Shown here: positions 1 to 45,305 of the stretch, in pieces
Position numbering within the stretch: the first letter of the stretch is position 1
How the letters are laid out: each line of letters begins with the position of its first letter
NCBI GenBank assembly: GCA_035873375.1
Contig: JAYWMQ010000026.1
Coordinates: 1-45,305, forward strand
Direction of reading: 5' to 3'
Source: Nitrospirota bacterium
GTDB lineage: Bacteria > Nitrospirota > Thermodesulfovibrionia > Thermodesulfovibrionales > JdFR-85
DNA length: 45,305 nt
Notes under the pieces: model-generated
Told to the model about the DNA's origin: nothing
Database searches by the model: none
The model's input: only the letters and a program-made list of their open reading frames with translations
Program-made: the position numbers and the translations under genes

Positions 1-138
1 TGCCTATTTGCGCTTCCTCTTTGAAGAACTGCCCGGTGCCAATACAGAGGAAGATTACAGGGCTCTTCTGCCCCAGTACGTTAATCGTGGCTCCATCGTC
101 CTTCTTGGTTAATCACGTGGGGTTTATTTGACGCTTAC
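1..138 (+). mobile_element. Right end of an IS66-family insertion sequence
   Basis: The window opens inside the last codons of an IS66-type transposase. About 20 bases after its stop lies CGCTTAC (132-138), the reverse complement of the GTAAGCG start typical of IS66 terminal inverted repeats. I take 138 as the likely right border. The left part lies outside the window, so completeness cannot be judged. Confidence 0.6.
2..112 (+). CDS. IS66 family transposase, C-terminal 36 residues (partial)
   Basis: The frame entering at base 2 encodes 36 residues ending at a TAA (110-112). They include LRFLFEELPGA, then an acidic TEEDYRALLP stretch. This matches the small C-terminal domain of IS66 transposases (PF13817 type), which reads like 'LF..LP.A.t.ed..aLLP'. 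The catalytic DDE domain would lie upstream of the window, so activity is unknown. The next gene is a different class of transposase on the other strand, so this is the edge of a mobile-element cluster beside the CRISPR locus. Confidence 0.7.
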   Translation, partial: AYLRFLFEELPGANTEEDYRALLPQYVNRGSIVLLG

Positions 139-198
139 GTTGTAATCGCATTTTTTCTTATCGCTGCTTTTTAATGACCCTTTAGTAGACAGAGAGAC

Positions 199-225
199 AG
201 GGGTCATAGACAGCAGGTCTACACA
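199..225. repeat. Left flanking inverted repeat of the RAYT gene
   Basis: This stretch begins AGGGGTCA and ends GGTCTACACA. The reverse complement of 1203-1220 is exactly these two blocks joined, so the two sites form an imperfect inverted repeat around the RAYT gene. The left copy carries nine extra bases between the blocks. Such repeats are the expected partners of RAYT proteins. Confidence 0.6.
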
Positions 226-227
226 TT

Positions 228-1166
228 TCACAGATTCAATCTCTTGCTGATAGAATTTATCTTTTTTCTAAGCTTCCTATCATTGTCTAATGTCAGTTTA
301 AACCTGTGGCTTGCCTGAGATACAGCAGACTCACCAATGCCGAAATAACTCCCGATTTCCTTCAGTGTCCTTCTGCTATACCTGTGGCAGAGATATAGAC
401 TTGCTTTCCTGGAAAGTACCGGATCCTCTTCCATTACCACTTTTACCTCATTGGATATTTCTTCAATCGTTGGCCCGGTGGTTAGCTCTGCTAATGCTGG
501 TAGATTGCGGTCAACCTTTTTGCCGTCGAGATACCTATCCTTTATTTCATCAACAAAATTAATCCTTCCAAGAATAGTTGAAGCCACTGTCTCTTCTAAT
601 GGACTTACGTACTTCCTGTTAACAAAGGCATTTGCAAATTTACGGTATCTCTTCTGCGCTGTGGATACCTTTTTGCCAAAATAGTCCAAAATAAAATCCG
701 TCTTAAGCCACTGAGGTTTCTTTCCGTGACCAATATAGTATTGGTAACTTGACCATTGGTATTCTTCCGGCACTTCTACCATGCCGGCCCTGACTGGATT
801 TAAATGAATATAACGGGAGAGCTCTCCTGCATATTCATCAGCATCTACTACAATTGCCTTATACCTCCCCTGAAATAGATGCCCATCCCTTTGTCGCCTG
901 GTGTTAAAGTATGTTGTATATGCACCGTTTATATGCCGCATTATCTGTGACAGGTTACCTAAGGGTGTTTCTAATAAGAGATGATAATGGTTGGTCATCA
1001 AACAATAGACATGTATTACTGCTCCATATCGCTCGGTAGAGGATGCCAAATAGGATAGAAACTTCTCCCTGTCCCTTGCACTTTTGAATATGTTCTTTCG
1101 GTCGTTACCCCTCGATGTAATATGGTAAAACGCACCAAGATATTCTATCCGCAAGGGCCTTGCCAT
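228..1166 (-). CDS. REP-associated tyrosine transposase (RAYT, IS200-like Y1 family)
   Basis: This 312-residue protein begins MARPLRIEYLGAFYHITSRG, the standard start of RAYT-type Y1 transposases. The HUH metal site is visible as NHYHLLLE (His60, His62). A tyrosine in the region of residues 112-120 (DEYAGELSRYIHLNPVRAG) is the likely nucleophile. Residues about 255-300 (CHRYSRRTLKEIGSYFGIG...) resemble the DnaA-type helix-turn-helix tail found in long RAYTs. RAYTs cut and join single-stranded DNA at short palindromic repeats. Matching inverted repeats lie just outside both ends. The gene appears intact. It sits between an IS66 remnant and a truncated CRISPR repeat, so it probably arrived by transposition or recombination. 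Confidence 0.9.
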   Translation of the reverse strand: MARPLRIEYLGAFYHITSRGNDRKNIFKSARDREKFLSYLASSTERYGAVIHVYCLMTNHYHLLLETPLGNLSQIMRHINGAYTTYFNTRRQRDGHLFQGRYKAIVVDADEYAGELSRYIHLNPVRAGMVEVPEEYQWSSYQYYIGHGKKPQWLKTDFILDYFGKKVSTAQKRYRKFANAFVNRKYVSPLEETVASTILGRINFVDEIKDRYLDGKKVDRNLPALAELTTGPTIEEISNEVKVVMEEDPVLSRKASLYLCHRYSRRTLKEIGSYFGIGESAVSQASHRFKLTLDNDRKLRKKINSISKRLNL

Positions 1167-1202
1167 TTAGTATTTTTACACAGCCCCTTACATTTTGTCA
1201 AG

Positions 1203-1220
1203 TGTGTAGACCTGACCCCT
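1203..1220. repeat. Right flanking inverted repeat of the RAYT gene
   Basis: TGTGTAGACC followed by TGACCCCT is the reverse complement of the two conserved blocks at 199-225. Only nine bases separate its end from the remnant of a CRISPR repeat at 1230-1238, so the element border and the broken array end nearly coincide. Confidence 0.6.
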
Positions 1221-1229
1221 CTTGACCCC

Positions 1230-1952
1230 CTTTTGAACACGCCTATATCGGCGGCGGATATGATTCAAGTTCTGGGTTTCAGTTGCCTCTTAACAGCGGC
1301 TCTTTTGAACGGGTAGTCCAGGGCGCCCAGGCCATGGGTCACAAAGTTTCAGTTGCCTCTTAACAGCGGCTCTTTTGAACGATGGAGGGCAAACAAACAA
1401 AAATGCGAGGGCGTTTCAGTTGCCTCTTAACAGCGGCTCTTTTGAACTCTTGACAGAACCGACGGTAAGAGATTCTCAAATGCTGGTTTCAGTTGCCTCT
1501 TAACAGCGGCTCTTTTGAACGAAGACAAGTACTCGGTCAATAAGAGGAAGGCGTATGTTTCAGTTGCCTCTTAACAGCGGCTCTTTTGAACACCCGGTAT
1601 GTATGTTTACGGCGCGCCATCCAGCGGCGGTTTCAGTTGCCTCTTAACAGCGGCTCTTTTGAACAAGAAACCAGTCTCCGTATTCGGAGTTGGTTTGTGT
1701 TTCAGTTGCCTCTTAACAGCGGCTCTTTTGAACATGAATACAGGATTTGAGGATATATTGATGTTGCGGTTTCAGTTGCCTCTTAACAGCGGCTCTTTTG
1801 AACCTAAGGGATTTAGTAGATGCCGGCGTTAAGGTAAGTATTAGTTTCAGTTGCCTCTTAACAGCGGCTCTTTTGAACTAGAAGTTATGGTAGAGGATCA
1901 GGGCTATGACCTCAAATGTTTCAGTTGCCTCTTAACAGCGGCTCTTTTGAAC
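1230..1952 (-). CRISPR. CRISPR array 1: 10 full repeats plus a truncated one
   Basis: Ten identical 35-base repeats start at 1276, 1346, 1413, 1486, 1557, 1630, 1699, 1769, 1844 and 1918. Written on the plus strand each begins GTTTCAGTTGCC and ends CGGCTCTTTTGAAC, with the variable core TCTTAACAG (variant C). On the transcribed minus strand the repeat ends ACTGAAAC, the usual 8-nt crRNA tag form for type III. Spacers are 32-40 bases. At 1230-1238 only the last nine bases of a repeat (CTTTTGAAC) survive, followed by a 37-base spacer, so the trailer end has been cut off at the RAYT element. The leader is on the right. Confidence 0.97.
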
Positions 1953-2098
1953 CCTCCCTCTGTAAACCCTTGATACATAAGCCTCTACAGAGCAATTCCC
2001 GCCTGTCTAAAATTTCTCCCTCCATTTCCCTCAAAATTGTACCACAAAACAGCCTTAAAGTTGTCAAAGAACCAGTGTTTGCAACGCCCGCCTGAGAG
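1953..2098 (-). promoter_or_regulatory. Leader of CRISPR array 1
   Basis: This region is nearly identical to the leaders at 6483-6627 and 18219-18363. On the minus strand it holds a sigma70-like promoter: TTGACA (2062-2067) and TACAAT (2036-2041), spaced by 20 bases, one more than in array 2. Transcription would run left into the array. The one-base longer spacing may weaken it. Confidence 0.75.
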
Positions 2099-2153
2099 AA
2101 TTTATAAAAAACACCCTTTTTCTCTTTAATTTCCCCCTGTTACTCACCTGTTG

Positions 2154-2249
2154 TTAAACTCTTACCTTATATTCGTATTTCTCAGGCGGTAATTAAGCGG
2201 TATCTTCCGAATCCGCTTGTTGTATGCTGCCTCTCCATTATACATTATA
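2154..2249 (-). pseudogene. Fragment of a second cas6 (3' end only)
   Basis: The sequence matches the last ~80 bases of the intact cas6 at 6683-7663, including the stop and the codons for the glycine-rich C-terminal tail. It has one extra base near 2189 that shifts the frame. A block of about 60 bases is missing before the TCTCCATTATAC word, after which similarity ends. With the leader on its left and a csx3 fragment on its right it preserves the gene order of the intact copy, so it is the relic of a duplicated csx3-cas6-leader-array unit. Confidence 0.8.
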
Positions 2250-2327
2250 CTGGGATAACTGAGGACAGTAAATGCACTTGTTGCCTTGAATATGACCCCG
2301 GCAATTTAAATGTGCAGGCATTGCGTT

Positions 2328-2375
2328 TTAATAAGGACTGTGGTCAAAGATTACCATATCTCCCGTTACAGTTTT
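2328..2375 (-). pseudogene. Fragment of a second csx3-like gene (C-terminal end)
   Basis: Read on the minus strand, this short piece ends VTGDMVIFDHSPY-stop. The intact csx3-like protein at 7742-7981 ends VTGDILIFDHSPY. No coherent reading frame continues upstream, where the sequence instead runs into the end of cas2. The two differ at several codons, so this is an old and diverged copy rather than a recent duplication. Confidence 0.65.
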
Positions 2376-2432
2376 CATAGTACACAACACGTCCCGGAAG
2401 TTCGTCCCTCACAGCCATATCCCCTTCTCTGG

Positions 2433-2708
2433 TCAGATCATAAAGTAATCGTTATTCCTGTATATAAGCTGCACTCCATCTACTGTTGTTTTCCCGGAGT
2501 CTTTTTTGCATAGATAATAAAATCTGATATGGTCAACGGTTACATCGATCATGGTCTCAAGGGATGCCTTGAGTGCATCAATCTGATCCGGATCAAGGTA
2601 GCATTCGAATATACTCTTCTGAACCCTCATGCCATAGTTTTCCAGTTCAGAAGATACCTGCTCTCTCCTTTTGTCATCTGTGATATCGTATGTTACAACC
2701 ATAAACAT
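2433..2708 (-). CDS. cas2: CRISPR-associated endonuclease Cas2 (second, distal copy)
   Basis: The 91-residue protein opens MFMVVTYDITDDKRR, the ferredoxin-fold Cas2 start with the conserved Asp of the YDI motif. It continues with RVQKSIFECYL and VRFYYLC-type strands (here DHIRFYYLCKK) seen in the Cas2 family. Cas2 forms the central dimer of the Cas1-Cas2 integrase. It starts two bases after the stop of the other cas2 and ends the adaptation operon. Sequence identity between the two Cas2 proteins is low, so they are paralogues or of separate origin, possibly forming a heterodimer. Start could also be Met3. Confidence 0.92.
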   Translation of the reverse strand: MFMVVTYDITDDKRREQVSSELENYGMRVQKSIFECYLDPDQIDALKASLETMIDVTVDHIRFYYLCKKDSGKTTVDGVQLIYRNNDYFMI

Positions 2709-2710
2709 AA

Positions 2711-2992
2711 CTATATTATAAAAAACCGGTCATCATCACTTATACTGCCGGTTCCCCTGTATTCGATCTTTCCGAAACATGCGTTGCAGAGGGGATAAAA
2801 CCTTACACTATCCGCATCCTTATCGATTTTAGAGAGAATTTTATCCCTGAGCATTCTATATTGCACATCCGATATATCACAATCAAACACACTGAACTGT
2901 ACCCTCTTTCCAAATCCTTCCAGGGTTTTCTGAACCTCTCTTCTGCGGCCATCATCACTTATGTCATAACATACCATGTAAAACATTGTCAT
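2711..2992 (-). CDS. cas2: CRISPR-associated endonuclease Cas2 (first, proximal copy)
   Basis: The 93-residue protein begins MTMFYMVCYDISDDGRRREV and continues GKRVQFSVFDCDI and DSVRFYPLC, all hallmarks of Cas2. The catalytic-type Asp lies in CYDIS. Its start overlaps the RT-cas1 stop as ATGA (2989-2992), showing translational coupling. It is followed at two bases by a second cas2. Having two distinct Cas2 subunits beside one RT-Cas1 is the unusual point; which one forms the integrase cannot be told from sequence. Confidence 0.93.
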   Translation of the reverse strand: MTMFYMVCYDISDDGRRREVQKTLEGFGKRVQFSVFDCDISDVQYRMLRDKILSKIDKDADSVRFYPLCNACFGKIEYRGTGSISDDDRFFII

Positions 2993-5067
2993 TTAATCAT
3001 CATCGGTTCATACTTTTCCAGATTCCCTTCAATTACCTGTCGCAGTCCCTGTACCTGAAGGTCGATACACCGCCTGTAATCAACATGATGTCCTGTGGGA
3101 GTATGAGAAATGGAACTATTCATTTTATTTTCAAAGGCCCTTATAAATACCTTTCTTGCATCCCCCTTCAGAAGACAAGGGGAACCACTGCCATGTGGCA
3201 AAAGAAAATCTTTTTTCTTAATACTGCCCCTCAGGATCAGGCTGATCACGACAGCATCCACAACCGGAGCCCTGAACTCCTCCAGTATATCGGATACAAG
3301 AGCCGGATGTCCATTTCTCAACTTGTGCAAAAACCCAATATATGGATGCAGGCCGTGCATTCGGACCATGGCAAAAATGTTATAAAAAAGCAGGGTATAT
3401 CCATAACTCAGCAGACTGTTTACAGGGTCAGGGGGAGGCTGTTTCTGTCTTTTCCTGAAATTCCAGTCGTCTCCCAGCAAGGTCCTCAGCGCTGAAAAAT
3501 ACATTGCAGATGCAGCGCCTTCAACTCCCATAAGTTCATCACGCATGACCACGCTGGATATCTTGTTAAGCATAAGATTCATTTTCTGCACATCGGGCTC
3601 AAAACGCATGTGCCTTCTCTTTCTGCCATACCTCTGGATTATAACCTTTGAATTGTTAATCTTTGCCTTTATAATTGCCTTTCCTGTCTCAAGTGACAGG
3701 GCCTCGTTATCGGCCATCTCAAACTGTCTTTTATGCAAGGCGACATTCGTTATTTTAAAGGAGCTGATCTCGCCGAAATATCTGCCCCTGCTTGAAAGGA
3801 GAATAACCGGGATGTCTTTTTCAAGGCAAAACTTCATCGCCTGGGTCGTCAACTGGACATTCCCGAAAACAAGCACCTGGTCGACCTTTATGGCGGGAAT
3901 TACCTTTATCTCCACCCTGTCCTTCAATATCCTGAACCGTTCATCTTCCTTGGCAAGCACGGAGCCCTGCTCCAAAAGATAAAGGGTCCTCAAAAAGGGG
4001 TTTTTAGAGGCAGACGGCTCTATCTCCGGTCTCTCCTGGAAAAAAGAATCAAGATTGTCTTCTTCAGACTCATTAATCGCGTCTTTAAACGCCTTTGCCA
4101 TTACAGTATCCGGCAAATCCGGTATCCAGGGGGGTATTACTGTTTTTTTCCTTTCAGATATTTCAGATATTATTGGGGGCCTGACAGGTTCTTTTTCAAT
4201 TTCCAGTTTAGCTTCATAGATCGGCCTGAAAATCATTGATCGCAGGAATTCCACTCCAAGATATTTAAAGCCATCATTGAAATGAACAAGCCGTGTTTTA
4301 TCATGATGAAGACTCAGCTTCAATTTTTTTAAGGCATCCTCTGTAAGCTCAAGTGCATCTTCAGCATCCGGCCTCTCCTTGCACAGGATAATAAAGTCAT
4401 CAGCAAACCTGACATGTTTATACCTGGCGTTCATTAATGTTTCATCAAAAACATCAAGATACAGGTTGGACAACAGTGGAGATACCGGAGAACCCTGCGG
4501 AACACCCTTTGTCAGCCTTGTCCTGTGCCCCCTGTATACAACTTCCGCCTTCAACCACATACTTATCAGGTGCAGGACCCTTTCGTCACTGATATATCTA
4601 CTGATTTCTCTTAACAGGATCTCATGGTCAATCTCGTCAAAATACGCGGTTATATCAGCATCCACGACCCACAAATATCCCCGGTTCCTGTAGTCAATAA
4701 TCTTTTGTACGGCCTTCTTTACAGACATTCCCTTCCTGTATGCAAAGCTGCATTCTTCAAACTCCCTGTCCAGGATCGGCGTGAGCACCATCGCAGCGGA
4801 TGTTTGCACCACGCGATCCCTTACCGCCGGGATTGAGAGCCACCTTGTCCCACCGTCATCCTTCGGTATGCCGACCTTCAGCAACGCCTCAGGTTTATAC
4901 TCGCCATCCAGGAGGTTTTTTCTTAGGAACATGAGCGTCTCATTCAGGGATAGAGAGAACTCTTCGATAGTGACATTGTCCACTCCCGGTCCCCCGGCAT
5001 TTTCCTCCACCCTGTCAAAGGCCCTGAGGAGATTGGAATAAGAACATATTTCCTCAAAAAGGCTCAT
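2989..5067 (-). CDS. cas1: Reverse transcriptase-Cas1 fusion protein
   Basis: I start this 692-residue protein at the ATG ending at 5067, which has a GGAGGG site five bases upstream; a longer frame to 5172 would run into the CRISPR repeat. Residues about 10-290 are a group II-intron-like reverse transcriptase: motif A VDADITAYFDEID (Asp138), then GVPQGSPVSPLLSN, then FADD (221-224). A linker of about 100 residues follows. Residues about 385-690 are Cas1, with GVEGAASAMYF (Glu516), GFLHK (His581) and DILEEFR (Glu596) as the metal site. Both enzymes look intact. No Cas6 domain is fused. Together with cas2 it should integrate spacers, including from RNA through cDNA. The array 2 trailer ends 85 bases upstream, so the operon is probably read through from the array. 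Confidence 0.97.
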   Translation of the reverse strand: MSLFEEICSYSNLLRAFDRVEENAGGPGVDNVTIEEFSLSLNETLMFLRKNLLDGEYKPEALLKVGIPKDDGGTRWLSIPAVRDRVVQTSAAMVLTPILDREFEECSFAYRKGMSVKKAVQKIIDYRNRGYLWVVDADITAYFDEIDHEILLREISRYISDERVLHLISMWLKAEVVYRGHRTRLTKGVPQGSPVSPLLSNLYLDVFDETLMNARYKHVRFADDFIILCKERPDAEDALELTEDALKKLKLSLHHDKTRLVHFNDGFKYLGVEFLRSMIFRPIYEAKLEIEKEPVRPPIISEISERKKTVIPPWIPDLPDTVMAKAFKDAINESEEDNLDSFFQERPEIEPSASKNPFLRTLYLLEQGSVLAKEDERFRILKDRVEIKVIPAIKVDQVLVFGNVQLTTQAMKFCLEKDIPVILLSSRGRYFGEISSFKITNVALHKRQFEMADNEALSLETGKAIIKAKINNSKVIIQRYGRKRRHMRFEPDVQKMNLMLNKISSVVMRDELMGVEGAASAMYFSALRTLLGDDWNFRKRQKQPPPDPVNSLLSYGYTLLFYNIFAMVRMHGLHPYIGFLHKLRNGHPALVSDILEEFRAPVVDAVVISLILRGSIKKKDFLLPHGSGSPCLLKGDARKVFIRAFENKMNSSISHTPTGHHVDYRRCIDLQVQGLRQVIEGNLEKYEPMMIK

Positions 5068-5151
5068 GTCACCCTCCACTAAAAAGGATTTCCCCAAAAA
5101 GTTGCCTCCTGTCTCTGTTGCCAGCTTGCCAGCCTGATAGCTTGTTAGCTT

Positions 5152-6482
5152 AGATTTGTTGCCTTTTATCAACGGCTCTTTTGAACGAAAGGGAGGCGTG
5201 ATGGGAAAGCTTGAGGTGTTGGAGTTTCAGTTGCCTTTTATCAACGGCTCTTTTGAACACAATTCAACCCTCGTCTATACTGTCCCAAATAAATCGGAGT
5301 TTCAGTTGCCTTTTATCAACGGCTCTTTTGAACATTAATAAAGTTTTATTCCGCAAGGATGAAGTTAGGTAAGTGTTTCAGTTGCCTTTTATCAACGGCT
5401 CTTTTGAACTAAAAGTGATCGGGACGCGGTAAGGAAAGCGATGGTGGGTTTCAGTTGCCTTTTATCAACGGCTCTTTTGAACTTCAGGCCGGGATTGCAG
5501 CACATGCAGTGTTGCAGTTTCAGTTGCCTTTTATCAACGGCTCTTTTGAACTTGTCATGAGTGACGAGAGGCAGGTAGCCGTAGCGTTTCAGTTGCCTCT
5601 TAACAACGGCTCTTTTGAACTCTGTGTGGAAAGAGAAGGCTTTCCATACAGAAAGTTTCAGTTGCCTCTTAACAACGGCTCTTTTGAACAAGATGACAAG
5701 AGACGAAAAGGATAAACTAATGTTTCAGTTTCAGTTGCCTCTTAACAACGGCTCTTTTGAACACCGCGTCAAGCCGAACGTAAGAAGGTATGTCGGAATA
5801 AAGTTTCAGTTGCCTCTTAACAACGGCTCTTTTGAACACAAAGGGTTGAGTTATTAGTCGGCAAACATGAGCATACGGGTTTCAGTTGCCTCTTAACAAC
5901 GGCTCTTTTGAACAATTGATGTTGTCGTGACAATAGCAACATCTTATTAGTTTCAGTTGCCTCTTAACAACGGCTCTTTTGAACGTTTTTGCAGTTTTGT
6001 TTATCTTGGCTTTTATTATCTGTTTCAGTTGCCTCTTAACAACGGCTCTTTTGAACGGCGAAGGACCGTGAGGTCCGGGTACAGAACCGAAGTTTCAGTT
6101 GCCTCTTAACAACGGCTCTTTTGAACTCGGGATCGGCATGGCAAAAAGCCAGCCGTTTATAGTTTCAGTTGCCTCTTAACAACGGCTCTTTTGAACGCTC
6201 TCGCGGTCTTAGGGTTCGTGGCTTTATGTTTGTTTCAGTTGCCTCTTAACAACGGCTCTTTTGAACCAAAATTGTGGGTCCGACCGAGCTCGGGGCCATC
6301 CTGTTTCAGTTGCCTCTTAACAACGGCTCTTTTGAACGATGAGATAATGGGTCTGATCAGCATATTCAGGCCAAGTTTCAGTTGCCTCTTAACAACGGCT
6401 CTTTTGAACAACCGGCGTTGGTCTCGACCATGGAGACCGTGGGGAAGGTTTCAGTTGCCTCTTAACAACGGCTCTTTTGAAC
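5152..6482 (-). CRISPR. CRISPR array 2: 19 repeats, 18 spacers, two repeat variants
   Basis: Repeats of 35 bases start at 5152 (degenerate 5' end), 5224, 5299, 5375, 5448, 5517, 5586, 5655, 5728, 5803, 5879, 5950, 6022, 6092, 6162, 6232, 6303, 6375 and 6448. The first six, the oldest and distal from the leader, have the core CCTTTTATCAACGG (variant A). The next thirteen have CCTCTTAACAACGG (variant B). Two substitutions change together between 5517 and 5586 with no intermediate. Spacers are 34-41 bases and many hold inverted repeats. The leader lies right of the array. Its trailer repeat abuts the region upstream of RT-cas1. Confidence 0.98.
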
Positions 6483-6627
6483 CCTCCCTCTGTAAACCCT
6501 TGATACATAAGGCTCTACAGGGCAATTCCCGCCTGTCTAAAATTTCTCTCTCCATTTCCCTTAAAATTGTACCAAAAACAGCCTTAAAGTTGTCAAAGAA
6601 CCAGTGTTTGCAACGCCCGCCTGAGAG
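6483..6627 (-). promoter_or_regulatory. Leader and promoter of CRISPR array 2
   Basis: On the minus strand TTGACA (6591-6596) and TACAAT (6566-6571) are separated by 19 bases, a reasonable promoter reading into the array. About 145 bases are conserved with the leaders of arrays 1 and 3, ending at the word CGCCCGCCTGAGAG. The remaining bases to 6682 lead to the cas6 stop and are shared only with the array 1 copy. Confidence 0.8.
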
Positions 6628-6682
6628 AATTTATAAAAAACAGGCATTTTCTCTTTAAATTTCCCCAGTTACTCGCCTATTA

Positions 6683-7663
6683 TTAAACTTTTACCTTATA
6701 TTCGTATTTCTCAGGCGGCATTAAGCGGTATCTTCCGAATCCGCTTGTTGTATGCTGCCCTACTCCGAGCACCTCTCCCAGCTTCAAAAAAGGATAAAAC
6801 CGGCCTATCTCTCCATTATACCTTATTATCCCTAATTGTCCACCGATTTTCAGGGATTTATGCTGTCTTGAGGAAAATCTGTTAAAATCCCGCCATTCCG
6901 TATATGCTTTTGTTTCAATCTTACCGGCCAAGGTAAAGAGGTCCTGTTTTTCGGGCTCGATCCTCTCCTTGTCAAAGCCCTTGCCATTACAGTAAAGGTT
7001 GTTAAGGTTTATAATCCTCTTTATTAAAAGTCTGAAAAAGGTCTCAAAAGAGAGATTACAATAATTAAGCCCACTTATCCCCTCTCTTATTTTTAGCGGG
7101 GTAAGTAACTCAATACTGCATTGGTCAACAGTCATGGCCTCTTCCTCAAAAAACGCAGAAGCATCAATCGAGTCCTCTGCCACCACGGATTTCACACGAA
7201 ACCTCCCCCTCCTGCTGCCTATACCCGCTCTGCCCATCTCTTCAACAGTCATTATAAACTTATCCACATGCCCTGCTGCCTCACCTATAAGCACCATATC
7301 GAGTTGCAGCCTCTCACCTGTTTCATATCCCTTTTTGCCGTCAAGCCTGGGAAGCATCACGTATGGAAGCGGCCTGTCCGTAAAGAAATACCTGTAATAA
7401 AGACAGCCTGCACACATATCGCATTCATCACAAGCAGTCTTGTCCCACCTGCAAAGACATGCCAGATTCCTCAATGCCTCCCCAAAACCACCCCGCCACC
7501 GATCACCCTTGACCTCATCAGGGCCAAGATGGATCTTTTCAAGTGGAAACAGGGTAAATTCAACCTTTAAAGCCCTGAACCCTGAAAGGGTCTGCTTAAG
7601 ATAACTTGTTCCCGGCTGTGTTGTTGATTGTTGGTTCATTGGTTGTGATGTTTCCGTATTCAT
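6683..7663 (-). CDS. cas6: CRISPR repeat endoribonuclease Cas6
   Basis: Cas6 cuts the precursor transcript within each repeat to give crRNAs. The 326-residue protein ends with FLKLGEVLGVGQHTTSGFGRYRL, the glycine-rich loop that defines Cas6 C-terminal domains. The N-terminal RAMP half has a cluster of six cysteines at 69-87 (CLCRW, CDECDMCAGC), likely metal-binding and not usual in textbook Cas6. The first ~25 residues are rich in Thr, Gln and Ser and are encoded by repetitive 'word' DNA; no good ribosome site precedes 7663, so the true start may be further in. It lies 200 bases before array 2, and part of it is duplicated at 2154-2249. Confidence 0.92.
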   Translation of the reverse strand: MNTETSQPMNQQSTTQPGTSYLKQTLSGFRALKVEFTLFPLEKIHLGPDEVKGDRWRGGFGEALRNLACLCRWDKTACDECDMCAGCLYYRYFFTDRPLPYVMLPRLDGKKGYETGERLQLDMVLIGEAAGHVDKFIMTVEEMGRAGIGSRRGRFRVKSVVAEDSIDASAFFEEEAMTVDQCSIELLTPLKIREGISGLNYCNLSFETFFRLLIKRIINLNNLYCNGKGFDKERIEPEKQDLFTLAGKIETKAYTEWRDFNRFSSRQHKSLKIGGQLGIIRYNGEIGRFYPFLKLGEVLGVGQHTTSGFGRYRLMPPEKYEYKVKV

Positions 7664-7741
7664 TTCAATTCAAACACTCTCATCTACGAGACGGCTCCGT
7701 AAATGTCTCCTGTTGTTGGAAGACACTACAGTTCTTTTAAA

Positions 7742-7981
7742 TCAATACGGACTATGATCAAATATCAGTATATCTCCGGTTACAGGACTTCTGTATATCA
7801 GTTTTTTCACCTTCCCATGCAAGGCATGTGCAACCCTCAGGTAGAGCCATACAGGAGCCCTTCCAGTAAGGATGACTTCATTTCCATTACCTGCCATCTC
7901 TTCAGCCTTTCGGATATACGAGTCAAGATCAGCGAGTTTGGCAGTCTCAGTAAAAAAGGTGCTAAGGTCAATAACTATCAT
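7742..7981 (-). CDS. csx3: Short Csx3-like protein (possible cyclic-oligoadenylate ring nuclease)
   Basis: Only 79 residues. The core EVILTGRAPVWLYLRVAHALH followed at the end by FDHSPY matches the Csx3 pattern 'GvviSGRgPiWL...aH...H' and 'SHS.e'. Csx3 (Crn3) proteins bind and degrade cyclic tetra-adenylate made by Cas10. Here His52 and His55 are kept, but the Asp expected nine residues after the second His, in the family's VAVYD strand, is Arg64. The C-terminal extension of typical ~110-residue Csx3 is also absent. It may therefore be a binder or a weakened nuclease. A GAGGGA site precedes the ATG, 12 bases after the SAVED gene. A relic copy lies at 2328-2375. Confidence 0.7.
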   Translation of the reverse strand: MIVIDLSTFFTETAKLADLDSYIRKAEEMAGNGNEVILTGRAPVWLYLRVAHALHGKVKKLIYRSPVTGDILIFDHSPY

Positions 7982-7993
7982 CGTTCCCTCGGG

Positions 7994-8536
7994 CTATTTG
8001 ATCAAGTGACACCAGAACTCATAATTACCCTTTTGATTTTTATGATAGAGCTTGACAGGCCTCCAGTTATCAAACATAGCACCAATTAATGTTCCTGCCT
8101 GGATTGGCCCAGCAATAAAAAGATGTATCTCTGTTGCGTCCTGTGCTTCAAGCTGCCTTCTTTTCACTCTTAACGTATTGATAAAATCTTCTATAGTTTC
8201 AGGACTAAGTCCATTCATATTGAGTTCTTCAACAGGCATTTTCTCCCATTCACCGCCTTTGCTTCTTAAAAACCTCTCAACGTCTCCCTTTATGGAGTCA
8301 GTTGTGGGCAGTAAAGAAACGGCAAGAGCGTATGGATTTATCGTCTTTATGTCTTTGTGATAGTCAACGAGTTCCTTGAAATTCTCTATTTTGGGGGATG
8401 TACCGGCAATCTCCTGCAACCGTTTATTTTGCCGCCGGAGTTTTATCCATATGAGGACAGAAAACAATGCAGCAATCAGTCCGGTTACAACGCTGATTTT
8501 GTCCAGCGCATCAAATATAGGTTCAATAATCTCCAT
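7994..8536 (-). CDS. Membrane-anchored SAVED-like (cyclic nucleotide sensor) protein
   Basis: 180 residues. Residues about 14-33 are one hydrophobic membrane segment followed by a basic stretch (KLRRQNKR), which places the rest in the cytoplasm. The soluble part has a Rossmann-like pattern: YALAVSLLP near 90, and near 140-178 EIHLFIAGP, then GAMFDNWRPVKLYH and YEFW. This resembles the second half of SAVED domains ('ihlF.agP.a.a..lG...n.w.pv.lY'), which sense cyclic oligonucleotides. It is shorter than a full two-lobed SAVED, so two copies may have to pair. It lies between a four-helix membrane protein and csx3 in the type III operon. My reading is that it senses a Cas10-made messenger at the membrane; this is inference. 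Confidence 0.65.
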   Translation of the reverse strand: MEIIEPIFDALDKISVVTGLIAALFSVLIWIKLRRQNKRLQEIAGTSPKIENFKELVDYHKDIKTINPYALAVSLLPTTDSIKGDVERFLRSKGGEWEKMPVEELNMNGLSPETIEDFINTLRVKRRQLEAQDATEIHLFIAGPIQAGTLIGAMFDNWRPVKLYHKNQKGNYEFWCHLIK

Positions 8537-8574
8537 CAGTTAGTTCCTGAGAGGAGATTTTATTTTCATCAATA

Positions 8575-9576
8575 TCATAGAGGCTCTGTGATGGTCTCCT
8601 TCTCCCAGAAAACCTGGATGAAGATGCCTATGAAAAGAGCGGCTGAACTGAAGAAAAAAGTATTCTTAAGAACAGGCACGATGTTGTTTAAGCTAAACTC
8701 TCCTACCAAGAGACTATAATACTGGGCAGCAAAGGTCGGATCAACCGATATACGTCCCACTACAGCACAGGATGTTAATGAAAGCAAAAAACTCATAACA
8801 TATCCCTTAACCCCAACGTTTAATGCCCTCTTTGAGGCTTTTTTCTTGTCAGAAATTATGTTGTAACATTCATATGTTAAATATAAAACAGTAATTGCAA
8901 ACAACCCTATGTTTAAAGAAAAAACAGAGAGAAGACTCCATAAACCTAAAGTGTCAGGGAAAAGTTTATGTGGAAAGTTCCACCCCTCTTGTCCTGTCAT
9001 CAAAGCTAAGAGACCTATGATTATCGCTACCAGCAGACGCGGGTAAAATAATTTGAGTTTATCCCAGCAATCAAAAGGTTTTAATATTTGTCGTGCCATT
9101 TTACCATTGTATCTTCTTAAATACCAGTCTGCTATTACCTTGAGATATATCTTTTGTGGTTGGTCTAAAAAAAAAGAGTCTATGTTGCAACTTTGCAGGA
9201 CTGAAGTCATCTTATTTTTAGATCCTCTCTTAACAATACAGTTTTTAACTTCTTCTTCTCTGTCAATCCCCCTGAGAACAAGATAGTGTTCAACATCAGG
9301 ATCTCTTCTTGTATTCAGACATAAACTGAGCCACACAAATCTTGTGACCTCGTTTACTTCTTTAGAAAAGTTTCTATTTAAAATCCACTTGATATGGGAT
9401 AATTCATATTTGAGTATGTGAACCTGATCAGTGAAAAGCTTTATTTCACGTTCAATAATTTCTAATTTTTCTTTGTTCTGCTTATTATTATCAATTTCTT
9501 TAAAAACATTTTCAAGTCTTCCTGCTCTACTTAATTCAAGAGCCTTCCTGATATTATCTGTTTCTTTATCACTCAT
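8575..9576 (-). CDS. Unknown coiled-coil protein with four membrane segments; candidate membrane effector
   Basis: 333 residues, no family that I recognise. Residues 1-75 are strongly charged helix with coiled-coil character (EKLEIIEREIKLFTDQV). Residues 75-175 look globular. Hydrophobic segments follow at about 180-195, 211-236, 257-275 and 305-323. It is not CorA: no GxN loop is visible. Its ATG overlaps the stop of the CARF gene (9573-9576), and the SAVED-like gene starts 38 bases after it, so it belongs to the CRISPR operon. By analogy with other type III membrane effectors it could form a pore or channel gated by a cyclic-oligoadenylate sensor. The sequence itself shows only topology and context. 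Confidence 0.75.
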   Translation of the reverse strand: MSDKETDNIRKALELSRAGRLENVFKEIDNNKQNKEKLEIIEREIKLFTDQVHILKYELSHIKWILNRNFSKEVNEVTRFVWLSLCLNTRRDPDVEHYLVLRGIDREEEVKNCIVKRGSKNKMTSVLQSCNIDSFFLDQPQKIYLKVIADWYLRRYNGKMARQILKPFDCWDKLKLFYPRLLVAIIIGLLALMTGQEGWNFPHKLFPDTLGLWSLLSVFSLNIGLFAITVLYLTYECYNIISDKKKASKRALNVGVKGYVMSFLLSLTSCAVVGRISVDPTFAAQYYSLLVGEFSLNNIVPVLKNTFFFSSAALFIGIFIQVFWEKETITEPL

Positions 9577-10304
9577 AATGCACCACCAATAAATGCTTCA
9601 CTTGCATTGCCATTTTCCTCAATAATTATTTTTCTCAATTTCTGATAATCAATAAGGAACAATCCATCACTCTCTTCATGCATATAAAAAATATACATAT
9701 TTTTCTGAATGGAAAGAACAGTCGTCAGTGGAATTACTCCTTTCAGTCCACCAGTAACGTTGAAATAAGCCATCCGATGAGGAAAATTACCTCTTACGTC
9801 CTTTATAGTTTCTTCAAGATTTGACAAGGCATTAATAAATTGTGTTTCATTGCCTCCTGGACTCAATCCATCAATCCTAACAATTCCTACCCCGCCGCCA
9901 TTATTCATAATGAAATAGTTTTTCATACCTGCAATCTGCTGATCATCAGTTGTTGTCAAAGGAAAAGAAGCAGTATCGTCAAAATATCTCCTAACAATTG
10001 CCTGTGCGTTAATATGAGCACAGACCTCACTTTTTTTATCTTCTGAATGAAGTAGTACAATCCAGTCACAGTTATCCAATGGATGTCTCTCGTTGAAGGC
10101 AATAAGACTTGCCATTTCAGCAGTAAGGTTAAATCTGTCACTTAAAGAAGCAGCTATCATGGCATTAGATATGTCATTCTCAATATCCGGACTACTTGTT
10201 TCTACTTCAACAGCGTTCTTTAGCCTATTTGTATCAGCATTATTAAAACTTTTACTTGCATCAAAAACCGATGTGCCAACTGTCATCAGGATAAGCTTTT
10301 CCAT
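9573..10304 (-). CDS. Standalone CARF-domain protein (APE2256/Crn1-like)
   Basis: 243 residues. The protein begins with strand MEKLILMTVGTSVFD and carries FNVTGGLKGVIPLTTVL (about 181-197), the two ligand-binding signatures of CARF domains of the APE2256/Csm6 type. No HEPN RxxxxH motif and no other effector domain can be seen. Ser12 and Lys188 fall where Crn1-type ring nucleases have their active Ser and Lys, so it may cleave as well as bind cyclic tetra-adenylate. Alternatively it is a sensor subunit for the membrane protein whose gene overlaps it by four bases. It follows the TIGR03986 RAMP gene by 12 bases. Confidence 0.85.
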   Translation of the reverse strand: MEKLILMTVGTSVFDASKSFNNADTNRLKNAVEVETSSPDIENDISNAMIAASLSDRFNLTAEMASLIAFNERHPLDNCDWIVLLHSEDKKSEVCAHINAQAIVRRYFDDTASFPLTTTDDQQIAGMKNYFIMNNGGGVGIVRIDGLSPGGNETQFINALSNLEETIKDVRGNFPHRMAYFNVTGGLKGVIPLTTVLSIQKNMYIFYMHEESDGLFLIDYQKLRKIIIEENGNASEAFIGGAL

Positions 10305-10316
10305 AATGCCTCCTGT

Positions 10317-11612
10317 TTAAAGGTTGCAGATATACATCTTTGAATTATCGCTAAACTCACCAACGATTACTTCCAGTGATTGTCCCCTTTTTAGCTCTAT
10401 GCCTTTTGATTCATATTTATCTTTGCTTAAATATCCCTTCTTGTTATCCGGTAAATTAAGGACAGTCCCGAATTCTTTTACTTCAACAACTGTGGCCTTT
10501 GCTTTTCCCTGTAACTTCTCAGTTTTCTTAGTTGGTGGTGTTCGGGGTCTGTCAAGTATGCCATCAGATGGGAGAGGCACATTTTTGTTGGCTGAGAACC
10601 ACTTCTGGCCTGGATATTTAATTTGTAACGGACCTGGACTACCATTATTATTCCGACTTTTATCTAACCTCAACAGGTCTTTTAATTTTAAATTTCGTGA
10701 CAGGGCTAATGCCTTGCCGTTCTCATATGATTTTGTTAAACCTTGAATATGCTTTTCTAACGCCTCTCCTTCAAACACCTTAGCACTGCCCAGACTTGAA
10801 TAACGATCCTTCGAATTCAGTTCTTTTAACCTTATAATTCTCATTTCACAGCTTCCGAGACCGAGCGGCTTTCCCATACCGAGTTTGTGTCCAAGATCAT
10901 TTTCAAGTTCAATGCTTTGAAGCAGGAGTCCGAGCTCTTTATCGGTCAGGGAGTTATACTGAATCTCAAACTCGAACTCCGAGGCTTCAGGCACAACCTC
11001 AATCCTTATTTCACCAGTCGTAGGTAGATTCGCTTTTTTATGATGATAATAGAATTTTCTGCCTTTGATCTTGTTATTGTCAAAATAAAATATCCTGTGT
11101 CTAAGTGGATTGGGACTGCTAAGAGAGTGTTCATTTTTAAGATAAACCTCTCTTGTCATTTTTTTTGTATCATTTGTATCAATAGAAACAGCATCCATTA
11201 CCTTTATCTTACCGGCAAAGCTAAATGTCTCTTCTTCATCGTTAATCTTATAACTTTTTACAGTTGTACCAAATATCCTGCAGGCAACACATAATCCATG
11301 ATCTTTATCACATTTTTCAATAAGAATATTGTCCAATGAACCGCTTAAATCACCTGATATCATAGATATACACGAATTGGATATGGCCTCTGCTGTTGCC
11401 CTGAGGAGTCCTTTCAGGCTGGAACCGTATATGCCCGTCCTGCCACCAACCTTCATAAATTTTCTATTGCCATCTCCTACAAGTGCGTCGGTCAGGAATG
11501 TGAGCTTTACGGTAAGCACCCCGCTCTTGCCACCATATCTGACAGCTTCCTCTCTTGCCACATTTTCTTCATCAATTCCTGCAAAATTATAGGGGTTTAT
11601 AAACATCTTCAT
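10317..11612 (-). CDS. TIGR03986-type RAMP protein with C-terminal S1-like domain
   Basis: 431 residues. It opens MKMFINPYNFAG, typical for TIGR03986 proteins of type III-D loci. The RAMP fold is visible in IYGSSLKGLLRATAE, CVACRIFGTT (Cys plus FG motif shared by all RAMPs here) and LGHKLGMGKPLGLGSCEM. No Asp aligns clearly with the Cas7 target-RNA cutting residue. Residues about 365-431 (AKATVVEVKEFGTVL..., KGYLSKDKY, RGQSLEVIVGEF) look like an S1/OB RNA-binding domain. It probably joins or caps the crRNA backbone. Its ATGA overlaps the csx19 stop, and the GGAGG site lies inside csx19. Confidence 0.8.
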   Translation of the reverse strand: MKMFINPYNFAGIDEENVAREEAVRYGGKSGVLTVKLTFLTDALVGDGNRKFMKVGGRTGIYGSSLKGLLRATAEAISNSCISMISGDLSGSLDNILIEKCDKDHGLCVACRIFGTTVKSYKINDEEETFSFAGKIKVMDAVSIDTNDTKKMTREVYLKNEHSLSSPNPLRHRIFYFDNNKIKGRKFYYHHKKANLPTTGEIRIEVVPEASEFEFEIQYNSLTDKELGLLLQSIELENDLGHKLGMGKPLGLGSCEMRIIRLKELNSKDRYSSLGSAKVFEGEALEKHIQGLTKSYENGKALALSRNLKLKDLLRLDKSRNNNGSPGPLQIKYPGQKWFSANKNVPLPSDGILDRPRTPPTKKTEKLQGKAKATVVEVKEFGTVLNLPDNKKGYLSKDKYESKGIELKRGQSLEVIVGEFSDNSKMYICNL

Positions 11613-12106
11613 TCCTCCTTTAACCCTACATAACGGTGGACAGTACCTTTATCAGAGGATAGGGAATACTCCTTTACAATCAGTTTCAGCCTGCCTCTTA
11701 TTTTAGTGGCATTGACGGGGTAGTTTAAGATTCTTGGAATTCGTTGTTCGTACCAGTCATCCGTTGTATTACCACTCTTTTCGATGTTTTCTCCCCAGAG
11801 ATATATCTCTCTTTCACGAACAGGGTTTATTTCTTCAGGGTTAAGTTTTTCAGCAACTCCACCATTCTCGGAAATTATAACTACATGGAACCCATTTCTC
11901 CGTTTTAGCCATCTGAGTTCAACATTTTCTCCGAATAGCCGTCCCCTGTCCCAGTCAAACAGATTGCCAATACTGTTAATTTCTGACTTTTTGATAAATC
12001 GTATATCATCAGGTTTTTCCAGTATGGCAAACTTATAGTCAATATCTGATGCAAGTTTTGAGACTTCCGACTCGTTACAACCTTTTTTATTTCCTATCAG
12101 TGGCAT
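11609..12106 (-). CDS. csx19: Type III-D associated protein Csx19
   Basis: 165 residues. SIGNLFDWDRGRLFGENVELRW and the following FHVVII strand fit the Csx19 family (TIGR03984), a marker of type III-D loci next to csx10 and Cas7 genes. Its exact role is not established; it is thought to be part of, or bound to, the effector complex. The gene starts one base after the stop of the preceding cas7 and overlaps the next gene by four bases, so it is co-translated with both. Confidence 0.75.
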   Translation of the reverse strand: MPLIGNKKGCNESEVSKLASDIDYKFAILEKPDDIRFIKKSEINSIGNLFDWDRGRLFGENVELRWLKRRNGFHVVIISENGGVAEKLNPEEINPVREREIYLWGENIEKSGNTTDDWYEQRIPRILNYPVNATKIRGRLKLIVKEYSLSSDKGTVHRYVGLKEE

Positions 12107-12107
12107 C

Positions 12108-13082
12108 TTAACTCTCCAGGGTTAAAGCTGATTCAAGTGCTTTATTCCACTCAGGTGCAACATCCTTTATAAACTGAGGTACGTCCGTTATCTCATAATC
12201 CTTACGTATGGAAAGGTTTTCATCTGCAAGGGGATTCAGGTATTCCTTTTTACCAAGATTGCCGGGAATAAAACAGTATTTATCGATATCAATCGGTGAA
12301 GACAAAGCGCCTACATCCTTTATCTCACCTGCTGGATTGATATTACCCAAATAGGTTAATTTAATGGATATTCTCTCTCCGAGTGTTTTTCCATACCCCT
12401 TTGTAGTACCAAACCCAACTGATATATACCCATCCATAAGGTCCTGAAATACATATGCCAGAAGACCAAGCTGCCAGAGTTCAAAGTTTCTGATTCTGAC
12501 TTTTACTTCTGCTTTGCAGTTTTCAAGTAACTGGAATCTGAAATTAGCGCCACTTTTCACAGCACCAGTAACCCGGTCTATACCAATGCCGTCCCTTATG
12601 ATTACTTTCTTTTCAGTTATCTCCGCATCTCCTATCTCAATTCTGCTTCCTGATGCAGTTGAGCCGAAGAGTTTGCAGACAAGGCATGAATCTTTATAAG
12701 GTGTAAGTGGTTTTGACTTTTCAAGTCTATTTGAACAACTGAGTTTTTTATCAAAGGGATCGCAGCAAATAGTATAATTGTCTTTACCATCAAGAAAGGT
12801 TTTTGCGATTTTCTCGGTATGACTCCTGAAAACACCTCGCAGGGAGGTTCCAGGCATATAATGATTTAAAGAGTTATAATTTTTAGTTTTGATTGCGTTA
12901 CCAAACACATCGTCATTATCTGTACATATAAAAACAGCATCAGGATATTCTTTCTTCCTGCTTTCCAGATTCATTTCCTTGACAAAAGCATTCTTCTCAT
13001 ATCTTCCATCCTTGATTAACCATGGACTGTCTGACTTGAGACTGATGGTCATGTTACATTCATTTATCATCTTCTTGAGCAT
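12108..13082 (-). CDS. cas7: Cas7-like RAMP (Csm3 family), third in the complex operon
   Basis: 324 residues. The Cas7 signature YMPGTSLRGVFRSHTEKI (about 79-96) is followed by CLVCKLFGSTASGSRIEIGDA and DGIGIDR, then GFGTTKGYGKTLG near 230-245. Asp48 (in PDAVFIC) lies where Csm3 has its target-cleaving Asp, though with more residues before the GTSLRG motif than usual. Cys residues near 105-136 may bind zinc. It forms part of the crRNA-binding backbone. The gene follows the next cas7 after one base, so all Cas7 genes are translated as a chain. The C-terminal ~70 residues have no match that I recognise. Confidence 0.88.
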   Translation of the reverse strand: MLKKMINECNMTISLKSDSPWLIKDGRYEKNAFVKEMNLESRKKEYPDAVFICTDNDDVFGNAIKTKNYNSLNHYMPGTSLRGVFRSHTEKIAKTFLDGKDNYTICCDPFDKKLSCSNRLEKSKPLTPYKDSCLVCKLFGSTASGSRIEIGDAEITEKKVIIRDGIGIDRVTGAVKSGANFRFQLLENCKAEVKVRIRNFELWQLGLLAYVFQDLMDGYISVGFGTTKGYGKTLGERISIKLTYLGNINPAGEIKDVGALSSPIDIDKYCFIPGNLGKKEYLNPLADENLSIRKDYEITDVPQFIKDVAPEWNKALESALTLES

Positions 13083-13083
13083 C

Positions 13084-13896
13084 TCATACCTCCAGGAATT
13101 TATTGAGATGACTTGTTATGAGAGAAATCTTTCCGTTAGTTGAATATCCTGATTCCAAGTATGAGTTAATGTCAGTAAAATAGCGTGATACTGTGGGTGA
13201 ATTCAGCATGCATCTTCCAAGACCTGCAGCAGCATTCCCCCCGACCCATAACTCTCCTCTTATTAATTCATTCAATCCGATAGACAAAACAGCCATGTCA
13301 GCCTCGTCAACATTCTCCACAATCATCTCGAAATGAAATTGTGCATCTTTTTCAGCTACTTCGTAATCAAATTTTGCACCGTCAACCGCTGTTTCGGTAT
13401 CACGGTCAATACCGACTCCATCCCTCTTCACAACTGAAGGAGTGGTTCCTGAAACAGGATAAAGGTCGGTAAATCTAACCTTTGATATATTAAAAGTGCT
13501 TCCAAAGACCTTGCAGACACCACAAAGTTTGCTGTCAAGTTCAGCAATGATTCCATCCTCATCTATTTGGTTAGCTTCTATTTTCTTTAAAAGATTGTCC
13601 TTCTCCTTCTTGTTCCCGGCAAGACAGATTTTCGAAGTGGAATCTTCAAATAAAATACAGGATGTTAATTTTGTGTTGCCCAGTGAGGCAAGTATTCTTT
13701 CGACAGTGCTTCTAAATGCCCCTCGCAAAGATGAACCGGGGATATAGACAGTACCATTCATGGTTCGTATAAATGGACTGTCTGTTTCAGGATTAGCCTT
13801 TCCAGAAGAAATACTCATTGGAGTAAGCAACTCAAGTTCACCAGTTATGATATATCTGTTATCCAGCCTGTCCATCCTTATTGACTTTTCCGACAT
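13084..13896 (-). CDS. cas7: Cas7-like RAMP (Csm3/Csx7 family), second in the complex operon
   Basis: 270 residues. ISSGKANPETDSPFIR (29-44) followed by VYIPGSSLRGAFRSTVERI is the classical Csm3/Csx7 pattern; Asp39 matches the target-RNA cutting Asp of Csm3. CGVCKVFGSTFN, DGVGIDRDT and GGNAAAGLGR complete the family motifs. A GGAGGTG site precedes the ATG at 13896. The gene overlaps the small-subunit gene by 19 bases. It should be one of the backbone subunits that cut bound target RNA every six bases. Confidence 0.92.
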   Translation of the reverse strand: MSEKSIRMDRLDNRYIITGELELLTPMSISSGKANPETDSPFIRTMNGTVYIPGSSLRGAFRSTVERILASLGNTKLTSCILFEDSTSKICLAGNKKEKDNLLKKIEANQIDEDGIIAELDSKLCGVCKVFGSTFNISKVRFTDLYPVSGTTPSVVKRDGVGIDRDTETAVDGAKFDYEVAEKDAQFHFEMIVENVDEADMAVLSIGLNELIRGELWVGGNAAAGLGRCMLNSPTVSRYFTDINSYLESGYSTNGKISLITSHLNKFLEV

Positions 13897-14447
13897 ATCA
13901 ATTCACCTCCTTCAAGGTAGAAACTCAGTTTTTTCGCTTTGCCGTTAATATCCAATTTTGCATTCTCTATCCTGTAAATTAGAAGTATTGCAGAAAAAAG
14001 AGCCTTGAGGTACTTAAGTTTTGCCAGTTCAAAGGTTTCATTATCCGTGTCTTCTTTCTCTTTGTCTTTCAGACCTTCTCTCAAAAAAGACGTATTTGAG
14101 TTGATTGCAAATGTATAATCTCCAAAAAATTTCTCTCTATCAACAGATTCAATCTTCTCTATGATTATATCTGCAAGCATTTTCCCTTCACACTCAAGCG
14201 CCCACCCAGTCTTCTTATCCTGATTTTTATCTCTCTGTTTTGTTAAGAATTTTTTCACCTCAGATAATAGGGCATTTAAATCTCCAGCATCCTGTATCAA
14301 TGATCCGAGGGTATTCATCTGCGTTTGAGAAGGAATATCGCTCTTCTTCCTCAAATATGTTTGGTAGAAATCAAAGGCATTCTTTGATATCTTCTCCTGA
14401 TATACCTGAATGTTTTTCTCTACAATCATGGAAAGTGCGCCAATCAT
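13878..14447 (-). CDS. Probable small subunit (Cas11-like) of the type III-D complex
   Basis: 189 residues, nearly all helical, with charged surfaces (KFLTKQRDKNQDKK, LKDKEKEDTDNE) and no RAMP motif. Size, helical content and position between csx10 and cas7 fit the small subunit (Csm2/Cas11) that lines the target strand. I find no motif that proves it. It overlaps csx10 by four bases and the downstream cas7 by 19, so it is certainly a part of the complex operon. Confidence 0.55.
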   Translation of the reverse strand: MIGALSMIVEKNIQVYQEKISKNAFDFYQTYLRKKSDIPSQTQMNTLGSLIQDAGDLNALLSEVKKFLTKQRDKNQDKKTGWALECEGKMLADIIIEKIESVDREKFFGDYTFAINSNTSFLREGLKDKEKEDTDNETFELAKLKYLKALFSAILLIYRIENAKLDINGKAKKLSFYLEGGELICRKSQ

Positions 14448-15571
14448 TCTTTCATCTCCTCATAAAATTCAAGATGGAACTTATTACATATACTTACCTG
14501 TCCAAATCCCTCAGTGACTCTCTCTCCGATAAACTCCGGAATTTTTTGCAACTCTGATGCAATCTGTGTTTTAACCTCATCAGATAAGGAGTTGCTGCTC
14601 TTGAAAACAAATACAGAGCCTTTCTCTATCGTAACAACATCCTCCTTGGGAAGTGAAACATTAGGTGCGCTGTTCCAGCCTGATATCTTTCTCGTGCCTG
14701 AAATCCAGAAATCAAGTTTAAAGTTATTTAAAATGTTGCTGTCAACTGAAAGATATTCAAGTAATGTATCCAATGTTAATTTACTGCAATACCTGAGATA
14801 TTTATCAAAAATAATCATGTCTGAAAGCAGGGTAATCGAAAAATAGGTGTGTTTGTCTCCAATGAGACAGTTAAATCTATCAAACCTCTCGTTAAGGTTG
14901 TCTGTTGAGGACTTGTTCTCTACAAAGACCTTGCAATGGCCCTGTCCCCTGCTTCGTGCCGTTCCAATCCTCATTTCCCTGCTATTAAGAAATTCCAGGA
15001 CTTTGTCCTTTAAGCCATTTTCAACATGTAGCCTTCCTGCGAAAAAACTTCCCTCATTGATTGCCTCCATGGAGAACAGTTCACCATGTGCGGCAGTTTC
15101 TCTCGTGGGGTTGATGGCTGTCCTGGCTATAAGCCTTTTAGGTACTTCTATCTTTTTAAAATAGCCTTTCTCCTTTTTATAAAATCCCCTAAAATTATCC
15201 ATAGGTGCCTTACATTGAGAACAGTACTCAAGACCTTCCATATCATTTTTCAGCCATGGTATTACCATATCCTTTACTCCATGTGCATCCGGTACAAACC
15301 CTGAACTATATTTACAGGAAAGGGCAGAGAGCGGCAACAGTTCGCTCTCATTATAGTAGAGATTTCCAAATATACACTTCCCTGAAAGGAATATCTCCTT
15401 AAACAGGTTGTCCTGCATTGGATCTGAAATACCCTTTTCCTTAATATAAGCCGATGCAAGGACGCCTCTTACAACCGTTGCCGGTATATAGTCAACTGTA
15501 TATATCTCATTAATGGATGTATAACTGCATGAAATTGTAACAGGTGACAGGACCTCAAGTCTTAATTTCAT
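14444..15571 (-). CDS. csx10: Csx10, Cas5-type RAMP of type III-D
   Basis: 375 residues. The start MKLRLEVLSPVTIS and the end PEFIGERVTEGFGQVSI are typical for Csx10 (TIGR02674), the type III-D counterpart of Cas5/Csm4 that holds the 5' tag of the crRNA against Cas10. IPATVVRGVLASAYI is the RAMP helix, and CSQCKAP with an earlier Cys pair suggests a metal site. IGTARSRGQGHCKV is a second glycine-rich strand pair. The gene overlaps the upstream cas7 by 17 bases and the downstream small-subunit gene by four. Confidence 0.88.
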   Translation of the reverse strand: MKLRLEVLSPVTISCSYTSINEIYTVDYIPATVVRGVLASAYIKEKGISDPMQDNLFKEIFLSGKCIFGNLYYNESELLPLSALSCKYSSGFVPDAHGVKDMVIPWLKNDMEGLEYCSQCKAPMDNFRGFYKKEKGYFKKIEVPKRLIARTAINPTRETAAHGELFSMEAINEGSFFAGRLHVENGLKDKVLEFLNSREMRIGTARSRGQGHCKVFVENKSSTDNLNERFDRFNCLIGDKHTYFSITLLSDMIIFDKYLRYCSKLTLDTLLEYLSVDSNILNNFKLDFWISGTRKISGWNSAPNVSLPKEDVVTIEKGSVFVFKSSNSLSDEVKTQIASELQKIPEFIGERVTEGFGQVSICNKFHLEFYEEMKE

Positions 15572-16178
15572 TAATCACCTCCACCTCTATACCATCATCT
15601 GTGAGCCTTCCAACACCTCTTCCTTTATTTCCGCCCAGGTGGGTTATCAATCTAATCGCATTAATGAGTTCCTTCATATCGTTATCCGATATATCCCCTA
15701 TGATCCTTGATTGAAATTCAAGCCCTTCAAGTGGCAGTTCGGTAATATGTAGTCCCCCCTTAAGAGCAGTCAGCCTTTTTCTGGTTATCGGTGTGCTGGC
15801 AAATCCTGTTGTGTCAAGATTAAACGGAAAACCTTCCTCTTTTCTTATAAGTGCACGGAAGAACTTCTTCTGCTTATCTGTATGCTTAGAGTCGGTAAAA
15901 ACAAGAGGACTTGCTACAAATGGAGAGCCAAAAAGCCTGCACATGATACATAGGTGTGACCTGTCCTTACATATTTCGTCACTGCAGAAACTTTTTCCTG
16001 TAGAACGTAATAATTTTTGCATATGCGCCCTTATCCGCCCCTTTATGCTTGACCCGGGAATATATAAAAAACCACTTCCGTCCCGAAGCATTGTATCATC
16101 AAAGATTCCAGCATATCCGAACCCGCTTTTTATGATATAGGGTGTTTTGAACCTGAAGTTGAGCCTTATTTCTTTCAT
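15555..16178 (-). CDS. cas7: Cas7-like RAMP (Csm3 family), first in the complex operon
   Basis: 207 residues, a compact Cas7. FDDTMLRDGSGFLYIPGSS (26-44) then IKGRIRAHMQKL is the Csm3 core, with Asp27 aligned to the cutting Asp. CIMCRLFGSPFVASPLVFTDS and GGNKGRGVGR are the other shared motifs. It overlaps cas10 by four bases and csx10 by 17. With the other two Cas7 proteins it makes a three-paralogue backbone, as expected for type III-D. Confidence 0.9.
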   Translation of the reverse strand: MKEIRLNFRFKTPYIIKSGFGYAGIFDDTMLRDGSGFLYIPGSSIKGRIRAHMQKLLRSTGKSFCSDEICKDRSHLCIMCRLFGSPFVASPLVFTDSKHTDKQKKFFRALIRKEEGFPFNLDTTGFASTPITRKRLTALKGGLHITELPLEGLEFQSRIIGDISDNDMKELINAIRLITHLGGNKGRGVGRLTDDGIEVEVINEIKT

Positions 16179-17677
16179 ATCTTTACCTCAGGGGATATAA
16201 AATCATAGAGTTCCACAATGTCCAGAAAGGGTGTGTAAAACTCCGAACCCTCTTTCTTCCATGGCATGAAATCAAGATTGAAATCTTTGTCAATTGAGAA
16301 TATTACATCCAAGACATCCCCGTTGCCCTTCAATCTTGAAAGCAGTTGACAGAATTCAAGTACAGATTGTGCTTTATCCTTCAAAAGTATCTCTCTGATA
16401 ACCTTTAACTTCGATCCCGGCATACCTGCACGCTTCAAGCTCTGAATGAAAGACAGAAGTCTTTTGATCTCATCTGTTCTGTAAGGTTTCAGAGTAAGAT
16501 TCATCTTAGTCCCTTCATATGACTTATATATGTAATCTTCCTTCCATGCATTGGGTCTCAGCATACTTCCCTTAACAATCATAAAGTTTATCATGGAGTC
16601 TGACTGAGTCCCTGTCTTTTCCTTCCAGCCTTTCTCTTTTGCTGCCTTAAGGAGCGATTCGGAGAGCCTGAGTAACGACTTGACAGGATATGTTGAGTGT
16701 GATATAACCAGACCTACAGATGTGGTTATATCATTTGGATCTTTATCATTTCTGCTTTTATCCTGGAATTTATCACAGAATTTAACAGCAACTGGAAGTG
16801 CCATATTACCAGGAACGACCATAATAAGGTCATCTCCCCCTGCAAGGATAAACTCCATAGGATATTTGTTGGATGAGCCAAAACACTCCATTGCGGTCTC
16901 TACTGCGGATTCCTTAGTCGTCCTGTCAAGCATATCACTGAAGCGCCGATATTCATTTTCACTTTTTATCTGCTTGAGTTTCTCCCCTACCTGGTTACCA
17001 TCGGCGTATATAAAGCCGATATAATTTGAAGGTGTGGATGCAGCTCCAATCTCCGATAGATCCTTAGGAAAGGCTGCATTGCCGTCTTTTTCAAAAAAAT
17101 ATGAATAGATGCTTCTTCTCCCTTTCGTGACTGACCTTATATTGTATTTTGTCTTCTTTTCTTTTTCCCCTTCGAGTATCTTTTTTAAACATGAAGGACA
17201 AATAAATGTATTCGATTCATAGTCTTTCTCAGCCTTCCGGATGCCACAGTGAGTACAGAACTTCAGGAATGGGCTTGAAATCAAGTCATGAATTTTATCA
17301 TTTGAAAGTTTTTTATCTTTGAGTTTTCTATATAACTCGTCTCTAACCTCTGTGAATTCTCTTGCATTATAAGACGCCCAGACACATGTTATAGTACCAG
17401 TCTCTGTCAGCTCATAAAACTTATTCTTGATCTGATTAATAAACCTTTCCACCTCATCATCGGAAGTATTTGCTGCCCTTATCAGTGATGTTCCACCATT
17501 ACTGAATATCACCTGAAACTTAAAACTCTCTGTGCAAGAAGGAATCTCATGGAGAACAAGTTCATCTATAAGGGCACTTGCCCCTGTTATCTCTTTCAGT
17601 TTATTGGTAGCAAACACATAGTCGTGAATCTTGTCAGTATCCAATAAAATCAAATATTTTTCGTTAGAATCCGGCAT
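16175..17677 (-). CDS. cas10: Cas10, large subunit and cyclic-oligoadenylate synthase (type III-D, HD-less)
   Basis: 500 residues. It starts YLILLDTDKIHDYVFATNKL, typical of III-D Cas10. A zinc finger CTHC (141-144) with CPSC (160-163) follows, then FIYADGNQVGEKL and FILAGGDDLIMVVPG with GGDD at 280-283, the Palm site that makes cyclic oligoadenylates from ATP. No N-terminal HD nuclease is present, so DNA cutting is not expected and defence should rest on messenger signalling plus RNA cutting by Cas7. This agrees with the CARF, SAVED-like and Csx3-like genes downstream. GAGAGG precedes the ATG. It is the first gene of the operon. Confidence 0.95.
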   Translation of the reverse strand: MPDSNEKYLILLDTDKIHDYVFATNKLKEITGASALIDELVLHEIPSCTESFKFQVIFSNGGTSLIRAANTSDDEVERFINQIKNKFYELTETGTITCVWASYNAREFTEVRDELYRKLKDKKLSNDKIHDLISSPFLKFCTHCGIRKAEKDYESNTFICPSCLKKILEGEKEKKTKYNIRSVTKGRRSIYSYFFEKDGNAAFPKDLSEIGAASTPSNYIGFIYADGNQVGEKLKQIKSENEYRRFSDMLDRTTKESAVETAMECFGSSNKYPMEFILAGGDDLIMVVPGNMALPVAVKFCDKFQDKSRNDKDPNDITTSVGLVISHSTYPVKSLLRLSESLLKAAKEKGWKEKTGTQSDSMINFMIVKGSMLRPNAWKEDYIYKSYEGTKMNLTLKPYRTDEIKRLLSFIQSLKRAGMPGSKLKVIREILLKDKAQSVLEFCQLLSRLKGNGDVLDVIFSIDKDFNLDFMPWKKEGSEFYTPFLDIVELYDFISPEVKI

Positions 17678-17786
17678 AGTAACCTCTCGTACTTTTTGTG
17701 TTTCCTGAGTCTGTTATATTTGTATCTTCCCTATCCCGGCATCATAACCGCCCAGAAAAAGACATCTTTCGTGATCTGCTTTTCAT

Positions 17787-17975
17787 CTATATTCTTAACT
17801 GTTCGTCTATTTCCCTCATGTTCATTTCCTGAACCTTCACTTTCCTTCTCTCAAATACCACCCTAAGGGTCTCTTATACCCTTTAAGACAACCGCTGCCT
17901 TTCCGTCTACTGCCAAGCTAAAAATAGTCGTACCATTACTAAAAACTCTTCCTTCAGGTATCTGTTTTACATTCA
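17787..17975 (-). pseudogene. Possible frameshifted small gene upstream of cas10
   Basis: On the minus strand three consecutive frame pieces read like one broken protein: MNVKQIPEGRV, then SNGTTIFSLAVDGKAAVVLKG, then VVFERRKVKVQEMNMREID ending at a stop near 17787. Two one-base shifts would be needed to join them. I do not recognise the protein. The rest of 17678-18105, the only long stretch without a gene here, shows no other coding signal; it should contain the cas10 promoter, but no convincing -35/-10 pair was found. Confidence 0.35.
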
Positions 17976-18105
17976 TTAGGTTTTAGGTTTATTGATACTT
18001 GATCCTGAGTTAAAATACAGATTCAAGCATACACCAAAATACCACCACTGTCAAGGAAAAATAACTGTCTGTCGTTGGTAAACCCTTTATCTGCGCCCCT
18101 TCAGG

Positions 18106-18218
18106 GTTTCAGTTGCCTTTTATCAACGGCTCTTTTGAACTGGCTTTTGCCTTTGTGCTATCCACCTCCACGGGCAGGGGGATGTTTCAGTTGCCTTTTA
18201 TCAACGGCTCTTTTGAAC
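18106..18218 (-). CRISPR. CRISPR mini-array 3: two repeats, one spacer
   Basis: Two perfect variant-A repeats (core CCTTTTATCAACGG) at 18106-18140 and 18184-18218 flank one 43-base spacer. The leader is on the right, as in arrays 1 and 2. The repeat is the same variant as the oldest part of array 2. The array sits upstream of cas10, so the effector operon is bracketed by arrays with one leader family. Confidence 0.93.
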
Positions 18219-18363
18219 CCACCCCCTGTAAACCCTTGATACACAAGCCTCTACAGGGCAATTCCCGCCTGTCTAAATTTTCTCTCTTCATTTTCCTCAA
18301 AATTGCAGCATAAACAGCCTTAAAGTTGTCAAAGAACCAGTGTTTTCAACGCCCGCCTGAGAG
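18219..18363 (-). promoter_or_regulatory. Leader of CRISPR mini-array 3
   Basis: About 145 bases align with the leaders of arrays 1 and 2, up to the shared word GCCCGCCTGAGAG. On the minus strand the -35 TTGACA (18327-18332) is kept, but the -10 reads TGCAAT (18302-18307), one base away from TACAAT in the other two. The promoter may be weaker, which would fit an array that has gained few spacers. Confidence 0.75.
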
Positions 18364-18467
18364 GTTGACTGCAAAATCAGTATGAGACTTTTAATAAAGC
18401 CGCCTCTTAAGAAACTTTACGAGGATGCCGGCTGAATGCCCAACGATTCCTGATTGGGGAGCTTCAT

Positions 18468-18716
18468 TTAAGGCCACTCCCTGGCATGATGAAGAACTCT
18501 CAATATTTGAATGGAAGGGGTTTTAACACGATAAACCAGAATGAAAGGAGTGCCTGATACAATGAGTTCTCTTGTTCCTGCTACACGCCCCGGTCTACCC
18601 ATATTAGGATGATCTAACAGATATTCTACCGCTTCCTGTACCCGTTCCGACATTCGCAATGCTGCCTCTGGATTGTCTGAAGCAATAAAATTTCCGGCTT
18701 CTTTCAGGTCTTTAAT
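18468..18716 (-). pseudogene. ParE/RelE-type toxin with lost N-terminus
   Basis: The frame ends with NMGRPGRVAGTRELIVSGTP followed by YRV and ILRVLHHAREWP, clear ParE/RelE family motifs. Upstream of the first ATG (18659) similarity continues without a start codon as EAGNFIASDNPEAALRM, back to an in-frame TGA at 18717. The usual first ~12 residues, with the start, are therefore missing. A 63-residue product from 18659 is possible but would lack the first helix. The fragment next to it looks like its antitoxin. Confidence 0.7.
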
Positions 18717-18790
18717 TCAGCAATGGCCTCTTCATGGCCGGCAAAATCCCCCCTGTCTGCTGCCTCTATGCCCTCCTTTTTATCAGCTTC
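18704..18790 (-). pseudogene. C-terminal remnant of a ribbon-helix-helix type antitoxin
   Basis: This frame encodes 28 residues with no start codon, containing EGIEAADRGDFAGHEEAI and ending at a TGA that overlaps the toxin frame by a few bases. The pattern 'eGi..a..G.f..hee' fits the tail of antitoxins paired with ParE. It overlaps the last codons of the P-type ATPase in another frame, so the DNA binding half has been lost where the two genes meet. Confidence 0.5.
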
Positions 18791-21402
18791 TCAAGCTCAA
18801 CTGCAAAGAATACCATTGATGACAGAGACAGGGTAATCAGGAGCTCAGCCGGGGTCAATGGTTTTGTCCTGAATATGGAGTTGAGGGGCGGTAAATAGAC
18901 GGTTGCCATCTGCAGGAAGAAGCCGAGCAGTACGGCGCCTAACAGGGGTATGTTACTGAAAAGGCCGACTTTAAAGAGTGACTCCTTTTCCGACCTCATG
19001 GCCATGACTCCGGCAAGCTGGCTCAGACAGAGGACTGTGAAGACCATGGTCTGCCAGTGTGCCCCGGTTTTAATGCTCCATGCCTGTAGTGACAGGGTGA
19101 TTGCAGCCATGAGAGTACCTGTCCACAGGACGCTTATGCCGAGTCCATGAGCAAATATACTCTCCTTTGGATGGCGGGGGGGCCTCTGCATTACATCTCC
19201 TTCCTCGGGTTCGACCGAAAGGGCAAGGGCAGGGAGGCCGTCGGTTATCAGGTTAATCCAGAGGATGTGTATGGGCAGGAGGGGCAGGGGGAGGCCGAGA
19301 AATGGTGCAAGAAAAACCGTCCAGACCTCTGCGGAGTTTGTTGCCAGCAGGTATTTTATGAATTTTCTTATGTTGTCGTATATCTTTCTGCCTTCCTTGA
19401 TCGCCTTTACGATTGTTGCAAAATTGTCGTCAAGCAGTATCATGTGCGCTGCCTCTTTTGAGACATCCGTACCTGTAATGCCCATGGCAATGCCGATATC
19501 CGCCCTCTTCAGGGCAGGTGCGTCGTTGACTCCGTCTCCTGTCATGGCAACGAACTGGCCCCTGTCCTGAAGTGCCTTGACTATCTTTAACTTCTGCTCC
19601 GGGGCAACCCTTGCATAGACCCTTATGCCTTCAACCCGTGCTTCAAACTCCTCCAATGACAGGGCGTCAAGTTCCCTGCCCGTGATTATCGCCGTTGAGT
19701 CGTCTTCAAGGATGGCGAGCCTCTTTGCTATGGTCTTTGCCGTGAGCGGGTGGTCTCCTGTTATCATTACAGGGATTATCCCGGCGGCCTTGCAGAGCCT
19801 GACCGCCTCCTTTGCCTCTTCCCTTGGCGGATCGAGCATGCCTGTAAGGCCCAGAACAGTGAGACCTGTCTCTGCATTCCCCGGTGATATCTCTTCAGGG
19901 AGTTTTTCCCATTCTCTCATGGCAATCCCCAGCACCCTCAATCCCTCTGCGGCCATCCGTTCACTTACTCCGAGGATTTCCGCTGCATCTATATCCTTTA
20001 CCCCCCTGGATGTCAGTATGTTGCTGGATTTTTCGATCAGTACATCAACCGCCCCCTTTGTAAAGGATATGAATTTGCCGTCACTCCATCTGTGAAAGGT
20101 GGTCATACACTTTCTTTCTGAATCAAAAGGGATCTCGGCAACCCTCGGAAAATCCTTCTGCAGGTCTTCTTTGTCAAACCCGTATTTTTTTGCAATGGAG
20201 TAAAGGGCCGCCTCTGTGGGGTCGCCGATAATATTGTTGTCAGCATCAGACCCGGCGTCGTTACTCAGTGCCAGGGCAATAAAGAACATATGCAGGGGAG
20301 TGCCTTCCGGCTGCACGTGCGGCTCTGTCCCTGCATTGGCATGTGGTGCAAGTTTCCCGTCAACATATATCTCCTCTACAGTCATCCTGTTCAGGGTGAG
20401 GGTGCCTGTCTTGTCAGAGCAGATGTATGTAACCGAGCCGAGGGTCTCTACTGCGGGGAGTTTTCTTATCAGGGCATTTTGTCTGACCATTTTTTTTGCC
20501 CCGAATGCAAGGGAGATGGTTACCACGGCAGGGAGTGCCTCCGGGATTGCTGCAACTGCAAGGGAGATTGCCGTGAGCAGCATCAGTACCGGAGACGCCC
20601 CTCGCAAAATGCCGGCTACAAAGACTATGGCGCATATTGCAAGGATGGCAACGGCAAGCCTTTGCCCAAACCTTGCAAGCCTCTTCTGAAGCGGTGTCTT
20701 TACCTCTTCCTCTTCCTGAAGCATGGCGGCGATCCTGCCGAGTTCCGTATTCATGCCTGTTGCTACAACCATTGCCAGCCCGCGGCCATAGGTAACGGAC
20801 GTGCCCCGGTAAACCATGTTCTTCCTCTCCGCAAGCGGCGGCATCTCCTCATTCAGGGCTTTTGAGTGCTTTTCTACGGGAAGGGATTCCCCTGTCAGGG
20901 CTGATTCTTCCGTCTTTAGCCGGACTGCCTCCAGGAGCCTCATATCCGCCGGAACGATCTTTCCTGCCTCAAGTATTACAACATCCCCAGGGACAAGTTC
21001 AGAAGCCGGAATGTTTGCAGGCACTCCCTTCCTTATTACAGTTGCAGAGGGTGATGCCATCTTCTTCAGGGCTGCCATTGCCTTTTCAGCCCTGTACTCC
21101 TGGACGAAACCTATAACGGCATTAAGGATAACGATTACTGCTATGGCTATGGTGTCGGAAGCCTCACCGATAAACCCCGAGACAACAGCAGCGGCAATCA
21201 GTACGAGGATCATGAAATCCCTGAACTGGTCAATGAAGAGCATGAGGGGGGTCTTTTTCTTCTTTTCCCTCAGTTCGTTGGGGCCGTATTCAAGAAGCCG
21301 TTTACGGGCCTCTTCGTGGGAGAGCCCCTGGAGGGATGAGTTGAGCTGCTCGATGACCTCGCCTGTTTCTTTCCTGTGCCAGTCCATTTTATATGCTTGC
21401 AT
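18766..21402 (-). CDS. Cation-transporting P-type ATPase (Ca2+ type, P2A)
   Basis: 878 residues with the full P-type plan: N-terminal cation-ATPase domain, actuator motif TGES (170-173), membrane motif IPEALP (286-291) that binds Ca2+ in P2A pumps, phosphorylated Asp330 in SDKTGTLT, hinge TGDGVNDAPALK near 620, and a C-terminal membrane bundle ending in ELEKLIKRRA. It likely pumps Ca2+ or Mn2+ out of the cytoplasm. It overlaps the exchanger gene by 14 bases; Met6, two bases below that stop, is another possible start (MDWHRKE). The pair forms one operon for divalent-cation export. Confidence 0.9.
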   Translation of the reverse strand: MQAYKMDWHRKETGEVIEQLNSSLQGLSHEEARKRLLEYGPNELREKKKKTPLMLFIDQFRDFMILVLIAAAVVSGFIGEASDTIAIAVIVILNAVIGFVQEYRAEKAMAALKKMASPSATVIRKGVPANIPASELVPGDVVILEAGKIVPADMRLLEAVRLKTEESALTGESLPVEKHSKALNEEMPPLAERKNMVYRGTSVTYGRGLAMVVATGMNTELGRIAAMLQEEEEVKTPLQKRLARFGQRLAVAILAICAIVFVAGILRGASPVLMLLTAISLAVAAIPEALPAVVTISLAFGAKKMVRQNALIRKLPAVETLGSVTYICSDKTGTLTLNRMTVEEIYVDGKLAPHANAGTEPHVQPEGTPLHMFFIALALSNDAGSDADNNIIGDPTEAALYSIAKKYGFDKEDLQKDFPRVAEIPFDSERKCMTTFHRWSDGKFISFTKGAVDVLIEKSSNILTSRGVKDIDAAEILGVSERMAAEGLRVLGIAMREWEKLPEEISPGNAETGLTVLGLTGMLDPPREEAKEAVRLCKAAGIIPVMITGDHPLTAKTIAKRLAILEDDSTAIITGRELDALSLEEFEARVEGIRVYARVAPEQKLKIVKALQDRGQFVAMTGDGVNDAPALKRADIGIAMGITGTDVSKEAAHMILLDDNFATIVKAIKEGRKIYDNIRKFIKYLLATNSAEVWTVFLAPFLGLPLPLLPIHILWINLITDGLPALALSVEPEEGDVMQRPPRHPKESIFAHGLGISVLWTGTLMAAITLSLQAWSIKTGAHWQTMVFTVLCLSQLAGVMAMRSEKESLFKVGLFSNIPLLGAVLLGFFLQMATVYLPPLNSIFRTKPLTPAELLITLSLSSMVFFAVELEKLIKRRA

Positions 21403-22384
21403 ACAGCAGCATCAGGTTGATTATGTACACTATCAGTATTCCCAGGGAGTCCCATGCAAGAAAAAGGGGTTTTTTTGTTGAACGGTAGGTTAACCCTATG
21501 ATGGCAATGGTTATCATGGTGATGGCTGAGAGGGCGGAGATTATATGGTTGGTATTGGTATAGGAAAGGATGGGTCCTTTGGTAAAGAAGATGTCGTCAA
21601 TGGCAAGTATGAATATATTAAAGATATTGCTTCCAAAGAGGTTGCCGATCGCCAGGTCTACGGCATCTATCCTGAGGGCGGCCATGGAGACTACCACCTC
21701 GGGCAGGGATGTGGAGATGGCAATGAATATATTGCCTGTAAAGGTCTGTCCCAGCCCGGTTGTCTCCGCAATCCCCTTGCCGATCTCCGGCAGGAAGACC
21801 GCGGCAATAACAACTATCATTGCATTAATGCTGTAATGGATGATTGCGGTCCTGGTTGATATGCCTTCATATCTCAGTTCTACGGTCTCTTTCACAAAGG
21901 CAGCAATTTTTCTCTTTTCGTAATAAAAGAGCGTCCTCATCGCTACAAAATAGATGACTATTATCAGCAGGGTGTAAGGTCCGATCCACCCGATTGGATC
22001 GATAGCCTTCCCTGCAAAGAGACTCATTGTGACCAGTGCGATGAGAAGCAGTCCGAAGCCGGCAGAAAGAATGTGTCCCTGATGGGCCTTTGTCGAGATA
22101 GGCATTGGACGGTATACTGCATCGAGAATTGCAAGGATCAGCATGTTGAATACGCAGCTTCCGAAGATATCACCAACTGCAATATCCGGGGTGCCGGCAT
22201 ATGTAACGGAACTTATCCCTGTGACAAGCTCGGGAAGGGATGTGACTGAAGCGATAAGAACCAGGCCTACCCATGTCCTGCTGAGGCCTGTCTTCTCAGC
22301 AATTATATCTCCGTATTTTGAGAGTTTTGAACCTGAATAAACGATCAACAGTGTGCAAAGCAGAAAACCGGACCATAAGAGCAT
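21389..22384 (-). CDS. Sodium/calcium exchanger family protein
   Basis: 331 residues with about ten membrane segments and the two alpha-repeats of the CaCA family: SVTSLPELVTGISS with GDIFGSCVFN near 47-82, and STSLPEVVVSMAALR with GNLFGSNIFN near 230-260. It would exchange Ca2+ for Na+ or H+ across the inner membrane. An AGGAGA site precedes the ATG. It is co-transcribed with, and overlaps, the P-type ATPase, so both serve calcium homeostasis by different energy sources. Confidence 0.9.
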   Translation of the reverse strand: MLLWSGFLLCTLLIVYSGSKLSKYGDIIAEKTGLSRTWVGLVLIASVTSLPELVTGISSVTYAGTPDIAVGDIFGSCVFNMLILAILDAVYRPMPISTKAHQGHILSAGFGLLLIALVTMSLFAGKAIDPIGWIGPYTLLIIVIYFVAMRTLFYYEKRKIAAFVKETVELRYEGISTRTAIIHYSINAMIVVIAAVFLPEIGKGIAETTGLGQTFTGNIFIAISTSLPEVVVSMAALRIDAVDLAIGNLFGSNIFNIFILAIDDIFFTKGPILSYTNTNHIISALSAITMITIAIIGLTYRSTKKPLFLAWDSLGILIVYIINLMLLYASI

Positions 22385-22423
22385 CTGTGTCTCCTAATTT
22401 TGTTTGCCGGGTATCAGGTGTTT

Positions 22424-23641
22424 TTACTGACCGTCTCTCCACCCTCTTCTTGGTATGACCCTTATTCCGGAGGGGTCGACATGGAGTCCGAACCTCTCGT
22501 CCTCGGCTGCAAACCCGACCCGTGACCCTTCCTTTATGTTGTTCAGTTTATCGACGATGACTCCCTTCAGATGACACCCCCTTCTAAGGACGGAGTTGTC
22601 CATCAGGATGGAATCCTCAACAATCACACCATCTTCAATCACCACGCCGGTCCGAATAACGGAGTTTTTTATTACCGCATCTTTTATGGTCACACCTTCT
22701 GAGATCATGCTGTTGATAATCTCTGCCTTCATTATCTTTGAGGCCGGGGCCTTCTGACCTGATGGGTAGATTGGCCACTGAAGATTGTTGAGCTCAAACT
22801 TCGGTTCCTCTCCAAGCATATCCATATGGGCGTCAAAGAGGGCTTTTATTGTACCAACATCCCTCCAGTATCCTGTCTCTTCATATGTTTTTGTGCCGGG
22901 GATTGTGTTGGTGGCAAAATCATAGGCAAACAGTTTACCCGACTTAACGAGGTACGGCAGGATATGAGCACCGAAGTCATGCTGTTTTTTCTGTTGTGCA
23001 TCCACAAGGGCATTGATAAGCACGTCCTTGCTGAATATATAGTTCCCCATAGAGACATAAGCCCTTGTCGGGTCGGAGGGCATGGGGGTGGGGTTTTCCG
23101 GTTTTTCCTGAAATCCCACAATCCTCTTGTCTGCGTCTGTCTGGATAACTCCGAAGGATGATGCCTCTTCAATGGGTACCGGTCTTGCCGCCACTGTCAC
23201 GTCAGCGTCATTGTCAAGGTGGAAATCCATCATCTGTCTGATGTCCATCCGGTAGATATGGTCGGCCCCGAATACCACAACCAGCCTGGGATTCTGTTGA
23301 GTGATGAGGTTAATATTCTGGAGGATGGCATCAGCGGTTCCCTGAAACCACTCAGGTCCCATCCTCATCTGTGGGGGTACTACAGCTATAAAATGGTCTC
23401 TCACAATGGGTGACATAACCCAATGCTGTCTTATATGTTCGATGAGAGACTGTGACTTATACTGGACAAGGAGATAGATGGAGAATATCTGTGAGTTTAC
23501 AAGGTTGCTCAGGACAAAATCGACGATCCTGTAACGCCCTCCGAAAGGTACGGCTGGTTTTGAACGAAATGCTGTCAGGGGAAAGAGCCTCTCACCCTTA
23601 CCACCTGCAAGAACAAAGGCAAGAACCTTTTGATGTGGCAT
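22424..23641 (-). CDS. glgC: Glucose-1-phosphate adenylyltransferase
   Basis: 405 residues. FVLAGGKGERLFPLT is the nucleotide-binding loop, and SKPAVPFGGRYRIVDFVLSN is the GlgC-specific follow-on. A left-handed beta-helix with repeating I/V hexads (VIKNSVIRTGVVIEDGVIV) forms the C-terminal third. It makes ADP-glucose for glycogen synthesis. AAAGGAGGGG precedes the ATG. No other glycogen gene is adjacent in the window. Confidence 0.96.
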   Translation of the reverse strand: MPHQKVLAFVLAGGKGERLFPLTAFRSKPAVPFGGRYRIVDFVLSNLVNSQIFSIYLLVQYKSQSLIEHIRQHWVMSPIVRDHFIAVVPPQMRMGPEWFQGTADAILQNINLITQQNPRLVVVFGADHIYRMDIRQMMDFHLDNDADVTVAARPVPIEEASSFGVIQTDADKRIVGFQEKPENPTPMPSDPTRAYVSMGNYIFSKDVLINALVDAQQKKQHDFGAHILPYLVKSGKLFAYDFATNTIPGTKTYEETGYWRDVGTIKALFDAHMDMLGEEPKFELNNLQWPIYPSGQKAPASKIMKAEIINSMISEGVTIKDAVIKNSVIRTGVVIEDGVIVEDSILMDNSVLRRGCHLKGVIVDKLNNIKEGSRVGFAAEDERFGLHVDPSGIRVIPRRGWRDGQ

Positions 23642-23774
23642 GCCCCCTCCTTTATTTATGATTTTTATTTATATTATTACATTGTGACAGTTGCAGCTGA
23701 CAGATTCTATTTTAACAGGAATTGAACGCTATCAGCAATTCATTGTGATAAAGAACCCTAAGGATATTTTTGGA

Positions 23775-23804
23775 TTGACAAGGAGGAGTCCTAATCTTTA
23801 GAAT
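23775..23804 (+). promoter_or_regulatory. Promoter upstream of tRNA-Gln
   Basis: TTGACA (23775-23780), 18 bases, then TAGAAT (23799-23804). The tRNA begins 23 bases later, a usual leader length. Probably drives both tRNAs. Confidence 0.65.
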
Positions 23805-23827
23805 AGAAAGGTAACACTGAAAGAGAT

Positions 23828-23901
23828 GGGGAGTCGTCTAATGGCAGGACAGCAGACTCTGGCTCTGCTTGTAGGGGTTCGAATCCTCTCTCCCCAGCCA
23901 C
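23828..23901 (+). tRNA. tRNA-Gln (anticodon CTG)
   Basis: The acceptor stem TGGGGAG pairs with CTCCCCA, the anticodon arm GCAGA/TCTGC encloses the loop CTCTGGC with anticodon CTG, and the T-arm GGGTTCGAATCC is standard. CCA is encoded at 23899-23901. Confidence 0.95.
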
Positions 23902-23912
23902 TTGATTTACGA

Positions 23913-23937
23913 TTTACGATTTTAAAAATCGTAAATA
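23913..23937 (+). other. AT-rich palindrome between the tRNAs
   Basis: ATTTACGATTTT followed directly by AAAAATCGTAAAT forms a 12-base-pair near-perfect palindrome after tRNA-Gln. It may act as a processing or weak termination site. It is AT-rich and has no T-tract, so I do not call it a terminator. Confidence 0.4.
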
Positions 23938-23972
23938 TTCAATCTGAAATTGACAATCTATCCATAAAATGT

Positions 23973-24048
23973 GGTCCCATCGTCTAGTGGTCCAGGACGC
24001 CGGCCTCTCACGTCGGTAACACGGGTTCGACTCCCGTTGGGACTACCA
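23973..24048 (+). tRNA. tRNA-Glu (anticodon CTC)
   Basis: GGTCCCA pairs with TGGGACT (one G-U at the end), the anticodon stem CCGGC/GTCGG holds loop CTCTCAC with anticodon CTC, and the T-arm is CGGGTTCGACTCCCG. CCA is encoded. It is 71 bases after tRNA-Gln. The stretch to 24226 contains nothing else that I can support. Confidence 0.95.
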
Positions 24049-24226
24049 ATCATTTCATTAAAGAGAGTTAGAGAGTTCAGGAGTGGTGGAGTCGAGGAGT
24101 ATAAAGCTTCACTATATAAGAAACAGAAAGAAACTTTTTAATTCTTTTAAATCGTGAGGCAAAAGAAAAGATTTTGTAGTTTCACGATAAATTCGGTTTG
24201 ATTTGTGTCAATTCGTGGCCAGAGAT

Positions 24227-25288
24227 CTATAGCAGTCTCTTCAATTCCTTAATCAGCAAGGCGTTATCCCTGTGGGTCTTGACTGCAATACGGAAGAATC
24301 CTTTCTCAAGCCCCCTGAAGTTACTGCAGTCCCTTACGAGTATTCCCTTTCTGCGAAGGGCCAGGACAATTTCTTCAGACCTGTGATGTTTCAGGAGATA
24401 GAAGTTTACAGGGGAGGGATAAAAGTGGATTCCGGCCCCTTTCAGACCTTTCTCCATAAAGAGCTTTTCTTTGCTGATATATTCGAAAGTGGCCTTTTTA
24501 TAAACCCTGTCTTTCAGTGCTATGATGCCGGCCCTCTGTGCGAGGCTGTTGACGGTCCATGGCTCCTTCAGGACCAAGAGCCTTTCGGCTGTCTCAGCCG
24601 GCAGGATGCCGAATCCAAGGCGTAAGCCGCTCAGGGCATAGAACTTTGTCATTGACCTCAGAACAATGAGGTAGGGATTTCCAGGAACCTCTGAGACAAC
24701 GCTCTCCTCTGGTATGAAATCAATGAATGCCTCATCAACAACAAGAAAACACTTCAAGTCCCTTGCTGCAGAGGCAATCCTTGTAATATCCGCTCTGGGG
24801 AGCAGTTGTGCGGTAGGGTTGTTCGGGTTACAGAGAAAGGCCATCTGACACCCCTGCATGGACTCTATAAAACTCTCTGTATCAATCCCGAAATTTGCCT
24901 CTTCCCTGAGAGGCAAAAACCTGATTGTGATATCAGCGGAATTGCCCGAGGTTATAACCGCCCTTTCATACTCTGAGAATGCGGGGGCGGTAATTAACAC
25001 CTTCTCTGGTCTGAGTCCCCGCACAACGAGATAGATCAGCTCAGTGCTTCCGTTGCCGCAGATTATATTGTTGTCAGGAATGCCGAGGTGTCTTGAGAGA
25101 TGCCGTCTGAGGCGGTGACAGTCCGGGTCCGGATAGTTGGTGAGGTATTTCAGGTCTTTTCTCAGGCCTGCCTTTATCTTTTTTGACACCCCTAACGGAT
25201 TAATAGAGGCGCTGAAGTCGATTACCTTTCTCTCCGGTATCCTTAAGGTCTCGGAAAGACTATATATATTTCCACCATGAGTTGTCAT
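24227..25288 (-). CDS. cobD: Threonine-phosphate decarboxylase-like aminotransferase (CobD type)
   Basis: 353 residues. The start THGGNIYSLSETLRIP...IDFSASINPLGVS is characteristic of CobD, which decarboxylates threonine phosphate to the aminopropanol phosphate used in cobalamin. CNPNNPTAQLL and MTKFYALSGLRLG (Lys215 binding PLP) are fold-type I aminotransferase motifs. The close relative HisC cannot be excluded, but the HGGN start favours CobD. No other cobalamin gene is near. A weak ribosome site precedes the ATG. Confidence 0.8.
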   Translation of the reverse strand: MTTHGGNIYSLSETLRIPERKVIDFSASINPLGVSKKIKAGLRKDLKYLTNYPDPDCHRLRRHLSRHLGIPDNNIICGNGSTELIYLVVRGLRPEKVLITAPAFSEYERAVITSGNSADITIRFLPLREEANFGIDTESFIESMQGCQMAFLCNPNNPTAQLLPRADITRIASAARDLKCFLVVDEAFIDFIPEESVVSEVPGNPYLIVLRSMTKFYALSGLRLGFGILPAETAERLLVLKEPWTVNSLAQRAGIIALKDRVYKKATFEYISKEKLFMEKGLKGAGIHFYPSPVNFYLLKHHRSEEIVLALRRKGILVRDCSNFRGLEKGFFRIAVKTHRDNALLIKELKRLL

Positions 25289-25350
25289 AAGGCCTGTAAT
25301 GATACCATTTATTGAGCCCCTGCTTCACCTGTTTGCCGGGGGGCTGAAGA

Positions 25351-25390
25351 AAAAACCGTAATGCCCGGTTCCAGACATTACGGTTTTTTT
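25351..25390 (-). terminator. Rho-independent terminator after the parvulin gene
   Basis: AAAAACCGTAATG (25351-25363) and CATTACGGTTTTTTT (25376-25390) form a stem of at least 13 base pairs with a 12-base loop and T-tracts on both strands. It lies 34 bases past the parvulin stop and can work in both directions. Confidence 0.9.
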
Positions 25391-25424
25391 TAATGTTATC
25401 TTGTTTCAGTTTTTTACGATATCA

Positions 25425-26285
25425 TCACTTTTGGTCGGTTAATTTCATATCCTTCAGCTTATCCTCATTAAGTTCCACTTTATATGAGTTCTTCAGTTTT
25501 TCAATGTAACCGTCAAATGCTGCCCGCCGTTTTTCCGTGAGCAGTTTTTTTGATAAACTCTCTTTAACCTTGTCAAACTCAGCCTTCTCTCCCTTTTTCA
25601 GGTCAGTCAGTTTGATAATATGATAACCGAATTGGGTCTTTACCGGCTCACTTATCTCGCCTTTTTTCATTGAGAAGACGGCCTTTTCGAATTCAGGAAC
25701 CATCTGTCCCCTTCCGAAAAATCCAAGGTCTCCACCCTTGGCTGCCGAGCCCTTGTCTATAGAGTTTTTCTCGGCGAGGGCGGCAAAGTCCTCGCCTGCC
25801 TTCAGCCTCTTCAACAGGCTGTCGGCCTCCTCTTTAGTGCTTACCAGGATATGACTTGCCCTTGCCTGGTCTGATGAGAATTCATCGGGGTGAGTATCGT
25901 AATATTTCTTTACGTCTTCTTCCGTTACCTTTGCTTTCTCTTCAATCTCTTTTGTGAGGAGCATGCTTATCAGGCTTAACTTCTGAAACTCCTTGAGCTT
26001 TTCCAGGTACTCCGGTGACTTGTCAAGTCCCTGCTTCTTGGCCTCAAGGTAGATGAGTTCCTTCTTTACGAGTTCATCTGCAAGTTTCTTCTTCCCCTCT
26101 GCATTGTTATAGATTGTCTTCATAAAGTCTGGCAGGGCGTTAAACTGTTTTTTAAGGTCTTTCTCCATGATGTAAGCGCCGTCAACCTTTGCAATATAGT
26201 CTGATGGGGCCTTGCTCTCAACAGGTGTTTTTGAACATCCTGCAATAACTAACAGGATTAAGAAAAATTTGGCTAATGTTTTCAT
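25425..26285 (-). CDS. Peptidyl-prolyl isomerase lipoprotein (SurA/PrsA-like parvulin)
   Basis: 286 residues. [17 protein letters not shown] is a lipoprotein signal with lipobox VIAGC (Cys17). A helical N-terminal chaperone domain follows. Then one parvulin domain runs from [12 protein letters not shown] through [20 protein letters not shown] to FGYHIIKL (about 140-235). The protein should help fold or deliver exported proteins in the periplasm. A GGAGG site stands before the ATG, and a strong terminator follows. Confidence 0.92.
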
Positions 26286-26392
26286 CTTGCCTCCGATCTA
26301 TTTTCTGGTTAAAGTTACTTTATAGCATAACATAACGTTTATGCCAAAAAATATAAAGCATTGAAATCCTGGATGCCGGCCATGCCATTAAA

Positions 26393-26422
26393 TTGACAAA
26401 AGAGATATACTTGAATTATATT
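26393..26422 (+). promoter_or_regulatory. Promoter of glyQS
   Basis: TTGACA (26393-26398), 18 bases, TATATT (26417-26422). The ATG lies 21 bases after the -10, leaving a very short untranslated leader. Confidence 0.6.
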
Positions 26423-26442
26423 TAAATTCTTTTGGTGACCTC

Positions 26443-29400
26443 ATGTATTTTCAGGAAATAATAATGAATTTAAATAAATACTGGGCTGACAGGGGCTGTC
26501 TCCTGCTTCAGCCCTATGATGTTGAGGTGGGGGCAGGGACCTTCCATCCCGCAACGTTTCTGCGTGTCCTGGGTCCGGAACCGTGGAGGGTTGCTTATGT
26601 TGAACCCTCACGCAGGCCTACGGATGGGCGTTATGGCGAAAACCCCAACAGGCTGCAACACTACTACCAGTATCAGGTCATATTAAAGCCATCACCGCTT
26701 GACAGCCAGGATATCTATCTTGAGAGTCTCAGGGCACTGGGGCTTGATCCCGTGAAACATGACATCCGGTTTGTTGAAGACGATTGGGAGTCTCCCACAC
26801 TCGGAGCCTGGGGACTTGGTTGGGAGGTATGGCTTGACGGAATGGAGATTACTCAGTTTACGTACTTTCAGCAGGTTGGAGGTATTGACCTCAGGCCGGT
26901 TTCTGTAGAGATTACATATGGGCTTGAGAGAATCGCCATGTATATTCAGGGGGTTGACAGTGTTTTCGATATTCAATGGGCTGAGGGGATAAGGTACGGT
27001 GAGCTTCATCATCAGGAAGAGGTGGAGTTTTCGAAGTTTAATTTCGATTATGCGGATATAGACCTTTTGAGAAGGCTCTTTGATGATTACGAGAAGGAGT
27101 CAAAGAGGTTGATCGATTACGGCCTTGTCCTTCCGTCGTACGAATTCTGTCTGAAGTGTTCCCATGTCTTCAATCTCCTTGATGCAAGGGGGGCCTTTTC
27201 AGTGACTGAGAGGACCGGGTACATGGCAAGGGTCAGGGGACTGGCGAAGGTTGTTGCAGAGTCGTATTTCAGGCAGCGTGAGGAGATGGGGTTTCCCCTC
27301 CGGCAATTGAAGATTGAGGACGGGGAATCGAAGATTGAAGAAAAAGAAGAATTGTCAATTATCAATAGTCAATCGTCAATCGCCGATCATCAGTCCCTTG
27401 TTTTTGAGATAGGGGCTGAGGAGATTCCGGCGAGGTTTTTGCCCGGCATGATCTCTCAATTAAAAAACCTCTGCGAGGAGGCCTTAACCGGGCTCTCCAT
27501 TGAATTCAGCGAGATTCAGGTTTATGGCACACCAAGGAGGTTGAGCCTTATACTGAGGGGATTACCTCAGAGGCAGGCCAGCGTCAGGAAGGTTGTCTTT
27601 GGTCCACCAAAAAATGTTGCCTTTGATGAAAAAGGGGCACCGACCAGGGCTGCCACAGGTTTTGCAGTCTCCCAGGGGGTTGATGTGGAGAGCCTGAAGA
27701 TTGAGAAAAAGGGAAAAGGTGAATATGTTGTTGCAATAATTGAGAAGGAGGGGAGACCCGTAAGGGACCTCCTTCCTGATATACTTAAAAAAATCACCCA
27801 TTCCCTGCACTTTCCGAAATCGATGAGGTGGGGTGATGGCAGTTTCAGGTTTGTGAGGCCGGTACACTGGATACTTGCCGTTATGGACGGAGATGTTGTT
27901 GACCTTGAGATAGACGGACTTCGGAGCGGCAACAGGACATGGGGGCACAGGTTCCTCAGTCCGGGTTCCATAGAGATTCACAATGCAGATGAATATATAA
28001 GTCTCCTTGAAGAGAGTTTTGTGGTTGTTGACCAGGCGCGGAGGAGAGAAGAGATAAGGGAGTCAGTAAACAGGCTTTCGGAGGCAACCGGCGGCAGGGC
28101 GGTTGAGGATGAGGTGCTGATCGAGACCGTAACCTTCCTCGTGGAATACCCGAATGCCGTTCCATGTCTCTTCTCCGAAGAGTATCTGACGCTTCCAAAA
28201 GAGCTTTTAATTACGGTTATGAGGGACCATCAGAAATATTTTGCCGTAGAGCGTGGTGACGGAACCCTGTTGAACCGGTTTGTGGTTGTCAGTAACACAG
28301 GGCGGGAAAATGAAGGGGCTGTCCGGAGCGGAGCGGAGCGGGTTATAAGGGCAAGGTTTGATGATGCAAGGTTTTATTATGAGGATGACCTGAAGAGGCC
28401 GCTCAGCGACAGGCTGGAAGAATTAAAGCGGGTTACCTTTCAGGAAAAACTTGGCAGCCTCTACGACAAGGTGCAGAGGGTTTGCAGGGTGGCAAGCGGG
28501 CTCTCAGTGCTTGTGCCGCATGCATCAGAGAAGGTAAAGAGGGCCGCACTGCTTTCAAAGTCTGATTTGATAACCGGAGTGGTAAGGGAGTTTCCGGAAC
28601 TTCAGGGACTGATGGGAAAATACTATGCACTGCATTGGGGAGAAGATGCAGAGGTTGCAGAGGCAATTTATGAGCAGTACCTTCCGACTCATGCAGGGGG
28701 AGACCTTCCGTCTACTGACACAGGTGCAATCCTCAGTATTGCTGACCGTATTGATAACGTGGTGACATTCTTCTCTATCGGTCTGAAGCCGAGTGGTTCC
28801 GAGGACCCGTTTGCCCTGCGGAGGCAGGCGCTTGGCATTATATCTCTCTTGATAAAGAGGGGGTTTGCCATAAACCTTGCAGGGCTGCTGCAGATAGTGT
28901 TTGAGGAACCCGGGAAGACGGACTTTGCCAACGCTGATACATTAAAAGAGGAGGTGCTCGACTTTTTCCTCCAGAGGCTTGAACACCTCTTTATTTCAGA
29001 AGGCTACGCCCACGATACAGTGCAGGCAGTAGTGGAGAAAGCAAAAACCCTTCCCCTTGTCAGGGTGAAGGAGATAATGGATGCCGTGGAGTCGTTTAAA
29101 AAGGAGCCGGTTTATAATGAGACGCTGATTGCCCTTAAAAGGGTATTTAATATATTGAAGGGTATCAGGGAGCCCCTTGCAGGTGAGGTTGATGAAGGTC
29201 TTTTTATGCACGAAGAGGAAAAGGTGCTCTATCAGAGGGCCAGGGAGATAGCCGATGAGGTAAAGGGGAGTGTTGAAGGATTTGACTATCGTAATGCCTT
29301 GTTGTTAATCGGCGGTCTTAGAGGGCCGATAAATGATTTCTTTGATAATGTCCTTGTGATGGACAAGGATGAACGTGTAAGGCTGAACCGTCTATGCCTC

Positions 29401-29463
29401 CTTGCAATGATAAACCGTATAGCTTCAGGGTTTATGGATATTTATAGATTGCAGGAATTGTGA
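26443..29463 (+). CDS. glyQS: Glycyl-tRNA synthetase, alpha and beta subunits fused
   Basis: 1006 residues. Residues 1-288 are a complete alpha subunit ([53 protein letters not shown]). From about 317 the beta subunit begins ([18 protein letters not shown]) and runs through its HD and DALR-like parts to the end. The linker at about 289-316 ([20 protein letters not shown]...) is encoded by repetitive word-like DNA such as that found between genes in this window, suggesting the two genes became fused by losing a stop. Such fusions are known in a few bacterial groups. It charges tRNA-Gly. Confidence 0.96.
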
Positions 29464-29539
29464 TTCCGCTTCCTGCGATAATATGGGGAGCGGGGCTTTG
29501 TCCGAACCCTGAATATTAATTGTTCGCAGTCTGCACTGG

Positions 29540-29569
29540 TTGACAAAGAGCAAAAACCTGTGCTAAGAA
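29540..29569 (+). promoter_or_regulatory. Probable promoter of gcvH-lpdA
   Basis: TTGACA (29540-29545), 18 bases, TAAGAA (29564-29569). The gcvH ATG follows 55 bases later, with GGAGG just before it. The -10 is weak. Confidence 0.45.
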
Positions 29570-29624
29570 AAACAATCGCTTAGCCTGTCTTACAGGTAAA
29601 GAATAAACTTGAAGGAGGCAGCAA

Positions 29625-30014
29625 ATGAACTTTCCGGATGATCTCAAATACCACAGGGAGCATACGTGGGTCAAAGTTTCCGGCAAAAAGGCGACTGTCG
29701 GGATAACGGATTATGCACAGGATGCCCTTGGGGATATTGTTTATATCGACCTTCCCGAAATTGATGCAGAGATAGCAAAGGACTCGGAGTTTTCAGAGAT
29801 CGAGTCTACCAAGGCAACTTCTTCGGTAATAGCCCCTGTGTCGGGAACAATAATTGAAGTGAACGAGGACCTCGAGGAGTCCCCCGAGATAATTAACGAG
29901 GACCCTTACGGTAAAGGCTGGATAGCGGTGCTTGAGCTGACAGATCCCTCTGAGCTTGATGACCTGCTTGACGCTGCTGATTATGAGAAGTACGTTGAAG
30001 AGGAGGCAAAATGA
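29625..30014 (+). CDS. gcvH: Glycine cleavage system H protein
   Basis: 129 residues, normal length. YHREHTWVKVSGKKATVGITDYAQDALGDIVYIDLP is the family start (shown in part), and EIESTKATSSVIAPVSG carries the lipoylated Lys63. H protein shuttles the aminomethyl group among P, T and L proteins. gcvT and gcvP are not adjacent. The stop overlaps the lpdA start as ATGA, so it is coupled with its reoxidising enzyme. Confidence 0.95.
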   Translation: MNFPDDLKYHREHTWVKVSGKKATVGITDYAQDALGDIVYIDLPEIDAEIAKDSEFSEIESTKATSSVIAPVSGTIIEVNEDLEESPEIINEDPYGKGWIAVLELTDPSELDDLLDAADYEKYVEEEAK

Positions 30015-31399
30015 GGCTTTTGGTCCTTGGAGCAGGTCCCGGAGGCTATGTTGCAGCTTTAAAGGCAGCTCAGCTTGGTGCAGAGGTTATAGTTGTGGAG
30101 GACACAGAGGTTGGCGGCACTTGCCTGAACAGGGGGTGCATCCCTACCAAGGCGCTGGTGGCCTCGGCCGAAGCAATACACAAGGCGAAGAATCTTAAAG
30201 CCTTCGGGGTGGACGTCTCTGGAGAGATTGTTCCCAATCTTTCCAGGATTATGGAGAGGAAAGACAAGATCGTCTCAACCCAGGTGAAGGGTATCCGTTC
30301 ACTCTTCAGGAGTTGGGGAGTAACCCTGATAGAGGGGAAGGGGATGCTCCTTACACCCGAGAAGGTGGAGATAGAGAAGAAGGACGGCTCTGTGGAGATT
30401 GTTGAGGCAGACAGGATTATCATAGCAACCGGTTCAAAGCCTGCCCAGATACCCATATTTCCTTTTGACGGAGAACATATCCTTTCAAGTGATGATGCTC
30501 TGAACATAAAATCCATACCAAAGAGCCTGATCATTGTGGGAGCCGGGGTTATCGGGTGTGAGTTTGCCTGCATATTCAGGGAGCTTGGCACAGAGGTCAC
30601 GATGGTGGAGATGATGCCCGGCGCAATTTCCACTGAGGACCCTGAAATAGCCAGGCTGCTGGAGAAAGAACTGAAGAAGAGAAAGATAAAACTCCTGACC
30701 GAAGTGAAGGTGGAGAGGGTTGAGGGGCACCATGACGGTATTCATGTCGGTCTTGCAGGCGGCAGGGAACTCGTGGCCGAAAAACTGCTTGTGTCAATCG
30801 GGAGGTCTCTCAATACGGAAGGCATTGGACTTGAAGCGATAGGCATCAAAAAGGGAAGCAGGGGTGAGATAGAAGTCAATGAGCATATGGAGACAAATAT
30901 TGAAGGTATATATGCCATAGGAGATGTCACAGGGGGAATCCTTCTTGCCCATGTGGCATCAAAGGAAGGAACCGTTGCGGCATATAATGCCTGCGGGATA
31001 GAGAAGACGATTGATTACTCCGTAGTTCCTGCTGCTATATTTACATCACCCGAGATTGCCTCCGTCGGGCTCAGGGAGGACCAGGCATCGGAGAAGGGGA
31101 TAGATTACATCACAGGTCACTTTCAGTTCAGGGCGCTTGGAAAGGCCCATGCCATGGGAGAGATATCCGGATTTGTAAAGGTTATTGCAGATAAGGATAC
31201 AGACAGACTACTGGGAGTTCATATCATCGGACCCCATGCCTCTGATCTTATCCATGAAGCGGCAGTTGCCATAAAGGCGGGACTGAAGGTCAGGGATATT
31301 GCAGATACAATACACGCCCATCCTACCCTGTCGGAAGGGCTTATGGAGGCTGCTGAAGATGTCCATGGAGAAGCCATACATGTTCCCAGGCCTAAATAG
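30011..31399 (+). CDS. lpdA: Dihydrolipoyl dehydrogenase
   Basis: 462 residues. It begins with the FAD-binding GAGPGGYVAALKAAQLG. The redox pair is Cys38 and Cys43 in GGTCLNRGCIPTKAL. The NAD-binding GAGVIGCEFA lies near 177-186, and the C-terminal HAHPTLSEGL has the active His. It reoxidises the lipoyl arm of GcvH with NAD. Overlap with gcvH argues that it acts mainly in glycine cleavage. Confidence 0.95.
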   Translation: MRLLVLGAGPGGYVAALKAAQLGAEVIVVEDTEVGGTCLNRGCIPTKALVASAEAIHKAKNLKAFGVDVSGEIVPNLSRIMERKDKIVSTQVKGIRSLFRSWGVTLIEGKGMLLTPEKVEIEKKDGSVEIVEADRIIIATGSKPAQIPIFPFDGEHILSSDDALNIKSIPKSLIIVGAGVIGCEFACIFRELGTEVTMVEMMPGAISTEDPEIARLLEKELKKRKIKLLTEVKVERVEGHHDGIHVGLAGGRELVAEKLLVSIGRSLNTEGIGLEAIGIKKGSRGEIEVNEHMETNIEGIYAIGDVTGGILLAHVASKEGTVAAYNACGIEKTIDYSVVPAAIFTSPEIASVGLREDQASEKGIDYITGHFQFRALGKAHAMGEISGFVKVIADKDTDRLLGVHIIGPHASDLIHEAAVAIKAGLKVRDIADTIHAHPTLSEGLMEAAEDVHGEAIHVPRPK

Positions 31400-31407
31400 G
31401 GTAGTGG

Positions 31408-32796
31408 ATGATGATAGAAGAGGGTAAATCATCTGACTGGTTTGCTGAGGTCAGGGAAAAGGAGAAAGCGCTTTTTTCCGAGATTAACCTTCTTTTGCGT
31501 GCCCTTGACAGGGCATTTAATCCGGAGAACCTGCCGGTTAGTGAACAGCGCTACGGTGCACGAAACTTTTTTCCCGAACTGTCTTCCGTGAGAGACGTTA
31601 TTTTGAGGGTGCTGGGGATCCTTGAGGTTATCATACCCGAAAGTAAGAAGAATGCCTTCTGGTTTCAGAAGTTTGCCGAACAGAAGTTCCTCTCCGACCG
31701 TAAAAGGGATCTTTTAAGGGAAAGCCTCAATAAGCAGGACAAGCCCGAAAAATCCCTTTTCCTCCTTTATGACTCTTTTATTAATCTGAAGGTAATTATA
31801 AATGACCTCCTGAAGAGCAACACGGTTTCCTATTCAGGATATAAGAATTTTGGTGACATCCTCGGCAGGGAGATCAGGGAAAACCGTGTGTTCGACCCTT
31901 TCAGTAAGGGAGTTGATCATGAATTTGACAGTATTGATAACGCCAGGATAAAGGATATCGTTAAATCTCTTAAGGACAGAGGTTATAAGAGAGAGATATC
32001 CGGGGTCTTTATCTATCTTTTCAGGTTCCTCCGTTATCTGGGACATATTGAGCTATCCCCCAATCGTTCAACTTCCCTTAGCTGTGCGTTCCTGATACTC
32101 GTCCTCCTGAGGTCGGAGATCAGGAGTTTTGTGAGCTATCTCGACGACATGATGCAGGATGTGGATGACAAGGGCCTGAGGGATGTCCTTCAATCAATAG
32201 CATTTCAGTTTTCCATGGAGTCAAAGAGGGTCTATGCACAGGAACTCAAGGATGTGTTGCTGAGAAATGCCTCAAATCAGGTGATGGGAAGGATGGAGAA
32301 CTGTCATGGAATATTCCGCAACCTGACCGAGCAATGTATAGTTCAACTTGCCCAGCATTTTTCTCCTGATATCAGGGGAGAAGAGATATTCCCGAGTTTT
32401 GAGACAAGGGTTGAACAGTCCTTGAGGTTGAGGGATGATGTTTATATACTATGCAGGTTTTTTGAGATTTTTGAAGGCAGCATTGAAGATAGCGTAAAGA
32501 GAAAAAAGATACTTGAATCACTAAAGGATTATATGCTCTATTTTGAGAGTCTCAGCTTCAGACTTTTGAGATATGATGACTACGAGGAATTTCATAGATT
32601 CTTTAATGACTTTATGTCAATAACCCCGGATGTGTTTGATAATTACGGGGTTCATAAGGTGTTTGAAAAGGCTCACAAGTTCAGGGTCTATCTTGAGACG
32701 ACCCTGAGGCTTATATCCCAGAGGTCTGAATTGCGGGATAAACCCGTTAACGAGGAGAGGGTGCAGGAGGTAATGCAGCAGTATCTGCCCGATTGA
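31408..32796 (+). CDS. Unknown large helical protein in the gcvH-lpdA operon
   Basis: 462 residues, nine bases after lpdA and read in the same direction. Predicted to be almost entirely alpha-helical (many heptad-like runs such as LLLRALDRAF, DVILRVLGILEVII), with no signal peptide, no membrane segment and no catalytic motif that I recognise. Cysteines are few. The upstream context suggests co-expression with lipoyl-linked enzymes, but a functional tie is not shown. The next gene, eno, begins 63 bases later with its own ribosome site. Confidence 0.8.
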   Translation: MMIEEGKSSDWFAEVREKEKALFSEINLLLRALDRAFNPENLPVSEQRYGARNFFPELSSVRDVILRVLGILEVIIPESKKNAFWFQKFAEQKFLSDRKRDLLRESLNKQDKPEKSLFLLYDSFINLKVIINDLLKSNTVSYSGYKNFGDILGREIRENRVFDPFSKGVDHEFDSIDNARIKDIVKSLKDRGYKREISGVFIYLFRFLRYLGHIELSPNRSTSLSCAFLILVLLRSEIRSFVSYLDDMMQDVDDKGLRDVLQSIAFQFSMESKRVYAQELKDVLLRNASNQVMGRMENCHGIFRNLTEQCIVQLAQHFSPDIRGEEIFPSFETRVEQSLRLRDDVYILCRFFEIFEGSIEDSVKRKKILESLKDYMLYFESLSFRLLRYDDYEEFHRFFNDFMSITPDVFDNYGVHKVFEKAHKFRVYLETTLRLISQRSELRDKPVNEERVQEVMQQYLPD

Positions 32797-32844
32797 GGTT
32801 TTTTAACCTGGAGTATTTGAGTCAAATTACGGTTGGGAAATTAA

Positions 32845-34137
<1,293 letters not shown>

Positions 34138-34251
34138 TATATTCAAATAGCAAAAGTATCGGTAACCAGGTCTGCTGATGGATGTGTCTTTGCAGGCCTG
34201 GAGGGTCTTTTGTTGCTGGATTCTGAATAATGACAGCGCCTGGTCTTGAAG

Positions 34252-34581
34252 TCAGGCAGTTCCGGAGGTGCTGTTCTTGTTCTTTACCGTGAGCATTACG
34301 TCTTCAATCATTTGCTTGTTTATCTCTTCTATCTCTTCTACGCTTATTTTAAGTCTCTGAGCAACCTGTTCAAAGTTCATGCCCTGATTGTAGTGAAGCT
34401 CGGCTATAACTATCTTTAAGACATCGTCAGCAATAACCTGCTTCAGTTCCTCATCCACGGCATCAATGGCACTGCAGGCCTCACTCAGGGACTGGCCGCT
34501 CTGAAGCCTTTTTATCAGTTTGCCGATCTCTATATCATATATCTTTTCTTCATCTTTTGAGAAATCCTTGTAATCAGGCAT
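34252..34581 (-). CDS. Small helical protein of unknown function
   Basis: 109 residues when started at the ATG ending at 34581, which has AAAGGA seven bases upstream; a longer start at 34602 lacks a ribosome site. The sequence is helical and acidic. The segment MNFEQVAQRLKISVEEIEEINKQM resembles a helix-turn-helix-like element (shown in part: VAQRLKISVEEIEEI), so DNA binding is possible, but the basic residues expected are few. It stands alone between enolase and the MOSC gene. Confidence 0.65.
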   Translation of the reverse strand: MPDYKDFSKDEEKIYDIEIGKLIKRLQSGQSLSEACSAIDAVDEELKQVIADDVLKIVIAELHYNQGMNFEQVAQRLKISVEEIEEINKQMIEDVMLTVKNKNSTSGTA

Positions 34582-34719
34582 ATCAATGTCCTTTCCGTTC
34601 ATTTATTGACAAAAATTCAGCACTCAACATCTATAAGTTTAACATATTTTCAGCACCCTTGTCTCATGCGGAAATGCTATGTTATCCTTAATCATGATTG
34701 TTTGCTGTAAGGCATTAAA

Positions 34720-35160
34720 ATGAATGGCAGAGTTGCAGCAATTAATATAAGCAGGCACAAGGGTGTCAGAAAAGAGACCGTTGAAGAGGTCTTTATCAAG
34801 GAAGACTTCGGGATAGAAGGAGATGCCCACGCCTCCTCTGCCTGGCACAGGCAGGTAAGTCTTCTTGCCATGGAAAGCATAATAAAGATGAAAGAGTCAG
34901 GGGCTGATGTGGGGCCAGGTGATTTTGCTGAAAACATAACAACAGAGGGAATAGACCTAAAGAACCTGACCGTCAGTACCAGGATAGATGTCGGGGGTTC
35001 TGTAGAGCTTGAAGTAACGCAGATAGGAAAGACCTGTCATAGCCGTTGTGCCATTTATTATCAGGCCGGTTGTTGTGTCATGCCGGAAGAGGGGATTTTT
35101 GCAAGGGTGGTAAGGGGTGGTAAAATAAGGATTGGCGATAGCGTTTCGATTGACTATTGA
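34720..35160 (+). CDS. MOSC domain protein (molybdenum cofactor sulfur carrier type)
   Basis: 146 residues. GIEGDAHASSAWHRQVSLLAM and GDFAENITTEGIDL are MOSC motifs. CHSRCAIYYQAGCCVMPEEGIFARV carries the conserved Cys expected to take up sulfur (shown in part). It lies just before mogA, so it belongs to molybdenum cofactor metabolism. The stop merges into a run of short tandem repeats. Confidence 0.9.
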   Translation: MNGRVAAINISRHKGVRKETVEEVFIKEDFGIEGDAHASSAWHRQVSLLAMESIIKMKESGADVGPGDFAENITTEGIDLKNLTVSTRIDVGGSVELEVTQIGKTCHSRCAIYYQAGCCVMPEEGIFARVVRGGKIRIGDSVSIDY

Positions 35161-35196
35161 CTATTGATAAATGATAAATGATAAATGATAAATGAT
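35150..35196. repeat. Heptamer tandem repeat between MOSC gene and mogA
   Basis: After two copies of GACTATT the seven-base unit GATAAAT occurs four times in a row to about 35195. The same kind of word repetition is seen in the glyQS linker and at 5117-5155. Confidence 0.85.
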
Positions 35197-35229
35197 CTTA
35201 AATTCACCATGGAATTGCCGGGGGGTTGA

Positions 35230-35712
35230 ATGTTCAGGGCAGCAATACTTACACTTAGTGACAAGGGTTCAAGGGGGGAAAGGGTGGATGAAAGCGGCAG
35301 GATACTGCGCGAGATACTCGGGCAGGCCCGGATAGAGGTAGTGCAGTATGAGGTCATCCCTGATGACAGGGATATTTTGAAAGAGCGGTTAATCAACCTG
35401 TCAGGGAAGGTTGACCTTATTGTTACAAATGGCGGTACCGGTCTCAGCCCCAGGGATATTACCCCTGATGTGACTCTTGAGGTTATAGACCGTGAAGTTC
35501 CCGGCATTGCAGAGGCGATGAGATATGAGGGTTTGAAGAAGACCCCGAGGGCCATGCTCTCAAGGGCTGTGGCAGGTGCAAGGGGTGAATGTCTCATAAT
35601 CAACCTTCCCGGCAGTCCCAGGGCAGTGAGAGAGGGCATTGAGGTTATTCTTGATGTTATCCCCCATGCAATTGAAAAGCTGAAAGGTTCAGAAAAGGAG
35701 TGTGCTGGATGA
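35230..35712 (+). CDS. mogA: Molybdopterin adenylyltransferase
   Basis: 160 residues. AAILTLSDKGSRGERVDESG, LIVTNGGTGLSPRDITPD (TGGTG-type loop) and LIINLPGSPRAVREG are MogA/MoaB motifs. It adenylylates molybdopterin before molybdenum insertion. The stop overlaps ccdA as ATGA, and the MOSC gene lies 69 bases upstream. Confidence 0.94.
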   Translation: MFRAAILTLSDKGSRGERVDESGRILREILGQARIEVVQYEVIPDDRDILKERLINLSGKVDLIVTNGGTGLSPRDITPDVTLEVIDREVPGIAEAMRYEGLKKTPRAMLSRAVAGARGECLIINLPGSPRAVREGIEVILDVIPHAIEKLKGSEKECAG

Positions 35713-36434
35713 AGACCGATATTTCCTATTCACTTGCCTTTTTTGCAGGTTTTCTCTCTTTTGTATCACCATGTGTCTTGCCGCTGGTTCCTTCATACGT
35801 GTCATTCATAACGGGTATCTCTTTTGAGGACCTGACCGGTAAGGCGGACAGGGCCCGTATCCGCTTTCTCACAATGACGAACTCCCTTGCCTTTATCCTC
35901 GGGTTCTCCTTTGTCTTTATCCTGCTCGGGGCATCTTCATCTGCAGTAGGACAGATTCTCTTTCAGTATCAGGACTGGATAAGGATAATCGGGGGCATCA
36001 TCGTAATTATCTTCGGTCTCTTTATTGCCGGTTTTTTAAGGCTTGATTTCCTTATGAGGGAGAGGAAATTCCATTTAAGCGGAAAACCTGCCGGATATAT
36101 CGGGACATTTCTTTTGGGAATGGCCTTTGTGGCTGGCTGGACTCCCTGCATAGGGCCCATACTCGGAAGCATACTCCTGTATGCAAGTGCCAAGGGCTCG
36201 GCCATCTATGGGCTCAAGCTCCTGTCAGTCTATTCCCTTGGACTTGCCGTTCCATTTTTCCTCTCTGCCCTTGCATTAAATACCTTTCTGAGTTATTCGA
36301 GGTGGCTTCTGAGATATATGAGGGTCATTATGATTATAAGCGGGCTGCTACTTATAGTATTTGGAATCCTGCTTCTTTCCAACAGGGTAAGGGGCCTGGC
36401 CGGGCTGGTGCCGAACTTTGGTTTTTCGCTTTAA
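35709..36434 (+). CDS. ccdA: Cytochrome c biogenesis protein CcdA
   Basis: 241 residues from the ATG at 35709, which overlaps the mogA stop and has AAGGAG seven bases before it; a GTG at 35700 is less likely. It has six membrane segments. FVSPCVLPLVPSY and GWTPCIGPILGSIL hold the redox cysteine pair that carries electrons from thioredoxin to the periplasm. ccdA supports haem attachment to c-type cytochromes. Confidence 0.93.
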   Translation: MKTDISYSLAFFAGFLSFVSPCVLPLVPSYVSFITGISFEDLTGKADRARIRFLTMTNSLAFILGFSFVFILLGASSSAVGQILFQYQDWIRIIGGIIVIIFGLFIAGFLRLDFLMRERKFHLSGKPAGYIGTFLLGMAFVAGWTPCIGPILGSILLYASAKGSAIYGLKLLSVYSLGLAVPFFLSALALNTFLSYSRWLLRYMRVIMIISGLLLIVFGILLLSNRVRGLAGLVPNFGFSL

Positions 36435-36439
36435 GCCTG

Positions 36440-37528
36440 TCAGCTTGCCAGCCTGTAAGCCTTTGCGCTCTTGTTATCCACAACCCTGCACCCCTCGATC
36501 ACGTCATCTGTGGCTGGGGAGCACATCAATTTGTATGAAGTTCCTTTCAGAGTTGATATTGTCACTTCCACCCGGGAGAGGTGTCTTGCATCAGAATATC
36601 TTGCAGTCAATGATGCAGCGGTCATAATCTCATTGTCAGAAGCCATGCCGGTGATAATGGTTGTCGGACTTCCAATGCCCTCCACACTCATCAGTGTATC
36701 TTCTGAAGAGGCGAGGGCGATGATCTTTTCATTCTCCGCCTCATTACGACCGACTATGATTTTGCATTCAGGGGATGTCCTGAAATGCCTGCCCACTCTC
36801 AGGAGGTGTAACTCCTTGAGCTCGGGAGCGGAGTTATACTTGAGGAGGTCCCTGAGCCTGCAGGCATAGGAAGGCTCAGTCAGCAGACACCCCCCTGCCG
36901 GCGAGGGATAGTCTGTAAGTCCAAGCTCGGCTGCAAGGTTCATCTGCGGCCTGCGGGTCCTTCCCTTAAAGTCATGGAGACCTTTTCTGTCCACAAGTCC
37001 TTTCAACTCTGCCATGGTTGGTGGAAGCAGCTTTGCGCTCAGGGGCCTCAGTACAAGGCCCTCCACACCAGCCTCTCTGTCCACGAGCGGGAAACATTCC
37101 TTTCTCTGGCTCATGGGCCTCTGGCCAAGGACTTCTCCGGTAACAAGGAAGTCGGCACCGATGAGGTCCATAAATACCTTTGCCTCTCTTAACATCAATA
37201 TCCTGCAATCAATACACGGATTCATATTTTTGCCATGTCCAAACCCCGGGTTTTTTACTATCTCAATGAATTTGTCGGCAAGGTGCGAGAGCTTGACCTT
37301 AAACCCGAACTCTTTTGCAACGGGCATGGGGTTATGGGAGCAGGATGAGCTGTCCGTTATATCACACCCGAAGTGGGTCAGGAAGGTAATGGCGGTTACG
37401 TCAATTCCCTGTCTCAGGAGAACAAGGATGGCGAGTGTGCTGTCAAGCCCTCCTGAAAGCAGTGCAACTGCCTTTGCCTTTCCGGTTCCATATATTTTCA
37501 GGCTTTTTTTCTCTTTATCTGTTTCCAT
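36440..37528 (-). CDS. PP-loop ATP pyrophosphatase, MnmA/ThiI-like tRNA thiolation family
   Basis: 362 residues. VALLSGGLDSTLAILVL is the PP-loop that binds ATP. NPCIDCRILML and AGGCLLTEPSYACRL are cysteine motifs as seen in MnmA-like sulfur transferases. ALLSGG plus the C-terminal domain of about 120 residues fits a group often annotated as ThiI-like or 'tRNA methyl-thiouridylate transferase'. The substrate cannot be fixed from sequence. It lies 12 bases after hldA. Its last codons are made of the AGCTTGCCAGCCTG word also seen near array 2, so the natural end may have drifted. Confidence 0.8.
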   Translation of the reverse strand: METDKEKKSLKIYGTGKAKAVALLSGGLDSTLAILVLLRQGIDVTAITFLTHFGCDITDSSSCSHNPMPVAKEFGFKVKLSHLADKFIEIVKNPGFGHGKNMNPCIDCRILMLREAKVFMDLIGADFLVTGEVLGQRPMSQRKECFPLVDREAGVEGLVLRPLSAKLLPPTMAELKGLVDRKGLHDFKGRTRRPQMNLAAELGLTDYPSPAGGCLLTEPSYACRLRDLLKYNSAPELKELHLLRVGRHFRTSPECKIIVGRNEAENEKIIALASSEDTLMSVEGIGSPTTIITGMASDNEIMTAASLTARYSDARHLSRVEVTISTLKGTSYKLMCSPATDDVIEGCRVVDNKSAKAYRLAS

Positions 37529-37540
37529 CTGTCTTCCCGG

Positions 37541-38512
37541 TCAGACTTCATCCTTTATTGATAGCATTATCTGCTCCGGCGTTGCAGTTGCAGTGCCCAC
37601 CTGACCTACAACTATCCCGGCTGCATGGTTTGAAATTATAGCTGCGTCTTTCAGGTCAGCCCCTGATACATGGGCAAGGGTAATTGTTGCAATTACTGTA
37701 TCGCCTGCCCCGGTGACGTCAAATGCCCCCTTTGCAGCAGTGGGGATGTGGTTTATTGCAGAACCTTTCTCAAAGAGGGTCATTCCATGCTCTCCACGCG
37801 TAATCAGGACCGAGTCACACCGTAATTCCCTGAGAAGGGTTTTCCCTGCCTTCTGAAGAGATTTTTCGTCCTTTATCTCTATCCCCGTTCCTTCCGAGGC
37901 CTCTTTTGTATTCGGGGTGATAAGAGAGACGCCTTTATAGAAGTTGAAATGGCCAACCTTCGGGTCCACAGACACATAGGTGCCTCTCTTTTTGAATTCC
38001 CTTGCAACAAAACTCATCATCTTTTCGGATATAACCCCTTTTTTGTAATCTGAGATTATAAGTGCATCCCATTTGTCCCTGCCGGAAGAGAGAAAGTCTT
38101 TTATCTTTTTAAAAAGCCTTTCGTCCAGCCTCCTCCTGTCCTCCCTGTCAAACCTGACCACCTGCTGGCTGTGTGCAATAACACGGGTCTTGATAGTTGT
38201 CGGCCTCTTTCCGCTGAAGAGGCCGGAGGTATCAATCCCGTGGTCACTGAGCAGGGAGTGGAGAACCTCTCCTGATACGTCATTGCCTCTTACCCCGACG
38301 ACTGTTGCCTTTCCACCAAGGGCCACTATGTTGGCGGCAACATTTGCAGCACCCCCGAGTGTGTAATTCTCATCCTTTACATCAATTACCGGCACAGGTG
38401 CCTCCGGGGATATCCTCTCAACGAGTCCCCAGATGTAGTGGTCAAGGATAATGTCGCCAACGACGAGGATATTTTTCTTTCTGAAGTTTTTAAAGATGCC
38501 GTTATATCTCAT
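37541..38512 (-). CDS. hldA: D-glycero-beta-D-manno-heptose-7-phosphate kinase
   Basis: 323 residues, PfkB-family kinase. NILVVGDIILDHYIWGLVERISPEAPVPVID is the RfaE/HldE kinase start (shown in part), GGAANVAANIVALGG binds the sugar and FDVTGAGDTVIATI has the catalytic Asp. The nucleotidyltransferase domain of HldE is absent, so this is the split form. It makes the heptose precursor of LPS core, evidence for an outer membrane. Confidence 0.92.
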   Translation of the reverse strand: MRYNGIFKNFRKKNILVVGDIILDHYIWGLVERISPEAPVPVIDVKDENYTLGGAANVAANIVALGGKATVVGVRGNDVSGEVLHSLLSDHGIDTSGLFSGKRPTTIKTRVIAHSQQVVRFDREDRRRLDERLFKKIKDFLSSGRDKWDALIISDYKKGVISEKMMSFVAREFKKRGTYVSVDPKVGHFNFYKGVSLITPNTKEASEGTGIEIKDEKSLQKAGKTLLRELRCDSVLITRGEHGMTLFEKGSAINHIPTAAKGAFDVTGAGDTVIATITLAHVSGADLKDAAIISNHAAGIVVGQVGTATATPEQIMLSIKDEV

Positions 38513-38570
38513 AATGAAGCCCTGATGATGTATAATTTTACATCAAACAGTGTAGTTCGTGCAAAAAATA

Positions 38571-39440
38571 ATGGAAAAACCCTGGGTCCTTCTCTCTTTT
38601 ATTTCTGCCTTCTCCCTGGCAACGAGTGACGCTCTGACCAAAAAGGCGTTGAGGCTTGATAACGAATATCTCGTGGCCTGGCTCCGTCTCGTCTTCTCCC
38701 TGCCGCCCCTTGTGTTGCTTCTTCTCTTCATCCCCGTTCCTGAACTTGACAGGACATTCTATCTCTCTTTCATCTGTGCCATTCCCCTCGAGATACTTGC
38801 CCTTACCCTCTATATCAAGGCATTGAGGATATCCCCCATGTCTCTCACCTTGCCATTCCTTTCCCTGACCCCGATATTCCTGATTGTCTTCTCCAGGGTG
38901 ATTGTCGGCGAGAGTGTTTCCTTAAAAGGTGCCGCGGGTATCATCCTCATAGCAACAGGCGGGTATTCCCTGAATATCACCTCCGTCAGAAAGGGATTTT
39001 TTGCACCCATCAAGGCAATTGCAAGGGAGAAGGGCTCTGTTTATATGATTATCGTGGCAATGATATACAGCATAACCTCGTCACTTGGCAAGCTCGCCAT
39101 AGAGCATTCATCACCATTATTTTTTGGATCCACCTATTTTATTGTTGTAACCTTATGTTTTACCCCCCTCGTCTGTATCAATCGCAATGATCGCTCTGTT
39201 GTCAGGGTGCTCAGAAGAGATATTAGAAGTGCAATACTTCCGGGGCTCTTCTACTCGGCAATGATCGTTTCCCATATGCTGGCAATGAGTCTTGCCAGGG
39301 TAGCTTACATGATTGCCATAAAACGTTCGAGCCTCCTTATAGGCAGCATCTACGGATTTATCTTTTTCAGGGAAAGGAACATCAGGGAAAGGAACATCAG
39401 GGAAAGGTTGTCTGGTGCTGCACTGATGTTTGCAGGGTAA
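38571..39440 (+). CDS. EamA/DMT-family permease
   Basis: 289 residues from the ATG at 38571; a GTG at 38559 is possible. Two EamA repeats with about ten membrane segments (FISAFSLATSDALTKKAL, TLPFLSLTPIFLIVF). Substrate unknown. Near the end a 15-base tandem duplication gives ERNIRERNIRER, and the protein stops at LMFAG, a few residues earlier than most relatives, so the last helix is short. Confidence 0.85.
   Translation: MEKPWVLLSFISAFSLATSDALTKKALRLDNEYLVAWLRLVFSLPPLVLLLLFIPVPELDRTFYLSFICAIPLEILALTLYIKALRISPMSLTLPFLSLTPIFLIVFSRVIVGESVSLKGAAGIILIATGGYSLNITSVRKGFFAPIKAIAREKGSVYMIIVAMIYSITSSLGKLAIEHSSPLFFGSTYFIVVTLCFTPLVCINRNDRSVVRVLRRDIRSAILPGLFYSAMIVSHMLAMSLARVAYMIAIKRSSLLIGSIYGFIFFRERNIRERNIRERLSGAALMFAG
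39370..39407 (+). repeat. 15-base tandem duplication inside the DMT permease gene
   Basis: GGGAAAGGAACATCA is repeated at 39370-39384 and 39385-39399, followed by a third partial copy to 39407. It is in frame and adds the residues ERNIR, apparently a slippage event. Confidence 0.9.
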
Positions 39441-39475
39441 ATTGCCTGTAAAGGGCCACTTTTCGCCCTGTTTCC

Positions 39476-39504
39476 TTGACAAAAACAGGGTAGGTTGCTA
39501 TAGT
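39476..39504 (+). promoter_or_regulatory. Strong sigma70-type promoter of the ExeA-like/PilB-like operon
   Basis: TTGACA (39476-39481), exactly 17 bases, TATAGT (39499-39504). This is the best consensus match in the window. Confidence 0.8.
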
Positions 39505-39523
39505 AACCAGAGAGGTGAAAAGC

Positions 39524-39559
39524 ATGACATCGGATGCCTTTTCAGGGATTCCGCGCTAA
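39524..39559 (+). CDS. Possible 11-residue leader peptide
   Basis: AGAGGTG lies six bases before an ATG that opens MTSDAFSGIPR and a stop. It sits between the strong promoter and the ATPase start at 39598. It could be chance or a small regulatory reading frame; nothing else supports it. Confidence 0.25.
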   Translation: MTSDAFSGIPR

Positions 39560-39597
39560 AAGCAGGGGCCCACTACTTTAGAAAACAGGGTTTTGCC

Positions 39598-41154
39598 ATG
39601 TATAAAAAATTCTACGGTCTCAAGGACAGACCCTTTAATCCCGTTCCGGATCCAGGGTATCTTTATCTCAGTTCATATCATAGGGACGCCCTGGCATATC
39701 TGACCGCAGAAGCTGAAAAAAACTCCAACCCAATCATTTTTACCGGTGATATCGGTACCGGCAAAACGGTCCTGTTGAGGACTTTTCTCAAGACCCTTGG
39801 ACCGGAAGTCAACCTTGTACAGATTTTCTATAGCGGCAATGACCGTGTCCGGCTCCTGCAGATGATCCTTCTTGAGATGGGAATAGATTCCGGACAGACC
39901 GATGTTGATTCCCTGCGTTCAGAGATAAAAGAGCACCTGGGTAATTTGCTCCGGGAGGGCAGGGAGGTTTTTTTAGTAATTGACGAAGCCCAGGATCTGG
40001 ATGAGGATGCACTTGATGAAGCCTGTCTGCTATCCAGGCTTGAGGTTGACGGACGCCACCTTGTCAGGGTCATTCTGGCAGGTTTGCCCAAGTTGCAGGA
40101 GAACATTGATTCCCTGAGCAATCTTGACTGCAGGGATAACATCACCAAACCCTATTATCTCAAAAAACTTTCTGATGAAGATATCCCGAAATATATCCAT
40201 CACAGGCTGGCCACTGCCGGTTGCACGGATGTTACGGTCTTTCCCGAGGATGTGCTCAGCGAGATTAGTCATTTTTCAAGGGGAATACCCAGGCTGATCA
40301 ACATGATCTGTGATGCTGTCCTCTTGTATGGGTATTTTTCGGAGAAGAAGGTGGTAACAATGTCCCTGTTTAAAGAGGTGATAGCCGATCTTTTTAATAA
40401 TGGAAACGCAGAAGACGGTTATCAGTATGAGACAGCCGCTGTTGCCTCCGGCATTGTCGGTGCTGATCAGGATACACGAAGTGGAGAGGAACCCGGGGAC
40501 ATTCATTCAGGGGAGAAGGATTTGGAAGGTAACGGGAAACCCCGGACTGAAGAGATGCCTGTTCAGGACGTGGATAGCCGGCAGGGACGGCCCCTTCCCA
40601 TGACTGTCCTTGTGCTTGAGAAGAATGCACGGATGAGGGTCAGGCTCGAAGATAAATACCGGGAGGCGGGAATAAATACTGTTGTACTCTCTACCCTTGA
40701 AGGACTTTTTAAAACCCTTGAAAGTTCCAGCGACCTGGGTCTTCACGTTCTGGTGGCCGATTCCTCCTTCTTTTTTGCCAAGGGGGGGAGTGAGGACTCA
40801 GCGGGTAAAGACGCCCTTGACAGAATACAGAGAGACTATGCACATATGCCGTTGATTGTGACCGCAACTCTCCCGCTCACGGTGATCCGGACAAAGCTTT
40901 TTCAGAGGGGAATCCCTTTGCTTCTGCATAAACCGGATTTAAACCGTATTGACCTCTCTGAAGTCCAGACTCAATTCGACTCTTTTTTTAATGAACTTCA
41001 GATTTGTCTGTCGAACATCCATTCCCAGTTTGGAGCAATTTATCAGAAGACGATTAAATGGCTAACCGACTCGCAAGGTGTCATAGCGGCCTCTGAGAGA
41101 CGTGCGAAAGGATCAAGCCGTTCAAATTCAGGAGGGAACATAAATGAAGAATAA
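39598..41154 (+). CDS. ExeA/MshM-like AAA ATPase with C-terminal receiver-like domain
   Basis: 518 residues from the ATG at 39598 (MYKKFYGLKDRPFNPVPDPG, the ExeA/GspA opening). Walker A is GDIGTGKT (50-57), and Walker B is LVIDEAQ (Asp129, Glu130). ISHFSRGIPRLIN is the sensor-2 region. An acidic linker leads to a receiver-like domain (about 385-500): MTVLVLEKNARMRVRLE, then VADSSFFF with a candidate phospho-Asp, and LLLHKPD with the matching Lys. The fusion suggests a signal-controlled secretion or pilus accessory ATPase. It overlaps the PilB-like gene by 11 bases. Confidence 0.85.
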   Translation: MYKKFYGLKDRPFNPVPDPGYLYLSSYHRDALAYLTAEAEKNSNPIIFTGDIGTGKTVLLRTFLKTLGPEVNLVQIFYSGNDRVRLLQMILLEMGIDSGQTDVDSLRSEIKEHLGNLLREGREVFLVIDEAQDLDEDALDEACLLSRLEVDGRHLVRVILAGLPKLQENIDSLSNLDCRDNITKPYYLKKLSDEDIPKYIHHRLATAGCTDVTVFPEDVLSEISHFSRGIPRLINMICDAVLLYGYFSEKKVVTMSLFKEVIADLFNNGNAEDGYQYETAAVASGIVGADQDTRSGEEPGDIHSGEKDLEGNGKPRTEEMPVQDVDSRQGRPLPMTVLVLEKNARMRVRLEDKYREAGINTVVLSTLEGLFKTLESSSDLGLHVLVADSSFFFAKGGSEDSAGKDALDRIQRDYAHMPLIVTATLPLTVIRTKLFQRGIPLLLHKPDLNRIDLSEVQTQFDSFFNELQICLSNIHSQFGAIYQKTIKWLTDSQGVIAASERRAKGSSRSNSGGNINEE

Positions 41155-42841
41155 GCAAAAGATTGGTGAGTTGTTGGTTGATCTCAATATTTTGTCACAG
41201 GAAGATCTTGACAGGGCTTTGCAGGAACAGAAAAACACGGGTGAACGGTTGGGCGCTACCCTTCTCAAGATGGAACTCCTTTCAGAGGAAGACCTTGATT
41301 ACCTGCTCGGCCGGCAGCTCGATATCCCCTCGATCAATCTGGAAAACTATAATCCTTCTCCGGAGCTGCTTGCCACGATTCCGGAAAAGGTAATAAGAAA
41401 ATATCAGGTCCTCCCCATCTCTGTAGATGGCAAATCTCTTACAGTGGCCACGGCAAGCCCCAGGGATCTGCTGCTTATGGACGACCTCTCTTATATTACC
41501 GGCCTCAAGATCGCACCGGTGGTTACGTCCATCACATCGCTGGAACGTAAAATAGAGGAACTGTTTCAGAAACCCGTCAGTTGGGAAGAGTCACTGAAAG
41601 TGAACGAGACAGAAGATCTGGAGATTATAAAGGGAAACACCGGCATCATAGAAGAGGACCTTGAAGATGCACTTGAATCCGCAGAGGAAGCGCCTGTGAT
41701 CAAGCTGGTCAATGCAGTCATTCTTGCGGCAATTGAGCAGGAAGCCACTCATATACATATTGAACCCCGGGAGGATTCCTATGAGATATACCTCCGCATT
41801 GACGGGAAATTGAAACTTCTGGTGAACCCCCCGGCCAATCTGCAACATAATGTTATAAACCGTTTAAAAATCCTCAGCTCCATAGACATCCTCAAGCGTT
41901 TTATTCCGGCTGAGGGGTTTTTCAGGGCCAAATCAAAGGGCCAGTATTATGATATTGATGCAGCAACTATTCCGTCACTGCATGGAGAACGCATGGTCCT
42001 GACCTTCCAGCAGCCATTTTCAAAGGAAGAACTACAGCTTGAAAAACTTGGGTTTACACCTGAGACCCTGGATGGTTTCAAAAAACTGCTTGCAAGTCCA
42101 AGGGGATTCATACTGGTTACAGGCCCCTCGGACAGCGGGAAGAGCTCCACCATCTATGCAGCCTTGAACTACCTTAAAAGTCCGGAAAAATCAATTTTCA
42201 CCTTTGAGCGAACAATAAAGAACAAATTGTCCGGAATCAACCAGGGGCAACCTAACGAAAAATTCGGGTATAGCTATGAGAAAGGCTTGCAGTCCCTTCT
42301 GCGTCAGGACATGGATGTGCTTATGGCCGGGGAGATGATGACTCGTGAGGCGGTTGTATCTACCCTGCATGCATCCCTTTCAAAGACCCTTGTCCTTGGC
42401 CGATTCCTGTGCAATGATACCATCGGAGCCATCTCGCTGATAATGGATATGGACGTGCCTCCCTTTATGCTTTTTTCATCCCTGACCGCCGTCCTTGGTC
42501 AGCGGCTTATCAGGCGGCTCTGTCAGGAATGTATCGAGGATTACGAGCCCCCGGCTGAGCTGGCAGAGGAAATTCAGGCCCTTACCGGTACCCAGAGGCC
42601 AAGGCTCTTCCGGAGCCGGGGTTGCCCAGCCTGCGGTCTGACCGGGTATAATCACCGGATTGCATTGTTTGAACTGTTTGTTCCATCCAAGGAGCTTCGT
42701 GAGGCCATTCTGGCCAAAGTGCAGCCAAATGAACTAAAAAAGGTAGCGGAGAAACAGCAGTACCGTACTTTCCGGCAGGACGGACTGATAAAGGCCGCTG
42801 AAGGGCTGACCAGCTATGAAGAGGTTGTCAGGGTTATCTGA
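41144..42841 (+). CDS. PilB/GspE-like secretion ATPase with degenerate catalytic motifs
   Basis: 565 residues. Residues 1-145 are the MshEN/GspE N-terminal domain. The C-terminal ATPase has Walker A GPSDSGKS (327-334; canonical GPTGSGKT). The Glu/Asp boxes are changed (TFERTIK where TLEDPIE is usual), Walker B reads GEMMTREA instead of GEIRDxETA, and the His box STLHTND is replaced by LGRFLCND (418-425). CQECIEDYE and CPACGLTG form the usual zinc site. It may be a slow or inactive ATPase, perhaps regulatory. The ribosome site AGGAGG is inside the upstream gene. No pilin or secretin is in the window. Confidence 0.85.
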   Translation: MKNKQKIGELLVDLNILSQEDLDRALQEQKNTGERLGATLLKMELLSEEDLDYLLGRQLDIPSINLENYNPSPELLATIPEKVIRKYQVLPISVDGKSLTVATASPRDLLLMDDLSYITGLKIAPVVTSITSLERKIEELFQKPVSWEESLKVNETEDLEIIKGNTGIIEEDLEDALESAEEAPVIKLVNAVILAAIEQEATHIHIEPREDSYEIYLRIDGKLKLLVNPPANLQHNVINRLKILSSIDILKRFIPAEGFFRAKSKGQYYDIDAATIPSLHGERMVLTFQQPFSKEELQLEKLGFTPETLDGFKKLLASPRGFILVTGPSDSGKSSTIYAALNYLKSPEKSIFTFERTIKNKLSGINQGQPNEKFGYSYEKGLQSLLRQDMDVLMAGEMMTREAVVSTLHASLSKTLVLGRFLCNDTIGAISLIMDMDVPPFMLFSSLTAVLGQRLIRRLCQECIEDYEPPAELAEEIQALTGTQRPRLFRSRGCPACGLTGYNHRIALFELFVPSKELREAILAKVQPNELKKVAEKQQYRTFRQDGLIKAAEGLTSYEEVVRVI

Positions 42842-42883
42842 TTGCGGTCACAACAGCATAAATTAATGAAGCTGTTAGTATAA

Positions 42884-42971
42884 TGGTGCCGGAGGCCGGA
42901 TTTGAACCGGCACGGAGCTATGCCCCGAGGGATTTTAAGTCCCTTGCGTCTACCAATTCCGCCACTCCGGC
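42884..42971 (-). tRNA. tRNA-Leu (anticodon TAA)
   Basis: On the minus strand GCCGGAG pairs with CTCCGGC, the anticodon loop CTTAAAA gives TAA, a long variable arm (CCTCGGGGCATAGCTCC region) is present and the T-arm is CGGTTCAAATCCG. CCA is encoded. 88 bases, typical for Leu. Confidence 0.96.
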
Positions 42972-43192
42972 AAGCAAGGATTTTCTTAAAAAACAAACAG
43001 TTATAAAGTTTCATATAGTATCATAAAGTCCTGTAAGGAGTAAATACCTGAAAATAGAATCTGCTTATAACTGTCGAACGCTTTCAGTGTCTCTAATTCC
43101 TGCCTGAATTTATTTCAAGGGTGACAGTTAAAACAGGATGCTCCATATTCCAGTGGTTCAATTATTTGTGACAATTCGTGTTAATTTGTAGC

Positions 43193-43198
43193 TATAAT
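43193..43198 (+). promoter_or_regulatory. TATAAT box before the SEC-C protein gene
   Basis: A perfect TATAAT at 43193-43198 lies 35 bases before the ATG. A possible -35 (GTGACA, 43168-43173) is 19 bases upstream. Confidence 0.45.
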
Positions 43199-43232
43199 CA
43201 AGTTGTTTTTTTTATTAAGGAGGGCACGTATT

Positions 43233-44123
43233 ATGGAGTATCAGGAATTGGATGACGAAGGTCTGGTCTCCCTTTTATTTACTGAAGAGGACCGTTTGCC
43301 TATGGATGCTGTGGATGAGTTTTTGAGGCGTGGGGAGCAGATGATCAAGCCGCTATCCGGAATTGTATCCAACGGCTACTCGTGGAATAAAGAGTTACCT
43401 GAGTGGTGGTCTGTTGTGCATGCTACGTTTATTCTTGGTGCTATCGGAGGTAAAGAGAGTGTTCTGCCGCTTCTTAAGGCCCTTCGGTTTGCAATTGCAT
43501 ATGATTGCGATTGGGTTGCAGAGAGACTGCCGTCAATCTTCGGCAAGGTCGGTGTGCAGGCTATGGATGGGTTGAAGCTGATATCAAAGGATAAGACTTC
43601 CGACTGGTATACAAGAGTATCGGCTATGGAGAGTCTTGCAGCAGTCACTATTGCGAACCCTGAAATTGAGGAAGAGGTTTTTATGTTTTTAAGTTCCATT
43701 TTTGAAGACAAAGAAGAAGAAAGAGACACGAGACAATTTGTGGGTAATGTGCTTTTGGACTTTAAAAGAGAGGACTTGAGAGAATCCCTTTTTTTATTTG
43801 CCGGAATGGAGAAGGAACTGAACGAAAAAGACGCGTATTATCCAGCAGTCTTCTATGAAAATGATGTGGAAAAGGCTTTTGCTGTACCGGAAAAAAATTT
43901 ATGGCATTATACCCTGGATTGGTTGTATTTTTATGATGAAAATGAAATTTCTACGAGGCAGGAACGGTGGGAGCAGGAAGACAGGAAACTGGCAAGGGAG
44001 AAAGAGGAAGGAGAGATTTCCTCTTCAGGGCCAGTGCCGTTTGTTTACAATAAACCCAAGGTTGGCCGGAACGAGCCCTGTCCTTGCGGCAGTGGAAAGA
44101 AATACAAAAAATGCTGTGGCTGA
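43233..44123 (+). CDS. DUF1186-like helical repeat protein with SEC-C metal-binding tail
   Basis: 296 residues from the ATG at 43233, which follows an AAGGAGGG site; a further in-frame start lies at 43203. The body is helical with HEAT-like repeats ([35 protein letters not shown]). The tail [21 protein letters not shown] (shown here in part as [15 protein letters not shown]) is a SEC-C zinc motif as in SecA. Function unknown; such proteins may help ribosome or translocon contacts, but this is not shown here. Confidence 0.85.
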
Positions 44124-44265
44124 TTTCAGGGGTCAATACATCAAAGAAAGTCAGCGTTGTCCGGTAAGGTTCTTGCCTAAGCATGATTTTTCTTATGTTT
44201 TTTAAAGCTGTTTGTGCCTATAGGGGCAGGATCAAAAATATGGGCTTCATTTCTAATTTTAATTC

Positions 44266-44370
44266 TCAATTCTCTGCCTCTTTTGACAGACGATAGACAG
44301 ATATGCCCATCGGAACCAGGAACTCTTCTCTGAGAACTTCTCCTGGATGAATATTTTTTAAATACCTCAT
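44266..44370 (-). pseudogene. Truncated HigA-like antitoxin
   Basis: 34 residues: MRYLKNIHPGEVLREEFLVP then MGISVYRLSKEAEN-stop. This is the exact opening of HigA-type XRE antitoxins, which are ~100 residues long. The helix-turn-helix is cut after its first helix. AAGGAG precedes the ATG. No partner toxin is seen. Confidence 0.75.
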
Positions 44371-44401
44371 GCCCTTAACTCCTTTCCGGGACTGCAGCAA
44401 T

Positions 44402-44773
44402 TTATCCCTTTCGGATAATCTCAACTATTTTTTCAATAACCTCGTTGAGTTTTTCTACCTTAAGACCTCCAACTTTATAGAGGACGATATGTTTATCAGC
44501 TGTGAATATGCGATTGGTCTTATGTTACTCTGCTGTTTTAGACTGCTTTTGGTAAAATCTTGATCGATAAGTGGAATTGCATAATTGTCTTTAATGGATT
44601 GACTTGGATTGACTGGTTATCTGGCAAAGAATCAGGTTGTTACCATCTAAATTTGAAATAATTAAGGCAGGGCGTCTTTTGGCTTGGGTTAAGTCAGAGA
44701 AAGGAAAAGGAACAACAACTACGTCACCTTTTACAAATCTTGCCAAGCCTCGTCTTCCTCTGGTTTCATCCAA
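44402..44773 (-). pseudogene. MazF/PemK-type toxin with two frameshifts
   Basis: The first frame has FVKGDVVVVPFPFSDLTQAK and ILCQITSQS, clear MazF/PemK. After SQS a perfect 10-base duplication (AGTCAATCCA twice, about 44609-44628) shifts the frame. In the next frame KDNYAIPLIDQDF to SNIRP is the family's middle part. One further missing base after IRP moves reading to RIFTADKHIVLYKVGGLKVE and EIIRKG-stop at 44402. Restoring both would give a full-length toxin of about 115 residues, so inactivation looks recent. The antitoxin gene upstream is intact. Confidence 0.85.
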
Positions 44774-44925
44774 TCTTTTCTGAGAGATGTTTCACTGGCA
44801 ATGGCGGTATCCAGCCGTTCACGAACGATCTTTGTTTTTAAGAAGTGGATAAAGTCCAATACCTCGTCAAGTAACGGCTCTGGAACCTGTTCTATTTCGT
44901 TTAAAAGCAGCTCTTTTTTGCTCAT
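44731..44925 (-). CDS. Antitoxin of a MazF-type pair (DUF2281-like)
   Basis: 64 residues. MSKKELLLNEIEQVPEPLLDEVLDFIHFLK is the typical start of DUF2281/VapB-like antitoxins (shown in part: EQVPEPLLDEVLDFIHFLK). The acidic tail PEEDEAWQDL would bind the toxin. An AAGGAG-like site precedes the ATG. It overlaps the toxin frame. The toxin is broken, so this antitoxin is probably an orphan. Confidence 0.8.
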   Translation of the reverse strand: MSKKELLLNEIEQVPEPLLDEVLDFIHFLKTKIVRERLDTAIASETSLRKDWMKPEEDEAWQDL

Positions 44926-45094
44926 GAGTTCTTCTCCTTTTTGGGATATGTTAAATTATAACAAATTAAAACAGATAATAACACGGCTCAACGGACTTGT
45001 ATGCGTTCAGCATGGATGAGAAGCAATTGAAAACTTTAGAGAAATTGTTGCTAAATAGGGAAAAAGCAATAAGTCAACGTAGTCAACAACGTTA

Positions 45095-45137
45095 TATACT
45101 AAAAATGGGACAGGTTAGACTCTCCCATTTTAGTATA
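45095..45137. repeat. Stem-loop upstream of the IS110-like transposase
   Basis: TATACTAAAAATGGGA (45095-45110) and TCCCATTTTAGTATA (45123-45137) form a 15-base-pair stem with one unpaired A and a 12-base loop. It lies in the non-coding left part of the element. Confidence 0.85.
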
Positions 45138-45170
45138 GGAGATAGGAAATTAATAGCTATTAAGAAAAAG

Positions 45171-45226
45171 AAACCTCCTGTTAAGATATAGGCGCTAACC
45201 CAAACAAAATCTTAAACAGGAGGTTT
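45171..45226. repeat. Inverted repeat covering the transposase ribosome site
   Basis: AAACCTCCTGTTAAGAT (45171-45187) is complementary to ATCTTAAACAGGAGGTTT (45209-45226) with one extra A. The right arm contains the AGGAGG of the transposase gene, so a transcript entering from the left would hide its ribosome site. Confidence 0.85.
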
Positions 45227-45230
45227 CAGA

Positions 45231-45305
45231 ATGCAGTTTAATATTAACAGGATTGAAGGATTCCGTCAATTAAGAAAAGAGATACGGGGTTCAAAAGAGC
45301 ATTTA
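45231..45305 (+). CDS. IS110-like transposase, N-terminal 25 residues (runs off the window)
   Basis: An AGGAGG site lies eight bases before the ATG. The reading frame MQFNINRIEGFRQLRKEI continues to the window end and fits the region just before the 'IGIDvaK' DEDD motif of IS110-family recombinases. The call rests on a short sequence. If right, the non-coding region left of it could encode the bridge RNA of this family. Confidence 0.5.
   Translation, partial: MQFNINRIEGFRQLRKEIRGSKEHL

What the first reader, a model, noticed from the sequence alone, without database searches (positions are those of the whole stretch)
1239..6447. Spacers are strikingly rich in hairpins
Read by eye on the plus strand, about 13 of 29 spacers contain inverted repeats. 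Examples: 5621-5652, TCTGTGTGGAAAG against CTTTCCATACAGA (13 pairs, one G-U); 1668-1696, AAACCA..CTCCG tatt CGGAG.TGGTTT (11 pairs); 5496-5516, TGCAGCAC against GTGTTGCA (8); 6134-6155, CGGC.TGGC aaaaa GCCAGCCG (8, one bulge); 6277-6297, GGTCCGA against TCGGGGCC; 6350-6372, GGTCTGA against TCAGGCC; 5918-5943, GATGTTG against CAACATC; 6420-6438, GGTCTC against GAGACC; 6063-6076, GGACC GTGA GGTCC with a GNRA-type loop; weaker ones at 1244-1262, 1893-1913, 5337-5350 and 5552-5567. Random 35-mers should not do this so often. The mismatches are G-T on the plus strand, i.e. G-U in an RNA of the target sense, since crRNA is minus-strand; I did not search equally for A-C pairs, so this bias needs testing. 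Because the integrase is an RT-Cas1, a direct idea is that structured RNAs (terminators, element ends, hairpin-primed cDNA) are preferred substrates, or that the system targets transcript hairpins.
Basis: partly seen in the sequence, partly recalled or inferred. Interest (0 to 1): 0.85.

Follow-up and report, generated by a model that had tools for sequence, protein, structure and literature searches.

The report
Foldable spacers in RT-CRISPR arrays
The immune-memory sequences stored beside this bacterium's reverse-transcriptase CRISPR system fold into hairpins more often than chance; other reverse-transcriptase CRISPR arrays show the same and ordinary DNA-targeting arrays do not, which suggests that such systems capture structured RNA or DNA, perhaps even pieces of RNA viruses.

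Summary
The 29 window spacers fold more stably than dinucleotide shuffles (target sense Z=-5.5, crRNA sense Z=-3.8), although only 4 are individually significant in the target sense. It replicates: the array of an 83%-identical RT-Cas1 in another Nitrospirota genome gives Z=-4.0, and RT-Cas1 arrays on cyanobacterial plasmids show it too. Over 24 genomes, 13.5% of RT-array spacers are structured at p<0.05, against 6.6% in type I/other arrays.

The RT is not required. An RT-free type III-A array (G107, 101 spacers) has the excess, and other RT-free type III arrays show a weaker one, as expected if type III adaptation favours secondary structure (literature).

Two features point to RNA in RT arrays. 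The target-sense strand folds better than the crRNA strand (-0.24 kcal/spacer, CI -0.38 to -0.10), which is absent in RT-free and type I arrays. The fold-score distribution of the RT-Cas1 clade matches random pieces of ssRNA phages (KS p=0.62-0.67) and not phage T7 (p=0.0009).

Terminators, snap-back cDNA and a G-T excess in stems are not supported. No protospacer was found. Best reading: structure-biased type III adaptation; an ssRNA-phage source is not excluded.

The parts
1239..1952 (-). CRISPR array 1: 10 spacers (1239-1275 behind a truncated repeat, then 1311-1917), 35-nt repeats, crRNA strand is minus
   Evidence: Repeats by the repeat finder and pattern; leader-side flank on the right and repeat ending ACTGAAAC on the minus strand (sequence)
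5152..6482 (-). CRISPR array 2: 18 spacers; carries most of the hairpin signal (array Z=-5.6 target sense)
18106..18218 (-). Orphan two-repeat array with one 43-nt spacer
1953..2231 (-). Leader-like flank of array 1, repeated at 6483-6759
   Evidence: Direct repeats D4, D5, D7, 93-100% identical; leader role inferred
6483..6759 (-). Leader-like flank of array 2
2989..5172 (-). RT-Cas1 fusion (727 aa), RT domain about 36-312 with FADD motif, Cas1 domain about 394-727
   Evidence: PADLOC Cas1_IIIb 2e-114, RT 2e-92; NCBIfam; sequence with VRFADDFIIL; PDB match to Cas6-RT-Cas1 7kft
2711..2992 (-). cas2 copy 1
2433..2708 (-). cas2 copy 2
6683..7663 (-). cas6
7994..17677 (-). Type III-D effector and signalling operon: SAVED, membrane-like ORF, CARF, Csm3-like Cas7 genes, Csx19, Csx10/Cas5, Cas10
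5621..5654 (+). Strongest hairpin spacer: 13-bp stem, -19.1 kcal, p=0.0005, open frame SVWKEKAFHTE in the target sense
1665..1698 (+). Hairpin spacer, -15.6 kcal, p=0.0005
5914..5949 (+). Hairpin spacer, -9.9 kcal, p=0.0095
6127..6161 (+). Hairpin spacer, -13.1 kcal, p=0.0085

Best explanation
The hairpins are a footprint of which nucleic acid this adaptation module captures. The spacers belong to a type III-D system whose RT-Cas1 and two Cas2 proteins probably capture RNA as well as DNA (inferred from the family). Type III adaptation favours self-folding segments: in RT-free systems ssDNA hairpins, and here, through the RT, folded RNA segments of the transcript sense. Shown here: the excess of foldable spacers, its replication in other RT arrays, its presence in at least one RT-free type III array, its weakness in type I arrays, the target-sense strand asymmetry in RT arrays, and the coding-sense orientation. 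Inferred: that the bias acts at capture (folded RNA survives RNases or is the better substrate for 3' tailing, cDNA synthesis and integration) and not at later retention of spacers.
For: Window Z=-5.5; RT-Cas1 relative L035 Z=-4.0 after removing a duplicate spacer; RT arrays on plasmids of Microcystis -4.4, Pseudanabaena -3.2 and -3.7, Anabaena -3.4, Nostoc -4.9. Bootstrap by genome: RT arrays mean z -0.41 [-0.50,-0.31], RT-free type III -0.31 [-0.42,-0.16], type I/other -0.11 [-0.16,-0.05]. RT-free III-A array of G107 Z=-7.1/-8.5. Literature: in S. thermophilus and S. epidermidis type III-A adaptation prefers hairpin-forming regions (review PMC9048733); RNase III products of structured RNA are proposed RT-Cas1 substrates (PMC11014452). 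Target-sense coding bias: 89% of window spacers score higher in target sense.
Against: Without G107, RT-free type III arrays show only a mild excess (-0.21; Thermus -0.19+-0.14), and RT versus RT-free type III does not differ significantly at genome level (p=0.12). Hairpin ends are not aligned with spacer ends (5-6 nt unpaired on both sides, centre offset 0.03+-0.56), as in random windows of RNA phages, which speaks against excision of hairpins as units. Arrays of the same genome on contig C41 are only marginal (Z=-1.5, p=0.07). RT arrays are mildly heterogeneous (p=0.04).
Confidence: 0.5

Rival explanations
1. Source effect: most spacers of this RT-Cas1 clade come from single-stranded RNA phages (Leviviricetes-like), whose coding genomes are densely folded, and random sampling through the RT carries that structure into the array.
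For: Random 37-mers of MS2 (z -0.68, 18.6% structured), PP7 (-0.53, 17.1%) and 80 environmental leviviruses (-0.47, 16.6%; 1% level 6.9%) match the clade's spacers (-0.60, 16.1%, 6.9%); KS p=0.66, 0.67 and 0.62, against 0.0009 for T7. The whole distribution shifts (median -0.41), unlike RT-free type III without G107 (median +0.05). Target-sense asymmetry -0.24 kcal in RT arrays, -0.11 and -0.25 in MS2 and PP7. Structured spacers look coding. RT-linked spacers have unknown sources (PMC5513706), and RT-containing type III systems target riboviruses (stated in PMC10847044).
Against: No sequence or peptide match to 82 leviviral sequences beyond that of type I spacers; no hit in IMG/VR, which does hold leviviruses, for six window spacers tried as patterns. 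The environmental leviviral asymmetry itself is only -0.10+-0.07. The RT-free G107 array fits the leviviral distribution too. It would require most RT-array spacers to be of RNA-phage origin.
Confidence: 0.25
2. Hot-spot effect: spacers come from DNA-phage or plasmid hairpin loci such as terminators, attenuators and origins.
For: Several structured spacers of the RT-free G107 array share one hairpin motif (AGAGGGTTTCRATACCCTCTCT) and look less coding. Precedent in S. thermophilus type III-A (PMC9048733).
Against: In the window clade structured spacers are as coding as unstructured ones (coding z 0.56+-0.09 vs 0.45+-0.07), structured RT-array spacers lack 3' U-runs, and the shift is distribution-wide.
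Confidence: 0.12
3. Snap-back or hairpin-primed cDNA: the RT itself creates the inverted repeat by self-priming.
For: RT-Cas1 of Marinomonas makes snap-back cDNA in vitro (PMC11014452).
Against: Stems carry G-T and A-C mismatches at equal rate, whereas de novo copies would be perfect; structured spacers of the window clade read as plausible coding sequence throughout.
Confidence: 0.03
4. Chance, or general properties of natural DNA.
For: Most single spacers are not significant; the window was picked because of the pattern.
Against: Aggregate Z=-5.5; own and T7 DNA windows have z -0.04 to -0.14; replicated in independent genomes.
Confidence: 0.03

Closest known systems
Secondary-structure preference of type III-A adaptation in Streptococcus thermophilus and Staphylococcus epidermidis (Zhang et al. 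and Aviram et al., through review PMC9048733)
   Same: Type III Cas1-Cas2 captures foldable regions more than type II does; spacers enriched on the transcript sense
   Different: Those systems lack RT, the evidence is from fresh acquisition in the laboratory, and the proposed substrate is ssDNA; here natural arrays with RT-Cas1 show it with a target-sense asymmetry
RT-Cas1 type III systems (Marinomonas MMB-1, Arthrospira, Vibrio vulnificus)
   Same: RT-Cas1 fusion, Cas2, type III effector, spacers of unknown source (PMC5513706)
   Different: I found no report of hairpin enrichment of natural RT-linked spacers in the searches made; here a type III-D operon with two cas2 genes and a separate cas6
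RT-containing type III systems reported to target riboviruses (cited in PMC10847044)
   Same: Would explain structured, coding, target-sense spacers
   Different: No RNA-virus protospacer found here

Membership tests
RT-associated type III-D CRISPR-Cas | RT fused to Cas1 with an intact RT catalytic motif | tested here: met
   RT and Cas1 domains; FADD in the translation
RT-associated type III-D CRISPR-Cas | Type III-D effector genes (Cas10, Csx10, Csx19, several Cas7) | tested here: met
RT-associated type III-D CRISPR-Cas | Capture of spacers from RNA | not testable with these tools
   Only indirect: target-sense coding bias and strand asymmetry
Structure-biased type III adaptation | Spacers more foldable than composition predicts | tested here: met
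Structure-biased type III adaptation | Bias shared by type III arrays and weak or absent in type I arrays | tested here: inconclusive
   RT type III versus type I clear (p=0.003); RT-free type III versus type I not significant at genome level (p=0.13)
Structure-biased type III adaptation | Protospacers lie in hairpin-forming regions | tested here: inconclusive
   No protospacer found
Memory of ssRNA phages | Spacer folding statistics equal those of ssRNA phage genomes | tested here: met
   KS p=0.62-0.67 for the clade
Memory of ssRNA phages | Spacers match RNA-phage sequence | tested here: not met
   Hits no better than type I controls; IMG/VR patterns negative
Terminator-derived spacers | Hairpin followed by a U-run, non-coding | tested here: not met

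The most novel reading that the evidence does not exclude
The RT-Cas1 arrays of this clade, and perhaps cyanobacterial RT arrays, are mostly a genetic memory of single-stranded RNA phages. The folding signature of spacers alone would then reveal RNA-phage origin even where no RNA-phage genome is known, which would account for the long-standing lack of identifiable sources for RT-linked spacers.
Probability: 0.22. Interest if true: 0.87.

Novelty: new variant of a known kind. Interest (0 to 1): 0.6.

Why it matters
The source of RT-linked CRISPR spacers has been called enigmatic (PMC5513706). A composition-controlled folding signal, stronger in the target sense and equal in size to that of ssRNA phage genomes, makes two hypotheses separable without a sequence match: structure-preferring adaptation, or RNA-phage memory. 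Either result would say what these modules capture in nature, and the test is cheap enough to run on every RT array in the databases.

Tried and rejected
Protospacer searches, all negative: window spacers against phages and plasmids; RT arrays L121 and L130 and the RT-free array L156 against phages; seven IMG/VR pattern scans, five of them tolerant of synonymous changes; 176 genomes of the order, where only a 22-nt match in G244 was found, without the 3' arm of the hairpin and taken as chance. Rfam over 1-8000: nothing. RdRp motifs in spacer translations: only chance-like GDD hits. G-T versus A-C counts: no bias. Trend of structure along the array: none significant. Enrichment of ribosome-binding sites plus start codons in own spacers looked strong (9 of 50 against 0), but the loose pattern hits 7-9% of sense-strand control windows, so it is weak and was dropped.
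Full report
What is there. The window lies in a Nitrospirota MAG (own genome G000, contig C26; closest relatives). Two CRISPR arrays (1239-1952 and 5152-6482) flank an adaptation module of RT-Cas1 and two cas2 genes; cas6 and a type III-D effector and signalling operon follow. The flanks to the right of both arrays are 93-100% identical copies, and the minus-strand repeat ends in ACTGAAAC, so crRNA is taken as the minus strand and the plus strand of each spacer is the target sense. RT-Cas1 has the FADD motif. More arrays with near-identical repeats lie on contig C41.

Check of the observation. The 29 spacers fold to -217.0 kcal in the target sense against -159.8+-10.4 for 2000 dinucleotide shuffles per spacer (Z=-5.5); in the crRNA sense Z=-3.8; with DNA parameters -4.9 and -4.1. 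Only four are individually below 0.05 in the target sense (1665, 5621, 5914, 6127); the remaining listed hairpins are ordinary for their composition. Without the two strongest the excess remains (Z=-2.85, p=0.004).

Is it linked to RT? I wrote an array finder and folded about 1,800 spacers from more than 70 genomes or plasmids. The array of the 83%-identical RT-Cas1 (L035) gives Z=-4.0 after removal of a duplicate spacer. RT-Cas1 arrays on cyanobacterial plasmids give Z of -4.4 (Microcystis, 52 spacers), -3.2 and -3.7 (Pseudanabaena), -3.4 (Anabaena) and -4.9 (Nostoc). None of the first set of RT-free arrays, mostly type I, was below -2.7 in the target sense. Bootstrapping by genome, mean target-sense z is -0.41 [-0.50,-0.31] for RT arrays (556 spacers, 24 genomes), -0.31 [-0.42,-0.16] for RT-free type III (305, 13), -0.21 for the latter without G107, and -0.11 [-0.16,-0.05] for type I/other (952, 36). 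RT against type I is significant at genome level (p=0.003); RT against RT-free type III is not (p=0.12). The RT-free III-A array of G107 (L156, 101 spacers, no RT in the locus) is as hairpin-rich as any RT array, while Thermus III-A arrays are mild (-0.19+-0.14). So RT is not necessary. Assignment of arrays to type III or type I rests on neighbouring cas genes and repeat families and may be wrong for a few loci.

RNA or DNA? RT arrays fold better in the target sense than in the crRNA sense by 0.24 kcal per spacer (CI 0.10-0.38), in Nitrospirota and plasmid sets separately; RT-free type III (+0.06) and type I (0.005) arrays do not. A direct G-T versus A-C count is near 1:1, so this rests on energies and is modest. 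Some array orientations, mainly on cyanobacterial plasmids, are uncertain. Spacers of the window are strongly coding in the target sense (89%), which is expected of type III memory in general (PMC8482600).

What do the hairpins look like? Structured spacers of the clade are as coding as the others; structured RT-array spacers have no 3' U-run, and hairpins are not centred. This argues against terminators and against excision of hairpins as units. Random 37-nt windows of MS2, PP7 and 80 environmental leviviruses have the same fold-score distribution as the clade's spacers (KS p=0.66, 0.67, 0.62), while T7 does not and host DNA has mean z near zero. The median is shifted (-0.41), not only the tail. 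The spacers therefore look like random pieces of a folded coding RNA. Yet no spacer matched any leviviral sequence better than controls, and no protospacer was found anywhere. The G107 array also fits the leviviral distribution, which weakens the inference.

Known background. Type III-A adaptation without RT prefers secondary structures in S. thermophilus and S. epidermidis (review PMC9048733). RT-Cas1 can make snap-back cDNA in vitro, and RNase III products of structured RNA are discussed as substrates (PMC11014452). The source of RT-linked spacers is called enigmatic, with no RNA-phage match (PMC5513706); RT-containing type III systems are said to target some riboviruses (PMC10847044). My literature searches found no report of hairpin enrichment in natural RT-linked spacers, but the library is partial.

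Verdict. A real, replicated signature, best explained by structure-biased type III adaptation that in RT systems can act on RNA; an ssRNA-phage source remains possible and would be of high interest.

Noticed in passing
window 228-1238: A REP-associated tyrosine transposase (RAYT) with a DnaA-like C-terminal match abuts array 1; the sequence to its right joins a truncated CRISPR repeat at about 1231-1238, suggesting that the element disrupted the distal repeat.
   Followed up: partly
window 2433-2992: Two adjacent cas2 genes, both clear Cas2 family members, next to RT-Cas1.
   Followed up: no
window 13878-14447 and 8575-9576: Two operon ORFs with weak or no family hits: 189 aa inside the III-D effector operon (possible small subunit), and 333 aa with a weak membrane-protein match between the SAVED and CARF genes.
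   Followed up: no
L156 (G107:C13) 693-8162: RT-free III-A array of 101 spacers with very strong hairpin excess; several spacers carry one related hairpin, AGAGGGTTTCRATACCCTCTCT, as if one regulatory repeat of a virus had been sampled many times.
   Followed up: partly
L035 9087 and 9304: Identical spacer twice in the array of the close RT-Cas1 relative; its target sense encodes DPTPDPTPDPDP.
   Followed up: no
window 18106-18218: Orphan array of two repeats and one 43-nt spacer just upstream of cas10, with the older repeat variant.
   Followed up: no
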